From: Patiria pectinifera
Taxonomy: Eukaryota > Echinodermata > Asteroidea > Valvatida > Asterinidae
DNA length: 64,000 nt
Direction of reading: 5' to 3'
NCBI GenBank assembly: GCA_029964075.1
Contig: CM057141.1
Span: 1,364,001 to 1,428,000 of the forward strand
The notes beneath the pieces are model-generated. The model searched no databases. It worked only from the letters and a program-made list of their open reading frames with translations, and was not told the origin of the DNA. Shown in pieces: positions 1 to 64,000 of this stretch; position 1 is the stretch's first letter, and the number at the start of each line of letters is the position of its first letter. The position numbers and the translations under genes are program-made.

Positions 1-360
1 ATTTATGTCATATAGATTCGCAATGGTGCAATACCATAACGATAGCAGTTAAAAATCGCGCTACGGCTGCCATAACAATAGCCACTAGGCAGGTTATGAC
101 GTTCAATTCATTGGATGACGTCACTCAACCCTGATCATCATCATCTAGGGTAGTTCAAGTAACTAGGACTCTACGAATCGCCTTTTTTAACATTTGGACA
201 TGGTCTGGCGTCAGTAGAGTCCTACTCCTAGGATCATCCCCTTATCGCGTGTACCATTAATCAGTTACACTCATATCCCCAATCAAAATCTTCAGATTTC
301 ACCACAAAAAAAGTCCTGAAACTGTCTTATGTGCCCCCTGTAGGCTTTTGTGAGAATTTA

Positions 361-692
361 ATATTTTAACAGTGGTGGTTAGGTTCACTTACGTTTGGGA
401 AGAAAAGAGAAATTTTCCGTTCAATTCGGAAACCATTAGGCACTGTTAGGCATAGGTCATTTTTCAAACCCCAGCTTCGGCCTGTATCCAGGTCCAGCCC
501 CATTCCTAACCTGCATGAATGGACCAGAGACGGAGCTGAAGCTGGGGTTTGAAACGGCCAAGATGGCAGCCTCCTGCACGACGACTGCTAGTCTCAGTTA
601 CAGGCTAGACTAGGACTAGAACTTAGAAGGGTTCCGAACTGATGGAAAATGTCTCTTTTCTTCTTCCTTAAGTGAACCTAACCACCCGTTAG
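361..692. mobile_element. Foldback/MITE-like element with two nested inverted repeats
   Basis: Outer arms of about 60 bp pair (GTGGTTAGGTTCACTTA near 375 with its complement near 669-686), and an inner pair (CAAACCCCAGCTTC near 466 and GAAGCTGGGGTTTG near 538). No coding potential. Confidence 0.6.
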
Positions 693-698
693 AATTTT

Positions 699-922
699 GG
701 AAGAATGTTGCAACCTGACGCCACTTTTTTCTTCATATATTTCCTCAATGAAGGTCAGTCATTGCAAAAAATAAGACATGAATCTGGGACTGAGAAATTT
801 CCAATTTTGTTAGGGAAGTCTTCTTCATGCATGTCATGTTCTTGAGAAAATTTTCTTGACTCTCCATAGACTTTGTACACAACCGCTGAAGAAGTGGCGT
901 CAGGTTGTAACATTCTTTCCCC
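699..922. mobile_element. Foldback/MITE-like element
   Basis: Terminal arms AGAATGTTGCAACCTGACGC (left) and its near-complement GCGTCAGGTTGTAACATTCT (right) frame about 220 bp directly next to the previous element. Confidence 0.6.
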
Positions 923-2945
923 ATTAAATTCTAATTTTGAGGTTGACATACGTACAAATTAACCACTCTCCAGAAATTATGAATTCGTCATTTGGTTTAA
1001 AATAAAGACATTTTTATTGGCCAACCTACCTGATTATCGATCACCAGTCCACTCCCACCATTGATGTATGGTGGATACCCCGACGACCATATCGGTTTAG
1101 ACATAGTTTCAAACAACCAGTTAGAGGGACCTGCCTATCGAACGTGCGAGAATCCCCACACCGCATGGGGGCGCACTCGACACCGAAAAAAAACCGCCTG
1201 CAAGTTGTTTTCGAAAGATTACCAATTTTTAACTATTAAGCCACAAATGAGAAATTATCAGAACTGTACAAAACGAGTTATCAGAAGTGTTCCCCATCCT
1301 GAAAAAAGATGGTGCGAGTTTGGGTTTGTGATTTTTTTTAAAATAATAATGAAGCGACTGGTACCAGAGACCAACTTCGTAGTGTGACGTAACGCGCGCG
1401 CGCTTTCAGCTTGTTTACAAACATATTACTTGGTTGGCATGTCGCATTCGACGAAGGATCCAGAGCAGACGAAGACGACATTTCACGGCAAAAATCGAGC
1501 GAGTATTTCACATTCTTTCGCTGTGATTATTGATATTTGAATTGAATACAGGAAATATTAACAAAGTATGTGAGCGGGATTACCCTGGATGTTTTGCCGT
1601 TATAATGAGCGCAAGCTTACTTAGATTATGCTGCAAAAACAATGATTTTGAAGTTGAACACAAAACATAACATGCGCGCTTTAACGTTCCATCCTGCATG
1701 CTTGACCGATCGGAGTAGACTTCATCAGAATCAACCGTAGTAGACGGTAACAATTTCATTTAACTGCAAAGGCTAGAATTAAAAAAACTCATATGTATTT
1801 CAGCTCAGGCTTGCTTGCCCAGGCCCTATGTACCAATTTCCTGAGGAGAAATTGTTTTAATTAGATGGCTAGGCTTCTTTTCACGATCACTCTGTTATCA
1901 CTTCCTTTTTTATTTTTTTCACTATTTTTTTTTTTTGACGGTAGACAGAACCATGTAGAATAGTGTAGGCTTATCTCATTTTGAGATATATGCTTGTGAG
2001 AACCTTTGTTTTAATTATGAAAACCTTTCTTTTAATTAGGCCTATTTTATAACATTTACAAACAAATTGTAGGCCTATTTTTCTTTTTCTTACCCTCGAC
2101 GGTTTTCATAAGAAAACAAGTTGAGTCCGCCTTGACGACACACACGTGGTGACGTATGCTACACGTCATCTGTGAGAGCGCGATTTTTCGATGAGTCGAT
2201 TTTTCCCGACGACCATAGTGACGTCATAAAATGTCACTCATTGTAACCAAGGAACACGCGGTGCAAGCATTGTGTGTACAATTACAAAAGTTGTGAAGTT
2301 TTCCATAGAGTATTTTGTTTTTGTACGTATATAGGCTGGAGAATCAGATTAAGCTTTAAAAAGAAATTCCAAAGTGGGTATTTCGTCCAGTTCCTCACTT
2401 GCTTTTTGGGGGTAAGCTCTAAAACGATTTTGGATAGGCCTACGCCGTAAAAAAAATATGGAACCAAAAGCACTTTGAAGTGTTGGCAGAAATGAAATCA
2501 CTCGACTATGGTTAGATGATATTGTTGATATTTCTCTCTTTTTCTATCACGTAGGCCTATTCATAAATAGGGGCCAACTCAGTTAATTGTAAAATTATTT
2601 TAATTTGTAATTTTGAGTTAGGCCTAACATAACAAATGTATATTAAATGTATATTGTAAGGCCCATGCTTAGATCAAGCCCTGTAAATTCATAAAACCAT
2701 GGCTTAGTAAATAATGTTGTTAGCCTAGGCCTACACTATTTCGACAAATTCAACATAACTCTTTAGGCTCAGCCTGTACATTAAAAACAAGGAAGGAGAT
2801 GATGAAAAAAAAGAAAGAGCAAAAATGAAACAGAAATAGAAGAGATCGAATAAGAGAAAAAGAATCGAACATAAAAAGAAATAGGCCTAAAAGAAAACAG
2901 GAAAAAAGAAGAAAAAAAAAGAGGGGAAAAAAATTAAAAAACAGA
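923..2945. other. Non-coding stretch with no recognised gene
   Basis: No supported exon on either strand. It holds a GCGCGCGCGC run near 1392, full CRE-type sites (TGACGTCA at 2219-2226), several AGGCCTA words and, from about 2790, purine-rich sequence. The CG-richer part at 1380-1500 could be a promoter for a transcript running into the module array; this is only a suggestion. Confidence 0.4.
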
Positions 2946-3285
2946 GCAGGGTTCCCAGGAAGAGCAGTGTCCTGTGTTGATGCTGATGGGTCTACGCACT
3001 TAAGACGTGCCTATGCCCTGGCCGATAGAAAAGGGGAGAATATAAGAAAAAAGAGGAAAAAAGAAAAAGAAGCTAGAAAAAAAGAAGAAGAAAACGTGCA
3101 AGAATGAAAAGAAAACAGAACACATTGACAAAAAATAAGAAAAAAAAGAAAGAAGGAAAAATGAAAAGAAAAAAAAAATCCAAAGAAAAAAACAAGATGC
3201 TGAGAAAAGATGACAATGGCAAAGAAGAACAGAAAGATGAAGGAGGAAGGACAAAAGAAACAGCAACAGTCAGCATGTTCTTCAT
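2791..3285. repeat. Purine-rich low-complexity tract, interrupted by module 1 copy A
   Basis: Long runs of AAAGAAAG/AAGAGG type on the + strand. They produce spurious Lys/Arg-rich (+) and Phe/Ser-rich (-) reading frames and are not coding. Confidence 0.8.
2946..3021 (+). ncRNA. Structured repeat module 1, copy A
   Basis: First of nine copies. Predicted fold: P1 GCAGGGT/ACCCTGC (here closed with a G-U pair and one terminal mismatch), CCCA/TGGG, P2 CAGTGTC.../..GATGCTG and P3 GCAC/GTGC with a 7-nt loop. Flanked on both sides by purine-rich tracts. Family and function unknown; ncRNA is a working label. Confidence 0.45.
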
Positions 3286-3366
3286 TTCAGGTTTGTCTAC
3301 TTACATTCTGTTGTTTGATTGTCTGTGTATTGTTTGTTTGTCTTCAGATCTGTTTGTTTGTCGTCA

Positions 3367-3444
3367 GCAGGGTTCCCAGGAAGAGCAGTGTCATAATTGT
3401 TGATGCTGATGGGTCTACGCACTTAAGACGTGCCTATACCCTGC
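3367..3444 (+). ncRNA. Structured repeat module 1, copy B (reference copy)
   Basis: Best-preserved copy, with copy I. P1 is seven perfect pairs (GCAGGGT/ACCCTGC); CCCA pairs with TGGG; P2 is CAGTGTCA/TGATGCTG around a 7-nt loop; P3 is GCAC/GTGC around TTAAGAC. Preceded by a TTTGTTTG-rich pyrimidine tract and CAG, which looks like a 3' splice site. One frame reads VDADGSTHLRRAYTL, but other copies do not keep it. Confidence 0.5.
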
Positions 3445-3783
3445 AGTAGGGCCTAGATAGGTAGTTAAGACAATTTCTTGTTAAGTCATTTACAAGTTCA
3501 CTGTCTTAGTCCGGCCACAAGAAATATTAGGGGGTGACGAATGATAAACTAATTGATGCTTTTGTCTGAATTTACTTGGATAACTTGTTTCTTGAGACCG
3601 ATGACAAATGCAAGATGAGTTAAAACACACTTTAATGAGTCGAGGATTCAGGCAAATTAGTTTGGGGGGAATGGAGGAAAATATCAGAAAAACAGGAAGA
3701 ATTTAATGAGAATTACACAACATGTGCTGAGGTGGCAAATCTATGAATGTCTATCTGGTTTTTGCATTTTTTTTTTCAGTGTG

Positions 3784-3857
3784 GCAGGGTTTCAAGAAAG
3801 AGCAGTGTCATGGGAGGATGCTGATGGGTCTATGCACTCAAGACGTCCCTATACCCT
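3784..3857 (+). ncRNA. Structured repeat module 1, copy C (diverged)
   Basis: Starts GCAGGGTTTCAAGAAAG; the CCCA/TGGG helix is replaced by TTCA/TGGG, still pairable with G-U. P3 is damaged (GCAC/GTCC). Preceded by a T-run and CAG. Confidence 0.4.
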
Positions 3858-3910
3858 TTTGAAAAATGTAAAAACAGACATTAAATTTGTAATTTGATTG
3901 GATGCACGGG

Positions 3911-3950
3911 TTGGCGGAGGTCCTCAAAAGTAGATGGGAGGGTGGATCTT
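3911..3950 (+). repeat. Hairpin module 2, copy 1
   Basis: AGGTCC...GGATCT pairing around a G-rich loop (GATGGGAGGGT). The first pair is A-T where other copies have T-A or G-C. Confidence 0.4.
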
Positions 3951-4523
3951 AATTTAATGATGGTGTAATAAGGATATATTAATGAAGTATAAAACTGTGT
4001 ATTTAAATGCATTTATGTTGTGTCAGTCCAAAGCTTGTTTACTTAGTGTTCAAAAATTTAAATTTTAAGTCAGATTTCAAATAAAATATAGTTTGACCTT
4101 TGACAAAGGTCACTAGATAGCAAGTGTTCTTAAAATATCATACAATGTATATTATTTTATATAGAAAGGGTGTGTCTGAATTAATTAGCTATACCATCAG
4201 CAGAAACAGGTGTCTGTGTGAAGTAAACATGGTCCTTTCCACAGGCGCATGTTTGCTTCATGTTGGAGCCAAGTAATGGGGTGCAGCTTAATGTTACAGA
4301 AAGGGTTACTGCATCTACATCTTGAGTCATATGGGATTCTTAAACAGTACATGAATGTGCAGTTATCTATTTGGGCCTTAGGTAAGTATATAATCACTTT
4401 GTTTGTCTAAAAGTTTACTTGTTTGTGTCTACTTGCAGTTTGTACACATTCTGTTTTAAAGTGTTATAGGCCTATGTATTTGTTTGTCCGTATATTTGTC
4501 TGTTGTTTGTTTGTTAGTTGTAA

Positions 4524-4599
4524 GCAGGGTTCCCAGGAAGAGCAGTATCATATTTGTTGATGCTGATGGGTCTACGCACTAGAGGTGCCTATACCCTGC
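4524..4599 (+). ncRNA. Structured repeat module 1, copy D
   Basis: P2 reads CAGTATCA/TGATGCTG, converting a G-U pair to A-U; the P3 loop is shortened to TAGAG while GCAC/GTGC is kept. Same extended flank as copies B and I (GCAGTATAGGGCCTA). Confidence 0.45.
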
Positions 4600-4667
4600 A
4601 GTATAGGGCCTATGTAGGTAGTTGAACCATGAATATTTGTTATGCATTAATTTACATGTAATTGAGC

Positions 4668-4801
4668 AATCACAGGCAAATCACAAGTCAATCACAAGTC
4701 AATCACAAGTCAATCACAAGTCAATCATAAGTCAATCACAAGTCAATCACAAGTCAATCACCAGTCAATCACAAGTCAATCACAAGTCAATCACAAGTCA
4801 G
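4668..4801. repeat. 11-bp minisatellite (AATCACAAGTC)n
   Basis: About 12 near-perfect copies of AATCACAAGTC. The same unit recurs inverted in the dynein intron at 34659-35130. The 68-codon ORF across it is an artefact of the 33-bp coding period. Confidence 0.95.
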
Positions 4802-4953
4802 GTCATAAGAAATGGAAATGAACAATGACAAAAGAAGGGCTTTGTCAGAGTTCATTTGAGTTACTTGTTACATGACTTGAGACTGGATGACTAGTGATAT
4901 TCCTTGGATGACTTGACTACCTACAACTTATACGTTTACTCTGACCGGTAAAT

Positions 4954-4995
4954 GATGGATGGTCGGAGGTGGTAAGATTTAGGAGGGTGGACCAT
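4954..4995 (+). repeat. Hairpin module 2, copy 2 (5' arm broken)
   Basis: Shares GGATGGTCGGAGGTGGT and AGGAGGGTGGACCAT with the other copies, but the 5' arm has lost TCC. Confidence 0.35.
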
Positions 4996-5159
4996 CATAC
5001 ATTTGCATATTTAGTGCCTGAATATTATAAATGTAAATGTATGTTTATTTCCAATTATATTCAAGATGATGGAGATGAATTAGGACATTAGAGCAGATCT
5101 CGAGGTTCAATTGAGGTCACACCTATTCAAAAGCAATATGTCAGATTTGACTACAATCT

Positions 5160-5387
5160 CCCAGGTGAAAATTCCAGTTGGAAACCAATTCATCTGGTTT
5201 CAACTGGTTTCAACTGGTACCAGTTAAACTGGAAATTGGTGACTGGTTTTGATCTGGTAAAAACTGGTTTTGAACTGGTGGTTAACTGATTTTGAAGCAG
5301 TTAACCCAGTTCAAACCAGTTAAACCAGTTCTAAAAACCAGTTACCAAGTTCCAGTCAACTGGTTTCAACCGGAATGTTCACCTGGG
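5160..5387. mobile_element. Foldback element built of AACTGG/CCAGTT words
   Basis: Terminal inverted repeats CCCAGGTGAAAATTCCAGTT and (complement) CCCAGGTGAACATTCCGGTT. The interior has many CTGGTT words on the left and AACCAG words on the right, so the whole element can form one long imperfect hairpin. Confidence 0.65.
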
Positions 5388-5422
5388 CTGTCTGTTTTTG
5401 CAATGTTGTTCATTTTCCTTGA

Positions 5423-5496
5423 TAGGGTTCCCAGGAAGAGCAGTGTCATGTGTTGATGCTGATGGGTCTACGCACATCAGACGTGCCTATACCCTG
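5423..5496 (+). ncRNA. Structured repeat module 1, copy E
   Basis: P2 loop shortened by two bases relative to copy B with both arms intact, which breaks any shared reading frame. P3 loop is ATCAGAC. Followed by the module 2 copy at 5547. Confidence 0.45.
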
Positions 5497-5546
5497 TTGA
5501 AAATGACTGTAAAAGCAGACAGACATATTGTATTGTAATTTGATTG

Positions 5547-5593
5547 GTTGGATGGTCGGAGGCGGTCCTAAAAGTGGGTGGGAGGGTGGACCA
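5547..5593 (+). repeat. Hairpin module 2, copy 3
   Basis: GATGGTCGGAGGCGGTCC, loop with GTGGGTGGGAGGGT, then GGACCA. The loop has G-runs that could form a quadruplex. Confidence 0.4.
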
Positions 5594-5798
5594 TGTTATG
5601 CAATCTATAGATGTATTTGAAAGTAGGTTTACCACAGCGCACTTGTTGCACATATATGATGTTCTTGTATTTTATAATTGTGATTGACTTACTGTATATA
5701 GGCATTTCAGAAAATCATTAGTCCAGCAGTACTTATATTCCAAGGTTTGTTTGATCTGTTTACTGTTTATTGTCCATTTGTTTGTCTGTTTGTAGACA

Positions 5799-5873
5799 GC
5801 AGAATTCCCAGAGGGTGTAGTGCAATCAGTTGATGCTGATTGCCCTAACCACTTATAATATGCCTGTACCTGC
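5799..5873 (+). ncRNA. Structured repeat module 1, copy F (degenerate)
   Basis: Recognisable by TTGATGCTGATTG and GCCTGTACCTGC, but P3 and the CCCA/TGGG helix are lost. Followed by a 300-bp purine-rich tract. Confidence 0.35.
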
Positions 5874-6189
5874 TTGAAGTTTAAAAAAAGGAAAAGAAAA
5901 CAAGACAGAAAAGAAAACAAGAAAGGAAGGAAAGAAGAATAAAAAGAAGAGAAGAGAAAAGAGAAAAGAGTGAAAGAAGAAACGAAGAAAAAAAAGAAAA
6001 AAGAAGAGGGAAAAAAACATGAAGAGAAGATAATAAAAAGAAGAGAAAAAAAGGGGGGAAAAGAAGAAAAAAAGTAAGAAAAGATGTCAATGAAAAAGTT
6101 GCCAGAAGATAAAAAGAATATAAAAAAGAACGGCAACCAAGATCGAAGATGAAAGAAGAAGAAAAATAAAAAATAAAAAAGAAAATAAA
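5874..6189. repeat. Purine-rich low-complexity tract
   Basis: Almost pure A/G on the + strand for about 300 bp, between module 1 copies F and G. Opposite-strand Phe/Ser ORFs here are artefacts. Confidence 0.85.
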
Positions 6190-6266
6190 ACAGGGTTCCC
6201 AGGAAGAGCAGTGTCATATGTGTTGATGCTGATGGGTCTACGCACTTAAGACGTGCCTATACCCTG
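6190..6266 (+). ncRNA. Structured repeat module 1, copy G
   Basis: Near-consensus copy between two purine-rich tracts, the same arrangement as copy A. Loop of P2 is TATGTGT with arms intact. Confidence 0.45.
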
Positions 6267-6285
6267 GCTGGTTGAAAAAAAAGTT

Positions 6286-6291
<6 letters not shown>

Positions 6292-6326
<35 letters not shown>
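6292..6326. repeat. (GA)n microsatellite
   Basis: About 17 GA dinucleotides just after module 1 copy G. Confidence 0.95.
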
Positions 6327-6329
<3 letters not shown>

Positions 6330-6922
6330 AAGGGAAAAAAGGATAAAAAACCCCTGAAACCCAACAACAAGCAGAACAAGAAGATGAGGAAAAAAGAACT
6401 GGGATTCTTAAACAAAGTAGGCCTACATGTATTTTAATTTGGCTAGTGGGTCATCAATGGAAGATTATTGGTAAGTATCATTGCAACCATAAAACATTAC
6501 AAACCACATGTTTGTATGTGAAGACTCAAGATCCAGCGATCTGTAGCCAACATTTCCCTTCCAGGGCTGTATGCACTTTGATGTAGTTTGTTTGTCTGTG
6601 TATTGTTTGTCTGTCTGTGTGTTTGTAGTTACTAGATTTCCAGCGTGTCTTTACCCTGCATTTAGGCCTGGAAATGTTCATTCGTAAATTTTTATTTCAA
6701 TTTTCATTTCATACATAACAACAGTAATTGTTAGGTGCTAGGGGCCGTATTTTTTACCAGATTTGTCGTAACTTCTTTTCTTAGGTTTAGAAGTCAGGTA
6801 CGCAATCGCATTCCTTCAGTACTTTTTGAAATGTGTAGTTTTCTGTCTCTAAATTTTGTTTGCCCTTCTGTTTGTCCGTTTGTCTAACTATTTGTTTTTG
6901 TCCGTTTGTGCGTCTGTAGTCA

Positions 6923-6997
6923 GCATGGGTACCCAGGAAGAGCAGCATCATATGGATGCTGATGGGTCTACGCACTTAAGAGGTGCCTATACCCTGC
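6923..6997 (+). ncRNA. Structured repeat module 1, copy H
   Basis: Key copy: P2 has changed to CAGCATC/GATGCTG, fully Watson-Crick and with a much shorter loop, while P1 carries a single bulged T (GCATGGGT). This is compensatory change. Followed by module 2 at 7032. Confidence 0.5.
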
Positions 6998-7031
6998 AGT
7001 AGGGCCTAGGTGGCTGGCTTTCCTTCATGAA

Positions 7032-7084
7032 ATGGATGGATGGTTGGAGGTGGTCCTAAATAGTGGGTGGGAGGGCGGACCAGG
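7032..7084 (+). repeat. Hairpin module 2, copy 4
   Basis: TGGTCC/GGACCA pair exactly around TAAATAGTGGGTGGGAGGGC. Confidence 0.4.
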
Positions 7085-7474
7085 AATTTTCTTACAGGTT
7101 GTTAGGCTATGGTAAGTTTTTTAGTTATGTTACCTTGTTTGCTCGTTGATTGGTTGTATTTTTGTTCTTTGAGTTCTTAACACATAATTTCCCGGATTTT
7201 GGGGGGCACTAATGATTTGTTCGATATGGAATATTGAACATGTTTACTCTTCAGATTGAAAAACAGTGAAAGTATTTTGTACTTTGTTTTAAAATTTGTG
7301 AACTTTTCTAAATATGTCTTAATGTGTAGAATGCTAATGGTCTATATAATTTATGCCAGTGTGAATGGATGGTTCAAGTATATGAAGATATCTTTTGTCA
7401 AATTTGTACGTACGAGTGGTTCCTGTGCCATTGTTTATTTAAGTCACATCATATAAATAGGGTCTATTTATCCA

Positions 7475-7774
7475 ATGAATCGAGTTATCGAAGACATTTG
7501 TGCTGGTGATAGATGGGAAGAGACATTCAAACAAGATCCTAGCTTGAGAAAACTTGCTGAGACTCAAATACACAAGAGCAAATCAAGATTTAAAGGCAAG
7601 ATCAAGACAAGCTCGGACAAGGGCAGTAAGAAAGATGCAGAGTTGAAGACTTCAAAGGATCAAGTCAAGGAGTTCATCAAGAGTGGGAGATTGCAAGATC
7701 AAGAAAAATTATATAAGATCAAGACCATAGGGAAAGGCCTGGCAGAGACTTACTTTAAGAATTCTTTTTTTTAG
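7475..7774 (+). CDS. Hypothetical lysine-rich 99-aa ORF, possible terminal exon
   Basis: Translates to a charged, probably helical protein (KSKSRFKGKIKTSSDKGSKK in the middle; no signal peptide or membrane segment). I recognise no family. In favour: composition unlike the AT-rich surroundings, Lys/Asp/Glu-rich coding-like text, and AATAAA four bases after the stop, which would fit a last exon on the strand of the module array. Against: no paralog or partner exon is visible, and a 300-base ORF can be chance or a retroelement remnant. Confidence 0.35.
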   Translation: MNRVIEDICAGDRWEETFKQDPSLRKLAETQIHKSKSRFKGKIKTSSDKGSKKDAELKTSKDQVKEFIKSGRLQDQEKLYKIKTIGKGLAETYFKNSFF

Positions 7775-7996
7775 CAATAAATGTAATTTTTAGTTTTGAT
7801 CAACTTTGGTTGATTTTGCATATGTCTGATTGTGCATACATATCTGTCTGATTTTATGATTTTTTTTTTGTCTGCGTAATTTCATTTCAAAGTGTTTAAT
7901 CACACGATTGTCAAATAGTTGAGTGAAAACAATTTCAAAACATTAATCTGTGGATAAAAGTGCACATAAATTAGGTCGAGAATTTAAAAATAAAAC

Positions 7997-8049
7997 TGGA
8001 TGGATGGTTGGTTGGAGTGGTCCTTAAAAGGGGAGGGTGGGTGGACCAT
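7997..8049 (+). repeat. Hairpin module 2, copy 5
   Basis: TGGTCC/GGACCA around TTAAAAGGGGAGGGTGGGT; the order of G-runs differs from copies 3 and 4. No module 1 copy lies just upstream. Confidence 0.4.
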
Positions 8050-8339
8050 TGCTCTTTACGTTTTTATAATTTTAGTTGGTTGTCATTGTTTAGAAATCAA
8101 ATGAATGATTTTAATATGTGAAAACAATTCTTCAAAAATTCACAGAGTCAAGTGAAATAGAAAATTACACATATCTCTTTTCCTTCATTTCATTCAACAT
8201 GATTTTTCTTGACTCTTTTTAATAAGACAGGAATGTCAGGTAGGCAATTGCAGTCTGACAGTAGTGATTCCAAAATTTGTTTTCTTTGTTTTGTCCCTTT
8301 CTTTGTTTGTCTGTCCGTCTGTCTGTTTGTTAGTTGTAA

Positions 8340-8417
8340 GCAGGGTTCCCAGGAAGAGCAGTGTCATAATTGTTGATGCTGATGGGTCTACGCACTTAAG
8401 ACGTGCCTATACCCTGC
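8340..8417 (+). ncRNA. Structured repeat module 1, copy I
   Basis: Near-identical to copy B over the module and its flank (GCAGTAGGGCCTAGGTAG), though 5 kb away. Preceded by GTCTGTCTGTTTGTTAGTTG. Confidence 0.5.
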
Positions 8418-9012
8418 AGTAGGGCCTAGGTAGCTAGTTTAGACAATTTCATGTTTAATACCAAGTTGTACGTAAAATCAAATTGTAAGTCAAATTGCAA
8501 ATCATCAGGTCACAGGTAAAAGGATAAAATAAAGGTATTCTTTTGTCATTCTTCATTCCCCAATTCTTGTGATTCGGCTTATAATTTGACTTGTGACAGA
8601 CTGGACAGGGTTTGGCTCAAGTATGGGCGGGGCTGTTAGCTGACAACAGGTGTTAACAGGTGTCTGGTACTGTTTTTCATGTGTTTTCCCCCCATTTTTG
8701 GCGGCCCAAGAGGTTGGGTTTACATCCCCAAACCCTCTTCCTCGATCTGTCACTGCTTGATAAAAAAACAAATCCTGGCCATCTAATGCTGTGAAATTCT
8801 ATTGAGATTATATTGTATAAATAATGCAGAACAGCTTGGTAGCCAAAAAGGTGCATTGTGACAATTACATCATAAGTGTTAAAGTTAAACAAACGTGACA
8901 GTTTTGTTCTTGTAAGACTTTGCAAACACTTGTAGTGCTCTTCAAGAGTTTGTTAGAAAAACAAACTGACTAGTTTGATTGGGTAAGACTTGCATGGTGT
9001 TTGACATAAGGT

Positions 9013-9065
9013 GTGGTTGGATGGTTGGTGGGGGTCCTTCACAGAGGGAGGGTGGGTGGACCCAT
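9013..9065 (+). repeat. Hairpin module 2, copy 6
   Basis: GGGTCC/GGACCC: both partners of the closing pair changed relative to TGGTCC/GGACCA, a compensatory change. Loop holds AGGGAGGGTGGGT. Confidence 0.4.
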
Positions 9066-10960
9066 ACATATTTACTTTGCTGCTTGTAGTCACATTGGTC
9101 ATCTGGATAAAAGATTTCATAAGCGTTGGGCAATGATCCTGAAATGTTAATGAATTAGTGGTTATAATTAAATCTTTTTAAAATAATGATAAACATTTTC
9201 AACCACAAGAAAATCATGTAAAATCAAATGTAAAAAAATTGTGAAATTTCAACTATGAGGTTAGGGTTAATGGTTAAGAAAATGGACGTGACACCTTGTA
9301 CGTGAGAGAGAACAACAAACTCTAGATTAAACTGAAAACTTGTTGACGATCAAATTTGTATCAAATCAGAACATTTATTGAATTTTACTCACTGCAGAGT
9401 GCGTGCTTATTCCATTTCACACAAACAGAGCAAATAAGCAAAAGTATGTTAAGAATGGATTGTTCATAGTAACAGAGTTTAAAACGAAACTGAATGACAA
9501 AATCTTTAAATTGTTTATGCGAAGTAAAAAATGAATTTTACTAAACAGGACGCTATTATGGGTTGAAGGAACAATGCAAAGTACATTCATGAGGCAAGAA
9601 CAATAATTCTGTAAAAACTTGTTCTAAATGAATGTTCATTTTGCGCACAGCATTTTTTGTAATGTATCACAATTCAAACCATTTTTTAAAAAACAACACT
9701 TGAATATCACAATTTGTCATGATTTTTCAATACAATGTTAACAAATAAATTACATGGAAAATTGATTCAACTTCGATAGAGAATTGATGAAAATTGACAA
9801 TTTTAAGAGCAAAACTGTCTACATTTGCATAATAATAAGGTTCATACAATTCTAATTTAGATTCTACTCTTAAGAAAGACAGAGGATTCCTCCAAGCTAA
9901 ACGCTATCATCTCAACATTCTGAATGCATAGAATAAAGTTACTTTTGTTCATAAAAATAAAACAATTACTTTGAATTCGGCTATCAAATCATCACAGCAC
10001 ACACATGGAAAAACATCACTACAATTTAACCAATTTTACCAAATTTGATACTTTTATATTTAGTCATACACTTTGTCCAAATGTAAGTGCATAATTTTTA
10101 TTCGAATTCAGTATGCAAGTTACCTGACATTTGCAAAATTACTAAATGTGCGAATATTTTTAACATTTTGTCAGACAACGAAAACTGTTGAAAGCCTCCA
10201 TTCAACAAATTGGCTTAAAACTAGTACCAGCACCACATCAATTCAATTTTAGGTACTTTTTATTTTTAAATTTCAAAACATATCTCTTCAATCTGCCAAA
10301 GCTCTTAATTAATTAACACAAAGTTAGAGTAGATAAGCACATCTACTGGTCATGTTCCAACGGCTATATTCTTGCAGGTTTAAATATAAAAAAACTTTCT
10401 CAGTGCTGGAATTTTAGTTGCCGTTTCACAAAACTCTTATATTTTCTCTGAATGACATTTCAAAATCCATGTAAAAACATTTGCCATTGTTCGTTAGAAC
10501 TGTCCGCTTCAAATTTACCAATTCACGTCAACCCCAGATTATTTTTTACGTTTACATCATTTTGTCACTGAATTTTCTGCATGTGTAGCATTAACTTGCA
10601 ACGTCCCGCAGTCCCTCCATTTTTTTTTTTACGGGTTTATTTTCAGCTTCACAGGATAAACTGGTTCGAATACAACAATATAATTGGACCAGTTCCCAAA
10701 TGAGCAAACTGAATCATAAACTTGTAAAAAAAACCTCAAAGAAATGGCTTTTATTCATGGGGAGTATGAGCTACTAATGTAGCATGTGTAAGAGTATGCA
10801 ACTAGAATACGTGACATGAACATGGACGGCATCAAGCAATGAACAGCGAAACAGCACCATGTCCACACGGTGTTTAAATAACAAACAATGTGATCTTTGG
10901 TTGATTTCTCGTTAAAAATATGATCCTATAAATGTTTAGAATTAAACTAAGCACATGCAA

Positions 10961-11097
10961 CAAGCCTCTGCACTGATGACGTCACGCTTTGTTTGCACGT
11001 GTGCTTTTTGATGGGAGCCTGGTGGGACGGCGGTTTTGAAGTCCCATAGAAAAGCGGACAAGTAAACAAAGTGTGACGTCATCAGTACAAAGGCTTA
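10961..11097. mobile_element. Short MITE whose terminal repeats carry CRE sites
   Basis: About 137 bp with roughly 34-bp inverted ends (AAGCCTCTGCACTGATGACG and complement of the right end AAGCCTTTGTACTGATGACG). Each arm contains TGACGTCA (10977-10984 and 11074-11081). Confidence 0.7.
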
Positions 11098-11625
11098 TTG
11101 AATAATGACAACAGGATTTAGAGTGACATGATATATTAAACTACATGGTGCGAAGTAGGAGTAAATGTGCAGAAAATTGGACGGATTTATAAGATAAGCA
11201 TATAAATTGAACTCGATAATCTAGTTATGATTAAATTTATTCACAAGATGGAATGTCACGTCAGCTGATTTTGATCTTTTTAAAAAGTAGAAAAAATAGA
11301 ACATGTACAAGTGAAGTATCAACAATGCATAAGCAGTACAGCGCAATGCTGAATTCTATCAAATTTATATGTACAACAGATTGTGCAAAAGACAGGCATT
11401 TAATACTTTGTTGAACAAGTATTTAACAACTTCATTTTAAAAAAATTTGCAGAATTTAAGAATTGAATTTGAGAGTAGCATTAATAAAAGCATGCTCGCA
11501 CAGTTAGTATGTGTAAACTTCACAATGGGTTGCAATCAGTTAAGCATGGTGGATGGAATAAGTTAGTTATAATGCTAATTTTCCTGTTAACATGATTTGA
11601 ACAAGGAACGGTGTGAACAAAGAAA

Positions 11626-11701
11626 TTGACTGGAGTGGGAGTCGGACCTGTGACCACCAGAATACAATACAGGCACTCTACCAACACAGCTATCCAGCCC
11701 T
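11626..11701 (-). repeat. tRNA-derived SINE head (degenerate)
   Basis: Reverse complement reads GGGCTGGATAGCTGTGTTGG then a B-box-like region; same family as 50032-50106. Arms are too decayed for a functional tRNA. Confidence 0.55.
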
Positions 11702-12128
11702 GTGTTGATAACTGTCCAGTTTCTCAATGTCTTTGTTTACTGGGTTCTAGTGTAAAAAAAAAATAAACGTTTCTCTTCGTGGTCTATTAGATGAATTGCA
11801 TGCAGTGAGAAAGCTTGTTAGGCTTTCTAATGTCCATCTTGCTTGAACATTTCAAGGCAAAGTTACTTTTTTGGATGATTTTGTGGCTGCATCAGGATAT
11901 ATGGACAGGAATATCAGAAAATGAAAGACGAATACTGCAGGTCTTTGCATGGACATGATTTAGTTTCCGGCAGAATGGCAGAAAAGTGCAACTGAATTTG
12001 ATGCCTTCAGGTACATGCATGAAATGAGAAAGACGAGCGATAGTGTGGGTTTTTGGAAGAAGCTAACATCTTGTGTACTGCTCACACGGTGTTAACCATT
12101 CCAAAGAGACACACACCACAAGAGGGAT

Positions 12129-12515
12129 CTACTTGATGTCGCAGAGTAACGCCACACCACGCAGAATCCAGTGATCGGGATTCTGGGTCGTCTTGAGATC
12201 AACGGTCGCGATGAACGTCAAATCCGTCCTGACAGGCTTCTTGTAAATGGGACACTCGTACATCCTGGGGTCCTTTCCTCCCGTACTGTTGATGGCGTAG
12301 ATGTGAATAACAGGCAGAGGCTCAAAGAGAACCTTGGGTTTGGGTTCAATGAGGCGGATACCACGACGGTCCCAGGATGCTCCTTCTAGGAAGAGACCAC
12401 TGACGTAGACGCCTTCGGCTGGCGGCTGGTTGATGTCATCTTTGAAGAATCTGGTGACGTCGTTGTGGAGGATGACGCTGTCCAAGGCCCAGCCCTTGTG
12501 AGCACGGGTCACTTC
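12129..12515 (-). CDS. DNAH5/8: Dynein terminal exon 51 with stop codon
   Basis: Begins [20 protein letters not shown] and ends [14 protein letters not shown] followed by TAG. The ending matches the DNAH5/DNAH8 group rather than DNAH9/11/17. No AATAAA lies close below the stop, so the 3' UTR is probably long. Confidence 0.97.
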
Positions 12516-15500
12516 CTGGAAGGTTTTAAAAAGCACGGTACAATGCATGAAGGATTAGGTCTTGCAATATTGAAATACTAACTTTAAACGAGCCTCACCC
12601 CTAACTAGTCAGGTTGCAATTGCTTAACAAGTGGGATTGTTATGATTGTAGGTGTAAGCCATGCTGTCACTGACTATTTTAGTCATTACCAGTTGATTTC
12701 AGTGTTTTACTTGGGTCAATATTGGTTAAAGGACCCATTGGTTTGTTATTAAGTAAGCCAGGGGAAGTGGAAGGAAACTTTTGACCATTTGTGACCTTTT
12801 AAACAGCAGGAGGGTTAATTGTTCAAAATCTTGTCCCCAATCATTATCTGTTTGACTAGTCATGTTAAATTTCCTTTTTTCATTTGCAAGTAGAATATGC
12901 AAGATCAGTTTTCAGTAGCATCTTGCGATATTTTCCCCTTTTTTAAACTTTCACGATTGATTTAGGTTATAGCTCCTCTTCACCAAGTGTCTTTAATGAT
13001 ATGGTTATGCCATGATCCGTTTTAAAGGGATTTCCAGCTTTTTTAATCCTTTACAACAGACAACAAAATGAAATGCAGCAAAAAGATGACACCGACAAGA
13101 AAAGATGGGAAGACAATCTTCAAGGAGAACCCACCTGTCTCATGGCCGTCAAGAATCCCTGAGGATTGAAGAAGCCAGTCATCCAGAAGGTGTTAGGCCG
13201 ACCGTCGAAGCACCACGATCGGAACTGACCGTTGCGCTCGATCAACTCGGAATACCAGAAGCCCAGGGTGGAGGATGCCCAGGAGATCTTCTTCCAAGAC
13301 TCTGGGATGCGAGCATCAAACATGCAGTCAAGGGCATCTCGTAGGTTCTGCAAAGGGGAACAAAAATTAAATTAAATTGAAAAGTCCATGTTAAAGTTTG
13401 TATGTTGGATGGACAGGATTTTAAGTTGGATTTAAAGACGTTCACCCATGCTCTTCAAAACTTTGACTTTTTTCCCTTACAAATTATCAATTTGTAGTTT
13501 TGTTCTAATGAAAAAAAACCTACTTTATTCTGATTTTGGGCATTCTGAATTTGGGCATCTGTAACCCTCTGCAAAAGGGCTTTCAATTAATAACCTGACC
13601 TGCAAGAGCTGAATTATTGTCTGGCAGCCGACAATTCAAATTTTGTGAAGAAATAATTTAATAACTAAGCGATGGATTTTTTTGTTCAATATCTCTTTCA
13701 AAAGTGAATAACTTTCATATCGCTAGGAAAATAGCAACTGAAAAAAATAACATCTACATTTTGAGGAAGCCCTATATCCAGTTTAGATCAGAAAGGCAGC
13801 CAGTGACATGGCTGACTGCTTTGCAGTTGACTGATTAAACATGGCACGAAGCAGAATTTGTTAAATCTGAATTTGCCACAAATGGACATAACAGGCGTTT
13901 GCTTTATACTGCCCCATCTGTAATTATCTATCCTAGACAGTCAATGAATAAACTCTACCTCTGATAATCTTATCTTGACACGTTCAAAGTTTTCTTGCAA
14001 TAACTTGCTTCAATAACCATCTGAAAATTTCATTACATGTTGGGATAAAAGTTTGAGTTTGAAGTTTAACTAGTTGAGTAAATCCTGACCTCATTCATGA
14101 TGATGGTACCATCAATAGCCAGCTTCAGGTCCGTCAGTGTGCTCCTAACCAGCGTAATAACTCGCTGCATGCGATCTATCTCCTGTTTCAGGAAGATGTT
14201 CATCGGCTGTAAAGCTCCCATCTTGACAATACGGTCCTTGACCTGTAGGAGGTGGAAAGACAGAAAAAATGACAAGCTTGAGAACAAATTTTAACGTGCA
14301 GGTAGGAGGCAGTTATGATGTTTTATTTCTATTAACTATTAACTCTTTCAACTCATAACTTTGGGTTTTTTCCCCGAGACCAGAAGGTAATGCTGTCAAT
14401 CCATAAGCACCTCAGGCACAGGTCTGAACGGGTCACACAAAAGTTAGTGTTTTAAGCATTTAAAACATCATAAAAAATATGCATAAAAATATGCATTAAA
14501 AATATGTAAAAATATTGCGGACAAATTGTTTGCATGTATAAAAGCCATTAAATTCATGTTATCATTTGATCTAGAGATTTTAATTCCAGATGTCTGTTCG
14601 TCTTTAAGATTGCACGTATCTTTGTACATCTTTAAGCATGTTCTTGACATCAAAAGGGGTTTATAAGTACACAATAATAAACAATGTCGAACTTGTGAGA
14701 TTTCTCTTCTGTAATACTAGGGAGCAGCCTCATCAGTCTTAAAGGCATTCTTGATACAGATAAGAGTTGTTATCGTACCTCATATGCGATATAATCCTGA
14801 GGTAGTTTCTCCAGCATGTCATCGGCCATTCTCTGTACCACCACCTCCCTGGTCTCGCCTCCACTTCCTCCGCTGTCCTTGGGTTGGATGCTCAAGATGG
14901 TGCTCAGTACTTCCCTGGCCGTGTTACTCTGATATCTGTGTGAGATAAGAGAAATGATATTGCTCCTTAGCGGATGGTGCTGCCGTCAAGATACAGGTAT
15001 TGGCTGCAGTTCTTGGAGAGTTTTTTTTTAGAGTTGCCTCAAAGTTCCTTTCACTTGCTGAGTTTCCTGCAATCCGATTGCATCCACTGCGGACAATGAG
15101 CTGACATATTAACCTAAACATCATAGCACATTGCCATACTTTCCAAAAGAACTGAATGTACTGATCCATATAGTACAGACATGAGATAACAAAATGAAGG
15201 AAGGAAGGGAAAACACAGCTAAAATGAAATTTTTTTTTTCTGGGGCATAACTGTGAAACATTCTTGCAAACTGAGACGGAACTGGGCACAGGTCGTTGTG
15301 GAAAAAACAGCAAAAAACTGAATGGGGGTGATTTTTTTTTCGATTTTCAGATTTATTCATATTTCTAATCTTTGATATGTTAAAGATATAGTATAAAAAT
15401 ATGTGGAATAAAAGTATTTTTAAGAAAAAACAATTGGCATCTTTCATTTACACGAATACAAAACTCGAAAACTTTAACGGCCTTTTCTCAGTATTTAAAT

Positions 15501-18500
15501 TTTTTGACATGGTAATGAATGCGAACTTTAAACAGCCACAACTTGTCAAAGGAATGTCCGATTGAAGTGCAACAAACAGTATAGTAAGGAGAATTTGATT
15601 CTCTCCTAAAACCCGCAAACCTTCATTTTGACCTCTGCCCAATTCGGTCTCATTTTTGCCAGAACACCTCACAACTTTCCAAACTCATAATTGAACTCAA
15701 TGGTTTTTTTTAGTCTTCATGTGTACTAACGTGATATCGGCGTTGGGGTGAAGCCCAAAGACTTCAGGGGTGTCGGCATTGGGCAAGCCGTTGATGTAAT
15801 CCACGTAGTGCTGGACCTGGGTCCCTTTAGGTATCTGGTAGCCCTTGTAGAAACAGAAGCTGCTGGTGAACATTTGCTCACTGAACCAAACCTGTGAACA
15901 AAATAAAAGAACAATTATGTAATTTAAGAAAACACTTGCATTCGCTTGTGCTTAACACAGGAAATGATAAAGTAAAAGTAAAAAGGCTTAACTCCAAAAC
16001 AGACTGAATGTTCAGTAACTTGTCTTGTTTGAAGTATTTTGTTTTAATATGAAGTATGTGGAGTGTAGGCAATGTTAAAATATTTCCTTGGCATAAATTA
16101 ACTTCGTTGAACACTTTCTGTTTTAGTCTCCAGGGACAGAAATGAAATGTTACTGAAAGACAAATTTTCCCTTTAATGATTTTAAGCAAGCGGAATATTT
16201 ACCCTTGCAAATGTGTTCAGGAGGCGCTTGTCAAAATCATCGGTGACACGACCTCCATACTGGATCTCTCCAATCATGTAGCGTACAGTCAGCCACGACA
16301 CACCCTGATGGTAGGAGACAAAATATCAGAAATCAGTGTAAAAGTAAAGAATATTAACTAAGCTAATTAACCATGCGAAATGTTTGTAGTTCTTTTTTAA
16401 ACTTTTCGTAAGTTTTGTTTATCTTTACCAAACTGCTACAATTTTGGTTTATACTAGTTTTAGTTTACTTTTCTTGTTTAATTCCACAAAAAAGGAACGT
16501 ACCTATTTACCCTGGGGAGGGTTACATCAAAAGGTTTGAATAATGCAATGAAAGTTTTAATCATGACATAGGAGTTAGCAAAGAGCATATTCATTTTAAA
16601 CTAATACCATCAATTTCTTTTGACCTAGCAGACACAAAAAATGTACTTGGCTAAACGTTGCATAATAATTTTATCCTTAGATGACATGAGAAAGATAAAT
16701 TTATCTTTTTTTTCAGTTAAAATATACTTTACAAATGTCTATTTCATTTTTTAATTTTTTTTTTACTCAAAATGGTAATTAATTTCTCTTCTTGATACCA
16801 ACCCAATACTGATGCTTATTTGAGACTTGGTTATGATTTTCCTTTTGAAAACATTGATAAGGGTAAAAAAAATTCCTTCTCACAACACAAAGTAGCTATC
16901 TTTCAATACCTTTTTAATGTCCATATCATCCAGGTGGTTCTGCATAAACTGGACGGTGGCAGTAAAGTCAGCTGAGTTGAACTCATAGGGGATGTTCCAG
17001 CCAAGAGGACCAAACTTGCGTCTCTCCTGATTACGACAAGAGGAAGAACATATCAATGACAAAATGAAAACTTCAAAATAAATGTCCAGAAAACTCAAGG
17101 TTAAAAAACACTATGTCATCAAAGCTGATTTTCTAATCACAAGCAAATTTGATCAAACAAATTAGAGTTACATTCAAATATTAAAGGCATAACATTGTAA
17201 AATTGCACACAATTTCTTAAATGCCTCAGTCAAATCTGTCATGTTAATCGAAATCTGAGCTGTCTATATTTTCCTCACTGAGCTAAAATTGTCTTAGAAC
17301 GCTTACGGATAAAGTAAAATAATGGAACAGCACATTAAGAAACAAAGTTGCCAGAAGTGGGTGCTTTATAAATGCACAATATTTTATAATTATCTATATT
17401 TCATCAATATTGCTCATTTTAAACTATGCCAAAGAGTTTCTGGTCTCTGATATTTGAATTTGTTAAGAGCTCAAACTCAATTACTTAATTGACAGGTGTT
17501 GCATGTACTGAAAAAAAGGTAGGGTTATTTCACCTGTACGACTGTATGCAGTACAGCAGTAGCATACAGCATGGGTTTCCACTGGGGCATGTTGGAGACG
17601 TCCAGCTGATCCTGACTGATGCCTGCATAGGTTCGCTTCAAGCCAGCCTTGACTCCTTGAGGAGGCTCATTGGTGAACTTGATGCACATCTGGTGGGTGA
17701 GAAAGGAAGTAAAAGATATGTTAGGAACAGACGAGGCCATCACACTGTTAGGCAGAGTTGTGGTCAAATAAATCATGAGCAATACCTGTTTCAAAAAGGC
17801 ATTCCAGAGTCATGCAAAACCAAAAAAGTCAACCTCAAATAGATTTCTGACAAACTTATATTAATTAAAATTTGAGCGAGACAGTTGAGTCATTCCAAAT
17901 AACTGCAATAGTCCATCTTTCAATGAATTCTTTGTGATGTCAGCGTCCTGTTTTAAACTTCAAACTTACATAAATCTGGGGAACAATTTGGTTTGGTGAT
18001 TAGACTTTTGGTTTCAAACAATAGAACTTTGTGTACTAATTTTACTTTGACTGGTCTCTGGAGTAATTCAAAATGAACGCAGCAATTGATTTTTCAACTG
18101 TTCCAAACGTCAAACTTATCATGTACAAAACTCAAATCTTGGGCATAATTTGGTACGCCGCGACTCTGTAACGCCAATCTTAAGTGAGTATTACTCGATT
18201 TCTAGAAGACATTTACTCGGTTTCTCATAACTCACCTGCAGCAGACTGATAGGGAAGCTAGGATGCACCTCCGTAGTCATCCACAACCTGAACGAGTCAT
18301 GAACGTTCTCCGTCTCCACCACGGAATCCATGACCTCACCCAGGAACGACAGCGACAAGTGGCAGTTCTGCAGCAGCACCCATCCGCCGTTAGCCTGCGA
18401 CTGACTCATCAGGCGTCGGGCGTGGACCTCCTGCCCCTGACCCATGGAGATAGATCGACATTCGATCTTCTTCTTCTTAGCCAAGGACTCGATCATGTTG

Positions 18501-21500
18501 GTCGGGTCGCTGCCCATGGATAGGAAGCAGATGAGCGGAGTGCGCATGTCTGATTCCTCCCAGGTTGTCTCCAAGTCTAAGATGACTCCCTCTGCATAGC
18601 GTTCACCCAACGAGTCCACTGTGGTATTGAAGACAAAAATGTGTCCAATTGTTCTAATGAATCTAAGGTTTTGCTACATTGTCAGAGTAGGCGTGCCTTC
18701 AAGTTCCAATAGTTATTATGGAACGATCAGAAAAGATTTGGGGAACCATGCATCTTGCAGGACTTGAGAAACTCAGCCAAAAGTTAGAGGAACCACTCTG
18801 CAAGCCATACCTGGGTCAAATTTCAAGGCTTGCTTACTTTGAGCGAAGAACCTCCACTATTACAGAATTCTTCAGACTAACAGTTGGCATATCTCACAGG
18901 TTAGACACTGGTTACTTTGGCTTGTGTGCACATGTAGGCCTGCATTCAATAACTTGGGATTACATGCATACAGGATTAGTGCAGACTTTCTGTCCGGCCG
19001 CTGTACGCACAAACTGTTGTATTATAAGCAGAGAAGTCTTTGGTTGAAGTAAAGACATCATTGTTTAGATGATTCACATGTGTGATTGCAAGAAGCCCAC
19101 CTTTCAGTCCAGGTGTATGATGAAGCTTTGACCCTCTTATTTTAAAAATATCTTACGAGATGTTTTGAATGGGATATCTGAGGTGTTGTTGGCGGTCTAC
19201 TCACCGATATACTTCCTAGCCTGTGACAGCGTCCTATCGGGGCACCAGGATCTGACTAGGAGCAATCTCCTGAAGACATCCAAGGAGTTTTGGTATCCAT
19301 CAGGTATGATCTCATCTTCGGGAGCTTCCTTGTCAAACCAATGCTTCCACTGCTTCTCATTGCGAGCAACCTAAGATGGTTCCAAGAAGCAGTGTGAGTA
19401 GAAGTGTCTCCACGTTTACAAAGGGAACAAGGGAATGGTTGTAATACAACTTTAACATGCTCCTTTTTGACAGACGGCTATGAAAAAAAAACCCTTGGGT
19501 TTTAAGACTCGGAGGTACTAGTAGTGATGAAAAAGCAGGCTACCAATGAGTCTGTATTTCATAGCATCCTAAATTCACACTACACCGGCACTGCTGCGTT
19601 CTGCGCCACATCGTGCAGTGCGCGCCTTGCGCCACATCGTGCAGTGCGTGCCATGCGCACGCCAATCTCCATATAAAGAGATTTTTAGTACTATTCGCGA
19701 GAGGCACATAGCTAGAGGGGTGTTTTAAAAACACGGAGTAAAATTTGTTGAACAAATTCATTGGACATTTATAATTGTTGACTTGTTTTGATTTTTTGAC
19801 CGAAAGGTATTTCGAGCCATTATTGGCGACTGGGCCCCAAGCCAGTTATAAACGTACTTGTTTCAAACTGGCCAAGCACATATTTGTATTCCCTTATTGT
19901 TCTGACCTGGTTCAGGATGTCGCTGAAGTGTTTGAGTTTACTGAGCTCCACCAGGTTCAGCCAGGTGATGTCAAGGATCCACTTGCAGGGTTTGGGAGGA
20001 CAGGCCTTGAGGTCCAGGGAAGCACCACCTGTAGGCACAGACACATGGGATTAGCAAAACTCATGAACCCATACACCCTGGGCCAAGTTCGCGCAAGGAC
20101 TATAGTTGACCAATGGTTAACTAACGTTTGCCCGAACTCTGTCTAGTCAACGGTGGTTGACTACGCTAGTCGACTATATGGAACCAGCCTACTGGGGTTG
20201 GTTGCTTCGCTGGTAACCAATAGCCGCGCGCATTCATAACGCTATCAGAGAGCCAGGATCCAGAAGTTTTGCGATGACATTTTGACCAGCGTTCGACTAG
20301 AGACGTTCGCACTTTGCTATTAGTGCGCAGGCGTAAGGTACGTCACAAATCAACCACTAGTCGACTAATGGTCCTTGCCCGAACTTGGCCCTGGCTGGTC
20401 ATGATTCCTGAATCTTCCTAAAATACTAGAAACCGTTCCTGAGGGGCCAATCCCTACTACAGTGAAATCTCCATTAGTCAAACCTCAGGGGAATGGGCTC
20501 AAATTTTGAGTTAAGCAGAGTTTTGAGTTAGCAAATGATTTTCTTTTCAACAACAATTGACGAGAATAAGTTCTTACTTTGAGAAAGAAGGGTTTTCGAG
20601 TTAGCAGGTTTTGACTTGTCGATATTTCACTGTATTAAAATTCATGGATCCATCCAAATTCAGTGCTTTACCTCACACAATGGTACATAATTTGGACTTC
20701 ACACAATTTTGACATTGAGCACTGTTTTGAAATGTAGTGCCAGATTGTTTAGTCCATAATACATTAAAAATCAAACAAATCCAGGGATTGCATTTCAAAT
20801 GTGAGTGTTGGAGTAAACGATTCACCCTGCCACCACCACCCCACCACCCCCCCAATCAAAATGAATACAAGGAACGATACTGTCATTCTACAACACAAAA
20901 GAGTTGTAATTATGTACGAATTAAAAGGCTTCCACAAACAGCTTACCAACAAGAGCAAGGAACACACAAATCGTAAACTGATCCAGGCCTGGCATTCAGT
21001 CCTAACACAATCTTTCGCAAAAGGAACTTGGAGAAGATATGGCTTTGCGAGATAGTTCTAGGATCCGAGTTTTTGGTCCTGTAGAACTTTTACAAATATT
21101 ACAATAACTTCTGACGTCAATAAGAATACCTTTGATGAGCGTGCTGAACTCCTCATGTTTGACCTTCCCTCCGACCATATCGACCTTGAGGGTCAGGAGA
21201 ATGGTGAACATCAGCTTGTCACTTTCGTACAAGCCACGAGCGGCGTACTTGTACACAGCAAAGGTCATGAACTCAATGATGTTGGCAATACGCTTGCTTG
21301 TAATGGGGCTCTTTATTGAACTGTGAATAGTGGAAGAAACATAATTTTACCAAAAGAGACACTGATAAATTCGCAACACGGAAACAAGTGTCAATACAAG
21401 GTCCGATTATAATTTTAAATTAAGCAGAAATGTTCATCTTGTGACCTCCACTCAAGTTCGTGATTTCTCCTGAAGAGGCACTGCACAAGGTCTTTCCAAT

Positions 21501-24500
21501 TCAAGTGACACACTACCAAGTTCAAAAAGTTCCCACAACATTTCAAAAAGTCCCCAGAATTAAAGTAACTATCACCAAAAGATATGCCTTAGTAAAACTA
21601 GTTCTTGTTTTTTTTTAGTAAGGCTTAAAACTTTGTTGGCATAAACTTTCCAGCTTTGTAAAATGTTAAGTAAAGCTTCAGTGAAGGGTTTGTTTTTTAT
21701 GGGTCGGCAAACTTACTTTGTCATGGACAGATCGAACAGGCCCAGGAACTGCTTCAATGAAGTCTGGTACATGACGTTCACCATGCTCATCTCAGTGATC
21801 AAGAAGTACAGGATACTGCCTCTGTTGGCCACTGGTAACACAAGCACAAAAATATCACATAACTATCCAACTCGGGACATTACTGGGCTGTTACTATGTG
21901 ACTGCACAATTTGCAGGGCACAGTCCTCCCATTATCTGCATTTTCGTGACCACAATGATCATGACAGCTTCTTTGAAAACTTCCACTTCTGTAAAACTAA
22001 CATAGTAACAGTATCGAGGAGGATCATAATTTAGGAAAAGATAGGGGGTAAGCTGTAAACAGGTGCAGAAGTCATGTCCATTCTTGAGGTTTCCAGTGGC
22101 ATTCTGCTACTAAAATTGCAAAACAAAGATGCACGTCTTGCATTTGGGACATCTTTAACCCTAACCCTCCAGGGTATTTTGACTAGAAACCCTGCCAAAC
22201 GCAGCAACATGCAACACTTGTCTAAGTGACAAGCCTGCCCAGTGTAGCAAGATCCATCAGGTCAAAAGTCGCAAGGCCAAACTGCCTCAGTTTCTGTGGT
22301 CACCGAATACAGCAGGATACAACTATTGTGTTATTCAATGGGACTTGCTCTCAATGTCTAAGAACTTGCAGTTTTTGTGCTGGTGTTGGTAGCTGAAAGC
22401 ATCGAAGTGCACCAGACTTTTCATCAGATGCACTGTTGCGTCTGGCAGGGTTAGGGTTAAAGAGAGATTGGTGTTTTTTACGGGATTTTCTTATTCAACA
22501 GCAAGTGTTTAGCTCTCACCTGGTCTGAATTCTTCTCTAGCCGTATTAATCTTCACTTCTGTCTCGGCAGCCACCTGTAGTTTCTGACTGACCTCCTCCG
22601 CGGTGGTCTTAGTGTTGGATAAGACACTAATCAAGGACTCATCGTCCACCAGTGACCCCTGGGTGCTGGTCAGGCGGTAGAGCAGGTTATCTTCTAGCTC
22701 TTTCATCTTACGCTTGTTACTGGTGACGTCCTCCACCAGTTTGGTGCGTTCTGCTTCCAGTTCCTAAAAACGCAACAAATGTGAGGTACCTGTGTTGAGT
22801 ATCTTGATGCAAAATATTTGAATGTGTTGACTGTTCCCAACATTATACACTCAAGTTTCAGAACCATTTCTCAACATTTTTTAGGACTTGGTTGATTCTT
22901 TCTCTCTTAAATAAAAAAAAGTTGAACGAAATAAGGTCTTTTCCTTTTGCATGTTCTTAACAACCCACTTTAATAGGCAACATCAGCAAATCATTTTACT
23001 AGCCCTCATGAAACTGGACTAACCTGACTTGAAGATTATTTTACAATTTTTAAAAATATTCGAATGAGGAATTACAGTTTCATACAGGTGTTTTTAGTGG
23101 GGTTTTTTTCATGAGCCCATTTTGCAAGTTGAAAAATAAGTTTCATAAGCTTCCAACAGTTTGTCCAAGTGTATGTACTGCAGGCTAGTACACAAGGCTT
23201 GATGGTCTTTGAAGGTTTAAGGACAAAGAATTAACTTTTGTTTGAAGGATTCCAAGTAAAAATGCCTGGAGATATTGGTTTAAAGAGAACACAAACCCAA
23301 GACAAGTGTCTTGACTTACGTTCTTCTCAGTCAGGATGACCCGGCCCAGCAGCTGATCCTCAAGACCCTTCATAGTGACAGTGAAGTCAATGATGGAGGT
23401 CTTGGCGCTGACCTCCGGGGTGTAGGCTGGATTGGGTAGCTTAGTAGTGATGTACAGACGGAAGCCATCCATGACGTCCACTTCTTTGTCACCTACTTTG
23501 ACCTGTTGGATCGACAAAAATCAATCCTTAGGGAGGGATCCAGATTACAACCCTAGATTATCGGAGAAAGTGCCACGCTGCATTGTCTTACTTTATCATT
23601 CCAATTTAACATGGAGGTTTTTCTGAGGATTTCACATTTAGATGTACTGCCCAAACACTGTGACTTTACCGAGGGTTTGTTGGTTGACAGTTAAAATTTT
23701 CGGTGGCGGATCTGGGGGTTCTTTAAGGGTTGCGACCCCCACCCCTTCAGCCGCTGAACAAGAAGTAAAAGATTTTTATGCACATTGGCTCAAACAGTTG
23801 CTCAGTTAATCTGACTTGTTGCAAACCTAACAACCATAGAAGAACTGTATGCTCAGTGCTGCCCAAATTCTCAGACATGAGATTCCAGACAATAAAGAGT
23901 AAACAGAACATAAAACCAAATAGTATTTAAACCAAACAAATGTCATCTGATCTTTGCTGCAGTGTTTACCTTGAAGGTGCTTCCACTCTTGATGAAGTTC
24001 TTTTCCAAGACGTTGTCCAACGCAGGGTCCAGCTCCTCACCGATGTCTTCAATCATCAGAGGTCTGCCCAGGGATAGGGAATCCTCAAGATGGGTCCTGA
24101 AGTACTTGTGGTTCAAGGATGTCAACTGGGATTGCAAGAGGATGATGATTGTATGAAACACAATTTTTGTAAATATCTACCGCTGATTAAAAATTCAATT
24201 CTTGACCCATTTCTTCTTCTATCCCTGTGGGTCATATACTTACTATTGCCCTAAGCAGAAGCTTTTATAACCAACTACTGACCTGCATTTCATTCTTGGC
24301 CTCTCTATTCTTGATCCATATCTTCCCCTGCCCTTGTGGGTCAATCAGCAATGGGAAGCGTGCAGCTTTTGTGACAATGATGCCGTTCTGGATGGACAAC
24401 TCGTCGTTGGGCAGACCCTGCATGTTCCACTCCGCAATCTGGACAAAGAAACAAAAGAGGATAATGATGTAAATGTGATTAGAGACTTTGTATGGTGGAG

Positions 24501-27500
24501 GGTACAACTTGGAAGAAGTTTTAGGATATGCCAGAAGTCGGGAGAATTTTGTTGATATGTGAAGTGACTACTCTGAAGAGGAGGTGGTTTGGAGAAATAA
24601 CAGCGAGTTTATCTCAGAACCACTTTGCCTTTGCAGTCAATTCACATGGTGTATCCACAACTCAGTTTTGAGGTCAGGGGTTCAAATCTTAATTATTTGC
24701 CATTAGTTTGTGTCCTTGGGCAAGCCACTTCACCCCAATTGCCTCTCTCCACCCAGGAGAATAATTGGTACCAGCATTAACTGGGGAGCAATCTGCGATG
24801 GACTGGCGCCCCATCCACGGGAACAGAAATATTCTCAGTTGTTTCATGCCGCAGAAACCAGAGATAAACGCCGGCCTTAGGAGCCACATTTGCTTGGAAT
24901 GACCTTTACTATCAAGGAACTTACCGTCGGGTTATCAACCAGCATCTCAATCAGGTTGATGTTGGTGCTGTAAGGAATCTTGCGTGACTTCAACTCTTTC
25001 TTCCAATCCTGGAGAAGCCGAGTACGGAACTCCTGGTTGAACGGTCCCTCGTAGGATAGGAAACCGGTGGCTAGTAAGACGTCTCCAACCAACCTGTAAC
25101 GAGTAAAGTTTAACACACAGATAAGATTTATTTGTTCTGGATATATTAATAAGATAAAAGACAAATGTCATATGGTGCTCTAGTAAAAGGTTTATTTTGA
25201 TTTTGAAGAAACAAAGCTTTTCTTGAAAATATCAGTTAGCTATTTTCTCTTTAAAATGATTGTGGGATGATCAGTAGCTTGCAAAAATAAATTTCAAAAA
25301 AGAAAAAGAAATGTATTTAATTTATTTTCCTTACGTACGTAAATCATAATTAAATGTATTTACAACCGGATGAAGATATAACATTAGGACTCAATAGCAC
25401 ATTACTTAAATATAAAATTTTCAAAAACCTTAAAGAAAACTGACTAGGTACATTTATAATATTTTTGAAGTTGAATGAAAATATTGACCGATGTGGGTTC
25501 TGAACCTGCGCCCTCTTGATTACCATTCTGAGCTGTGTATAGATAGGGCATTGGTCACACCTTAAATCTTTCAAGCAGTTTGTGTTTTCAAGTGTCTTTT
25601 GGATTTCTGTAACTAACCTTCCGATAGCCGCTTTGAATTCTTTGTTTTGTTGCGTCCATCGTTCCTTCTCACCACCCAAGCCGTTGATCAGAGCTGAGGC
25701 TGAGTTCATCTTACGGCGACACGTCTCCGCATCATCAAGAAGGTCCTAAGAAAATAATCACATCTTAAACATTTAGTATTGTTGATCAGTGATTATTATT
25801 ATTCTTTACAGTTTATTTTCATTCAACTTTCGCGGCCAAAATGCCCAGTTACAGTTGAAATTACAAATACTACTAAAAAATTACACATAGATCCTAAGAT
25901 ATATTCATATGTAAAACATTTACTCTGATAGCTCATTGATTATAAGAATACATTCAGAGCAAGGTGTATAGCATTTGCAGTGTTATTAAAGCAAGAAGGT
26001 GGGTTTTTGAAGACCAACTTGAAGAAACTGTGTACTGCCATTATATATTAAGAAAGCAAGAATTCTTTTCCATATAATCCATGAACCAAAAAAAAAAGAG
26101 GGAACGTGGTCGCAGCAGTAAAGCCTTGGGTTTCTTGACACAACACTCAAGTTTAATCCAACTCAAATCAGGAATTTATTACAAATAATACAAAAACAGG
26201 AGGCATACGAGAATCAACATTTCTTGCTGATTACACCAAAAATGTGATTTGTTAAATTACCAGGCCTACATATTTTCATATTATTTTAACGCAAGACACA
26301 TCCTACCGATAGTGAGCTCCATAAAATAACCACACATACTGGTGATGCTGTCTGAAACCTTTTCCAAAAACAGATTGTCTCACTCTGTATAATTTCTGAT
26401 TTCTGATAAGAAGTGTTTTCCTACCTGTTTCTTCTTCATGGCAGCATCGTACTCTGCCTGGGCCGCATCCAACTCCTTCTGTTTCTCGTCAAGTTGGGCC
26501 TGGGCTTTAGCCAAGTCTTTGTTAGCCACCTCCAGCCTTGCTTCCTGAACTATCAGATTGGCCTGGTGAGAGACGCAAAGTTAAATCAATTTACATTTTT
26601 AACAAGTACGTATATCTGATGTGCTGTGGTCACACAGCTGCAACACCATGGCCCAATTTCATTGTGCTGCTTAACAGTTAGCAGCAAAATTAAACTTACT
26701 ATAGCAGAAAATCATGCTGCTTGCTTAAGCACTATTTCATGGCGTGAATGTGCTAACGGTTGCGCGCACATGGAGATTTCTATTGTTACATCACAGATTT
26801 AAGCAACTTATCCTGGGGTTAAGCGTGCTCTTGCTGTGCTTACTGCTTACGGTCTCTATGAAATAGATCAAGGCTTAGTAAGCACAAAATCGGCTGTTCA
26901 GCAGCGCTATGTAATTGGGCCCAGTTGTTTAGCATCAAGTCTTAAAACATGAGTGTACAACTTCCACAACGATCTCCCAGAGTGACCTCCATGTACCCCA
27001 CTGCTCTTGTGTGCGTACTTGGACTTGTGAGCCACACCCGAACCCCCAACAAGTGAGACTGCATAATCCTTCAACTGGCCACCGTTACTAGTTCTAAAAG
27101 ATTTTGTACCATACAAAGAAGAGTCGTTTACCTTAAGTGGAAGCACTTCTTTATTGATTCCATAGAAGAAGGCCATGGCCTTGGTCCATGAGCACAGACC
27201 AGCGACATTGCCGCACACCTGTCAAACAATCAGGGTCAAACAAATATATTCATGTCTTATATTCAATGTATTAAACATTTTCAATGTTTGTCTCTCATAT
27301 ATAATAAACTAGAGAAGATACCTGAATATTAGAAAGTAAGAAATAAAACAGTATAAAATGCGAATAAAATAAACAACCATTTATCAGCAACTGTCACTCT
27401 CACTATGTGGGGAACCTTTCTAAATCCCCCTTAATAAGCCATTTGCGAGTGACCTATACCCTTTGGGATTTAAATTTGAAAAACATCTGGTACACTGACT

Positions 27501-30500
27501 TGCTCAGAATGCTAGGCACATTTTAACGTTGAATTCGCCAGACCAAAGACACTGTTGCTAATCACATGATTCGGGGCGCGCTCGCTCTTGCATAGTTACG
27601 TAAGAGACGCTCAGCATCAATACATTGTTCACAATAGGTGAGAATGGCACAAAGACACCAGACCATGCAGGAGCTGGGGGTTGCTAGCATAAGGCTTGCC
27701 CCGAATCATGTGATATAGTAACAGTCTCTTTGGTCGGGAGAATGCAAAGTTAAAACATGCAAAGATTTGGATTAAGTCAGTGTTCCAGATTTTATTCAAA
27801 TTTAACTCGCAAGTGGCTTATTGTCTACTCTTCTTGAAACCAATGGCACCTTCTTGTACTTGAAACTTTCAACATGCATCGACCCTAAATATAAAGTAAT
27901 ATTGGCTGTGCACTACCTTCCTGAATCTTGGAGGGTTAGGATTAACCAGAGAGTATTTCTTTCTGACCTTTTTGGCAGTTTCCAAGTTGTAATCTTCGGA
28001 GTCTAGGTACGGTCCCAGCAATTCCACGGTCTCTTCGTTGATAGTGTCCTTGGGGAACTTCAGAAGATTACCCAGAAATCCACCACCACCCATCAGCTGC
28101 AAAACAACGTCCGTTAAATATAGTAACGTCCGGTAAGTAAGTAACATGTTCAGAGAATTATCCAATGCATGAACATTTATGATAAAAATGGGCCTTCACC
28201 TAAATAAAAAACCTCCAATCCGGGCTTACTTCTGTGTGCCTACCATATGATCTGTGTGATGACAACTGATAGTTAAAAAATTAAAATTGCGCTTGCAATA
28301 CAGATATCGCGGTGCCGTTTTCATCAAATTCATTGAAATTTAATTCAAAAAAGTCACACTTTGCAGGGCAAAGATCATCAGAAAAAAACCCACAGTTTTG
28401 GAAATCAATTTGAAAAAGTCAGAATTCAGATAACAATCGGAAAAATTTAATCCAGGCATGCAACTGGGAATTTGGGGAAAAACGAGGAAACTCCAAACTA
28501 CACAAGACTTTGTACAGTGTTTTTCAATTTGTAATGGCATTCATGAGAAGTAAAAAACGAGGAAATCAGCGGATCCAGGGAAAATTGTATGCCGGTTAAT
28601 CTCTGGGAGTGGGCGGGGGGTTAATGGATCAGTTTGTTGGGTCAAGATAGAGATCTAGTAGGTGACCTACCTTGAGAGAGTGACCCCATGAAGCCTTGGG
28701 ACTCGGCCGGTCAGGATCCATGGATGTCGGCTCAATCTTGACCTGGAACAGCAGCAGTACGCAATCCATGATGCGCTGGATCAGCGACGGTGGCTTACCC
28801 AGCTTACGCACTGTGGCTATGTCTGCCGGTTTGATGGTGTTCAGGGCTGCTTCAGCTTCCTCCAGGGCTGGCTTAGCCGCTTCTAGTTTAGTCAAGGCTA
28901 CGGCTTTATCCGCCTATAAACAGAGGTAAAAAGGATTTTTGATTTTGTTATTTATTTCATTTTCTGTACTTTAAGACGCTGTGGATATGATGCTTCATCA
29001 CGTTATGGAACCAACGATATGACTTTTATTCAAAATGATGGATAAAGGGGGAATGAAAAGAAAACAGGATCCATAAAATCTGCTCTGAAACTACTACCAC
29101 AATAAGGATAAGAGAAAGAAATTAGTACTCCAAATTTCTGAAAAGGTTCTGAAAAAATCGGGGAAACTCAACCTTTCGGACAGTATGCTCTGCCCATAGC
29201 GTAACATTTTTTCCCAGAATGCTACACTAGTAGGCTTACAACGCAGTTTTAGTGTGAGAACATAAAATTTTTGATGTCAAAATAATGTTCTAATCCCCTT
29301 TATCATCCTGAAAAGAAAAGGTCATATCAGAAGGTAGTTTCATCAAGAGCTGATGACAAGCAAATGATTAACTTCACCAAGGTCAAGTGTCATGGGTCAG
29401 GGGTCACACTTACATTGATCTCATCCACAATGGCCTGGGCTTTGTCCTTGACCTTCTGCACCTGGGCTTTGACCTTTTCAGCAGCCTGCGCCTTTTGGGT
29501 CACAGCTGCCAAAACCTAGCATTAAGGTAAAAAACAAAATCCATCAAAAATGCTTCACATATGACTAAAGAAAGGAAACAATGGTAATCATTCAGTGGTA
29601 AGTATGAAACACAATTGACTGATCATTTAATCCACGTCTCATAATGTTTGAACCAATCACAGCTATGACTGCAAGGCCAAATACCCAACCAAAGTCCGAA
29701 ATGCGTGGGCTTAAACATGTCGCAAGTGGTTGGAACCTAGGCCAAATCAAGAATGGTCCAACGGCACAGATGAAACTTCAGTTTACAAGCATTTTGACCA
29801 ATTTTTCATTCCTAGATTAGATTTAGTACCAGAATAATGAACTTGTCAAGCCTCAAACATAAACGGTAAGCATAATAAGTTTTTTTAATCTTTTTATCTG
29901 CAGTGGGCATTGACACAGAGTTTGGAAAGCAGACTCCGAATGTGCTAAAAAAAAAGGGTAACAGCCTGAGCTGCTAAGCTCCAAAATGTGCTAAGCTCGA
30001 AAAATATTTGCTCAGCAGAAACGGGTTACCAGCCAAAACGTCATACAATGTATACAACTCATGACTGGTACACAGCAAATTTTTGTCAAGCACGTAAATC
30101 TGCTAAGTAATATTTCTTTGCTTAATGGCACCGTAAACTTGAGCCCCGCAGTTACTTACCACTTCAGCTTCTTTGGAAGCCACAGCGAGCTCCTTCTCTT
30201 TGACGGCGAGCTCTTTGCTGAGTTCAGCGACGGACAGAGAAGCCTCCACTAGCTTGTCCAGACCGGTGGTCATCCGGTTGGACAACTCGTTGATCTCACC
30301 GAACTTCAGGGAGTAGATGTTCTTGTAGCCGGCGATGAAGGATAGGTAGGACTTGGGGGTGACGTGGGTCGCCCGACGGAACCTGAGGAAGGAATTGTTT
30401 GGAATGTGAAAAAAATATATGCCACCATGGCTGATGAGAGAAGTTCTGCAAGATGACTCCAGCAACTTTCTGTAGTGGTCAATTTGTATAGCATTCTACA

Positions 30501-33500
30501 GTGACTATTGTATTCGTCATTTACATTTGTAAAAGCCATTTGTTGTCTGAACAAAGATAATTTAAATCTCCCATCCAAACGAAAGAGTCTTTTTATAAAA
30601 TTAATTTTTTCATCAATTAATCCCCACTATTTCTTTTATCATCCAAGCAAGAACTCATTGCCACAAAATGAAAATTCAGATTTCACTTACACACTCATTT
30701 TTGGTGCTTTCATTAACTTTATTTTAATTTACTTTTGCTCTCTTGTTTTAAAATCTTACCCTGGATCAACATTTCATACCTCTCAAAATACTCCACGCAG
30801 GACTCTGCCACGCCGTCCTGAAAGGTACCCATGGCCTGGACCAGCTGTTTCTTGACGGGGTCCGTACACGCGATGTCAAACGACGCCAGGAAATGGTCAG
30901 CGACAGCAATGAGGGCGTCCTTGGGCCATCGGCTGAACCAATCGATAGTACAGCCTGAGATCAGACCAGGGAACTTCAAGGCTCGGTTGCGGAACTTCTC
31001 TCCTACCTACGTTTTAAAAAATCGATGAGAAGATTTAAAAGTCGAAATAGAATACAAAACTGCTGTTGCATTGTTCTAAATGACATAAATTACCCCAGTC
31101 AGAATTTTGAAGTGAGTATTCCAAAATTAAAACAACACTATTCTGACTCTTAGTCCAAATTTTATTTTTAAAAGCAAACTTTCATTTTTGCTTAACTCAA
31201 GAAGCTCTCTAAAAAAAATTGAATGCCGAATTTTAACAGGTAAAATTTTTGGTAAGCTTGCATTCCTAATTGTCGAATTCTGTAATTAAATAGCAAATTT
31301 GAGATAAAAATCATAATTAGAAGTGGACTTAGAAGATTAACTCTGCCACTGAGGGACATTTGAAATATGCAGCTCTTAGCTACGTGCCAAATTTAATCTG
31401 CAAATTTAATTCTAAATTTAATGAATAATTTTGATTTATAAAACAAAAATCATTGGCTTACGGGTGAGAAGCAGAGTACAACGTGGAGGTTCTGCCTGGA
31501 GCGAGTGATGAAGTAATCATAGAGATTCTCAGTTGTCGGCGGTCGGCGTGGGTATTCCTTCTTCATGATTGGAATCAATTCTTGCTGAATCTCATCAATC
31601 TCATCACGGGCAAACAGGTTGGACACCTGTCACAGAAAGGTAGAAGTTGTCATTAAAAAAAGTCACTGTCACAAGGACTGACCATTGTCATTTTCAAATC
31701 CTTGGTACCTTTTTGAGGTATTCTAGGATACTGTCCATAATTTCGACATCTTCAAAATTAAAACTGTCATTTTTCACCCACTGTTCCACTCACCTCTCCT
31801 ACAGGTGACAATGAGACGTCCTCCAAGACCTCCTCTGTGATGTCATTGTCACTGTGTGGCATTGTCCCTTTCCAGTCACTGTCAATGTCTACTTTTGAAA
31901 TTTCCACTCATTTTTCCTGAAGACTACACGTTACCGAGCTATTTCAAAAAGCTTCCATCTTGATGTCATTTTCACAATTAAGGTTGCCGTTACTGTCACA
32001 ACTGTCACTAGTATAATGGCAATCACTGTGACAATTGCTATCATTGTCACTGTCTGTTTAAGTTCAACACAACTGTCAAGGAGACAGCACATAACAGGGT
32101 ATCCAGAGAGCTTCCATGTTGATGCCACTGTTAGTTATTGTCTTCATATATGTCACCAATGTGTCACCAATATTTTTAAGATCATTACTGTCATTGTCAC
32201 TGTCTATTTAAGTTCAGCACACCTGTCACGGAGACAGGTTTTTCAGAGAGCTACCATATTTATGCCAATGTTGGTTATTGTCGTCATCTTTGTCACCAAT
32301 ATTTTTGTGATCAGTACCGTTATTGTCACTGTTTAAGCCCCACTTACCTCTCCTGATGACAGCACGTTATTGAGATACTCCAAGAAGCTTTCCTCTTTGA
32401 TCTCGTTATCAGTGAAGATGAAAGTAATTCCCTTGCCTTGCTGGCCGGCCGTCCGGTACAATACCTTGAGATCTTCCATCAGGTTGGACTGATTGTAGGA
32501 TCTTGACAATTACGGAACAAAACAGTAAAACAAATTTCATTAATTTTCTGTATCCACATCTTTACTATTTAACACACTGAAGGTCCTATAAAATATGACA
32601 ACTCATCAGAAATCTATTCTCAAAATGTCTAATTTTTTGTGAGGAAAAGTATAAAACTGATTATGGCAAATTGAAAACAATCTTGTGAGACAAAGAAAGG
32701 AATTGAAAAGCCTGAAACAAAGTGTTTGGACAGGGCATCATTTTAAAACTATATTGTTATATTTAAATACGTTTCTGTTCGTTGGTTGTATAACTGAATA
32801 AATTAAAAACAAAAATTTCGCGTGTAAACAAAGTGTGGTTTGCGTTTCCTTTCATTTCTTAGCTGTTTGATCCCAACCCAACTGAGTTAGCACTTATTGT
32901 CAAATTTTATGTAAGTGTGAATTTGTTTTCAACCTCAATCAATTAACTAAACAACAGGTGGAGTTAGCGTTACCTTGTCAGTGTGATTTGGAATGTCTTG
33001 TAGCCGGCTATGAAGGACGCAATCTTGGTGAGACTCTGTTTGCCTGAGCCACCCACACCCACCAGAAGGGAGTTACCTCGTGGAGTGCGAATCACTCTAG
33101 AAATCTAAACAGAGAGAAACAGTGTTGTAGTTGAAATCTTAATGAGTCCTCAGATGTCTACACTAGCCTCCAGTCTCAAGTCAAGTCACAAGATATCCAG
33201 ATGAACTGTAGTTACTGCTGTCCTCTTTCATTCATCCTCAGTTAATGATATCTTAATTGGGAAATTACTTATAATTGACTTTGAAAAATACCGACTAAAA
33301 AACTGGTGTATTTGTGTGTAACAATGCAGGTTTTCATAGGTCTTTGAATAAAAGCAAAGACACTTGCCAAAACGATCTAAATTTATTCGATTAGGTCACA
33401 TTTGTGATGTGATCAAGCTACATCAGTCGTTTGTCAACCCTAGTAAAAAAAAAAATATTACAGATTTGAAAAGAGCACAATCTCAGCACTTCTGCTGTGA

Positions 33501-36500
33501 AAACCGCATGCTGGTACCATCTTTAGTTCAAAAATTATGGAAGTCGGAACACCAAGAGATGTGATGAAGTGATGTAATGAAGTGGCCCTATTTTGGCCTG
33601 AATCTCCGAATAATAATTCCCGACAAACGACTCATTCAGCTTGATCGCATCACATCTTATCACGGCATTAAAAAGGTCAGAGTCAACCTAGGCAGCCCCA
33701 GATTTGATGTGAACGAGAGTAACCCTGACCTACCTTGACAAGATGTATCATGGCATCCTTGAAGAACACCAGATCCATGTTGGCTCCTCGGATGCTCTCG
33801 TTGTACTGCCCCATGAACATCTGTAGGCGTTCCTCCAAGACTTCAAACGACTCGATGGGCTCGTAGATCTTGGGCATGTCAAAGTCTGCGTCGTCGGGTT
33901 CCTCGCCTGTCGCTTCCGCTGCATCCCTGTTGAGCGGAAAATAAACGTTTACCAGCCAAAATGCAATGTGAGGTGTACGGGTTTGACTGGTTCTCATCAG
34001 AATTTTGCGTAGTAAATGTGCTATGCAATAGTATCTGTTTAGCAGCTCAGTAATAAATTGAACCTTGATTGTTTAAAAAAACATCCATTAAGAAAAGAAA
34101 GTGCAAATGCACAAAAACACCCTCGTTGGTGCAAAAGCACAAAACGCTGCAAGAAAATGTAGGAATCGTTTCTGGTGTGCAACAATCCTTATTATACATG
34201 TATAAAAAAATCTGATCAACAAATTAACAATCAACAATCAACAAATTAACAATCTATGATAATTGCTATTTTGTGGGATGTAATTTTCAATTGGGGAGTT
34301 GCAAATTCAATATTTCGTGTGAAAAAAACCCAATATGGAATGTATAACATGAACCAGCACAATAGAAGCTCTTACTTTAAGATTGGTTTTTGTCCTACAA
34401 AATGTTGTCTGCAATTTTCTGAAAAGTCTAAGACTCTCACCTCATGAAATCCACAAAGAAGTGATCGTGTTCTACATAGCTCTGTATCTGCTCCCCTAAC
34501 TCCTCCCCTATCACACGAGACATGGTCTTCTTGAACCACTCAGTGTCCTGAAGAATTGATGGAGAAAAAAGAGGTTCATTTAAAAGTTTGTTCAAAGGGC
34601 TTTAAGAAGGAGTGTCTTAGCATTAGACTGAGCCTACCTAAAAGTATCTCAATGAGGGTATTGACTTGTGATTGACTTGTGATTGACTTGAGATTGACCT
34701 GTGATTGACTTGTGATTGACTTGTAATTGACTTGAGATTGACTTGTGATTGACTTGTGATTGACTTGTGATTGACTTGTGATTGACTTGTGATTGACTTG
34801 TGATTGACTTGTGATTGACTTGTGATTGACTTGAGATTGACTTGTGATTGACTTGTGATTGACTTGTGATTGACTTGTGATTGACTTATGATTGACTTGA
34901 GATTGACTTGTGATTGACTTGTGATTGACTTGTGATTGGATTGTGATTGACTTGAGATTGACTTGTGATTAACTTGTGATTGACTTGAGATTGACTTGTG
35001 ATTGACTTGAGATTGACTTGTGATTTGCTTGTGATTGACTTGTGATTGACTTGAGATTGACTTGAGATTGACTTGTGATTGACTTGTGATTGACTTGTGA
35101 TTGGCTTGTGATTGACTTGTGATGACTGTGACGACTTGTTTACAACTCGAACTTACCTGAGGATTGGTGAATCGATCAGCGATGACACGCATACATTCAT
35201 GTTTCCAGAGCCACATGAGGACATTCTGTGAGTTCACCACCTCCGAGAACGTGTTGATCATTCCTTGCCAGATACGAGACAGATCACGGAGATTGAAGAC
35301 GTAGTGGAACTTGGCTGGTGTGGGTAACATCTTGATCTGTAGAAGATGATTCGTGTCCAAGATAGTGAGAAATAAAAAAGCTTTTGCAAACTGCTCAGTG
35401 AGTGAAGTGACATGAAATATACTAATTGTCACTGTTATTCATTGAAGTCAGAATTAAGATTGTATCTGACTATGTAGGGAACCACTTACCTTTGTAAGTT
35501 GCCACAGCCTGCGGGTGATGGGGACCAGTGTTTTGGCTAGTTCCCTGACTTCTTCTTTGAATTCACGCTCAGGACAATAATGACCAGAACCAATTACACC
35601 TACAAGGAAATTACAACATTCAACAATCACAAGAACATTGCAAAAAGAACCAAGATTATTTAACAACCTCGCTGTAATATCTTACAGGGCTAGTCCCAAA
35701 ATTAGAGTCGGTATTAGTTATGTATCCTCATTTGACCATGAGTACTTTAGTCATTTAAGTAACCTTTCAAAATAAATGTGCGAGGAAATTGGGATATTTT
35801 TCAAAGTGACAACTTGTGTGGATATGCACTGATCAGCACGTCTGCAAACTCAAATGGGTCAATACATCAATAAAAGAAAACTGTCAAAAGGTTGAGTCCG
35901 CTTTTGTAAATAGTGGATTCTGCCCCCCTCCCCACTTCAAAAAGAGGAAGGTGGGTGTTTAAAATTGGTTTGGGGGCAAGGTTGCTCAAGAAACAGTTTT
36001 TCCAGGAACTGACCAAAGATCTTGTCGATGGAGGAATTGGACGGCAGAGTACAGTTGAAGATGGAGAACTCTCTCTTGAGTCTCTGTGGGATGTCGTTGC
36101 GTCCACCGCCTGGTTGGATCATAGCTGCCATCATCTGAATATCAGCGATGATGGTGAAATCGCCCGGTTTCTCAAGATTGTAGAAGCCGCCGAATTCCAT
36201 CATCTGACGGACGATCTCATTGGTGATCTAACAAGTGAACAAAGATGAGACAACACGAACGTTACAATAAATTACTGTGCTAAGACATGTCCCAAGATAA
36301 GAATATATGACTTAAAGACACACAACTTAAATAAATTAAAGACATAAGACCACCTACAAGAGATGAGAGGTGATGAATATAAACATTAGAGTACAAGCGA
36401 TAAACTTTAAAAATAACAGTTATCAAAATCAGAAAATGTACCATTTGCAGGAATGTCGAAAGCCCAATTTACTTTACGATTTGAAACTTTGAAAGAATAC

Positions 36501-39500
36501 TGAGTGTCAGTCTATCTTCTGTTCAGGGTGCGAAGACATGGTACAGTCTTCAAATGCTGCCCGAAATACACCTGCGACACATCACACTTAAGACAATGTT
36601 ATTGGTACTGTTTTGTAGGATGCATCCAAGCGTTAAAGGGATTACAAAAACAGGTGTTTTTCCCCAAATTTCACGGCGCTGCTAAGCACAAAAATTTGCT
36701 TAGCACAAAAAAATCTGGCTTATAAAAGCAGGTTACCAGCCAAAACTCCACGTGATATATATTGCTCGTGATTAGTATTGACCTACAGTTCAAGTCCCGA
36801 CATTCAAACGTCATCTGCTCAAAATGACAAATAATGAGTTTCTTCCTTACCTGATCTCCCCATTCATTAATGATAGGCATGTTGACGTCATCCACAAAGA
36901 CAGTCATCTTCTTGCCAGCAGGTGGACCAAAGGTGTTACCCATGCGTTTATCCACGTAGCTCTCAATGGTACGCTGTATCAAGGAAAACAGATGAGGTTG
37001 TGTCAAATCTGTGCTTTAAACATTCTGAAGCACCAGCTAAGTGTATCAGACTTTCAAATATGTCTCAAAAGAATGACCCACAGTATAATCAGAATGGAAT
37101 ACCGATGACTAGTACTGAGTTACTGCACCAGTAATGCAATTTTAAACTAATTTTACTCAGTGTCTGAATAGTGATCTAAAAAAAGCAATTGTCATTTACC
37201 AGTGATGAATTCTGCTATCTTAACTGAGCTATAATCTGAATTTTCCTTCAGATTTTCCTTAAATAACAGGAATTCAATGCACACCTACTAAAAATGACCG
37301 AGGCCAGGAACCAAAGAAATTATCATTACAAGTCTGGATGAACTGCATCATTGATGTTTCTTAACGTACCCTTCCAGAATTTACGATTAAACATTTTTTT
37401 ACCAAAATTGCCAGAAAAATGCTGTGCTTCTGAGCACGCCCATAAACTTTTAGCGAAAAAATAGTATTGTAGAGCGCCCTCTATCGATCAGGCATACGGA
37501 GACTAGGGTTACTTACCTGGAACATGAGCGGCGTGGTCGCGGAGGAGAAGTTGAAACTCTTGCTCATGTGTTGCTCCGGGTTGTATTTAGACATGTACCC
37601 CTTGATCATAACTGTCTTGGCCGTACCTTGCTCACCGATAAGCAGAACAGCCTGGAATGGAGGCAAGGAAAAATGGACGGTAAAGCAGGAGGTCTTGGGT
37701 TCGAATCCAAACTTCGAATCCGAATTTGAAGACTTTTCCTTTAAATGCAATATTAACTTTGTTACCTTGCTCTGTTTGGCCACGGTGTGGATTAGGAAGT
37801 CTGTGCGTACGTTGTCCACGTTGGGTACAAGGATGGAACCATACTCTGGGGTGGAGTCTGTTGGGTAGATCCAATCCTCGACTCTGGTGTTCCAGTGCTG
37901 CCAATTCCCTGAGAATGAGAAACCGAATTTTGCAAGTTACAACCAAAGAGAAGGTATTGTTTCGTTAGATTAGAGGCATTTCACGCGTTAGATATTTTGG
38001 TTGACATAACCAAATCAGCCATTATTGCTGGTAAGCCAAATTTTGACATACACTTAAATGCAATTTCGGCCTTTTGCCCAGTACCCATGCGAAGGCAAAA
38101 TAAGTTTGTGCACACTGAAAAGTAAACGAGTTGCGCATACTCTGTATCATACGGGCGCGAATAAGTGCTCAATTGAACTGAGGCCTCCACTAGTGGCTCT
38201 TGTTAGAAGGCAACACAGCAGTGGTGTAGCCGAGTCCATCAAAAGTTCAGGCACAACTTAATCTCAAGTCCTGTCAAAAGTCCAGTCACAAGCAGCAGTG
38301 GATGAGCAAAACAAACAAATACTTTGTCACTGTTCATTTGAAAAGCTTGAGACTGGATGAGTTGTGATGAACTTGGGATGGACTTGTGAAGGCTTGTGAC
38401 GGACTTGTGAAGGCTTGTGATGGACTTATGAAGGCTTGTGATGGGCCTGACTACAACACGGCTGCATATACTGAAAGGATTTCATTCTACTGGCCACTAA
38501 CCTTCATTGTCAATCAAGTAGTCAAAGATGGTCTCATCTGATCCAGGTTTGAGAGGCGGCAGGTTCAGCGAAAACTCCTCGTGATTCACGATGAAGTCTT
38601 GCAACTTGGAGCGATCCTCCAACTCCAGCAAGGCACCCACGCTCCACATGACGACAAAGAGGTAGAGCTTCTCAAGATGGTCGGCGGAGCAGCCGCTGCC
38701 TCCGTCCTTGTCATCCTTAGTGGGGATGAGACCTTGGAGAAGAGTGATGGCCTGAAGACAAGGTGGAGTAAAAATGAGAAGTGGCAATATCAAGATTCTC
38801 TGAACAGAGAGTTCTACAACATGTTCTGTTTAGTCTCATAGATATCGTCTTTTGTTCTAGAACCAGTTACTCCACTTCTGGAACTAAACCTTTGAGGAAA
38901 GCAAAGGCTCTGCAGTCTCACCTGTGCTATGACCATGCACTCCAGGCTATCCATCTTGAAGATGAGATTCTGCAGGGCAAAGGTGTAGATGAGGGGGAAG
39001 GAGTTCTCAAACAGGGTACGGATTGTCTCAGCTTCCTGCATGTTACGCTTCATCAGCCAACCCTGCAGGCATCAAGAGAATGGAAATATGAGAGTTATGC
39101 CAAATAATGGGAGTGTGTGAAACAAGGGTTGTGGTGAAATCATCACAAGTCAATCACAAAGCATCATAATTCAATCACAAGTTATCACATGTCAACACAA
39201 ATCAATCACAAGTCATTAGAAGTGAATCAAAAGTAAACCGCAAGAAAATCACAAGTGAATCACCAGTCAATCAAAGTCATCATACGTCATCATAATTCAG
39301 TCACAAGACAATCACAAGTTATCATTTGTCATCAGAAGACAATCACAAATTATCACAAGTCATCATAAATAAATAACAAGTTATCATAATTCATCACAAT
39401 TCAGTCAACAGACAATAACAAATTATCACAAGTCATAAGAAGCCAATCACAAGTCATCACAAGTCAATCACAATCACAAGTCAATCACAAAAACACACCA

Positions 39501-42500
39501 AACAGGACAGACACTTACATCCAAGATAGGTTTCCAGTTCAAGCCAGAAGAGCTCATGTAGACCATACCGTTGCGAGACACAGTGGCCGGCGAGGCATTG
39601 TCGATGTTGTGAGGCTCGAAGACAATCTTACAGTTAGGAGCCATGGGGATGCGATCGCCGTTAGCCAGGGTCAGGGTTTTGTTGTCATCCAGGACAGAGT
39701 TCAGATTCTCAATCCAGATGGCGTCCACGGGGCCGTCAAGAACCAGCCACACATGCTCACCTATGGCAAAGTAGAAGGTACATGATTGATATTATATATT
39801 AGACTGTGGACATTAACATATGTGATGCGATCAAGCTAAATAAGACGTTTGTCGACCCTGGTGAATTTTTTTTTTTTTTTTACAGATTTGAAAAGAGCAC
39901 AATCTCAGCATTACTGCTGTGAAAACTGCACGCTGATGCCATCTTAAGTTCAAACATTATGGAAGTTGGAACACCAAGAGATGTGATGAAGTGATGTGAT
40001 GAAGTGGCCCTATTTTGGCCTGAATCTCCAAATATAAAATTCCCAACCAACGACTCATTTAGCTTGATCGCATCACATATTCGTGAAGAATTGAGGACAA
40101 TAATATTCTGTATATTATTCAGAAGTAAAAATTGTTTGGGTTCATTTTTTTTAAATGTATTAATTTTTTTCTTAAATGTATCCTGTTGCATTTTGATAAT
40201 TTGACTGTAGGACAGACTTTTGATATGCCTGGACTATATATCAGATTACCCTTGTTCCTGGTGTATGTAGGATACTTTTCCCATTTTCTATGAAACTTTT
40301 AGGTGACATACATGGAAGTAAATATTCTAGTACACAGGAAAAATATGTTGCAAACCTGCAAACGATGGAAAACATTTCATCTGATGCACAAACTCAAATT
40401 GATATGAGCACTTTCAGTTTTTGAGATCCTTGTATCACTAACAAGCTGTGTTTTACAATGTCAAACTAATTTAAAGTTCATTTCTGTGCATGACAAAAAA
40501 GTTGGTAACTGTAGTCGAGAACTGTCTTTGTGAGGTGTAGATTTTGACATTTATGGCTCATAAAAACAACTTTTCTAACCAAGCCAGATAATTTGTCACC
40601 TAATTATTTCAATAACCCACCTACAATTTCAAATCAATAAACTGAAATTGACAACTGCTGCTTTCTTACCTTTCTTGGCCCTAAGCGTCCGTCTCCACAG
40701 CGTCGAGAAGATCCCATCCGTCCAATCATTAGTGGCGACGTCCAGCCGACCAAACATCTGCGGCGCCGTGATAGCCTTAGGATTCATCCTCATCTCACGA
40801 TGAGGCTCACCGCAATCCGTCATGGCTTTCATCAGCATGTGGATACAGCAGGTCTTACCAGCACCAGAGGGACCCAGGGCCATCATGCCATGACGCACTC
40901 GCTGGGTCTCAAACAGCTGGAGGTCATCAAAGAAACAAACCAATCAATGGTAGTCAGAATGCTAAATGGAAACTGCAAGTTACCCATAAAACATGACATA
41001 TGCTATACATGCAGTGATTATCAGATACTGACATTTGTTGTTTGTGTACAGGGCAAGAGATTTCCATTTTCTACTATGAATAAAAAGGCATACATTTACA
41101 CAAGTTAATATATCCAAGTCCTATCCCCTGTCACAGATTTCTGTAACTTTAAATAAGTCAAATTGCACAGGTGCAAGCAAAACTTTGGGTTTTTTTTTTT
41201 AATCACCCCTATCAAAGTGAAACAAAACTATTCCCTCAAACTCTGCCTTAACACAAGATTTGTACTAAACTTCACTGCAAAAGTACATGTTTATGAAAAC
41301 ACAATTTCACAACACTGGTTCAATAACAATTCCTACTTCCCAACGGCGTTGCAAAATACGCCCAATTATGTTACACTTTCGTAGTAAAAGATGAAGGAAA
41401 TGGAACTTTGGAGGTTTACCAAAACTTGTCTTCATACCCAGCTTTGGCTTCATCCATTCAAAGCCAAAGTCAGAGACTAAACCAAAGATTCAAAAACCCC
41501 TTTACCTGGATGAGTTTGAGACACCATGGGGGGTGGTTGACTAGCCCCGCCTCCTCTACCCTGAGATTGATAGCTGCCTCTAGCTCGGGGTAGCCAGCCT
41601 TGTCTAAGGTGATTCCTGGGAAGAGATCATTGATGAGCGAAAGGAAGAGAGGCTCATCCTCATCAACCTAGGAGAAAAGAGAGACAAATGAATATGAATA
41701 TTCATTAGTAGGTATACTACATATCATGAATATTTGTATATTTGCATACAAAGGATGGGATAGATCATTGGTGAGGGAAAGAGAGGCTTCTCCTCATTAA
41801 CATACAGGAAAAGAGAGAAATAGATATGAATATTCAATAAGTTGGGGTATGAATAATAAATATAATGGCTATTCACATATGTACATCCAAATGAAGGGAC
41901 AGAGAGTCAGCTTATTGGAAGAGGCAGAGAAATGGATATAAATATTCTTTACAAATATGCGGGTCAAATTTCCATAATGAATATTTATAAATGTACATGT
42001 ACTAAATATTTGTATCTGTATAGGAAAAGATTCAAAATATACATGATGCAGTTTGAGTAATATAATTTGTAAGAAGGAAAAGGAAAAACATCTTTCCTTT
42101 TGAGAAACTGTGCTTGTGTTCTTTTGAGACTTATGTGATGGTACATTCTTACCAGTTTGGATAAGTTCATGTCTCGTAGTACCCGCATGACGATGGTAGA
42201 CTCACTATCAGTAGGGTTGGCTCTCTTAGCTGCACCCAAGGTACGTAGGACGGACAGGATGTTACGCAGTCCAAAGTCATAATGCACCTGACATGGAAGA
42301 TGAATTTGCATAATTAATTGGATACAGATAAGGCTAATAATCTGCTGGAGCTGTACCTATGTCCTAAACCTGTAGTGTCTTTACACGAGAGGGATGCACT
42401 TGGGAATTTTTGCCACTCAGGCATCCGAATCCTGTAATAATTTTATCACAATTTATGCATAGATAGGCCATCGTCAAAACTTTTTATTGTTTTGTTTAGG

Positions 42501-45500
42501 CACAGAGTGGAGATTGAGATGATAACAAAAAAAAACAAAGAAACAGCGGTTCTTGAGTTGTAACTTTCAAGGTCTTGTTTCAGTGCTACTTGCGATGCTC
42601 TTCGGCAAGACTAAACACTGTGTAAACAGAGGGCACTGCTATTGTAAAAAACACACACTTGCTGTAAATAAGGCCGTGTTTGAAACAGGCTTCCAGAGCT
42701 ACGGCTATATTAAATGTCAGCATGTGCCAACGTATTTTCAACCAGCAAAGACCTAGACCTAGCTCTAGACGCAAGATTTGGAAGCGGCCTATCACACATA
42801 GTTGGCTAAGGCTACAGATACTATCCATAGTACACATAATGTAAATATCACAGCCACAGCCACTAAATTCCTGATCAGGACACAGACAAGTACTTGACCC
42901 CTACCTGTTTAGTCAACTGTTCCTCACACAGTTTATACAGCGTGTAGAATTTGCGTGCCAGGATGATGTTCTCCATGAAGCCGCAGCTAGCTAGCTTGAC
43001 ACGGATGATGATCTGTCTGTCAGGAACCATCATGGCTACTGTACGGAAGTTGATCTTTAGGTTCTCCGGTAGCTCCTGCCGACCGGCGTAACCAGGGTTC
43101 TGGCAAAAAGGGAAGGAATAATAGTTTTAATCATAAGTCAGTCACAAGTCATCACAAGTCATCACAAGTCATCACTCACAACATGACACATTTTAAAGTA
43201 CATTTAATGATAAATACCAACTAAATTCTGAAGATTGTAAATTGACGAGCTTTATTTACCATTGTAAGGAAGAGTCCAAATTCTGGATTTAGATCCACGT
43301 TGTCGCCATCAGTGAATACAAACACCTTCTTGCGTTCCTTCTTCGCAGTCAAGACGATCGCGATCTGCTGGGCAGCCACCGACAGCACCGGCAGGTCGAT
43401 ACGATTGAACTCATCAAAGCACCCCCAGCTCCCTGACTGAGCCAAGCCTTTGTAGATCCGACCCAAGCCGCGGTAGTCCATCTGATCGGAGCAGTTGAAG
43501 ACTACGACGTATTTGCCCAAGGCTCGTCCCATATCTTTGGTGGTCTCGGTCTTGCCTGTGCCGGCTGGCCCGGCTGGGGCACCACCCATGCTCATGCCCA
43601 GGGCCTGGGAAAGGGTGATGTAGCATCTAGAATTGAAAGAAACATCAAGAGTAAGAAAGAGTGTCTGAATTGGGCATTTTTGTCTTTGGCTATGACCATT
43701 TACAATAGCAGGTCAATGGACAATAAGAAAGCCGTATCCACAAATGATAGTAACAGCCTAAAGCTCTTCAACAACTCATCGTAGGCAATGTGAAAATTTA
43801 CGCCAAATGTTTTGAAGGTAGTTGGGACATCAAGCACAAAATGGTACAAGAAACCAACCTGTTTCAACGATATTGGCAAGAACTGGATTCGAACCAGCAG
43901 CCCCCAATACAAGGTAGAGATGGCTCTACCAAGTTAGCTATCTTGCCCCATAGCGGCAGTCTTTAAAAAAAAGTAAGTGACTTTTTCATTTTCTGAATTT
44001 TCTAACTTTTTTAAACAAATTTTCTGAATATTTTGAACAAATCTTTGAACAAATAGCTGGCTTGCTGATTTAAGTGGAGTCAGATTAGCGCAGTGGTTCA
44101 TGCCTGTCCTTCAACCTCTTTAGGCGTTTGAATTTTGCGAGGGTATTACTGCAGGAAACTTTACCTATCAGTGAGAGGCGTGATGACCAGTCGTTCGGTA
44201 CACCCAAGGAACTCATTCTGATACAGGAAGTCAACGTCGGTAATAGACACCAGCATCTTGTCATTGTCTTCATTGAAGTAGAAACGTGTCTGCTTCAGCC
44301 ATTCAAAGTCAGTGGGGGACTTGATGTGCATCCTCACCTATAAAAATGGTCAAATAATAGTCCAAATTAAGTTGAATTACATGTATTTAAATAAAAAGAT
44401 GCATAGAGGGATGATTGACCAATAAACTGAAGTGAATTGAAAATATACCATGTTCACTGGAGAAATTTCACAAAGACTGCCACCTAAGTATTGAATCTGA
44501 TGTCAGAACACTGTACAATATCAATGACTGTATGTGTATAACAAAAGCTACAAACTTGCAGAATTCTGATAAAAATGATTTGATCTAAGCATGCAGAGTC
44601 TACTCAGTAAAGTTTTGGACATGAAATTTCAGAATCTTGTCAACTACTTTTTATCATTTTCATATGTGTCTGAAGATCCAATTGATGTCATAAATGCACA
44701 TTTATGCAAATAAGGAATTCAACGATAATGTACATAAGGAATTAAGCCATAACATGACATTTTGGCCAAATCAGAGGTTATGTCTTTATTAATCACCAAT
44801 AATTTCCAGGCTATCTCAATCTAACTCACCAAGTCGTCAAAGATATCCCTCTGATGTACATGGATGGTAATGAGCGTCTCGTACTTCCGACGTTCCACCT
44901 TGGTCAGGTTGCGTGTGGTCTGTTCAATCAGGAGGTTCAGTAACTCCAGGAATGCCTGGTTGGTTTGCTGCATGACCTTACGATCGTACTTGGCGTTGAC
45001 TAACGCTTCCTGGGCATCGCGAGTCCAGATCATCTGGATGCCGAGAAGACCCACCTGTTCAATGGGAGACAAGGCACAGGTGTTTAATTGATTGATCATT
45101 TAACCATTTCATACTTGGGACTTGCGCTTCTCTATTCATGAAAGTTTGCTCAACCTGCGGTTTGGACAGTACAATAAGTGTTGCTTTTTACTAAGGAAAT
45201 AAATATGTGCCTTCGGCTCGGGCCATTATCCGCGTCCAGGCCCCTAGCTGGTTTTAAACGTACTTGCTTAATATAAAACCGTCCACGCACATATTTATTC
45301 CCATTCATAACTACCTTTTGGTTAAAAAGTCCAAATAAGTCAAAATACACAAATTTGTAACGATTTTGTTCAACAATTAACTTCATGTTTTGTGAAACAC
45401 CCCTCTGGTCATGGTTATGGTATGTGCCTCGCGTGCGCTGTGCTAGAAATCTCCTTATATGGAAATAGTATAAGCACTGCAAGCCTAATTATTATCACTA

Positions 45501-48500
45501 TGAAAGCATGCCAGCTTGGGCAAAAAAAAAACCATTATGTGCAAGGGAGTGTACTTCTAAAACTTTCTTTCGAAAGCAAAGTCAAGGGCCCCGTGATCTG
45601 GGCCAAATTCCATGGCTCCGCTTACCGTTTGTGAAAAATCCCTGCTTACTGTAGCAGAAAATTCTGTGCTTACGGTAAGCGTATTTCTCAGGTTAGCAAG
45701 GAATTGTAGCTTCTGCGCATACGTACATCCCGTAACTAAGGATTCTGTGCTTACAGAATTTTTCTACTCGCATAGAGATCATAAGCGTGGTATTCTGTAG
45801 TTAGCAGCACTCTTTGGCCCAGGTTCGATTCCTGCCCTGATCCACATGTGGATTGAGTTTTCAGTGTCTACCTGATTCCGTGAGTTTTCCCCAGAATATT
45901 CTGCTGGGGTTTTCCTCCCACATCTGAAACTGCAATTTCTTCTCATGGTCTTCTCTCGACAAGTTCCTTCAGACTTGCGAGCTACTCGTGCCTAGGGCGT
46001 TTTTGAAGAATCCTTGGTTTTATGACAAGAAGTAAATAATAATAACAATAAACAAAGTCCCACAACACAATTTCGCGTAATACGCAAAAAAACACTTATG
46101 AGAAAGGGAGCTTGATGTTACCTGTGCTGGGTAGGAGTTCAGGAACTCGATCAGATTAAAGCTAGTATCTTGGACCGCCATAGCTGCCGTACGGATGACG
46201 CCGTGGACCGATCGCTGTGACATCATCATCAGATTCATCAGCCAGATCTCGACGTTACCCTCAGCCTTGATGGGCTTCTCAAGCTACAAAATATAATGAT
46301 TCAAAAGCAATAATAATTATTGTAAACAAAATAATATTTTTTTGTAAACATGGTTAAATGTTGCTGTGATCTTTGACAAAGTTGCCCATTTTTTTCATCA
46401 ATTTTTTTTATTGAGTTTTCGCGACCGCATTCATCTTTTTAATAACAGACAACATCATAATTTCTTCACAGGTATTTTGCCATGCAGACTCCTAAGAAAA
46501 TTATATGCATTTTGGTAATGACTGTTGTGGACACTATAAATAGGGAACATTTAATTGGTCGGTTTCAACTCAGAACATTTCAATATTTGAATATAATTGA
46601 AAAAATAAACAAGTGGACTTTTCAAAGAATAAAAAATGCTAGCAAGACTCCTTAAGACAATAAAATACATACTTTTGGAAAACGCTTACAAAATGTTCAA
46701 ATTAAAGACTTTTGACTTTAGATCAACTTTATATACCCATTCTGGTTTCCATACCAATTCTTTGTAGTCTAAAGACCCTTGTTATCTTTATCAAAACTTT
46801 TCTGGCATTATATCAACAACAAAAAATCCTAACATACATGTATATTCCTCATTTTGCTTAAATCTTTCACGTCAACAGTGCATAAAATGCACAAGCAACA
46901 TACACAAACAAAATTAGGATTATTCCTGTCACAAAAGGTACATTTTTCATTCATACTTTTCCAATATTTTCAATTTTCTTTCATCACTTTCTTACTATTG
47001 ATTCTAAATTACTACCCAAACCAAATCATCAATCCCAACTGTTCCCTCACCTCAATCGTCTCTCCTTCCTGCGAGATGATAGCCAAGATCTGATCGTAAC
47101 TCTTCTCATGGAACTTGACGTTCTTGGTGTTGTCAAAGATGCTCAGCAGATGGGCCTGGATGGTGTGGGAATCAGAAGCCTGGCCCAGGATCTCCAGCAG
47201 GGCCGGGTCTGAGACAAAGAAGAAACGAGGGAACAACAGACGCTTCTTCTCCAGGTAGCTGCAAGGAAAAGGAAGTTTCAGAATCTTAGAACATCACCAT
47301 CTTTATCTTCTCGTGAAAATGCGCACTTACAGAGTCTTCCATGGAGGGAATTTCCACTTCGATACTGAGATGTCAGTGGGCCCAGACGTTTTTTAAGGGA
47401 GGAAATGTGAAAAATACAAGGAAAGTATATAGCAACAAAAAGAAAGTATATTTAAAAGACAGAAACTCCTTTAATTGCAGGAGGACTTGAACAGCACGTG
47501 GCTCTCCATAACTGCTTCTGTCACAATTCTCTGTGAGTTTGTTTGACTTCAATGGTATAAATTATATGGTCATACACAAAAAAAATAATTTATTCTTCAA
47601 CTGTTTTCTGAAATAAGTACAAAAAAAATCTAACAATATTTTCCAGTTCTCTAATATAACCAGACCTGACATTTCGGAAGAAATATGTGGATATTTGAAA
47701 TGGAAATGACAAAATGTGACAATTATATTTTTATTTGAATATTCATCCACCGCCCAATGACCATAATGTTTTCCCTTATAATAAACACTCTGTTAATAAT
47801 AAAACTCTGGGGATTTTCAAAATCTCAGTTTCGCCCCTGGTTTCAGAACCATTGTAAAAAGTGTAACATCCAAACCAGATGGAGGGACACTGAACTTTGG
47901 TCACACATTTTTTTGGAGGGGGGGGGGGTTATAGTCAGCCACGCAATTGTAAAGTCTCAAAAAGAGGAAATTCCAAGACTTCAGACTTTGTACAGTGTTT
48001 TTCAATGTACAGTGTTTTTCAATTTTAAAAGGCAGATATGGGAATTGAAAATAAAAGAAGAAAATCAGCTGATCCGTTGCATGCCTGCGACAGAAAATGG
48101 ACCCATAGTGAGCCAGAGTCTCCCAGTTCTGGGCTTAAAGATTCCTGAAACAGAAGCTGGATATGAAAAACCCTTGAATGCTGACCTTTGACCAGACAGT
48201 GGTGACCTTTAACCCTTACCCTGTGAGTGACTTCTGGCACAGTTCCAGCTGCTCCAGCAGATGAGGTAGCAGCTGGCCCATGAACTCATCCCCCACGCAG
48301 CACTGGACCACGTTGGTGTTCTCGTGGGCTCGCACCATAATCTTGACCCAGGATTTGTCGATGTTGGAGAAACGTTTGGCTTCCTAGTAGGGTTCAAATC
48401 ATAAACAATAAAACAACGAGAACTCAGTGAAAAACAGAGAATGAATGAATCACAAGAACTCAGGAATATATGGGGCTTTCATCCACAAATGGTACATCCA

Positions 48501-49626
48501 CAAATGGTACATACAGAATTTACAAGACCAACATTAACTGTGAGCTTTTACAATTTGCTTTAAAAACAGATTTAGAAAATAGTCTAATTTGGGGAAACCC
48601 ATTTTCTGAGGTGGAACCAGGGGTGCGTTTTGGCGGTCATAACCAAGAATTGGTTCGGTGGTTTCTTGTCTGTGAATTTCTTCGGCAATTTTAATTGGAT
48701 TAGAATTACGCATGATCATGTAGTACTCAAATTCCCAAAACAAATTAACCAAAGAGAAACCATCGAACCAATTCTTGGTTATGACCGCCAAAACGCACCC
48801 CAGGTTAAGCGGGTCGCTTTCAGGTAGTCCGCATGCATTCCAGGCTCCTTTGACGAATAGGGTTACCAAAATGTGCGTGCGTCTTTTCTTTAAGAACGCA
48901 TGCAGCATGAACACGAACGTGGTGCCACATCAAAAATGGCTTCCGAGTTTAAGTTGCCGAATAAGTCTATAGTTTCAATTACAAAAGTAAATGAAAACAA
49001 TATCTACGGACAGAATGGGGAATTTAAAAAACACCACTTAATTTAAAAACTAAACAATTCATTGGAAAAAAAAGGAATTAAAAAATTTAAGGAGAAAAAA
49101 AAAACCGTCTAATCTTCAGCCGTCAATGGACCGATCCAGTAAGCCCCGCCCACTGCGCACGTGGGCAAATTAACACGCGCTCCTCTCCAATGCCACGCTG
49201 CATTTTCCTGCCGCGCGCATCGTACGCACACGCACGCATGTCGGACTTTAGTGCACGCACGTCGGACATAAATCACGGCTGTGATTGGTCAGAATACCAT
49301 GGGGCGGTGCTTACTGGATCGGTCCATTGCCAACCGAAATGACCAGCCACCCAATCCAATGAATGGTATTATTTATGCTAATTTCAAATTAAAAAAAGAG
49401 GGAACAAAAGTTTTAAAAAGAAAGGCAAAACACTCTTCATCGGGAACCCTGATGACAAAATTCCAAGTGTACCTTCGGCAGCTGTTTGGCGATGTCCCCA
49501 CCAACAAACACGGCTTCCAGGTAGACCCACAGGTTCTGCACTTGCATCCATTGTTCTATGATCTCACTGGTGTTGGACAGATTCTGAACCCATTGTTGAA
49601 TGGTCTTCTTGAACGGCGCATTGTAT
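12129..49626 (-). CDS. DNAH5/8: Axonemal outer-arm dynein heavy chain (DNAH5/DNAH8 type), 3' two-thirds of the gene, 51 exons
   Basis: Motor subunit of the ciliary/flagellar outer dynein arm, which uses ATP to slide doublet microtubules. I placed 51 exons by GT-AG boundaries; every junction phase is compatible and the joined frame is open for about 3,028 codons. Domains in order: linker; AAA1 (Walker A GPAGTGKT, Walker B CFDEFN); AAA2 ([16 protein letters not shown]); AAA3 ([17 protein letters not shown]); AAA4 ([17 protein letters not shown]); coiled-coil stalk with microtubule-binding domain; AAA5; AAA6; C-terminal domain ending [10 protein letters not shown]. The C-terminus and the AAA1 region match the DNAH5/DNAH8 group (sea urchin alpha-chain class); I cannot separate 5 from 8. 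Family members are about 4,600 residues, so the N-terminal tail is missing and should lie beyond the right edge. All four P-loops are intact, so the gene looks functional. I found no second gene within its introns; they hold transposon and minisatellite sequence described separately. Confidence 0.96.
13135..13347 (-). CDS. DNAH5/8: Dynein exon 50 (C-terminal domain)
   Basis: Encodes [20 protein letters not shown] and [19 protein letters not shown], the conserved 'FW..GFF.PQGFLTA..Q'. Phase 0, 71 codons. Confidence 0.97.
14090..14242 (-). CDS. DNAH5/8: Dynein exon 49 (C-terminal domain)
   Basis: Encodes [20 protein letters not shown] and [18 protein letters not shown], the usual 'Q E..R...L....R..L..L..AI.G...M' pattern. 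Phase 0, 51 codons. Confidence 0.97.
14779..14935 (-). CDS. DNAH5/8: Dynein exon 48 (C-terminal domain)
   Basis: Encodes [20 protein letters not shown] and [17 protein letters not shown], matching outer-arm C-terminal domains. Ends in phase 0. Confidence 0.96.
15731..15891 (-). CDS. DNAH5/8: Dynein exon 47 (C-terminal domain)
   Basis: Encodes [20 protein letters not shown], conserved in all axonemal dyneins. Two bases (AC) carry over. Confidence 0.97.
16203..16304 (-). CDS. DNAH5/8: Dynein exon 46 (C-terminal region)
   Basis: Encodes [20 protein letters not shown], the universal '[10 protein letters not shown]' motif. 34 codons, phase 0. Confidence 0.97.
16910..17026 (-). CDS. DNAH5/8: Dynein exon 45 (C-terminal region)
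   Basis: Encodes [20 protein letters not shown], the universal '[13 protein letters not shown]' motif. Phase 0, 39 codons. Confidence 0.97.
17534..17689 (-). CDS. DNAH5/8: Dynein exon 44 (AAA6 to C-terminal domain)
   Basis: Encodes [18 protein letters not shown], a dynein hallmark, and [18 protein letters not shown]. Phase 0, 52 codons. Confidence 0.97.
18236..18618 (-). CDS. DNAH5/8: Dynein exon 43 (AAA6)
   Basis: Encodes [54 protein letters not shown] and [19 protein letters not shown], a near-complete AAA6. The largest coding exon after the terminal one. Confidence 0.97.
19205..19370 (-). CDS. DNAH5/8: Dynein exon 42 (AAA6 start)
   Basis: Encodes [20 protein letters not shown], the canonical 'LLL.R...PDR' strand. 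One base (G) carries over. Confidence 0.95.
19655..19892. repeat. Dispersed repeat related to 45211-45472
   Basis: Shares CGAGCCATTATTGGCG..., AAACGTACTTG and GCACATATTTGTATTCCC with the 45-kb copy. The part with GAGGCACATAGCTAGAGGGG is in the opposite orientation there. It ends about 15 bp from the donor of the dynein exon at 19907-20028. Confidence 0.45.
19907..20028 (-). CDS. DNAH5/8: Dynein exon 41 (before AAA6)
   Basis: Encodes [20 protein letters not shown], a recognised dynein 'W....W.N...LS' element. A dispersed repeat ends only about 15 bp from its donor. Confidence 0.93.
20077..20394. mobile_element. MITE with ~35-bp terminal inverted repeats
   Basis: Left end CTGGGCCAAGTTCGCGCAAG and complement of right end CAGGGCCAAGTTCGGGCAAG; subterminal GTCGAC/GTTGAC words repeat inside. 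Lies in a dynein intron. Confidence 0.7.
21130..21320 (-). CDS. DNAH5/8: Dynein exon 40 (before AAA6)
   Basis: Encodes [20 protein letters not shown], the conserved 'R.L.E.DKLMF..L' motif, and [10 protein letters not shown]. One base (G) carries over. Confidence 0.95.
21717..21831 (-). CDS. DNAH5/8: Dynein exon 39 (AAA5-AAA6 region)
   Basis: Encodes [20 protein letters not shown] and [15 protein letters not shown], a typical dynein segment. Two bases (AA) carry over. Confidence 0.94.
22520..22763 (-). CDS. DNAH5/8: Dynein exon 38 (helical strut after AAA5)
   Basis: Encodes a charged helix ([20 protein letters not shown]) and [20 protein letters not shown], matching the helix pair that props the stalk. 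One base (G) carries over. Confidence 0.95.
23320..23502 (-). CDS. DNAH5/8: Dynein exon 37 (AAA5 end)
   Basis: Encodes [20 protein letters not shown] and [18 protein letters not shown], the strongly conserved AAA5 C-terminus. Phase 0, 61 codons. Confidence 0.97.
23970..24125 (-). CDS. DNAH5/8: Dynein exon 36 (AAA5)
   Basis: Encodes [20 protein letters not shown] and [20 protein letters not shown]. Phase 0, 52 codons. Confidence 0.96.
24283..24438 (-). CDS. DNAH5/8: Dynein exon 35 (AAA5)
   Basis: Encodes [20 protein letters not shown] and [17 protein letters not shown], the AAA5 core strands. Phase 0, 52 codons. Confidence 0.96.
24675..24895 (+). repeat. SINE/LINE 3'-tail-like fragment
   Basis: Contains GGGGTTCAAATC (B-box-like), GTGTCCTTGGGCAAGCCACT and GCGATGGACTGGCGCCCCAT, words widespread in animal tRNA-SINEs and CR1/L2-type tails. 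Ends about 30 bp from a dynein exon. Confidence 0.6.
24925..25093 (-). CDS. DNAH5/8: Dynein exon 34 (AAA5)
   Basis: Encodes [20 protein letters not shown] and [17 protein letters not shown], the beginning of AAA5. Confidence 0.95.
25618..25745 (-). CDS. DNAH5/8: Dynein exon 33 (coiled coil 2 end)
   Basis: Encodes [20 protein letters not shown] and [15 protein letters not shown], the universal dynein 'LI.GL.GE..RW' motif where the stalk rejoins the ring. Two bases (AG) carry over. Confidence 0.96.
26425..26562 (-). CDS. DNAH5/8: Dynein exon 32 (stalk coiled coil 2)
   Basis: 46 codons of Ala/Gln/Lys/Glu-rich helix ([20 protein letters not shown]), the returning strand of the stalk. Confidence 0.94.
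26649..26923. mobile_element. MITE with TGGGCCAATT-type ends
   Basis: Left TGGCCCAATTTCATTGTGCT pairs with the complement of the right end TGGGCCCAATTACATAGCGC; interior rich in GCTTA/TAAGC words. The element at 45597-45822 has the same layout. Confidence 0.55.
27132..27218 (-). CDS. DNAH5/8: Dynein exon 31 (microtubule-binding domain end)
   Basis: Encodes [20 protein letters not shown] and INKEVLPLK. Phase 0, 29 codons. Confidence 0.95.
27430..27818. mobile_element. AATAAGCC MITE, copy 1
   Basis: About 385 bp ending AATAAGCCATTTGCGAGT (left) and ACTCGCAAGTGGCTTATT (right). More than 85% alike by eye to the copy at 60897-61284. No coding potential. Confidence 0.8.
27968..28096 (-). CDS. DNAH5/8: Dynein exon 30 (microtubule-binding domain)
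   Basis: Encodes [20 protein letters not shown] and [14 protein letters not shown], the tip of the stalk that contacts tubulin. Phase 0, 43 codons. Confidence 0.95.
28495..28577 (+). repeat. Dispersed repeat, copy 1 (related to 47970-48076)
   Basis: Both contain GACTTTGTACAGTGTTTTTC followed by a related stretch ending AATCAGC(G/T)GATCC. In the 47.9-kb copy the GTACAGTGTTTTTCAAT word is itself duplicated. Confidence 0.55.
28671..28913 (-). CDS. DNAH5/8: Dynein exon 29 (coiled coil 1 to microtubule-binding domain)
   Basis: Encodes [20 protein letters not shown] and [20 protein letters not shown], the standard entry into the microtubule-binding domain. 81 codons, phase 0. Confidence 0.96.
29414..29515 (-). 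CDS. DNAH5/8: Dynein exon 28 (stalk coiled coil 1)
   Basis: 34 codons of Ala/Lys/Gln-rich coiled coil ([19 protein letters not shown]). Phase 0 at both ends. Confidence 0.93.
30160..30382 (-). CDS. DNAH5/8: Dynein exon 27 (stalk begins, coiled coil 1)
   Basis: Encodes [19 protein letters not shown], then a charged heptad-like helix ([20 protein letters not shown]) that starts the antiparallel stalk. Confidence 0.95.
30780..31006 (-). CDS. DNAH5/8: Dynein exon 26 (AAA4 C-terminal lobe)
   Basis: Encodes [20 protein letters not shown] and [16 protein letters not shown]. Two donors are possible; the one at GAGAG|GTATGA (position 30780) restores the family join ...[18 protein letters not shown], so I chose it over the one about 20 bp further on. 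Confidence 0.92.
31462..31626 (-). CDS. DNAH5/8: Dynein exon 25 (AAA4)
   Basis: Encodes [20 protein letters not shown] and [17 protein letters not shown], conserved AAA4 motifs. Phase 0, 55 codons. Confidence 0.95.
31793..32290 (-). pseudogene. Decayed tandem copies of the 3' part of the dynein exon at 32348-32501
   Basis: Within the intron, segments near 31793-31860, 31915-31985, 32066-32130 and 32218-32285 align to the exon's end at 32345-32412 (shared order CTCCT..GACA..ACGTTA..GAG..TCCAA.A.GCTT..). Spacing is about 120-155 bp with TTGTCACTGTC-rich sequence between. All are degenerate and none carries the whole exon. Confidence 0.55.
32348..32501 (-). CDS. DNAH5/8: Dynein exon 24 (AAA4 Walker B)
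   Basis: Encodes [20 protein letters not shown] and [20 protein letters not shown]. Decayed copies of its 3' part lie in the following intron (31793-32290). Confidence 0.95.
32974..33104 (-). CDS. DNAH5/8: Dynein exon 23 (AAA4 Walker A)
   Basis: Encodes [20 protein letters not shown] with P-loop GVGGSGKQS, then [16 protein letters not shown]. Two bases (AG) carry over. Confidence 0.97.
33403..33655. mobile_element. MITE (TIR TGATGTGATCAAGCT...), copy 1
   Basis: About 253 bp with ~33-bp inverted ends (GATGTGATCAAGCTACATCA and complement of the right end GATGTGATGCGATCAAGCTG). A second copy lies at 39821-40078 in another dynein intron. Confidence 0.8.
33734..33926 (-). CDS. DNAH5/8: Dynein exon 22 (before AAA4)
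   Basis: Encodes an acidic insert [20 protein letters not shown], then [20 protein letters not shown] and AMIHLVK. The 'FFKDA..H' strand leads into AAA4. Confidence 0.93.
34441..34547 (-). CDS. DNAH5/8: Dynein exon 21
   Basis: Encodes [17 protein letters not shown] and [13 protein letters not shown]. Two bases (AG) carry over. Confidence 0.9.
34659..35130. repeat. 11-bp minisatellite (GATTGACTTGT)n, about 43 copies
   Basis: Reverse complement of the 4.7-kb array unit. It fills most of a dynein intron, up to about 30 bp from the donor of the exon at 35157-35336. The long minus-strand ORF across it is intron read-through, not a separate gene. Confidence 0.97.
35157..35336 (-). CDS. DNAH5/8: Dynein exon 20 (AAA3-AAA4 link)
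   Basis: Encodes [20 protein letters not shown], a near-universal dynein signature, and [15 protein letters not shown]. Its donor opens directly into the long 11-bp minisatellite at 34659-35130, which stays in frame with this exon for about 170 codons if unspliced. Confidence 0.96.
35490..35599 (-). CDS. DNAH5/8: Dynein exon 19 (AAA3 C-terminal lobe)
   Basis: Encodes [20 protein letters not shown]; ends in phase 0. Confidence 0.92.
36014..36227 (-). CDS. DNAH5/8: Dynein exon 18 (AAA3 sensor region)
   Basis: Encodes [37 protein letters not shown] and [15 protein letters not shown], all typical of AAA3. One base (G) carries over. Confidence 0.95.
36851..36973 (-). CDS. DNAH5/8: Dynein exon 17 (AAA3 Walker B)
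   Basis: Encodes [20 protein letters not shown] and [12 protein letters not shown], with Walker [10 protein letters not shown]. Phase 0, 41 codons. Confidence 0.96.
37517..37651 (-). CDS. DNAH5/8: Dynein exon 16 (AAA3 Walker A)
   Basis: Encodes [20 protein letters not shown] (P-loop GEQGTAKT) and [16 protein letters not shown]3 nucleotide state regulates motor-microtubule coupling in characterised dyneins. Confidence 0.96.
37766..37908 (-). CDS. DNAH5/8: Dynein exon 15 (approach to AAA3)
   Basis: Encodes [20 protein letters not shown], the conserved 'PN.D..R..FL' strand before the AAA3 P-loop. Ends in phase 0. Confidence 0.94.
38276..38450. repeat. Diverged foldback repeat of the 11-bp minisatellite family
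   Basis: Left side has TCAAAAGTCCAGTCACAAG; right side has repeated GGACTTGTGAAGGCTTGTGA, so the two arms are inverted relative to each other. Confidence 0.6.
38502..38751 (-). CDS. DNAH5/8: Dynein exon 14 (AAA2-AAA3 link)
   Basis: Encodes [36 protein letters not shown] and [18 protein letters not shown]. One base (G) carries over. Confidence 0.93.
38922..39062 (-). CDS. DNAH5/8: Dynein exon 13 (AAA2 C-terminal lobe)
   Basis: Encodes [20 protein letters not shown] and [11 protein letters not shown]. Phase 0, 47 codons. Confidence 0.9.
39130..39490. repeat. Degenerate array of AATCACAAGTC-like units
   Basis: Many variant copies (CACAAGTCATCA, AATCACAAGT) through the intron, reaching within 30 bp of the donor of the exon at 39519-39760. 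Confidence 0.85.
39519..39760 (-). CDS. DNAH5/8: Dynein exon 12 (AAA2 Walker B and sensor)
   Basis: Encodes [20 protein letters not shown] (Walker B), LANGDRIPM and [14 protein letters not shown], standard AAA2 motifs. Confidence 0.96.
39821..40078. mobile_element. MITE (TIR TGATGCGATCAAGCT...), copy 2
   Basis: Same element and same orientation as 33403-33655, highly similar along its length, for example GATTTGAAAAGAGCACAATC and GAAGTGGCCCTATTTTGGCC. Confidence 0.8.
40670..40916 (-). CDS. DNAH5/8: Dynein exon 11 (AAA2 Walker A)
   Basis: Encodes [20 protein letters not shown] (P-loop GPSGAGKT) and [20 protein letters not shown]. One base (G) carries over to the next exon. Confidence 0.96.
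41506..41667 (-). CDS. DNAH5/8: Dynein exon 10 (AAA1-AAA2 link)
   Basis: Encodes [16 protein letters not shown] and the 'L..HP.WCLK..Q' pattern that precedes the AAA2 P-loop. Phase 0, 54 codons. Confidence 0.93.
42153..42287 (-). CDS. DNAH5/8: Dynein exon 9 (AAA1 C-terminal lobe)
   Basis: Encodes [20 protein letters not shown] and [13 protein letters not shown], the usual AAA1 small-domain signature. Phase 0, 45 codons. Confidence 0.95.
42905..43099 (-). CDS. DNAH5/8: Dynein exon 8 (AAA1, sensor region)
   Basis: Begins [19 protein letters not shown] and continues [20 protein letters not shown], the conserved second half of AAA1. Phase 0, 65 codons. Confidence 0.96.
43260..43626 (-). CDS. 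DNAH5/8: Dynein exon 7 (AAA1: main ATPase site)
   Basis: Carries Walker [21 protein letters not shown], then [18 protein letters not shown] and Walker [14 protein letters not shown]1 is the main hydrolytic site in dyneins and both motifs are intact. The segment [20 protein letters not shown] runs into the next exon. This region is diagnostic of the DNAH5/8 group. Confidence 0.97.
43872..43950 (-). repeat. tRNA-derived SINE head
   Basis: Minus strand reads GGCAAGATAGCTAACTTGGT (A-box-like) and GCTGGTTCGAATCCAG (B-box GGTTCGAATCC). No anticodon stem of correct geometry, so not a tRNA gene. Confidence 0.6.
44165..44337 (-). CDS. DNAH5/8: Dynein exon 6 (entry to AAA1)
   Basis: Encodes [14 protein letters not shown] and [16 protein letters not shown], the conserved lead-in to the first AAA module. 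Two bases (AG) of the last codon carry over. Confidence 0.93.
44830..45054 (-). CDS. DNAH5/8: Dynein exon 5 (linker end)
   Basis: Encodes [14 protein letters not shown] and [20 protein letters not shown], characteristic of the linker just before AAA1. Phase 0, 75 codons. Confidence 0.92.
45211..45472. repeat. Dispersed repeat related to 19655-19892
   Basis: Shares CGGGCCATTAT, TTAAACGTACTTG and GCACATATTTATTCCC blocks and, inverted, the GAGGGGTGTTT...GAGGCACAT block. Confidence 0.45.
45597..45822. mobile_element. MITE-like element with TGGGCCAA ends
   Basis: Left TCTGGGCCAAATTCCATGGC and complement of the right end CCTGGGCCAAAGAGTGCTGC; interior GCTTACG/CGTAAGC words. Same layout as 26649-26923. 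Confidence 0.5.
45823..46050 (+). repeat. SINE-like fragment with A/T-rich simple tail
   Basis: Opens with GGTTCGATTCCTGCCCTGAT (B-box), contains CTGGGGTTTTCCTCCCACAT, common in SINE/LINE tails, and ends in AATAATAATAACAATAAA. Confidence 0.6.
46122..46283 (-). CDS. DNAH5/8: Dynein exon 4 (linker)
   Basis: Encodes [19 protein letters not shown] and [11 protein letters not shown]. Phase 0 at both ends, 54 codons. Confidence 0.9.
47051..47258 (-). CDS. DNAH5/8: Dynein exon 3 (linker)
   Basis: Contains the family hallmark [18 protein letters not shown] followed by [11 protein letters not shown]. Completes the split Gly codon from exon 2 and ends in phase 0. Confidence 0.93.
47970..48076 (+). 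repeat. Dispersed repeat, copy 2 (related to 28495-28577)
   Basis: Shares GACTTTGTACAGTGTTTTTC and the AAATCAGCTGATCC end with the 28.5-kb copy, with a short internal duplication. Confidence 0.55.
48220..48383 (-). CDS. DNAH5/8: Dynein exon 2 (linker)
   Basis: Encodes [18 protein letters not shown] and a helical [16 protein letters not shown] stretch, as in axonemal dynein linkers. Two bases of the last codon (GG) carry over to the next exon. Confidence 0.9.
48619..48803. mobile_element. GGGGTGCG MITE, copy 1 (intact)
   Basis: About 185 bp with ~45-bp inverted ends (GGGGTGCGTTTTGGCGGTCA; complement of the right end starts the same). Another copy, split by a second element, is at 60865-61431. 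Confidence 0.85.
49124..49329. mobile_element. MITE with 30-bp terminal inverted repeats
   Basis: Left CAATGGACCGATCCAGTAAG and complement of the right end CAATGGACCGATCCAGTAAG match exactly over these 20 bases. The interior is CG-rich compared with the flanks. Confidence 0.85.
49473..49626 (-). CDS. DNAH5/8: Dynein exon 1 of this window (linker, N-terminal part)
   Basis: Contains [19 protein letters not shown], typical of the start of the dynein linker (DHC_N2). The first base completes a codon begun in an upstream exon that is not in this window. Acceptor CTGCAG; donor GTACAC; ends on a whole codon. Confidence 0.9.
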
Positions 49627-50031
49627 CTGCAGGTGCAAAACAGGTGGAAACATAACGCAAAGGTTAGATATTATTGCAAGACAATAGGGCGTGTTCAATG
49701 ACGGCCATCTCTGTAGGAGAACTGCAGCTGTGTGTTTTTACACAATCAAGCACGCATTGCGCAGTGTTGAAAATGTTCCAAACACGCGTGCTTGTTGCTC
49801 GAAATCTGTTCGAAATACGACACTGCCGATGCACGTTATGCAAGTTCCCAGTCAAAATGCTGATGCACGTGGATGGTCTGTAGGAAATGACATCATTTGA
49901 ACGAGACCAATAACATGGTTGTGAGTGTTTGATAACTTACACTGGATGCTATGCATGAACGCGCTTTGCCACCACAAACGAGATCTCTACAAATGGAAAT
50001 CAACAAAGTTATTAGAAAGTACAACAGATAT

Positions 50032-50106
50032 TGACTGGAGTGGGGTTTGAGCCTGCGACCTCCGGATTGCCGTTCCGGTGCTCTACCAACTGAGCTATCC
50101 AGCCCT
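50032..50106 (-). repeat. tRNA-derived SINE head or tRNA-Ala-like pseudogene
   Basis: Minus strand folds almost as a tRNA: GGGCTGG acceptor start, D-arm TAGCTCAGTTGGTAGAGC, anticodon stem CCGGA/TCCGG with loop ACGGCAA (anticodon GGC), variable GGTCG, and a GGCTCAAACCCC T-region. Position 33 is C instead of T and the acceptor pairing is imperfect, so it is more likely a SINE or pseudogene. Confidence 0.55.
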
Positions 50107-51013
50107 ATGTTGTAAGTTCCCATTTTTAATGCCTTTGTTCAAGGGGGGCTAGAAAAACTCTTTGAAAATCTAAGAGAATATTTTATTGGTTTAATGGTTT
50201 TGTGAAAGCTGAATCAAATATCTTCTCTCCCCTTTCCAAAAAATAAGGCTACTACATCATGTGTAAGTAAGGTAAATATAAACGGTAATATACCACAATA
50301 GACCACATATATAATGTACCAGGTAATGACACTTTGTTTTTTCACTGTCAACAACTTAACTGTACACGTCGGCCTATGTATTTTATTTAAAAAACCTGGC
50401 TAATATTAAAAAAGCAATCAAATTGCATCCAAGTACACGTCAGTTGAGTGAAAGGGACACTACTTTAAACTGTATTATGTCAATCACTTCATGACAGGAA
50501 TTGTGCTCTTTTTTTTAAGTCAAACTTGATCTTTACACAAAAGGAGAGATGAAAAGACAGCAGTAAAAATGTCATTATCAGAGAAGTCAAGTGTTTGTTA
50601 AGGACGTGTCCCCCATGACAGGCTGATTACTCCAACAACTCAGGCTTAACATTAGCCATCGGTTGTGCATCTACATGTTGAGTTTGCTATGCAGAGGACA
50701 CCTCGGCAGTGTATCTTTGGCGCAGAGGATATGTGTCTGCACAAGATTGCTATTAATGGCATCTTGACATGAACAATTCATTCAGCGCAAAACAACTTGG
50801 TGTGTGAGAAGCTTTCAGAGTCTTGTTACGGCAAAATACCAGAATTTATGGTGAATATACACAAACAATTGTGAAAATTACTGGAAACACAATTCCCCCA
50901 TCAGCTTGGAGCTCCCAGTCCTCCACATTAATCTATTTGATGTACTAGTTATATCATCAATCTGAAGCAACTTTTAACTACAATTTTGTTGGAAGGATTC
51001 ACTCTCTGGAAAA

Positions 51014-51952
51014 ATGAATGCTTCATCGACAGATCCTTTGGCCGTGTCCCCGCTCTTTGTCGCTTTCCGTACTTGTTTCATCAGCTGCCTTGGATTGCTG
51101 ATCATAGCTGGAAACATTCTTTCCATTGTTGTGACTCGTCAGGTACCAGACTTGGCAGACAGTACTAAGATCTTGATGACATCTTTGGCAGTAGCTGACC
51201 TCACAGTTGGATGTTTGACGGCATTTAGTGCCATAGCTTCGGCTATGAACCACTGGCCCTTCGGAGACATTGCTTGTCAGGCTTTCGCTATTGTTCTAAC
51301 ACAAGCTTTAATCGTGTCAATATTTTCCCTCATCTGTTTGAACATTGAGCGCTACATTGCCGTCACCCGACCCTACAAGTTTCCTGTTTGGTGCTCCCGG
51401 CGTCGTGTTATTATCAGTGTCATTTTGTCATCAACTCTATTTTTGTGTTTAACCACTGCAACATTATACCTAACTGGAGTACAGTATTTCGAAGCTCCAG
51501 CTGTATGTCTTGTCGTAAAAACTTCTGCAGCATTAAACACTTTGGCCCTTCTATTCCTTGACATAATTCCAGTGTTTATCATGATGTGCATATACTATCG
51601 CATCATTAAGATCAGCCGAGAGCATGAGAAACGAATCAACCAGAACGATCCCAACAACAAAAACAACATCCAGGACAACAAAGCTCTGAAGACGTTCGTC
51701 GTCGTCACTCTGGCTTTTGCAGTTTGTTTCACCCCACAAAAGATAATAAGAATCATTGAGGCTTACACCAATGTGGAGACTGCATATTGGCTTCAATTTA
51801 TGGTGACGTGGCTTTTTGTGTCCAATAGTATCTGCAATGTTTTCATCTACTGTCTGTTCAATCGCTCCTACCGACAGAAAGCCAAGAAAATCATCACAAA
51901 CAGATTACTCTGTTGCAAAAGTTCAGTGGAACCTGTGAACATTCCAGTTTAA
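51014..51952 (+). CDS. Class A (rhodopsin-type) GPCR, cluster gene 1, intronless, 312 aa
   Basis: Seven-transmembrane receptor, probably a surface chemoreceptor coupling to a heterotrimeric G protein. Visible: N-glycosylation site at Asn2; TM1 with the GN pair (LLIIAGNILSIVV); TM2 LAVADL; TM3 ending NIERYIAVTRPYKF (ERY in place of DRY); the TM3/ECL2 cysteine pair (DIACQ, PAVC); TM6 AVCFTP, lacking the Trp of CWxP; TM7 NVFIY, Val where NPxxY has Pro; a basic tail KAKKI and cysteines CC that could be palmitoylated. No intron is needed. The start is supported by all paralogs sharing it and the preceding context TGGAAAAATG. ECL2 is two residues shorter than in genes 2 and 3. It resembles echinoderm lineage-specific GPCR expansions; the ligand is unknown. 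Confidence 0.95.
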   Translation: MNASSTDPLAVSPLFVAFRTCFISCLGLLIIAGNILSIVVTRQVPDLADSTKILMTSLAVADLTVGCLTAFSAIASAMNHWPFGDIACQAFAIVLTQALIVSIFSLICLNIERYIAVTRPYKFPVWCSRRRVIISVILSSTLFLCLTTATLYLTGVQYFEAPAVCLVVKTSAALNTLALLFLDIIPVFIMMCIYYRIIKISREHEKRINQNDPNNKNNIQDNKALKTFVVVTLAFAVCFTPQKIIRIIEAYTNVETAYWLQFMVTWLFVSNSICNVFIYCLFNRSYRQKAKKIITNRLLCCKSSVEPVNIPV

Positions 51953-52967
51953 GGGGAAAAACATCATTGCAGCCCAATGGGAAGAATAAGATGAATTTGT
52001 GTTGCCAACCTTTACATCACTTGCTGTACAGACTAACATACTCGACGCCATTCAATACTTTCAAACAATATTCCGTTGAGAATGCAGATGTTTCCTTTAA
52101 CTTTGTGCTTAGTGTGATAATCACTTTTGTAATCAAGCGTTAATTCACGAATCAACCCATCCACTTCTCAGTAAACAATTTACAGTCAAATTTGAATTAC
52201 ACAAATATCAAATAAAAATATGTCCAAACAGTTTTTAAAAAAATTGAAAATCTGGTATAAAGTCTTCAGTGTTTTACATTCCTCACCAAGCATGCCAAGA
52301 GGCTAATAATTTGCAAAGTTAAACAGGCGTCCATCTAGAATTACGTCTTAATTTTTAAACCTTTGATCTTACTTTTGGACCAGTATAAAAGGTTAAAGAA
52401 AACTGTTGAAAATCTGATCAGGTATTAGATTTTGCAATTTTGAGTGTTTTTGCAATATTCGGACATTAGATTTTGCTGGTGCAATACTCGGGTTATTATG
52501 AGAGAGAAAAGTGACGGCTTTGTCCCGTTTCGAGACGCCTCTCTCGCAGACTGATCATTGATATTTAACATGTCTGAGAACATACATGTGTCTTAACAAA
52601 TTCAGTGTTGAGTCATTAGTTCCAGGCACCGAGCCTTGTTTCAGATAGAAATAGTGAAGTTGTCACGTGGCTTAAATGTAGATGTTGTTCAGTGATTTGA
52701 ATGGGACTCACAGAATTGTATCATTTCAATGACATAGACTTGCAGCCTCATTTGGATTGAAGTTGTTGATCTACACATAAAATAAGTACAAGTTTGTCCA
52801 TGATGTTGTCGTAGGATTTCTCCCTTGATAAAAACTGGGAACAATGTTCTTTTATAATGAGCTGGGGACGCATGTTCAATTCAAGTAAAATTAACTTCAA
52901 CTGCCACCAATGTGCCAATTATAAAGTTCCAATATCAGGCGTCAGTACATGTAATGAATAACAAATA

Positions 52968-53640
52968 CAGGGTGAGTAAAAACAAAGCGGAACTCAAACC
53001 CCAAAAAATGTATTTCATATATAAAAAAATATGCAGCACCAAAAATAATGACTGGAAAGCCTATTTCATGAACTACTTTTCGATGAAAAAATTACTTAAA
53101 TTGCTCAATCCGTTCAAAGAACTGGTATGTCGCCATTTAAACACAATGACCCTAAACGCTCTTTCGTCAAAAAAATGCCATTTCAAAAATCGTTGTCTCA
53201 ATTGTCTTCAAACATCACCAGCGATAAAACATCAGTTTAAAAGTTTAAAATTTTCAACAAAGTCCTTTTGAAGGCCGTCTTAAAAAAAGAAGTGGATTTT
53301 ATAAATCATATTTTGCTTGCCTACGCAGGGTTGTTAATATTGTGTACTACAGTTGTTGACAGTTGTTGAATCAAGTATTCTGTGTCATTTTCTTTGTTGT
53401 TCAAAACAGTCAGAACACCAAATAAATTGGGGTGTTTTTTTTTGACAAAACAGGTTTTAGAATTATTGCGTTTAAATGGCGATATTCTTTGAACAGATTC
53501 AGTAATTGCAGCATTTTTTTCATCTAAAAGTAGTTTATGACATTGGCTTTCTTGTCATTATTATTTTTAGTGCTAAATACTTTTTTTAAATATGAAATAC
53601 ATTTTTGGGGGTTTGGGTTCTGTTTGTTTTGACTCACCGC
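52968..53640. mobile_element. Mariner-like foldback element with TA target duplication
   Basis: About 670 bp whose halves are inverted copies: the + strand at 52968-53153 resembles the minus strand at 53452-53640 (AAAAATGTATTTCATAT shared). It begins CAGGGTGAGTAAAA and is flanked by TA at 52966-52967 and 53641-53642. Paralogous units at 55800 and 57965 show the unoccupied site. It encodes no transposase. Confidence 0.85.
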
Positions 53641-53970
53641 TAGTAGTGTGCACAAATTGTACAGATTGTTGTCAGTGTCATTAAAAACTACTAATGATCT
53701 AGGTAAGTCAATAAAAGAGAACCAATTTAAACAGGGCAATCAAAACTGCATTAAAGTGGGAGGAATTATAAGACAGTTCTAACCTTATTTTGTCAATCAC
53801 TTTGGGACAGAAATAGGCTCCAATTAAAGCCAAACTTGAAGTTAATCTTTACACAATAGCGGAGGTCACTGAAGCAATTAAAATTTCATTATCATGGTAG
53901 TAGGCCATTATCTAGTGATATGCCACTGCTAGCTGCTTGTTCACATCAATAACTAGCCTGGTAGTTATGA

Positions 53971-53978
53971 ATATAAGG
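53971..53978 (+). promoter_or_regulatory. TATA-like element upstream of GPCR gene 2
   Basis: ATATAAGG in a block shared with the next units (TGAATATAAGGCCATGAGAT). It lies about 360 bp before the ATG, implying a 5' UTR of about 330 nt if used. Inference from position and conservation only. Confidence 0.4.
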
Positions 53979-54330
53979 CCATGAGATTCAGCGTTTGCAT
54001 TTCAGTTGACAGAACACTCAGCTGCGTGTGGCACGAGGGACTCTTGTTCCAACAACATTTCCGTTAACGGGACCATAAAGATTTGATGCGAGTGCTCTCG
54101 ATAGAGACCTAGATGTGTGAGAGAAGCTTTCACAGTCTTGTTACTGGCAGGGACAAGGACCTATGGTGACTCTACCCAAGTAATTTCTGTTAAAAAAAAC
54201 AAAAACATTATCCTGTCAGCTTGGAAGAATTAAGAGCAGCTACCCATTCAACTACTTGATATTATAGACTGCTTCTATACTCCGTCAGGATTAACTGCTA
54301 TTTGGTTGGAAGGATTCACTCTTTGGAAAA

Positions 54331-55269
54331 ATGAATGATTCATCGACAGAGCCTTTGGCCGTGTCTCCGCTCTTTGTCGCTTTCCGTACTTGTTTCATCA
54401 GTTTCCTTGGATTGCTGATCATAGCTGGAAACATTCTTTCTATTGTCGTGACTCGTCAGGTACCAGACTTGGCAGACAGTACTAAGATCTTGATGACATC
54501 TTTGGCAGTAGCTGACCTCACAGTTGGATGTTTGACAGCATTTAGTGCCATAGCTTCGGCTATGAACCACTGGCCCTTCGGCGATATTGCTTGTCAGGCT
54601 TTCGCTATTGTTCTAACACAAGCTTTTTTTGTGTCAATATTTTCCCTCATCTGTTTGAACATTGAGCGCTACATTGCCGTCACCCGACCCTACAAGTTTC
54701 CTGTTTGGTGCTCCCGGCGTCGTGTTATTATCAGCGTCATTTTGTCATCAACTCTATCTCTGTGTTTAATCATTGCAAATTTATACCTATTTGCAGTATC
54801 TGTCAAGTATTTCCAAGCTTCAGCTGTATGCTATGTCGTAAATACTTCTGCAGCATTAAACGCTTTGGTCCTTCTATTCTTTGACATAATTCCTGTGTTA
54901 ATGATGATGTGCATATACTATCGCATCATCAAGATCAGCCGAGAGCATGAGAAACGAATCAACCAGAACGATCCCAACAACAAAAACAACATCCAGGACA
55001 ACAAAGCTCTGAAGACGTTCGTCGGCGTCACTCTGGCTTTCGCTGTCTGTTTCACCCCAAAACTGATAACCAGAACCGTTGAGGTTTACACCAATGTGGG
55101 GGCTGCATATTGGCTTGAATTTATGGTGACGTGGCTATTTGAGGCCAACAGTATGTGCAATGTTTTCATCTACTGTCTGTTCAATCGCTCCTACCGACAG
55201 AAAGCCAAGAAAATCATCACAAACAGATTACTCTGTTGCAAAAGGTCAGTGGAACCTGTGAACATTTAA
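54331..55269 (+). CDS. Class A GPCR, cluster gene 2, intronless, 312 aa
   Basis: Paralog of the gene at 51014 with the same seven-helix layout, ERY, CFTP and NVFIY variants and N-terminal glycosylation site (MNDSS). It differs mostly in TM4-ECL2-TM5 (VKYFQASAVCYVVN) and in the TM6-TM7 outer half (VYTNVGAAYWLEFMV), surfaces that usually form ligand pockets. The third intracellular loop is almost identical in DNA to genes 1, 3 and 4. Gene plus flanks is very similar to the next unit, so these two are the youngest duplicate pair here. A TATA-like ATATAAGG lies about 360 bp upstream. Confidence 0.95.
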   Translation: MNDSSTEPLAVSPLFVAFRTCFISFLGLLIIAGNILSIVVTRQVPDLADSTKILMTSLAVADLTVGCLTAFSAIASAMNHWPFGDIACQAFAIVLTQAFFVSIFSLICLNIERYIAVTRPYKFPVWCSRRRVIISVILSSTLSLCLIIANLYLFAVSVKYFQASAVCYVVNTSAALNALVLLFFDIIPVLMMMCIYYRIIKISREHEKRINQNDPNNKNNIQDNKALKTFVGVTLAFAVCFTPKLITRTVEVYTNVGAAYWLEFMVTWLFEANSMCNVFIYCLFNRSYRQKAKKIITNRLLCCKRSVEPVNI

Positions 55270-56133
55270 GTTTAAGGGCAAAAACATCAACAAGACACTT
55301 CTCTTGCAGACTGATCATGATTGTTTACATGTTTGAGAACATATCTTATAATATTCAGTGTTGAGTCATTCGCAGAATGGTTCCAGGCACTAAGCCTCGT
55401 TTTGAATAGAAATAGTGAGGGTTTCACATTGATGTATATTTTTTGATGAAAGCCAATTTGCCCAGACTAGTTGGTTGGGCAGGGGTATCCCTATTTCTTT
55501 CCATTTGCGGACTCATCATTTGCTGGATCCAAGTAGCCTATATGTAGGCATTGTGAATTGAATGCAACTCACACAATTTGACTAACAGCCTCATTTGGAT
55601 AGGATTTGTTGATCTAAACATAAAACAAGTTTATCAGTGATGTTGTCGTAGATTTTTTGGTTACCTTGATGAAAACTTGGACCAATGTTTCTTTATAATA
55701 AGCCGAGGAAACGTGTTAAATTTAAGCACCAATAAACTTCAACTGCCACCAATGCCCCTAATTATAAGGTTGCAATATCTTGTGTCAGTGCAGTAATGAA
55801 TGACAAGTAGTGTAAACAAATTGCAGATGATTTTGTCAACATCATTAAAAACTACTATCGATCAATGTTCATTAAAAAGGAACCCAATCAAACAGGGCAA
55901 TTAAAACTGCATTAAAGAGGGAGGCATTCTATGAGAACTTCAAACCCTATTTTGTCAATCACTTCAGGATAAGAATTGCGCTCCATTTAAACCCAAACTT
56001 GAAGTTGATCTTTACACAATAGCGGATGTCACTGAAGCAATTAAAGTTTCATTATCATGGTAGTAGGCCATTAACTAGTGATGTGCCACTGCTACCTGCT
56101 TGTTCACATCAATAACTAGCCTGGTAGTTATGA

Positions 56134-56141
56134 ATATAAGG
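56134..56141 (+). promoter_or_regulatory. TATA-like element upstream of GPCR gene 3
   Basis: The same conserved ATATAAGG block at the same relative position as for gene 2. Confidence 0.4.
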
Positions 56142-56489
56142 CCATGAGATTCAGCGTTTGCATTTCAGTTGACAGAACACTCAGCTGCGTGTGGCACGAG
56201 GGACTCTTGTTCCAACAACATTTCCGTTAACGGGACCATAAAGATTTGATGCGAGTGCTCTCGATAGAGACCTAGATGTGTGAGAGAAGCTTTCACAGTC
56301 TTGTTACTGGCAGGGACAAGGACCTATGGTGACTCTACCCAAGTAATTTCTGTAAAAAAAAAAACATTATCCTGTCAGCTTGGAAGTATTAAGAGCAGCT
56401 ACCCATTCAACTACTTGGTATTATAGACTGCTTCTATACTCCGTCAGGATTAACTGCTATTTGGTTGGAAGGATTCACTCTTTGGAAAA

Positions 56490-57428
56490 ATGAATGCTTC
56501 ATCGACAGATCCTTTGGCCATGTCCCCGCTCTTTGTCACTTTCCGTACTTGTTTCATCAGTTGCCTTGGATTGTTGATCATAGCTGGAAACATTCTTTCT
56601 ATTGTCGTGACTCGTCGGGTACCAGACTTGGCAGACAGCACTAAGATCTTGATGACATCTTTGGCAGTAGCTGACCTCACAGTTGGGTGTTTGACAGCAT
56701 TTAGTGTCATAGCTTCGGCTATGAACCACTGGCCCTTCGGCGATATTGCTTGTCAGGCTTTCGCTATTGTTATAACACAAGCTTTTTTTGTGTCAATATT
56801 TTCCCTCATCTGTTTGAACATTGAGCGCTACATTGCCGTCACCCGACCCTACAAGTTTCCTGTTTGGTGTTCCCGGCGTCGTGTTATTATCAGCGTCATT
56901 TTGTCATCAACTCTATTTTTGTGTTTAATCATTGCAACTTTATACCTATTTGCAGTATCTGTACAGTATTTCGAAGCTCCAGCTATATGTTTTGTCGTAA
57001 ATACCTCTGCAGCATTAAACACTTTGGCCCTTCTATTCCTTGACATAATTCCTGTGTTTATCATCATGTGCATATACTATCGCATCATTAAGATCAGCCG
57101 AGAGCATGAGAAACGAATCAACCAGAACGATCCCAACAACAAAAACAACATCCAGGACAACAAAGCTCTGAAGACGTTCGTCGGCGTCACTCTGGCTTTC
57201 GCTGTCTGTTTCACCCCAAAAATTATTACCGTAACTGTTGAGGCTTACACCAATGTGGAGGCTGCATATTGGCTTCAATTTATGGTGATGTGGCTATTTG
57301 AGGCCAACAGTATGTGCAATGTTTTCATCTACTGTCTGTTCAATCGCTCCTACCGACAGAAAGCCAAGAAAATCATCACAAACAGATTACTCTGTTGCAA
57401 AAGGTCAGTGGAACCTGTGAACATTTAA
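56490..57428 (+). CDS. Class A GPCR, cluster gene 3, intronless, 312 aa
   Basis: Closest relative of the gene at 54331, with matching 5' and 3' flanks over roughly 2.1 kb. It has all the family variants (IERY, CFTP, NVFIY). TM4-ECL2 reads AVSVQYFEAPAICFVVN, mixing features of genes 1 (FEAP) and 2 (AVSV), which suggests sequence exchange among copies. TM7 starts FMVMWLFEANSMCN. No frameshift or internal stop, so it appears functional. Confidence 0.95.
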   Translation: MNASSTDPLAMSPLFVTFRTCFISCLGLLIIAGNILSIVVTRRVPDLADSTKILMTSLAVADLTVGCLTAFSVIASAMNHWPFGDIACQAFAIVITQAFFVSIFSLICLNIERYIAVTRPYKFPVWCSRRRVIISVILSSTLFLCLIIATLYLFAVSVQYFEAPAICFVVNTSAALNTLALLFLDIIPVFIIMCIYYRIIKISREHEKRINQNDPNNKNNIQDNKALKTFVGVTLAFAVCFTPKIITVTVEAYTNVEAAYWLQFMVMWLFEANSMCNVFIYCLFNRSYRQKAKKIITNRLLCCKRSVEPVNI

Positions 57429-58273
57429 GTTTAAGGGGAAAAACATCAACAAGACACTTCTCTTGCAGACTGATCATGATTGTTTACATGTTTGAGAACA
57501 TATCTTATAATATTCAGTGTTGAGTCATTCGCAGAATGGTTCTAGGCACTAAGCCTCGTTTTGAATAGAAATAGTGAGGGTTTTACATTGATGTATATTT
57601 TTTGATGAAAGCCAATTTGCCCAGACTAGTTGGTTGGGCAGGGCTATCCCTATTTCTTTCCATTTGCGGACTCATCAGTTGCTGGATTCAAGTAGCCTAT
57701 ATGTAGGCATTGTTCAGTGAATTGAATGCAACTCACACAATTTGACTAACAGCCTCATTCGGATAGGATTTGTTGATCTAAACATAAAACAAGTTTATCA
57801 GTGATGTTGTCGTAGATTTTTTGGTTACCTTGATGAAAACTTGGACCAATGTTTCTTTATAATAAGCCAAGGAAACGTGTTAAATTTAAGTACAAATAAA
57901 CTTCAACTGCCACCAATGCCCCTAATTATAAGGTTGCAATATCTTGTGTCAGTGCAGATAAAAATGACAAGTAGTGTACATATTTGCAGATGATTTTGTC
58001 AATATCATTAAAAAATACTATCCATCTATCTTAATTCAAAAGGGACTAACTTTACCAGGGTAATCAAAATTGCATTAAAGTGGCAGGCATTATAAGACAA
58101 CCTCTAATCTTATTTTGTCAATCACTTCAGGACAGGAATTGCGCTCCATTTAAAGCCAAACTTGAAGTTGATCTTTACACAATAGAGGAGAGCAACGAAG
58201 CAATTAAAGTTGCATTATCAGTGTCCGCTATATGACAGGCTGATTACTTTGAAACCTAGACTGGTAATTTTTA

Positions 58274-58281
58274 ATATAAGG
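58274..58281 (+). promoter_or_regulatory. TATA-like element upstream of GPCR gene 4
   Basis: ATATAAGG kept although the surrounding sequence has diverged from genes 2 and 3 (TTAATATAAGGCCGTGAGAT). Genes 1 and 5 lack an obvious match at this position. Confidence 0.4.
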
Positions 58282-58608
58282 CCGTGAGATCCAGTGTTTT
58301 GTAGTTCAGTTGACGAAACACTCAACCATGACCATGCATGGCGCAAGGGACTCTAGTTCCAACAAAACAGAATCATGAGTATTCAACACAGACCTAGATG
58401 GTGTGAGAGAAGCTTTCACAGTCTTGTTACTGGCAGGGACAAGGACCGATGGTGACTCTACCCAAGTAATTTCTGTTTAAGGAATGTTTTTCCTTTCAGC
58501 TTGGAGTAAGAGTAGCTAGGCATTGAACTATTTGATGTACTCTTTCTATACTCCATCTGAAGTAACTTTTTTTACGGCAATTTGTTTGAAAGGACTCCTT
58601 TTGGAAAT

Positions 58609-59553
58609 ATGAATGATTCTTCGACAGATCCTTTGGGCATGTCCCCGCTCTTTGTTGCTTTCCGTACTTGTTTCATCAGCTTCCTTGGATTGATGATCAT
58701 AGCTGGAAACATTCTTTCCATTGTTGTGACTCGTAGCGTACCAGACTTGGCAGACAGTACTAAGATCTTGATGACATCATTGGCAGTAGCTGACCTCACC
58801 GTTGGGTGCTTGACAGCAGTTAGCGTCGTAGCTTCGGCTTTGAACTACTGGCCCTTTGGCAATGTCGCGTGTTATGTTATTGGCATTGTGATAACGAAGG
58901 CTATTTTTTTGTCACTGTTTTCCCTCATCTGTTTAAACATTGAGCGCTACATTGCCGTCACCCGACCCTACAAGTTTCCTGTTTGGTGCTCCCGGCGTCG
59001 TGTTATTATCGGCGTCATTTTGTTTTTACCTCTATCTCTGTGTGTAATCATTGCAACAACAATCCTATTTGGAGATTCCCCGAGGTATTTCCAAGCTTCA
59101 GCTGTGTGTTTTCTCGCAAACACTTCTACTGAATTAAACATATTGGCCCTCCTATTCTTTGACATAATTCCGGTGTTTATCATGATGTGCATATACTATC
59201 GCATCATTAAGATCAGCCGAGAGCATGAGAAACGAATCAACCAGAACGATCCCAACAACAAAAACAACATCCAGGACAACAAAGCTCTGAAGATGTTTGT
59301 CGTCGTCACTCTGGTTTTTGCGGTATATTTCACCCCGCATATAATAGCCAGATTCTTTGAGGCTTACACCAATGTGGAGGATGCATATTGGCTTCAATTC
59401 ATGGTGACGTGGCTACTTGTGTCCAATAGTATCTGCAATGTTTTCATCTACTGTCTGTTCAATTGCTCCTACCGTCAGAAGGCCAAGAAAATCATCACAA
59501 ACAGATTACTCTGTTGCAAAAGGTCAGTGGAACCTGTGAACATTCCAGTTTAA
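58609..59553 (+). CDS. Class A GPCR, cluster gene 4, intronless, 314 aa
   Basis: More divergent cluster member: TM2-TM3 reads ALNYWPFGNVACYVIGIVIT and ECL2 ILFGDSPRYFQASAVCF, and TM6 has VYFTP where the others have VCFTP. The ERY and NVFIY variants are kept, and the third intracellular loop matches the other copies almost base for base. An upstream in-frame ATG at 58582 would add nine residues; I chose 58609 (MNDSSTDPL) because every paralog starts there. Ends VNIPV like gene 1. A TATA-like ATATAAGG sits about 335 bp upstream. Confidence 0.94.
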   Translation: MNDSSTDPLGMSPLFVAFRTCFISFLGLMIIAGNILSIVVTRSVPDLADSTKILMTSLAVADLTVGCLTAVSVVASALNYWPFGNVACYVIGIVITKAIFLSLFSLICLNIERYIAVTRPYKFPVWCSRRRVIIGVILFLPLSLCVIIATTILFGDSPRYFQASAVCFLANTSTELNILALLFFDIIPVFIMMCIYYRIIKISREHEKRINQNDPNNKNNIQDNKALKMFVVVTLVFAVYFTPHIIARFFEAYTNVEDAYWLQFMVTWLLVSNSICNVFIYCLFNCSYRQKAKKIITNRLLCCKRSVEPVNIPV

Positions 59554-59999
59554 GGGGAAAGACAGCATTGAAACCCCCCTCCCCTTACAGGAAAACAATA
59601 TGTGTTCCCAACTTTTTGGAACCCTTGCTGTAGACAAAAATACTCATCACAGCACTTTTAAAGAATGTTCTGATGATGAGAAAAATGTAGATGTCTCCTT
59701 TAACTTTGTGTTTAGTGCAATATATCAATTTTGTAAACAAGCGTTAATTCACGTATCAACCCATCCAATTCTCAGTACAAAATGTACAGTCCTATTTCAA
59801 CTACAAAAGTAAAGTGCATATGTCCCCGCAAAAAAAAGTTTTAAAATTTCAAAATCTGGTATTATAAGTCTTTACTTCTGAACATTCCCTCACCAAGACT
59901 ACAGAAGGCCTGTCTTTGCTAAAAAATATACATGTGTCTGTATAGAATTATATGTGTTAATATTTACACCTTTGACTAAAAATAGGTTGAAGAAAACTC

Positions 60000-60720
60000 T
60001 TATTAAAATTATGATGAGATATTAGACTTTCCAATATTGAGTATATTGAGTGTTTTATGATATTGAAACATTAGATTTTGCCGCACTGAGTATTTTGTGA
60101 TATTGAAACATTTGATTTTGCAATAATGAGTATTTTGTGATATTGGGATATAGATTTTGCAATTTTGCAGTACCGAGTATTTCGTGATATTGAAATATTA
60201 GATTTTGCAATATCGAGTATTTTGTGATATCGAGATACTAGATTTGGCAATATCGACTACTTTGTAAAATTGTGATATTAGATTTTGCAACATTGATTAT
60301 TTTGCGATATGTAGATATTAGATTTTGCAGTATTGATTGTTTTATGAGATGTAAGATATTAGATATTGCGGCATTTAGTGCCTTGGGATATCGAAATATT
60401 AGATTTTGCAACATTGACTATTTTGCGATATGTAGATATTAGATTTTGCAGTATTGATTATTTTGTGAGATGTGAGATATTAGATATTGCAGCATTGAGT
60501 GCCTTGGGATATGGAAATATTAGATTTTGCAACATTGATTATTTTGTGATATGTAGATATTAGATTTTGCAGTATTGATTATTTTGTGATATATTAGATA
60601 TTGCGACATTCAGTGTTCTGGGATTTCAAGATATTAGATTTTGCAGTATTGATATTTTGTGAAATAATAGATTTTGTGAATATTGAGTTTATTGTGATAT
60701 TGTGATATTACGTTTTTGCT
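60000..60720. repeat. Degenerate ~40-bp AT-rich minisatellite with ~120-bp higher-order period
   Basis: Repeated monomer GATATTAGATTTTGCA...ATTGATTATTTTGTGATAT, about 17 copies. Three-monomer blocks recur, for example GGCATTTAGTGCCTTGGGAT at 60371 and GCATTGAGTGCCTTGGGAT at 60492. The gene 1 unit has only about two related monomers near 52420-52500. Confidence 0.85.
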
Positions 60721-60864
60721 AAAGTAATACGCATGGCATTTTGACAGAGAGAAAAGTGAGCCTTTCTCCCGTTTCGAGACGCATCTCTTGCAGACTGATC
60801 ATTGATAGTTATCATGTTTGAGAACATACATGTATCTTAACAAATTCAGTGTTGAGTCATTAGC

Positions 60865-61431
60865 AAGGGGTGCGTTTTGGCGGTTATAACCAAGAATAAG
60901 CCATTTGCATGTAACCTATACCCTTTGGGATTTACATTTGAAAAACGTCTGGTACAATGACTTGCTCAGAATGCTTGGCACATTTTAACTGTGAATTCTC
61001 CAGACCAAAGACACTGTTGCTAATCACATGATTCGGGGCAAGCTCTTGCATAGTTACGTAAGAGACGCTCAGCACCAATACATCGTTCACAATGGGTGAG
61101 AATGGCACAAAGACACCAGACCATGCCGGAGCTGGGGGTTGCTAGCATAAGGCTTGCCCCGAATCACGTGATATAGTAACAGTCTCTTTGGTCGGGAGAA
61201 TGCTAGGTTAAAACGTGCAAAGCATTGTATTAAGTCAGCGTTCCAGATTTTATTCAAATTTAACACGCAAGTGGCTTATTGGTTCGATGGTTTCTCTTTG
61301 GTTAATTTGTTTTGGGAATTTGAGTACTACATGATCATGCGCAATTCTAATCCAATTCAAAGTGCCGAAGAAATTCACCGACAAGAAACCACCAAACCAA
61401 TTCTTGGTGATGACCGCCAAAACGCACCCAA
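60865..61431. mobile_element. GGGGTGCG MITE, copy 2, split by an inserted AATAAGCC MITE
   Basis: Outer ends GGGGTGCGTTTTGGCGGT (left) and its complement (right) match the intact element at 48619-48803. The sequence is interrupted inside AACCAAGAATTGGTTC by the element at 60897-61284. Confidence 0.85.
60897..61284. mobile_element. AATAAGCC MITE, copy 2 (nested)
   Basis: Same element and orientation as 27430-27818, inserted inside the GGGGTGCG MITE. AT is present on both sides (GAAT|AAGCC...GGCTT|ATTG). Confidence 0.85.
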
Positions 61432-61869
61432 GATAGTTCCAGACACCAAGCCTTGTTTTCCGGTAGAAATAGTGAGGTTGTCAAGTGGTCTAAATGTAGA
61501 TATTGTTTGAATAGCGAATTGAATAAGACTCACAGAATTTTATCATTTCAATAAACAGCCTCATTTGGATGGGATTTGCTGATCTACACATAAAACAAGT
61601 ATATCAATGATGTTGTCATGGGATTTCTCCCTTGATAAAAAAACTTGGAACAATGTTTATAATGAGCTGGGGACGCATGTTAAATTCAAGTAAAAATAAT
61701 CCTCAACTGCCACCAATGCCCCAAATTATAAGGTTGCTTTATTGTGTCAGTACAGTAATGAATGACAAGTACCTGGTAGTGTAAACAAACTGCAACAGAT
61801 TTTGTAAATATCATTAAAATCTACTATCGATCAATGTTCATTAAAAAGGGACTCAATTAAACAGGGCAA

Positions 61870-62200
61870 TCAAAACTGCATTAAAGGTCACCTGAAATAA
61901 AAAGCGATATTGGGCTTAATAAACGAGCTTTGTATTGTAGAAAAAGACTTGTGTCATTTTTCTTTCGTTATGCATTATAAGAGAACTTCAATGTTATTAT
62001 GTCAATTATTTCAGGATAAGAAGTGTACTTTATTTAAAGCCAAACTTGAAGTTGATTTGTGCACATTAGGGGAGGTCACTGAAGCAATTAAATTTGCATT
62101 ATCGTGGTAGTAAGCCATTAACTAGTGATGTGCCACTGCTAGCTGCTTGTTCACATCAATAACTAGGTTGGTACATGTACATGTAGTTATAAAAGGGAAT
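61870..62200 (+). pseudogene. Relic of a GPCR unit: upstream region without a receptor
   Basis: Positions 62035-62165 match the region upstream of genes 2 and 3 (GCCAAACTTGAAGTTGATTT, GTGCCACTGCTAGCTGCTTG, TTCACATCAATAACTAG), but no receptor sequence follows; another upstream region begins near 62580. A short insert at about 61888-61972 (GTCACCTGAAATAAAAAGCG...) interrupts it. Confidence 0.6.
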
Positions 62201-63398
62201 ATTTGCAAACATCCAAAAACAAAACTACCAAATGTTTACGAAATACCTTACTAGGATGTTGGTAAATGGCAGTCTAAAGCATCCTGTAAAATAATGGCAC
62301 CTGGTGTGAAGCCATTTTATAGAAAAGTGGTATTTTTTGTATAAATTTCCAATGGTGGTCGGCCTACCACCGTTGGAAAAACCTAACTATTTTTCAACTA
62401 CTGCTCCAAATTTACCATTTTTTTCAGTCCAAATTGATCCATTCCATCTTTAGTGGAGTCAAGGAACCAGACTACTTTAACATTTTTGTTATTCTTGGCT
62501 TTTCCTGCATTTTCGAACCCAAACCTTAAACATGTCAGTGTAACAATATTTAATCTATACAAGACACTTCAAATCTTATTTTGACAATTTATTTCTAGAT
62601 AAAGAATTGCGCTGCAGTTTAGCCAAACTTGAAGTTAGGGTGCCACTTTGTAATTCTTTGGTACTCGTTTCCAACAGACCCTTTTTTTGGCTCCCGACCG
62701 AAGGAAAAAAATACCTTTTTTATTTTTGTGAATTTCTTACCAAGAAAAAAAGTTACGAACTACGGATACCCTGTCCAATTTCATTGGGAAAAATTGCTGA
62801 AGTGCATGCATTCATTACGGTACGTCATGGTTTGGATTAAGCTGATTGAGCTGCAATTAACATATACTTTTTTTTACCCCATTTTTTTCCCAACTATTAA
62901 ACCTACCCTCCTTCTGGCCAGACAAAATTGAGATAATCGAAAACGGGTGCCCTTAATTTGATAGTGAATGGCACTGAAGCAATACAAATTGCATTACCTG
63001 TGACATGCACATAACAGATCAATTACTTTGACACCTACATTGGCAAATTTAATTTACATGTACAGCTATTAGATCCAGCGCTTTGTAATTCAGTTGATGA
63101 AACACTCAAGCACGTACCGGTACGGCACAAAGGATTCGTGCTCTAACAAACTAGAATCATAAGGATTCTGCTTGAGTATTCAACACAGACCTAGATGGTG
63201 TGAGAGAAGCTTTCACAGTCTTGTTACTGGCATGGACAAGAACTGATAGTGAATCTTAGTAATTTCTGTAAAAAAAAACACTAAAAAATCCTTTCAGTTT
63301 GGAGTTAGAACACTTTGTCATTCAACAACTTGTTATACTGCTTCTAAACTTCACCTGAAGTCAAGTTTAACTGCCATGTGGGTGAAAGACTCGGAAAA

Positions 63399-64000
63399 AT
63401 GAATGATTCATTGACAGATCCTTTGGCCGTATCCCCGCTCTTTGTCGCTTTCCGTACTTGTTTCATCAGTTGCCTTGGATTGCTGATCATAGCTGGAAAC
63501 ATTCTTTCTATTGTCGTGACTCGTCAGGTACCAGACTTGGCAGACAGTACTAAGATCTTGATGACATCTTTGGCAGTAGCTGACCTCACAGTTGGGTGTT
63601 TGACAGCATTTAGTGTTGTAGCTTCGGCTATGAACCGCTGGCTGTTCGGAGACATTGTTTGCCACATGTTCACCTACACGGGAGCACTGGTCATGACTCT
63701 GTCACAAGTGTCTCTGATCTGTTTAAATATTGAACGCTACATTGCTGTCACCAGGCCGTACAAGTTTCCTGTTTGGTGCACTCGACGTCGTATCATCGTT
63801 TGTATAGCTCTGGCAACAACTGCACTGCTCTGTATACAGATTACTTCTTCGACCATTTTAGGAGTACCTGTCAAGTATTTTGAAGCTGCCGCCGTTTGTT
63901 TTCTTGCATATAACTCTGCAGGATTAAATGTATTGACTCTTCTTACATTTAATGTTATTCCAGTGTTTGTAATGATGTGCATATACTATCACATCATTAA
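63399..64000 (+). CDS. Class A GPCR, cluster gene 5, cut by the window end (first ~200 codons)
   Basis: Open from ATG to the right edge, through TM5 (NVIPVFVMMCIYYHII). TM1-TM2 is nearly identical in DNA to genes 1-3, but from MNRWLFGDIVCHMFTYTG onward TM3, TM4 and ECL2 are strongly diverged (LATTALLCIQITSSTIL). The receptor is therefore a mosaic: a shared 5' third joined to a distinct ligand-facing region. ERY and the basic KFPVWC loop are kept. Whether the missing 3' part is intact cannot be seen. Confidence 0.92.
   Translation, partial: MNDSLTDPLAVSPLFVAFRTCFISCLGLLIIAGNILSIVVTRQVPDLADSTKILMTSLAVADLTVGCLTAFSVVASAMNRWLFGDIVCHMFTYTGALVMTLSQVSLICLNIERYIAVTRPYKFPVWCTRRRIIVCIALATTALLCIQITSSTILGVPVKYFEAAAVCFLAYNSAGLNVLTLLTFNVIPVFVMMCIYYHII

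Follow-up and report, generated by a model that had tools for sequence, protein, structure and literature searches.

The module that we describe here, 75-78 nt long, is present in nine copies, all on the plus strand, at 2946-8417 of a 64-kb window (the whole stretch of DNA analysed), and in 8 of the 13 pairs of copies that allow the test it shows stronger conservation than the flanking DNA (p < 0.05). The explanation we prefer, put forward tentatively and from sequence alone, is that the array is noncoding and that its modules would act as the recurring functional units of a single long plus-strand noncoding RNA. The nine copies A to I were delimited by covariance model and alignment, and the limits of the relic x were set by eye:

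2946-3021, plus strand, module copy A, with purine-rich flanks
3367-3444, plus strand, module copy B, identical to I in sequence
3784-3859, plus strand, module copy C, diverged
4524-4599, plus strand, module copy D
5422-5497, plus strand, module copy E
5799-5874, plus strand, module copy F, degenerate
6190-6267, plus strand, module copy G, with purine-rich flanks
about 6620-6660, plus strand, relic copy x, both module ends present and interior missing
6923-6997, plus strand, module copy H
8340-8417, plus strand, module copy I

In a covariance-model scan of the whole 64 kb with filters off, the nine copies score between E = 5e-31 and E = 1.3e-16, values that are good by construction because the model was built from these same copies. 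No tenth full copy was found in the 64 kb, the next-best match having E = 1, and the scan thus bears out the earlier note on this DNA, which had counted nine same-strand copies and none elsewhere in the window. Copy F is badly degenerate (59-73% identity to the other copies) and was picked up just partly by the first repeat searches; the internally deleted relic x, whose flanks resemble by eye those of B, D, H and I, was missed by the covariance model.

The earlier note had proposed that the module folds as a three-way junction of helices P1, P2 and P3, with a P2 loop of variable length and no conserved reading frame. The alignment confirms these last two points: the P2 loop has 7, 5 or 3 nt according to the copy, and the copies differ by indels of 2 and 4 nt in this loop, of 2 nt in that of P3 and, in H, of 1 nt in P1. 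Protein-coding tandem exons are ruled out, since these indels leave no common reading frame. The stretches GGAAGAG, TCTAC and CTAT are invariant, and the limits of conservation coincide with those of a terminal inverted repeat, CAGGGT...ACCCTG. No upstream sequence common to all copies was seen by eye and a run of four T follows the module in copy C only, which makes the copies unlike separate genes.

The flanks are homologous beyond dinucleotide shuffles on at least one side in 17 of the 36 copy pairs, in a series of 72 tests of which about 1-2 are expected to pass by chance. Left flanks are homologous in 7 of 10 pairs among B, D, F, H and I, and right flanks in 5 of 6 pairs among B, D, H and I and in all three among C, E and H. 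This homology is in register, as tandem duplication requires, save for G, where the shuffle test finds none, and A, where it is weak; the flank similarity of A to G (78% over 193 columns, module included) is no better than that of dinucleotide shuffles. The idea of a locally amplified family therefore holds for most copies, without extending to G and with little to sustain it for A, and the origin of most copies through local tandem duplication is supported.

The 13 pairs in which module and flank were compared, which are not independent of one another, are those with supported flank homology and at least 20 aligned flank bases; A-F is counted among them though shuffle-supported on the left alone (4/200 shuffles), its aligned flank being the right one. 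C-E and four pairs with F show no greater conservation in the module than in the flank. The likeness of C to H, on the other hand, is greater in the module than in the flank, whereas its likeness to E is not. In the pair B-I, 77/77 module positions are identical against 81/99 in the flank. The pair A-G (0.96 vs 0.70, p = 5e-7) was left out of the count for want of flank homology, as were six pairs whose flanks have no shuffle support: C-D (p = 0.07), C-F (0.2), C-I (0.03), D-F (0.8), E-F (0.5) and F-G (0.2). The overall pattern fits selection on the module, and its conservation hints at a function; gene conversion is a possible contributor, with which the identity of B and I is equally compatible. 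As to the claim of an RNA under structural constraint, the constraint is supported in 8 of the 13 pairs; its structural nature is not supported, there being neither covariation above chance nor significant sparing of the stems.

Indeed, the structural claim is weaker than the claim of conservation, and the sequence does not establish the RNA fold put forward for the module. At minimum energy on the plus strand the three-way junction is formed by D and H only; in B, E, G and I, AUGGGU pairs with GCCUAU instead, and A, C and F adopt folds of yet other kinds. The stems are poorly formed on the plus strand in A, E and G and absent on either strand in F. Furthermore, of the two strands it is the minus strand that gives the better-defined junction, which is a misfit with a plus-strand RNA. 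The proposed structure is one among several, an alternative fold equalling it on pair counts, and RNAalifold favours other pairings, with a covariation term of -0.06 and +0.5 kcal/mol. The variation of P2, in which pairing was said to be kept, does include changes from wobble to Watson-Crick pairs, but these are one-sided and not compensatory. The TTCA/TGGG helix attributed to copy C requires the register to be shifted by one base, the aligned bases being TCAA with one broken pair, and C also breaks P3 (GCAC/GTCC). The covariation check suggested by the earlier note gave a chance-level result with or without F: no compensatory covariation exceeds chance, the single double change being matched in 345 of 500 shuffles, or in 389 of 500 when F is included. 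The count of pair-breaking substitutions is not significantly low (P = 0.15), and substitutions are not depleted in the stem columns, as few or fewer being found in 59 of 78 shifted stem patterns. Measured against shuffles, the folding z-scores are -0.08 for A, -2.45 for B, +1.04 for C, -2.35 for D, -1.10 for E, -2.87 for F, -1.24 for G, -2.00 for H and -2.45 for I. Variable columns make up 9/14 of the two predicted hairpin loops against 10/65 elsewhere (Fisher p = 4e-4), a level reached at 7 of 79 positions in a sliding control, 4 of them off the true position and one of these higher. This clustering of variation in the loops, combined with conservation ending at the inverted repeat, would weakly support the fold.

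A second element, mod2, a putative G-rich hairpin GGTCC...GGACC with one covarying pair, is found within the module array in six same-strand copies between 3899 and 9064:

3899-3946, plus strand, mod2, starting 115 nt past the start of module C
4954-4990, plus strand, partial mod2, its end set by eye
5545-5593, plus strand, mod2, starting 123 nt past the start of module E
7033-7085, plus strand, mod2, starting 110 nt past the start of module H
7997-8049, plus strand, mod2 with no module just upstream
9014-9064, plus strand, mod2 with no module just upstream, the last element of the array

The region at 2.5-9.1 kb is further marked by an excess of G over C that is unique in the window: the GC skew is 0.206 at 2500-9100, whereas none of 160 overlapping 6.6-kb windows to the right of it exceeds 0.055, and with the elements masked it is positive in 8/8 inter-module spacers and in the stretch past the last copy. 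The array lies downstream (3') of a dynein heavy-chain gene, the last coding frame of which ends at 12132; this gene region has the minus strand as its coding strand and no matching skew, so that the skew is not proof of transcription.

In the model that we prefer, an ancestral unit some hundreds of bases long, made of a T/G-rich spacer, the 75-78-nt module, a further spacer and mod2, would have been duplicated head to tail several times, as is shown for B, D, F, H and I and for C, E and H and as we infer for A and G. The spacers would then have decayed while purifying selection, perhaps assisted by gene conversion, kept the module in seven copies (A, B, D, E, G, H and I), its action on A and G being deduced just from their module likeness; F and the relic would have decayed, and C partly. 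The fold of each module would be built on the terminal 7-bp helix, together with P2 and the 3' hairpin, thereby offering GGAAGAG, TCTAC and CTAT to a putative binding partner for which copy number would provide avidity. The G-over-C skew counts in favour of this model; counting against it are the lack of flank homology for G and its weakness for A, the absence of covariation, the unspared stems, the preference for other pairings and the 5 pairs of 13 in which the module does not surpass the flank. Its more specific version, a selected, unreported, lineage-specific lncRNA built of three-way-junction modules and mod2 hairpins in the G-skewed 6.6-kb domain, seems to us rather doubtful.

The module could instead be a compact cluster of protein sites, of the enhancer or insulator type, tandem-duplicated and selected as DNA, its inverted repeat and fold being incidental. 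Such a cis-regulatory array, which we hold to be somewhat unlikely, would account for conservation without covariation, for the invariant blocks that the fold leaves unpaired, for the absence of a frame and for the position 3' of the dynein gene, but by itself it gives no reason for conservation to end at the inverted repeat or for the hairpin-loop columns to vary most. It is unlikely that the array is a functionless satellite-like noncoding repeat homogenised via short-tract gene conversion: the identical modules of B and I, whose flanks differ at 18/99 aligned positions, the same-strand tandem layout and the 11-base simple array in the same locus would all be expected of it, yet conversion alone predicts neither that copies in unrelated surroundings share the same two sharp limits nor that the variation gathers in two short segments.

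Another reading takes the module for the remnant of a very small DNA transposon (MITE) that ends in CAGGGT/ACCCTG and was duplicated after one or more insertions. It would explain why the terminal inverted repeat stands where conservation stops, and also the flanks of A and G, unrelated or weakly related to the others. hAT-type MITEs have terminal inverted repeats of the CAGGG type, and the module resembles them in these termini, which presumably recall hAT ends, and in its shortness. It differs in being local and on one strand (nine of nine, with no copy elsewhere in the window) and in having no target-site duplication in 8/9 copies, in which no exact direct repeat of 4-10 nt lies within 2 nt of the ends; E alone has one, TTGA. 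These missing repeats argue against retroposition as well, and, together with the in-register flank homology of B, D, F, H and I, they make the MITE highly improbable.

The statement that no known family matches holds as far as Rfam goes. At the gathering cut-off, only two tRNAs were found in the window, both outside the array; at E <= 5 the region 2900-9100 yields 15 sub-threshold matches, and a single one of them overlaps a module (HOTAIRM1_3 at E = 4, on the minus strand in copy E). A comparison by eye led to the rejection of hammerhead, HDV and other ribozyme topologies, in agreement with Rfam. Like clustered snoRNA or miRNA genes, the modules are short conserved same-strand units within a few kilobases; unlike them, they have no Rfam match at gathering score and, by eye, lack C/D and H/ACA boxes as well as a long hairpin. 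Tandem structured repeats are known in lncRNAs, for example the Xist A-repeat, which the array resembles in its short conserved one-strand modules separated by poorly conserved low-complexity spacers; it differs in that it is known from DNA only, with no sequence relation demonstrated, and its modules are presumably longer than the A-repeat core. No description of the module was found in the parts of the literature covered, including that on urchin ncRNA, lncRNA repeats and hAT MITEs, its absence from print being unproven, and module sequence strings gave nothing relevant in paper text. Exact patterns were absent from plasmids and genome contigs, collections without animal genomes that are uninformative on relatives; in viral contigs, likewise without animal genomes, one 18-mer match has different surroundings and a second scan gave none.

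If transcribed, the array would offer about ten paralogous copies, part of them preserved and part in decay, as a natural series for testing what a repeated RNA module requires to remain functional. If it is regulatory DNA, it would represent a compact element in several copies close to a gene for an axonemal dynein. In both cases, the comparison of copies within a locus can indicate constraint without a second genome, and pairing that convinces the eye may fail a covariation test. The same locus also contains the simple 11-base tandem array, at 4667-4800.

The array is real, local, tandemly duplicated and noncoding, and its module of 75-78 nt is constrained or homogenised; a putative RNA role for the array is our best single guess. 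The nine same-strand copies of the earlier note, with none noticed elsewhere in the window, were borne out by a covariance model built from the nine copies themselves and run over the 64-kb window with filters off: it recovered the nine at E-values of 5e-31 to 1.3e-16, and no other match fell below E = 1. A truncated relic, shorter than the model can pick up, was spotted by eye. The start-to-start distances are 377-421 nt in four of eight cases, the rest being 733, 740, 898 and 1417 nt, and the relic lies within the 733-nt spacing.

Elements of the array
2946-8417, + strand: nine module copies, starting at 2946 (A), 3367 (B), 3784 (C), 4524 (D), 5422 (E), 5799 (F), 6190 (G), 6923 (H) and 8340 (I)
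near 6620-6660, + strand: relic copy, the two module ends only, with flanks resembling those of B, D, H and I
3899-9064, + strand: six copies of a second element, mod2, G-rich, near GGATGGTTGGAGGTGGTCC...GGGTGGGAGGGTGGACCA

The homology of the sequences that flank the modules points to tandem duplication as the source of most copies. Flanks of 130 nt were aligned locally and compared with dinucleotide shuffles, a pass being a score reached by at most 4 of 200 shuffles; 17 of the 36 copy pairs passed on at least one side, with one or two passes expected by chance in the 72 tests. Left flanks are alike in 7/10 pairs among B, D, F, H and I, and right flanks in 5/6 pairs among B, D, H and I and in all three pairs among C, E and H, the latter partly through a shared mod2. 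Copy A gives a weak left-flank pass with B, C, D and F, and the flanks of G resemble those of no other copy above the shuffles; for A and G we infer the same origin.

Divergence of module and flanks was compared in 13 of the 17 supported pairs, with at least 20 aligned flank bases each by anchored extension; the same copies recur across these pairs, which are not independent. The module is closer than the flanks in eight of them (B-D, B-H, B-I, D-H, D-I, H-I, C-H and E-H), with identities of 0.82-1.00 against 0.63-0.84 (p from 0.04 to 2e-5), and no closer in the other five (A-F, B-F, F-H, F-I and C-E). The simplest reading is that F is free of constraint by now; the evidence on C is mixed, because its module equals the flanks in C-E and not in C-H. 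The modules of A and G, which lack a homologous flank for comparison, share 90-96% identity with each other and with the modules of B, D, E, H and I. Since B and I are identical at the 77 module positions compared despite differences at 18 of 99 flank positions, gene conversion may also contribute to the likeness of the modules.

The three-way junction put forward in the earlier note (terminal stem P1, then CCCA/TGGG extended by P2, and P3, GCAC/GTGC) is present as complementary strings, and its support from covariation, substitutions and predicted folds is weak. In the eight copies other than F, 95.0% of cells pair, compared with 94.9% with shuffled partners, and the one double change is at the terminal pair; the outcome is the same with F added or with an alternative + strand fold pairing AUGGGU with GCCUAU. 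The proposed structure does stand out when partners are slid by 1-3 columns, as expected of a structure drawn from these sequences. The seven conserved copies (all except C and F) show 14 distinct substitutions. Four of these, each at the end of a helix, disrupt a pair, against a random expectation of 6.2 (P = 0.15), and nine fall inside the stems, which are thus not spared: 59 of 78 shifted stem patterns have as few or fewer. RNAalifold chose another 3' half with eight copies and another inner helix with nine.

On the + strand, the minimum-energy structure is the proposed fold in D and H only and the alternative in B, E, G and I. On the minus strand it is a three-way junction of P1, CCCA/TGGG and GCAC/GTGC in B, D, E, G, H and I, these helices having high probability in all six except E; A and E form P1 poorly (0.08 and 0.21), and P2 is weak (0.32-0.55) except in H. 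Where the conserved stems retain a non-Watson-Crick pair, it is G-U on the + strand and thus A-C on the minus strand; such pairs favour the + strand, though they are few. Two observations count for structure: the inverted repeat ends where the conserved stretch ends, and apical-loop columns vary in 9 of 14 cases compared with 10 of 65 elsewhere (p = 4e-4), an excess reached at 7 of 79 positions in a sliding control, the true position included.

Three of the six mod2 copies begin 110-123 nt past the starts of modules C, E and H. In the GGTCC/GGACC stem of mod2, 97.1% of cells pair, one pair varying as UA, AU and GC; 9 of 500 shuffles do as well on four of five measures and 247 on the fifth. The covariation is a lead only, because the stem was chosen after inspection. 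Two of the six copies were folded singly, and neither did better than shuffles (z of 0.48 and -0.47).

GC skew is 0.206 over 2500-9100 (0.203 with the elements masked), compared with -0.053 to 0.055 to its right, where 160 overlapping windows of equal size were measured, and is positive in all eight inter-module spacers and past the last copy. It could mark + strand transcription or reflect the make-up of the duplicated unit. The domain of strong positive skew, 2500-9500, is unmatched in the window to its right.

No coding sequence was found in the array among the frames chosen for scanning (eight of those listed). A 105-codon + strand frame at 7457-7774, whose TAG stop is directly followed by CAATAAATG, is without a convincing Pfam or PDB match and is possibly the last exon of a gene with the same orientation as the array. 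The nearest recognised gene, on the minus strand, encodes a DNAH5-like axonemal dynein heavy chain; its C-terminal frame, which ends at 12132, matches Pfam Dynein_C (1.6e-41) and, as best solved structure, axonemal heavy chain 5 (E 4.8e-58).

Other features of the window
4667-4800 and 34539-35114, opposite strands: arrays of the 11-base unit CAATCACAAGT
39133-39497: relatives of these arrays
43874-43947, minus strand: predicted tRNA-Gly(acc), with Rfam support
50032-50104, minus strand: predicted tRNA-Ala(ggc), with Rfam support
50775-63999, + strand: five tandem receptor-gene units, spaced 2.1 to 4.8 kb, right of the dynein gene

Both tandem-unit frames scanned are rhodopsin-family receptors. 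Tandem receptors would fit a putative echinoderm origin of the DNA, as would the motif AGGCCTA, which occurs 10 times with about 3 expected. The two tRNA predictions may be tRNA-derived repeats, because both anticodons are unusual in animals. An imperfect palindrome of CAACTGGTTT-type units at 5219-5364, 80% self-complementary, has several sub-threshold matches to Rfam miRNA families, probably by chance through its hairpin shape.
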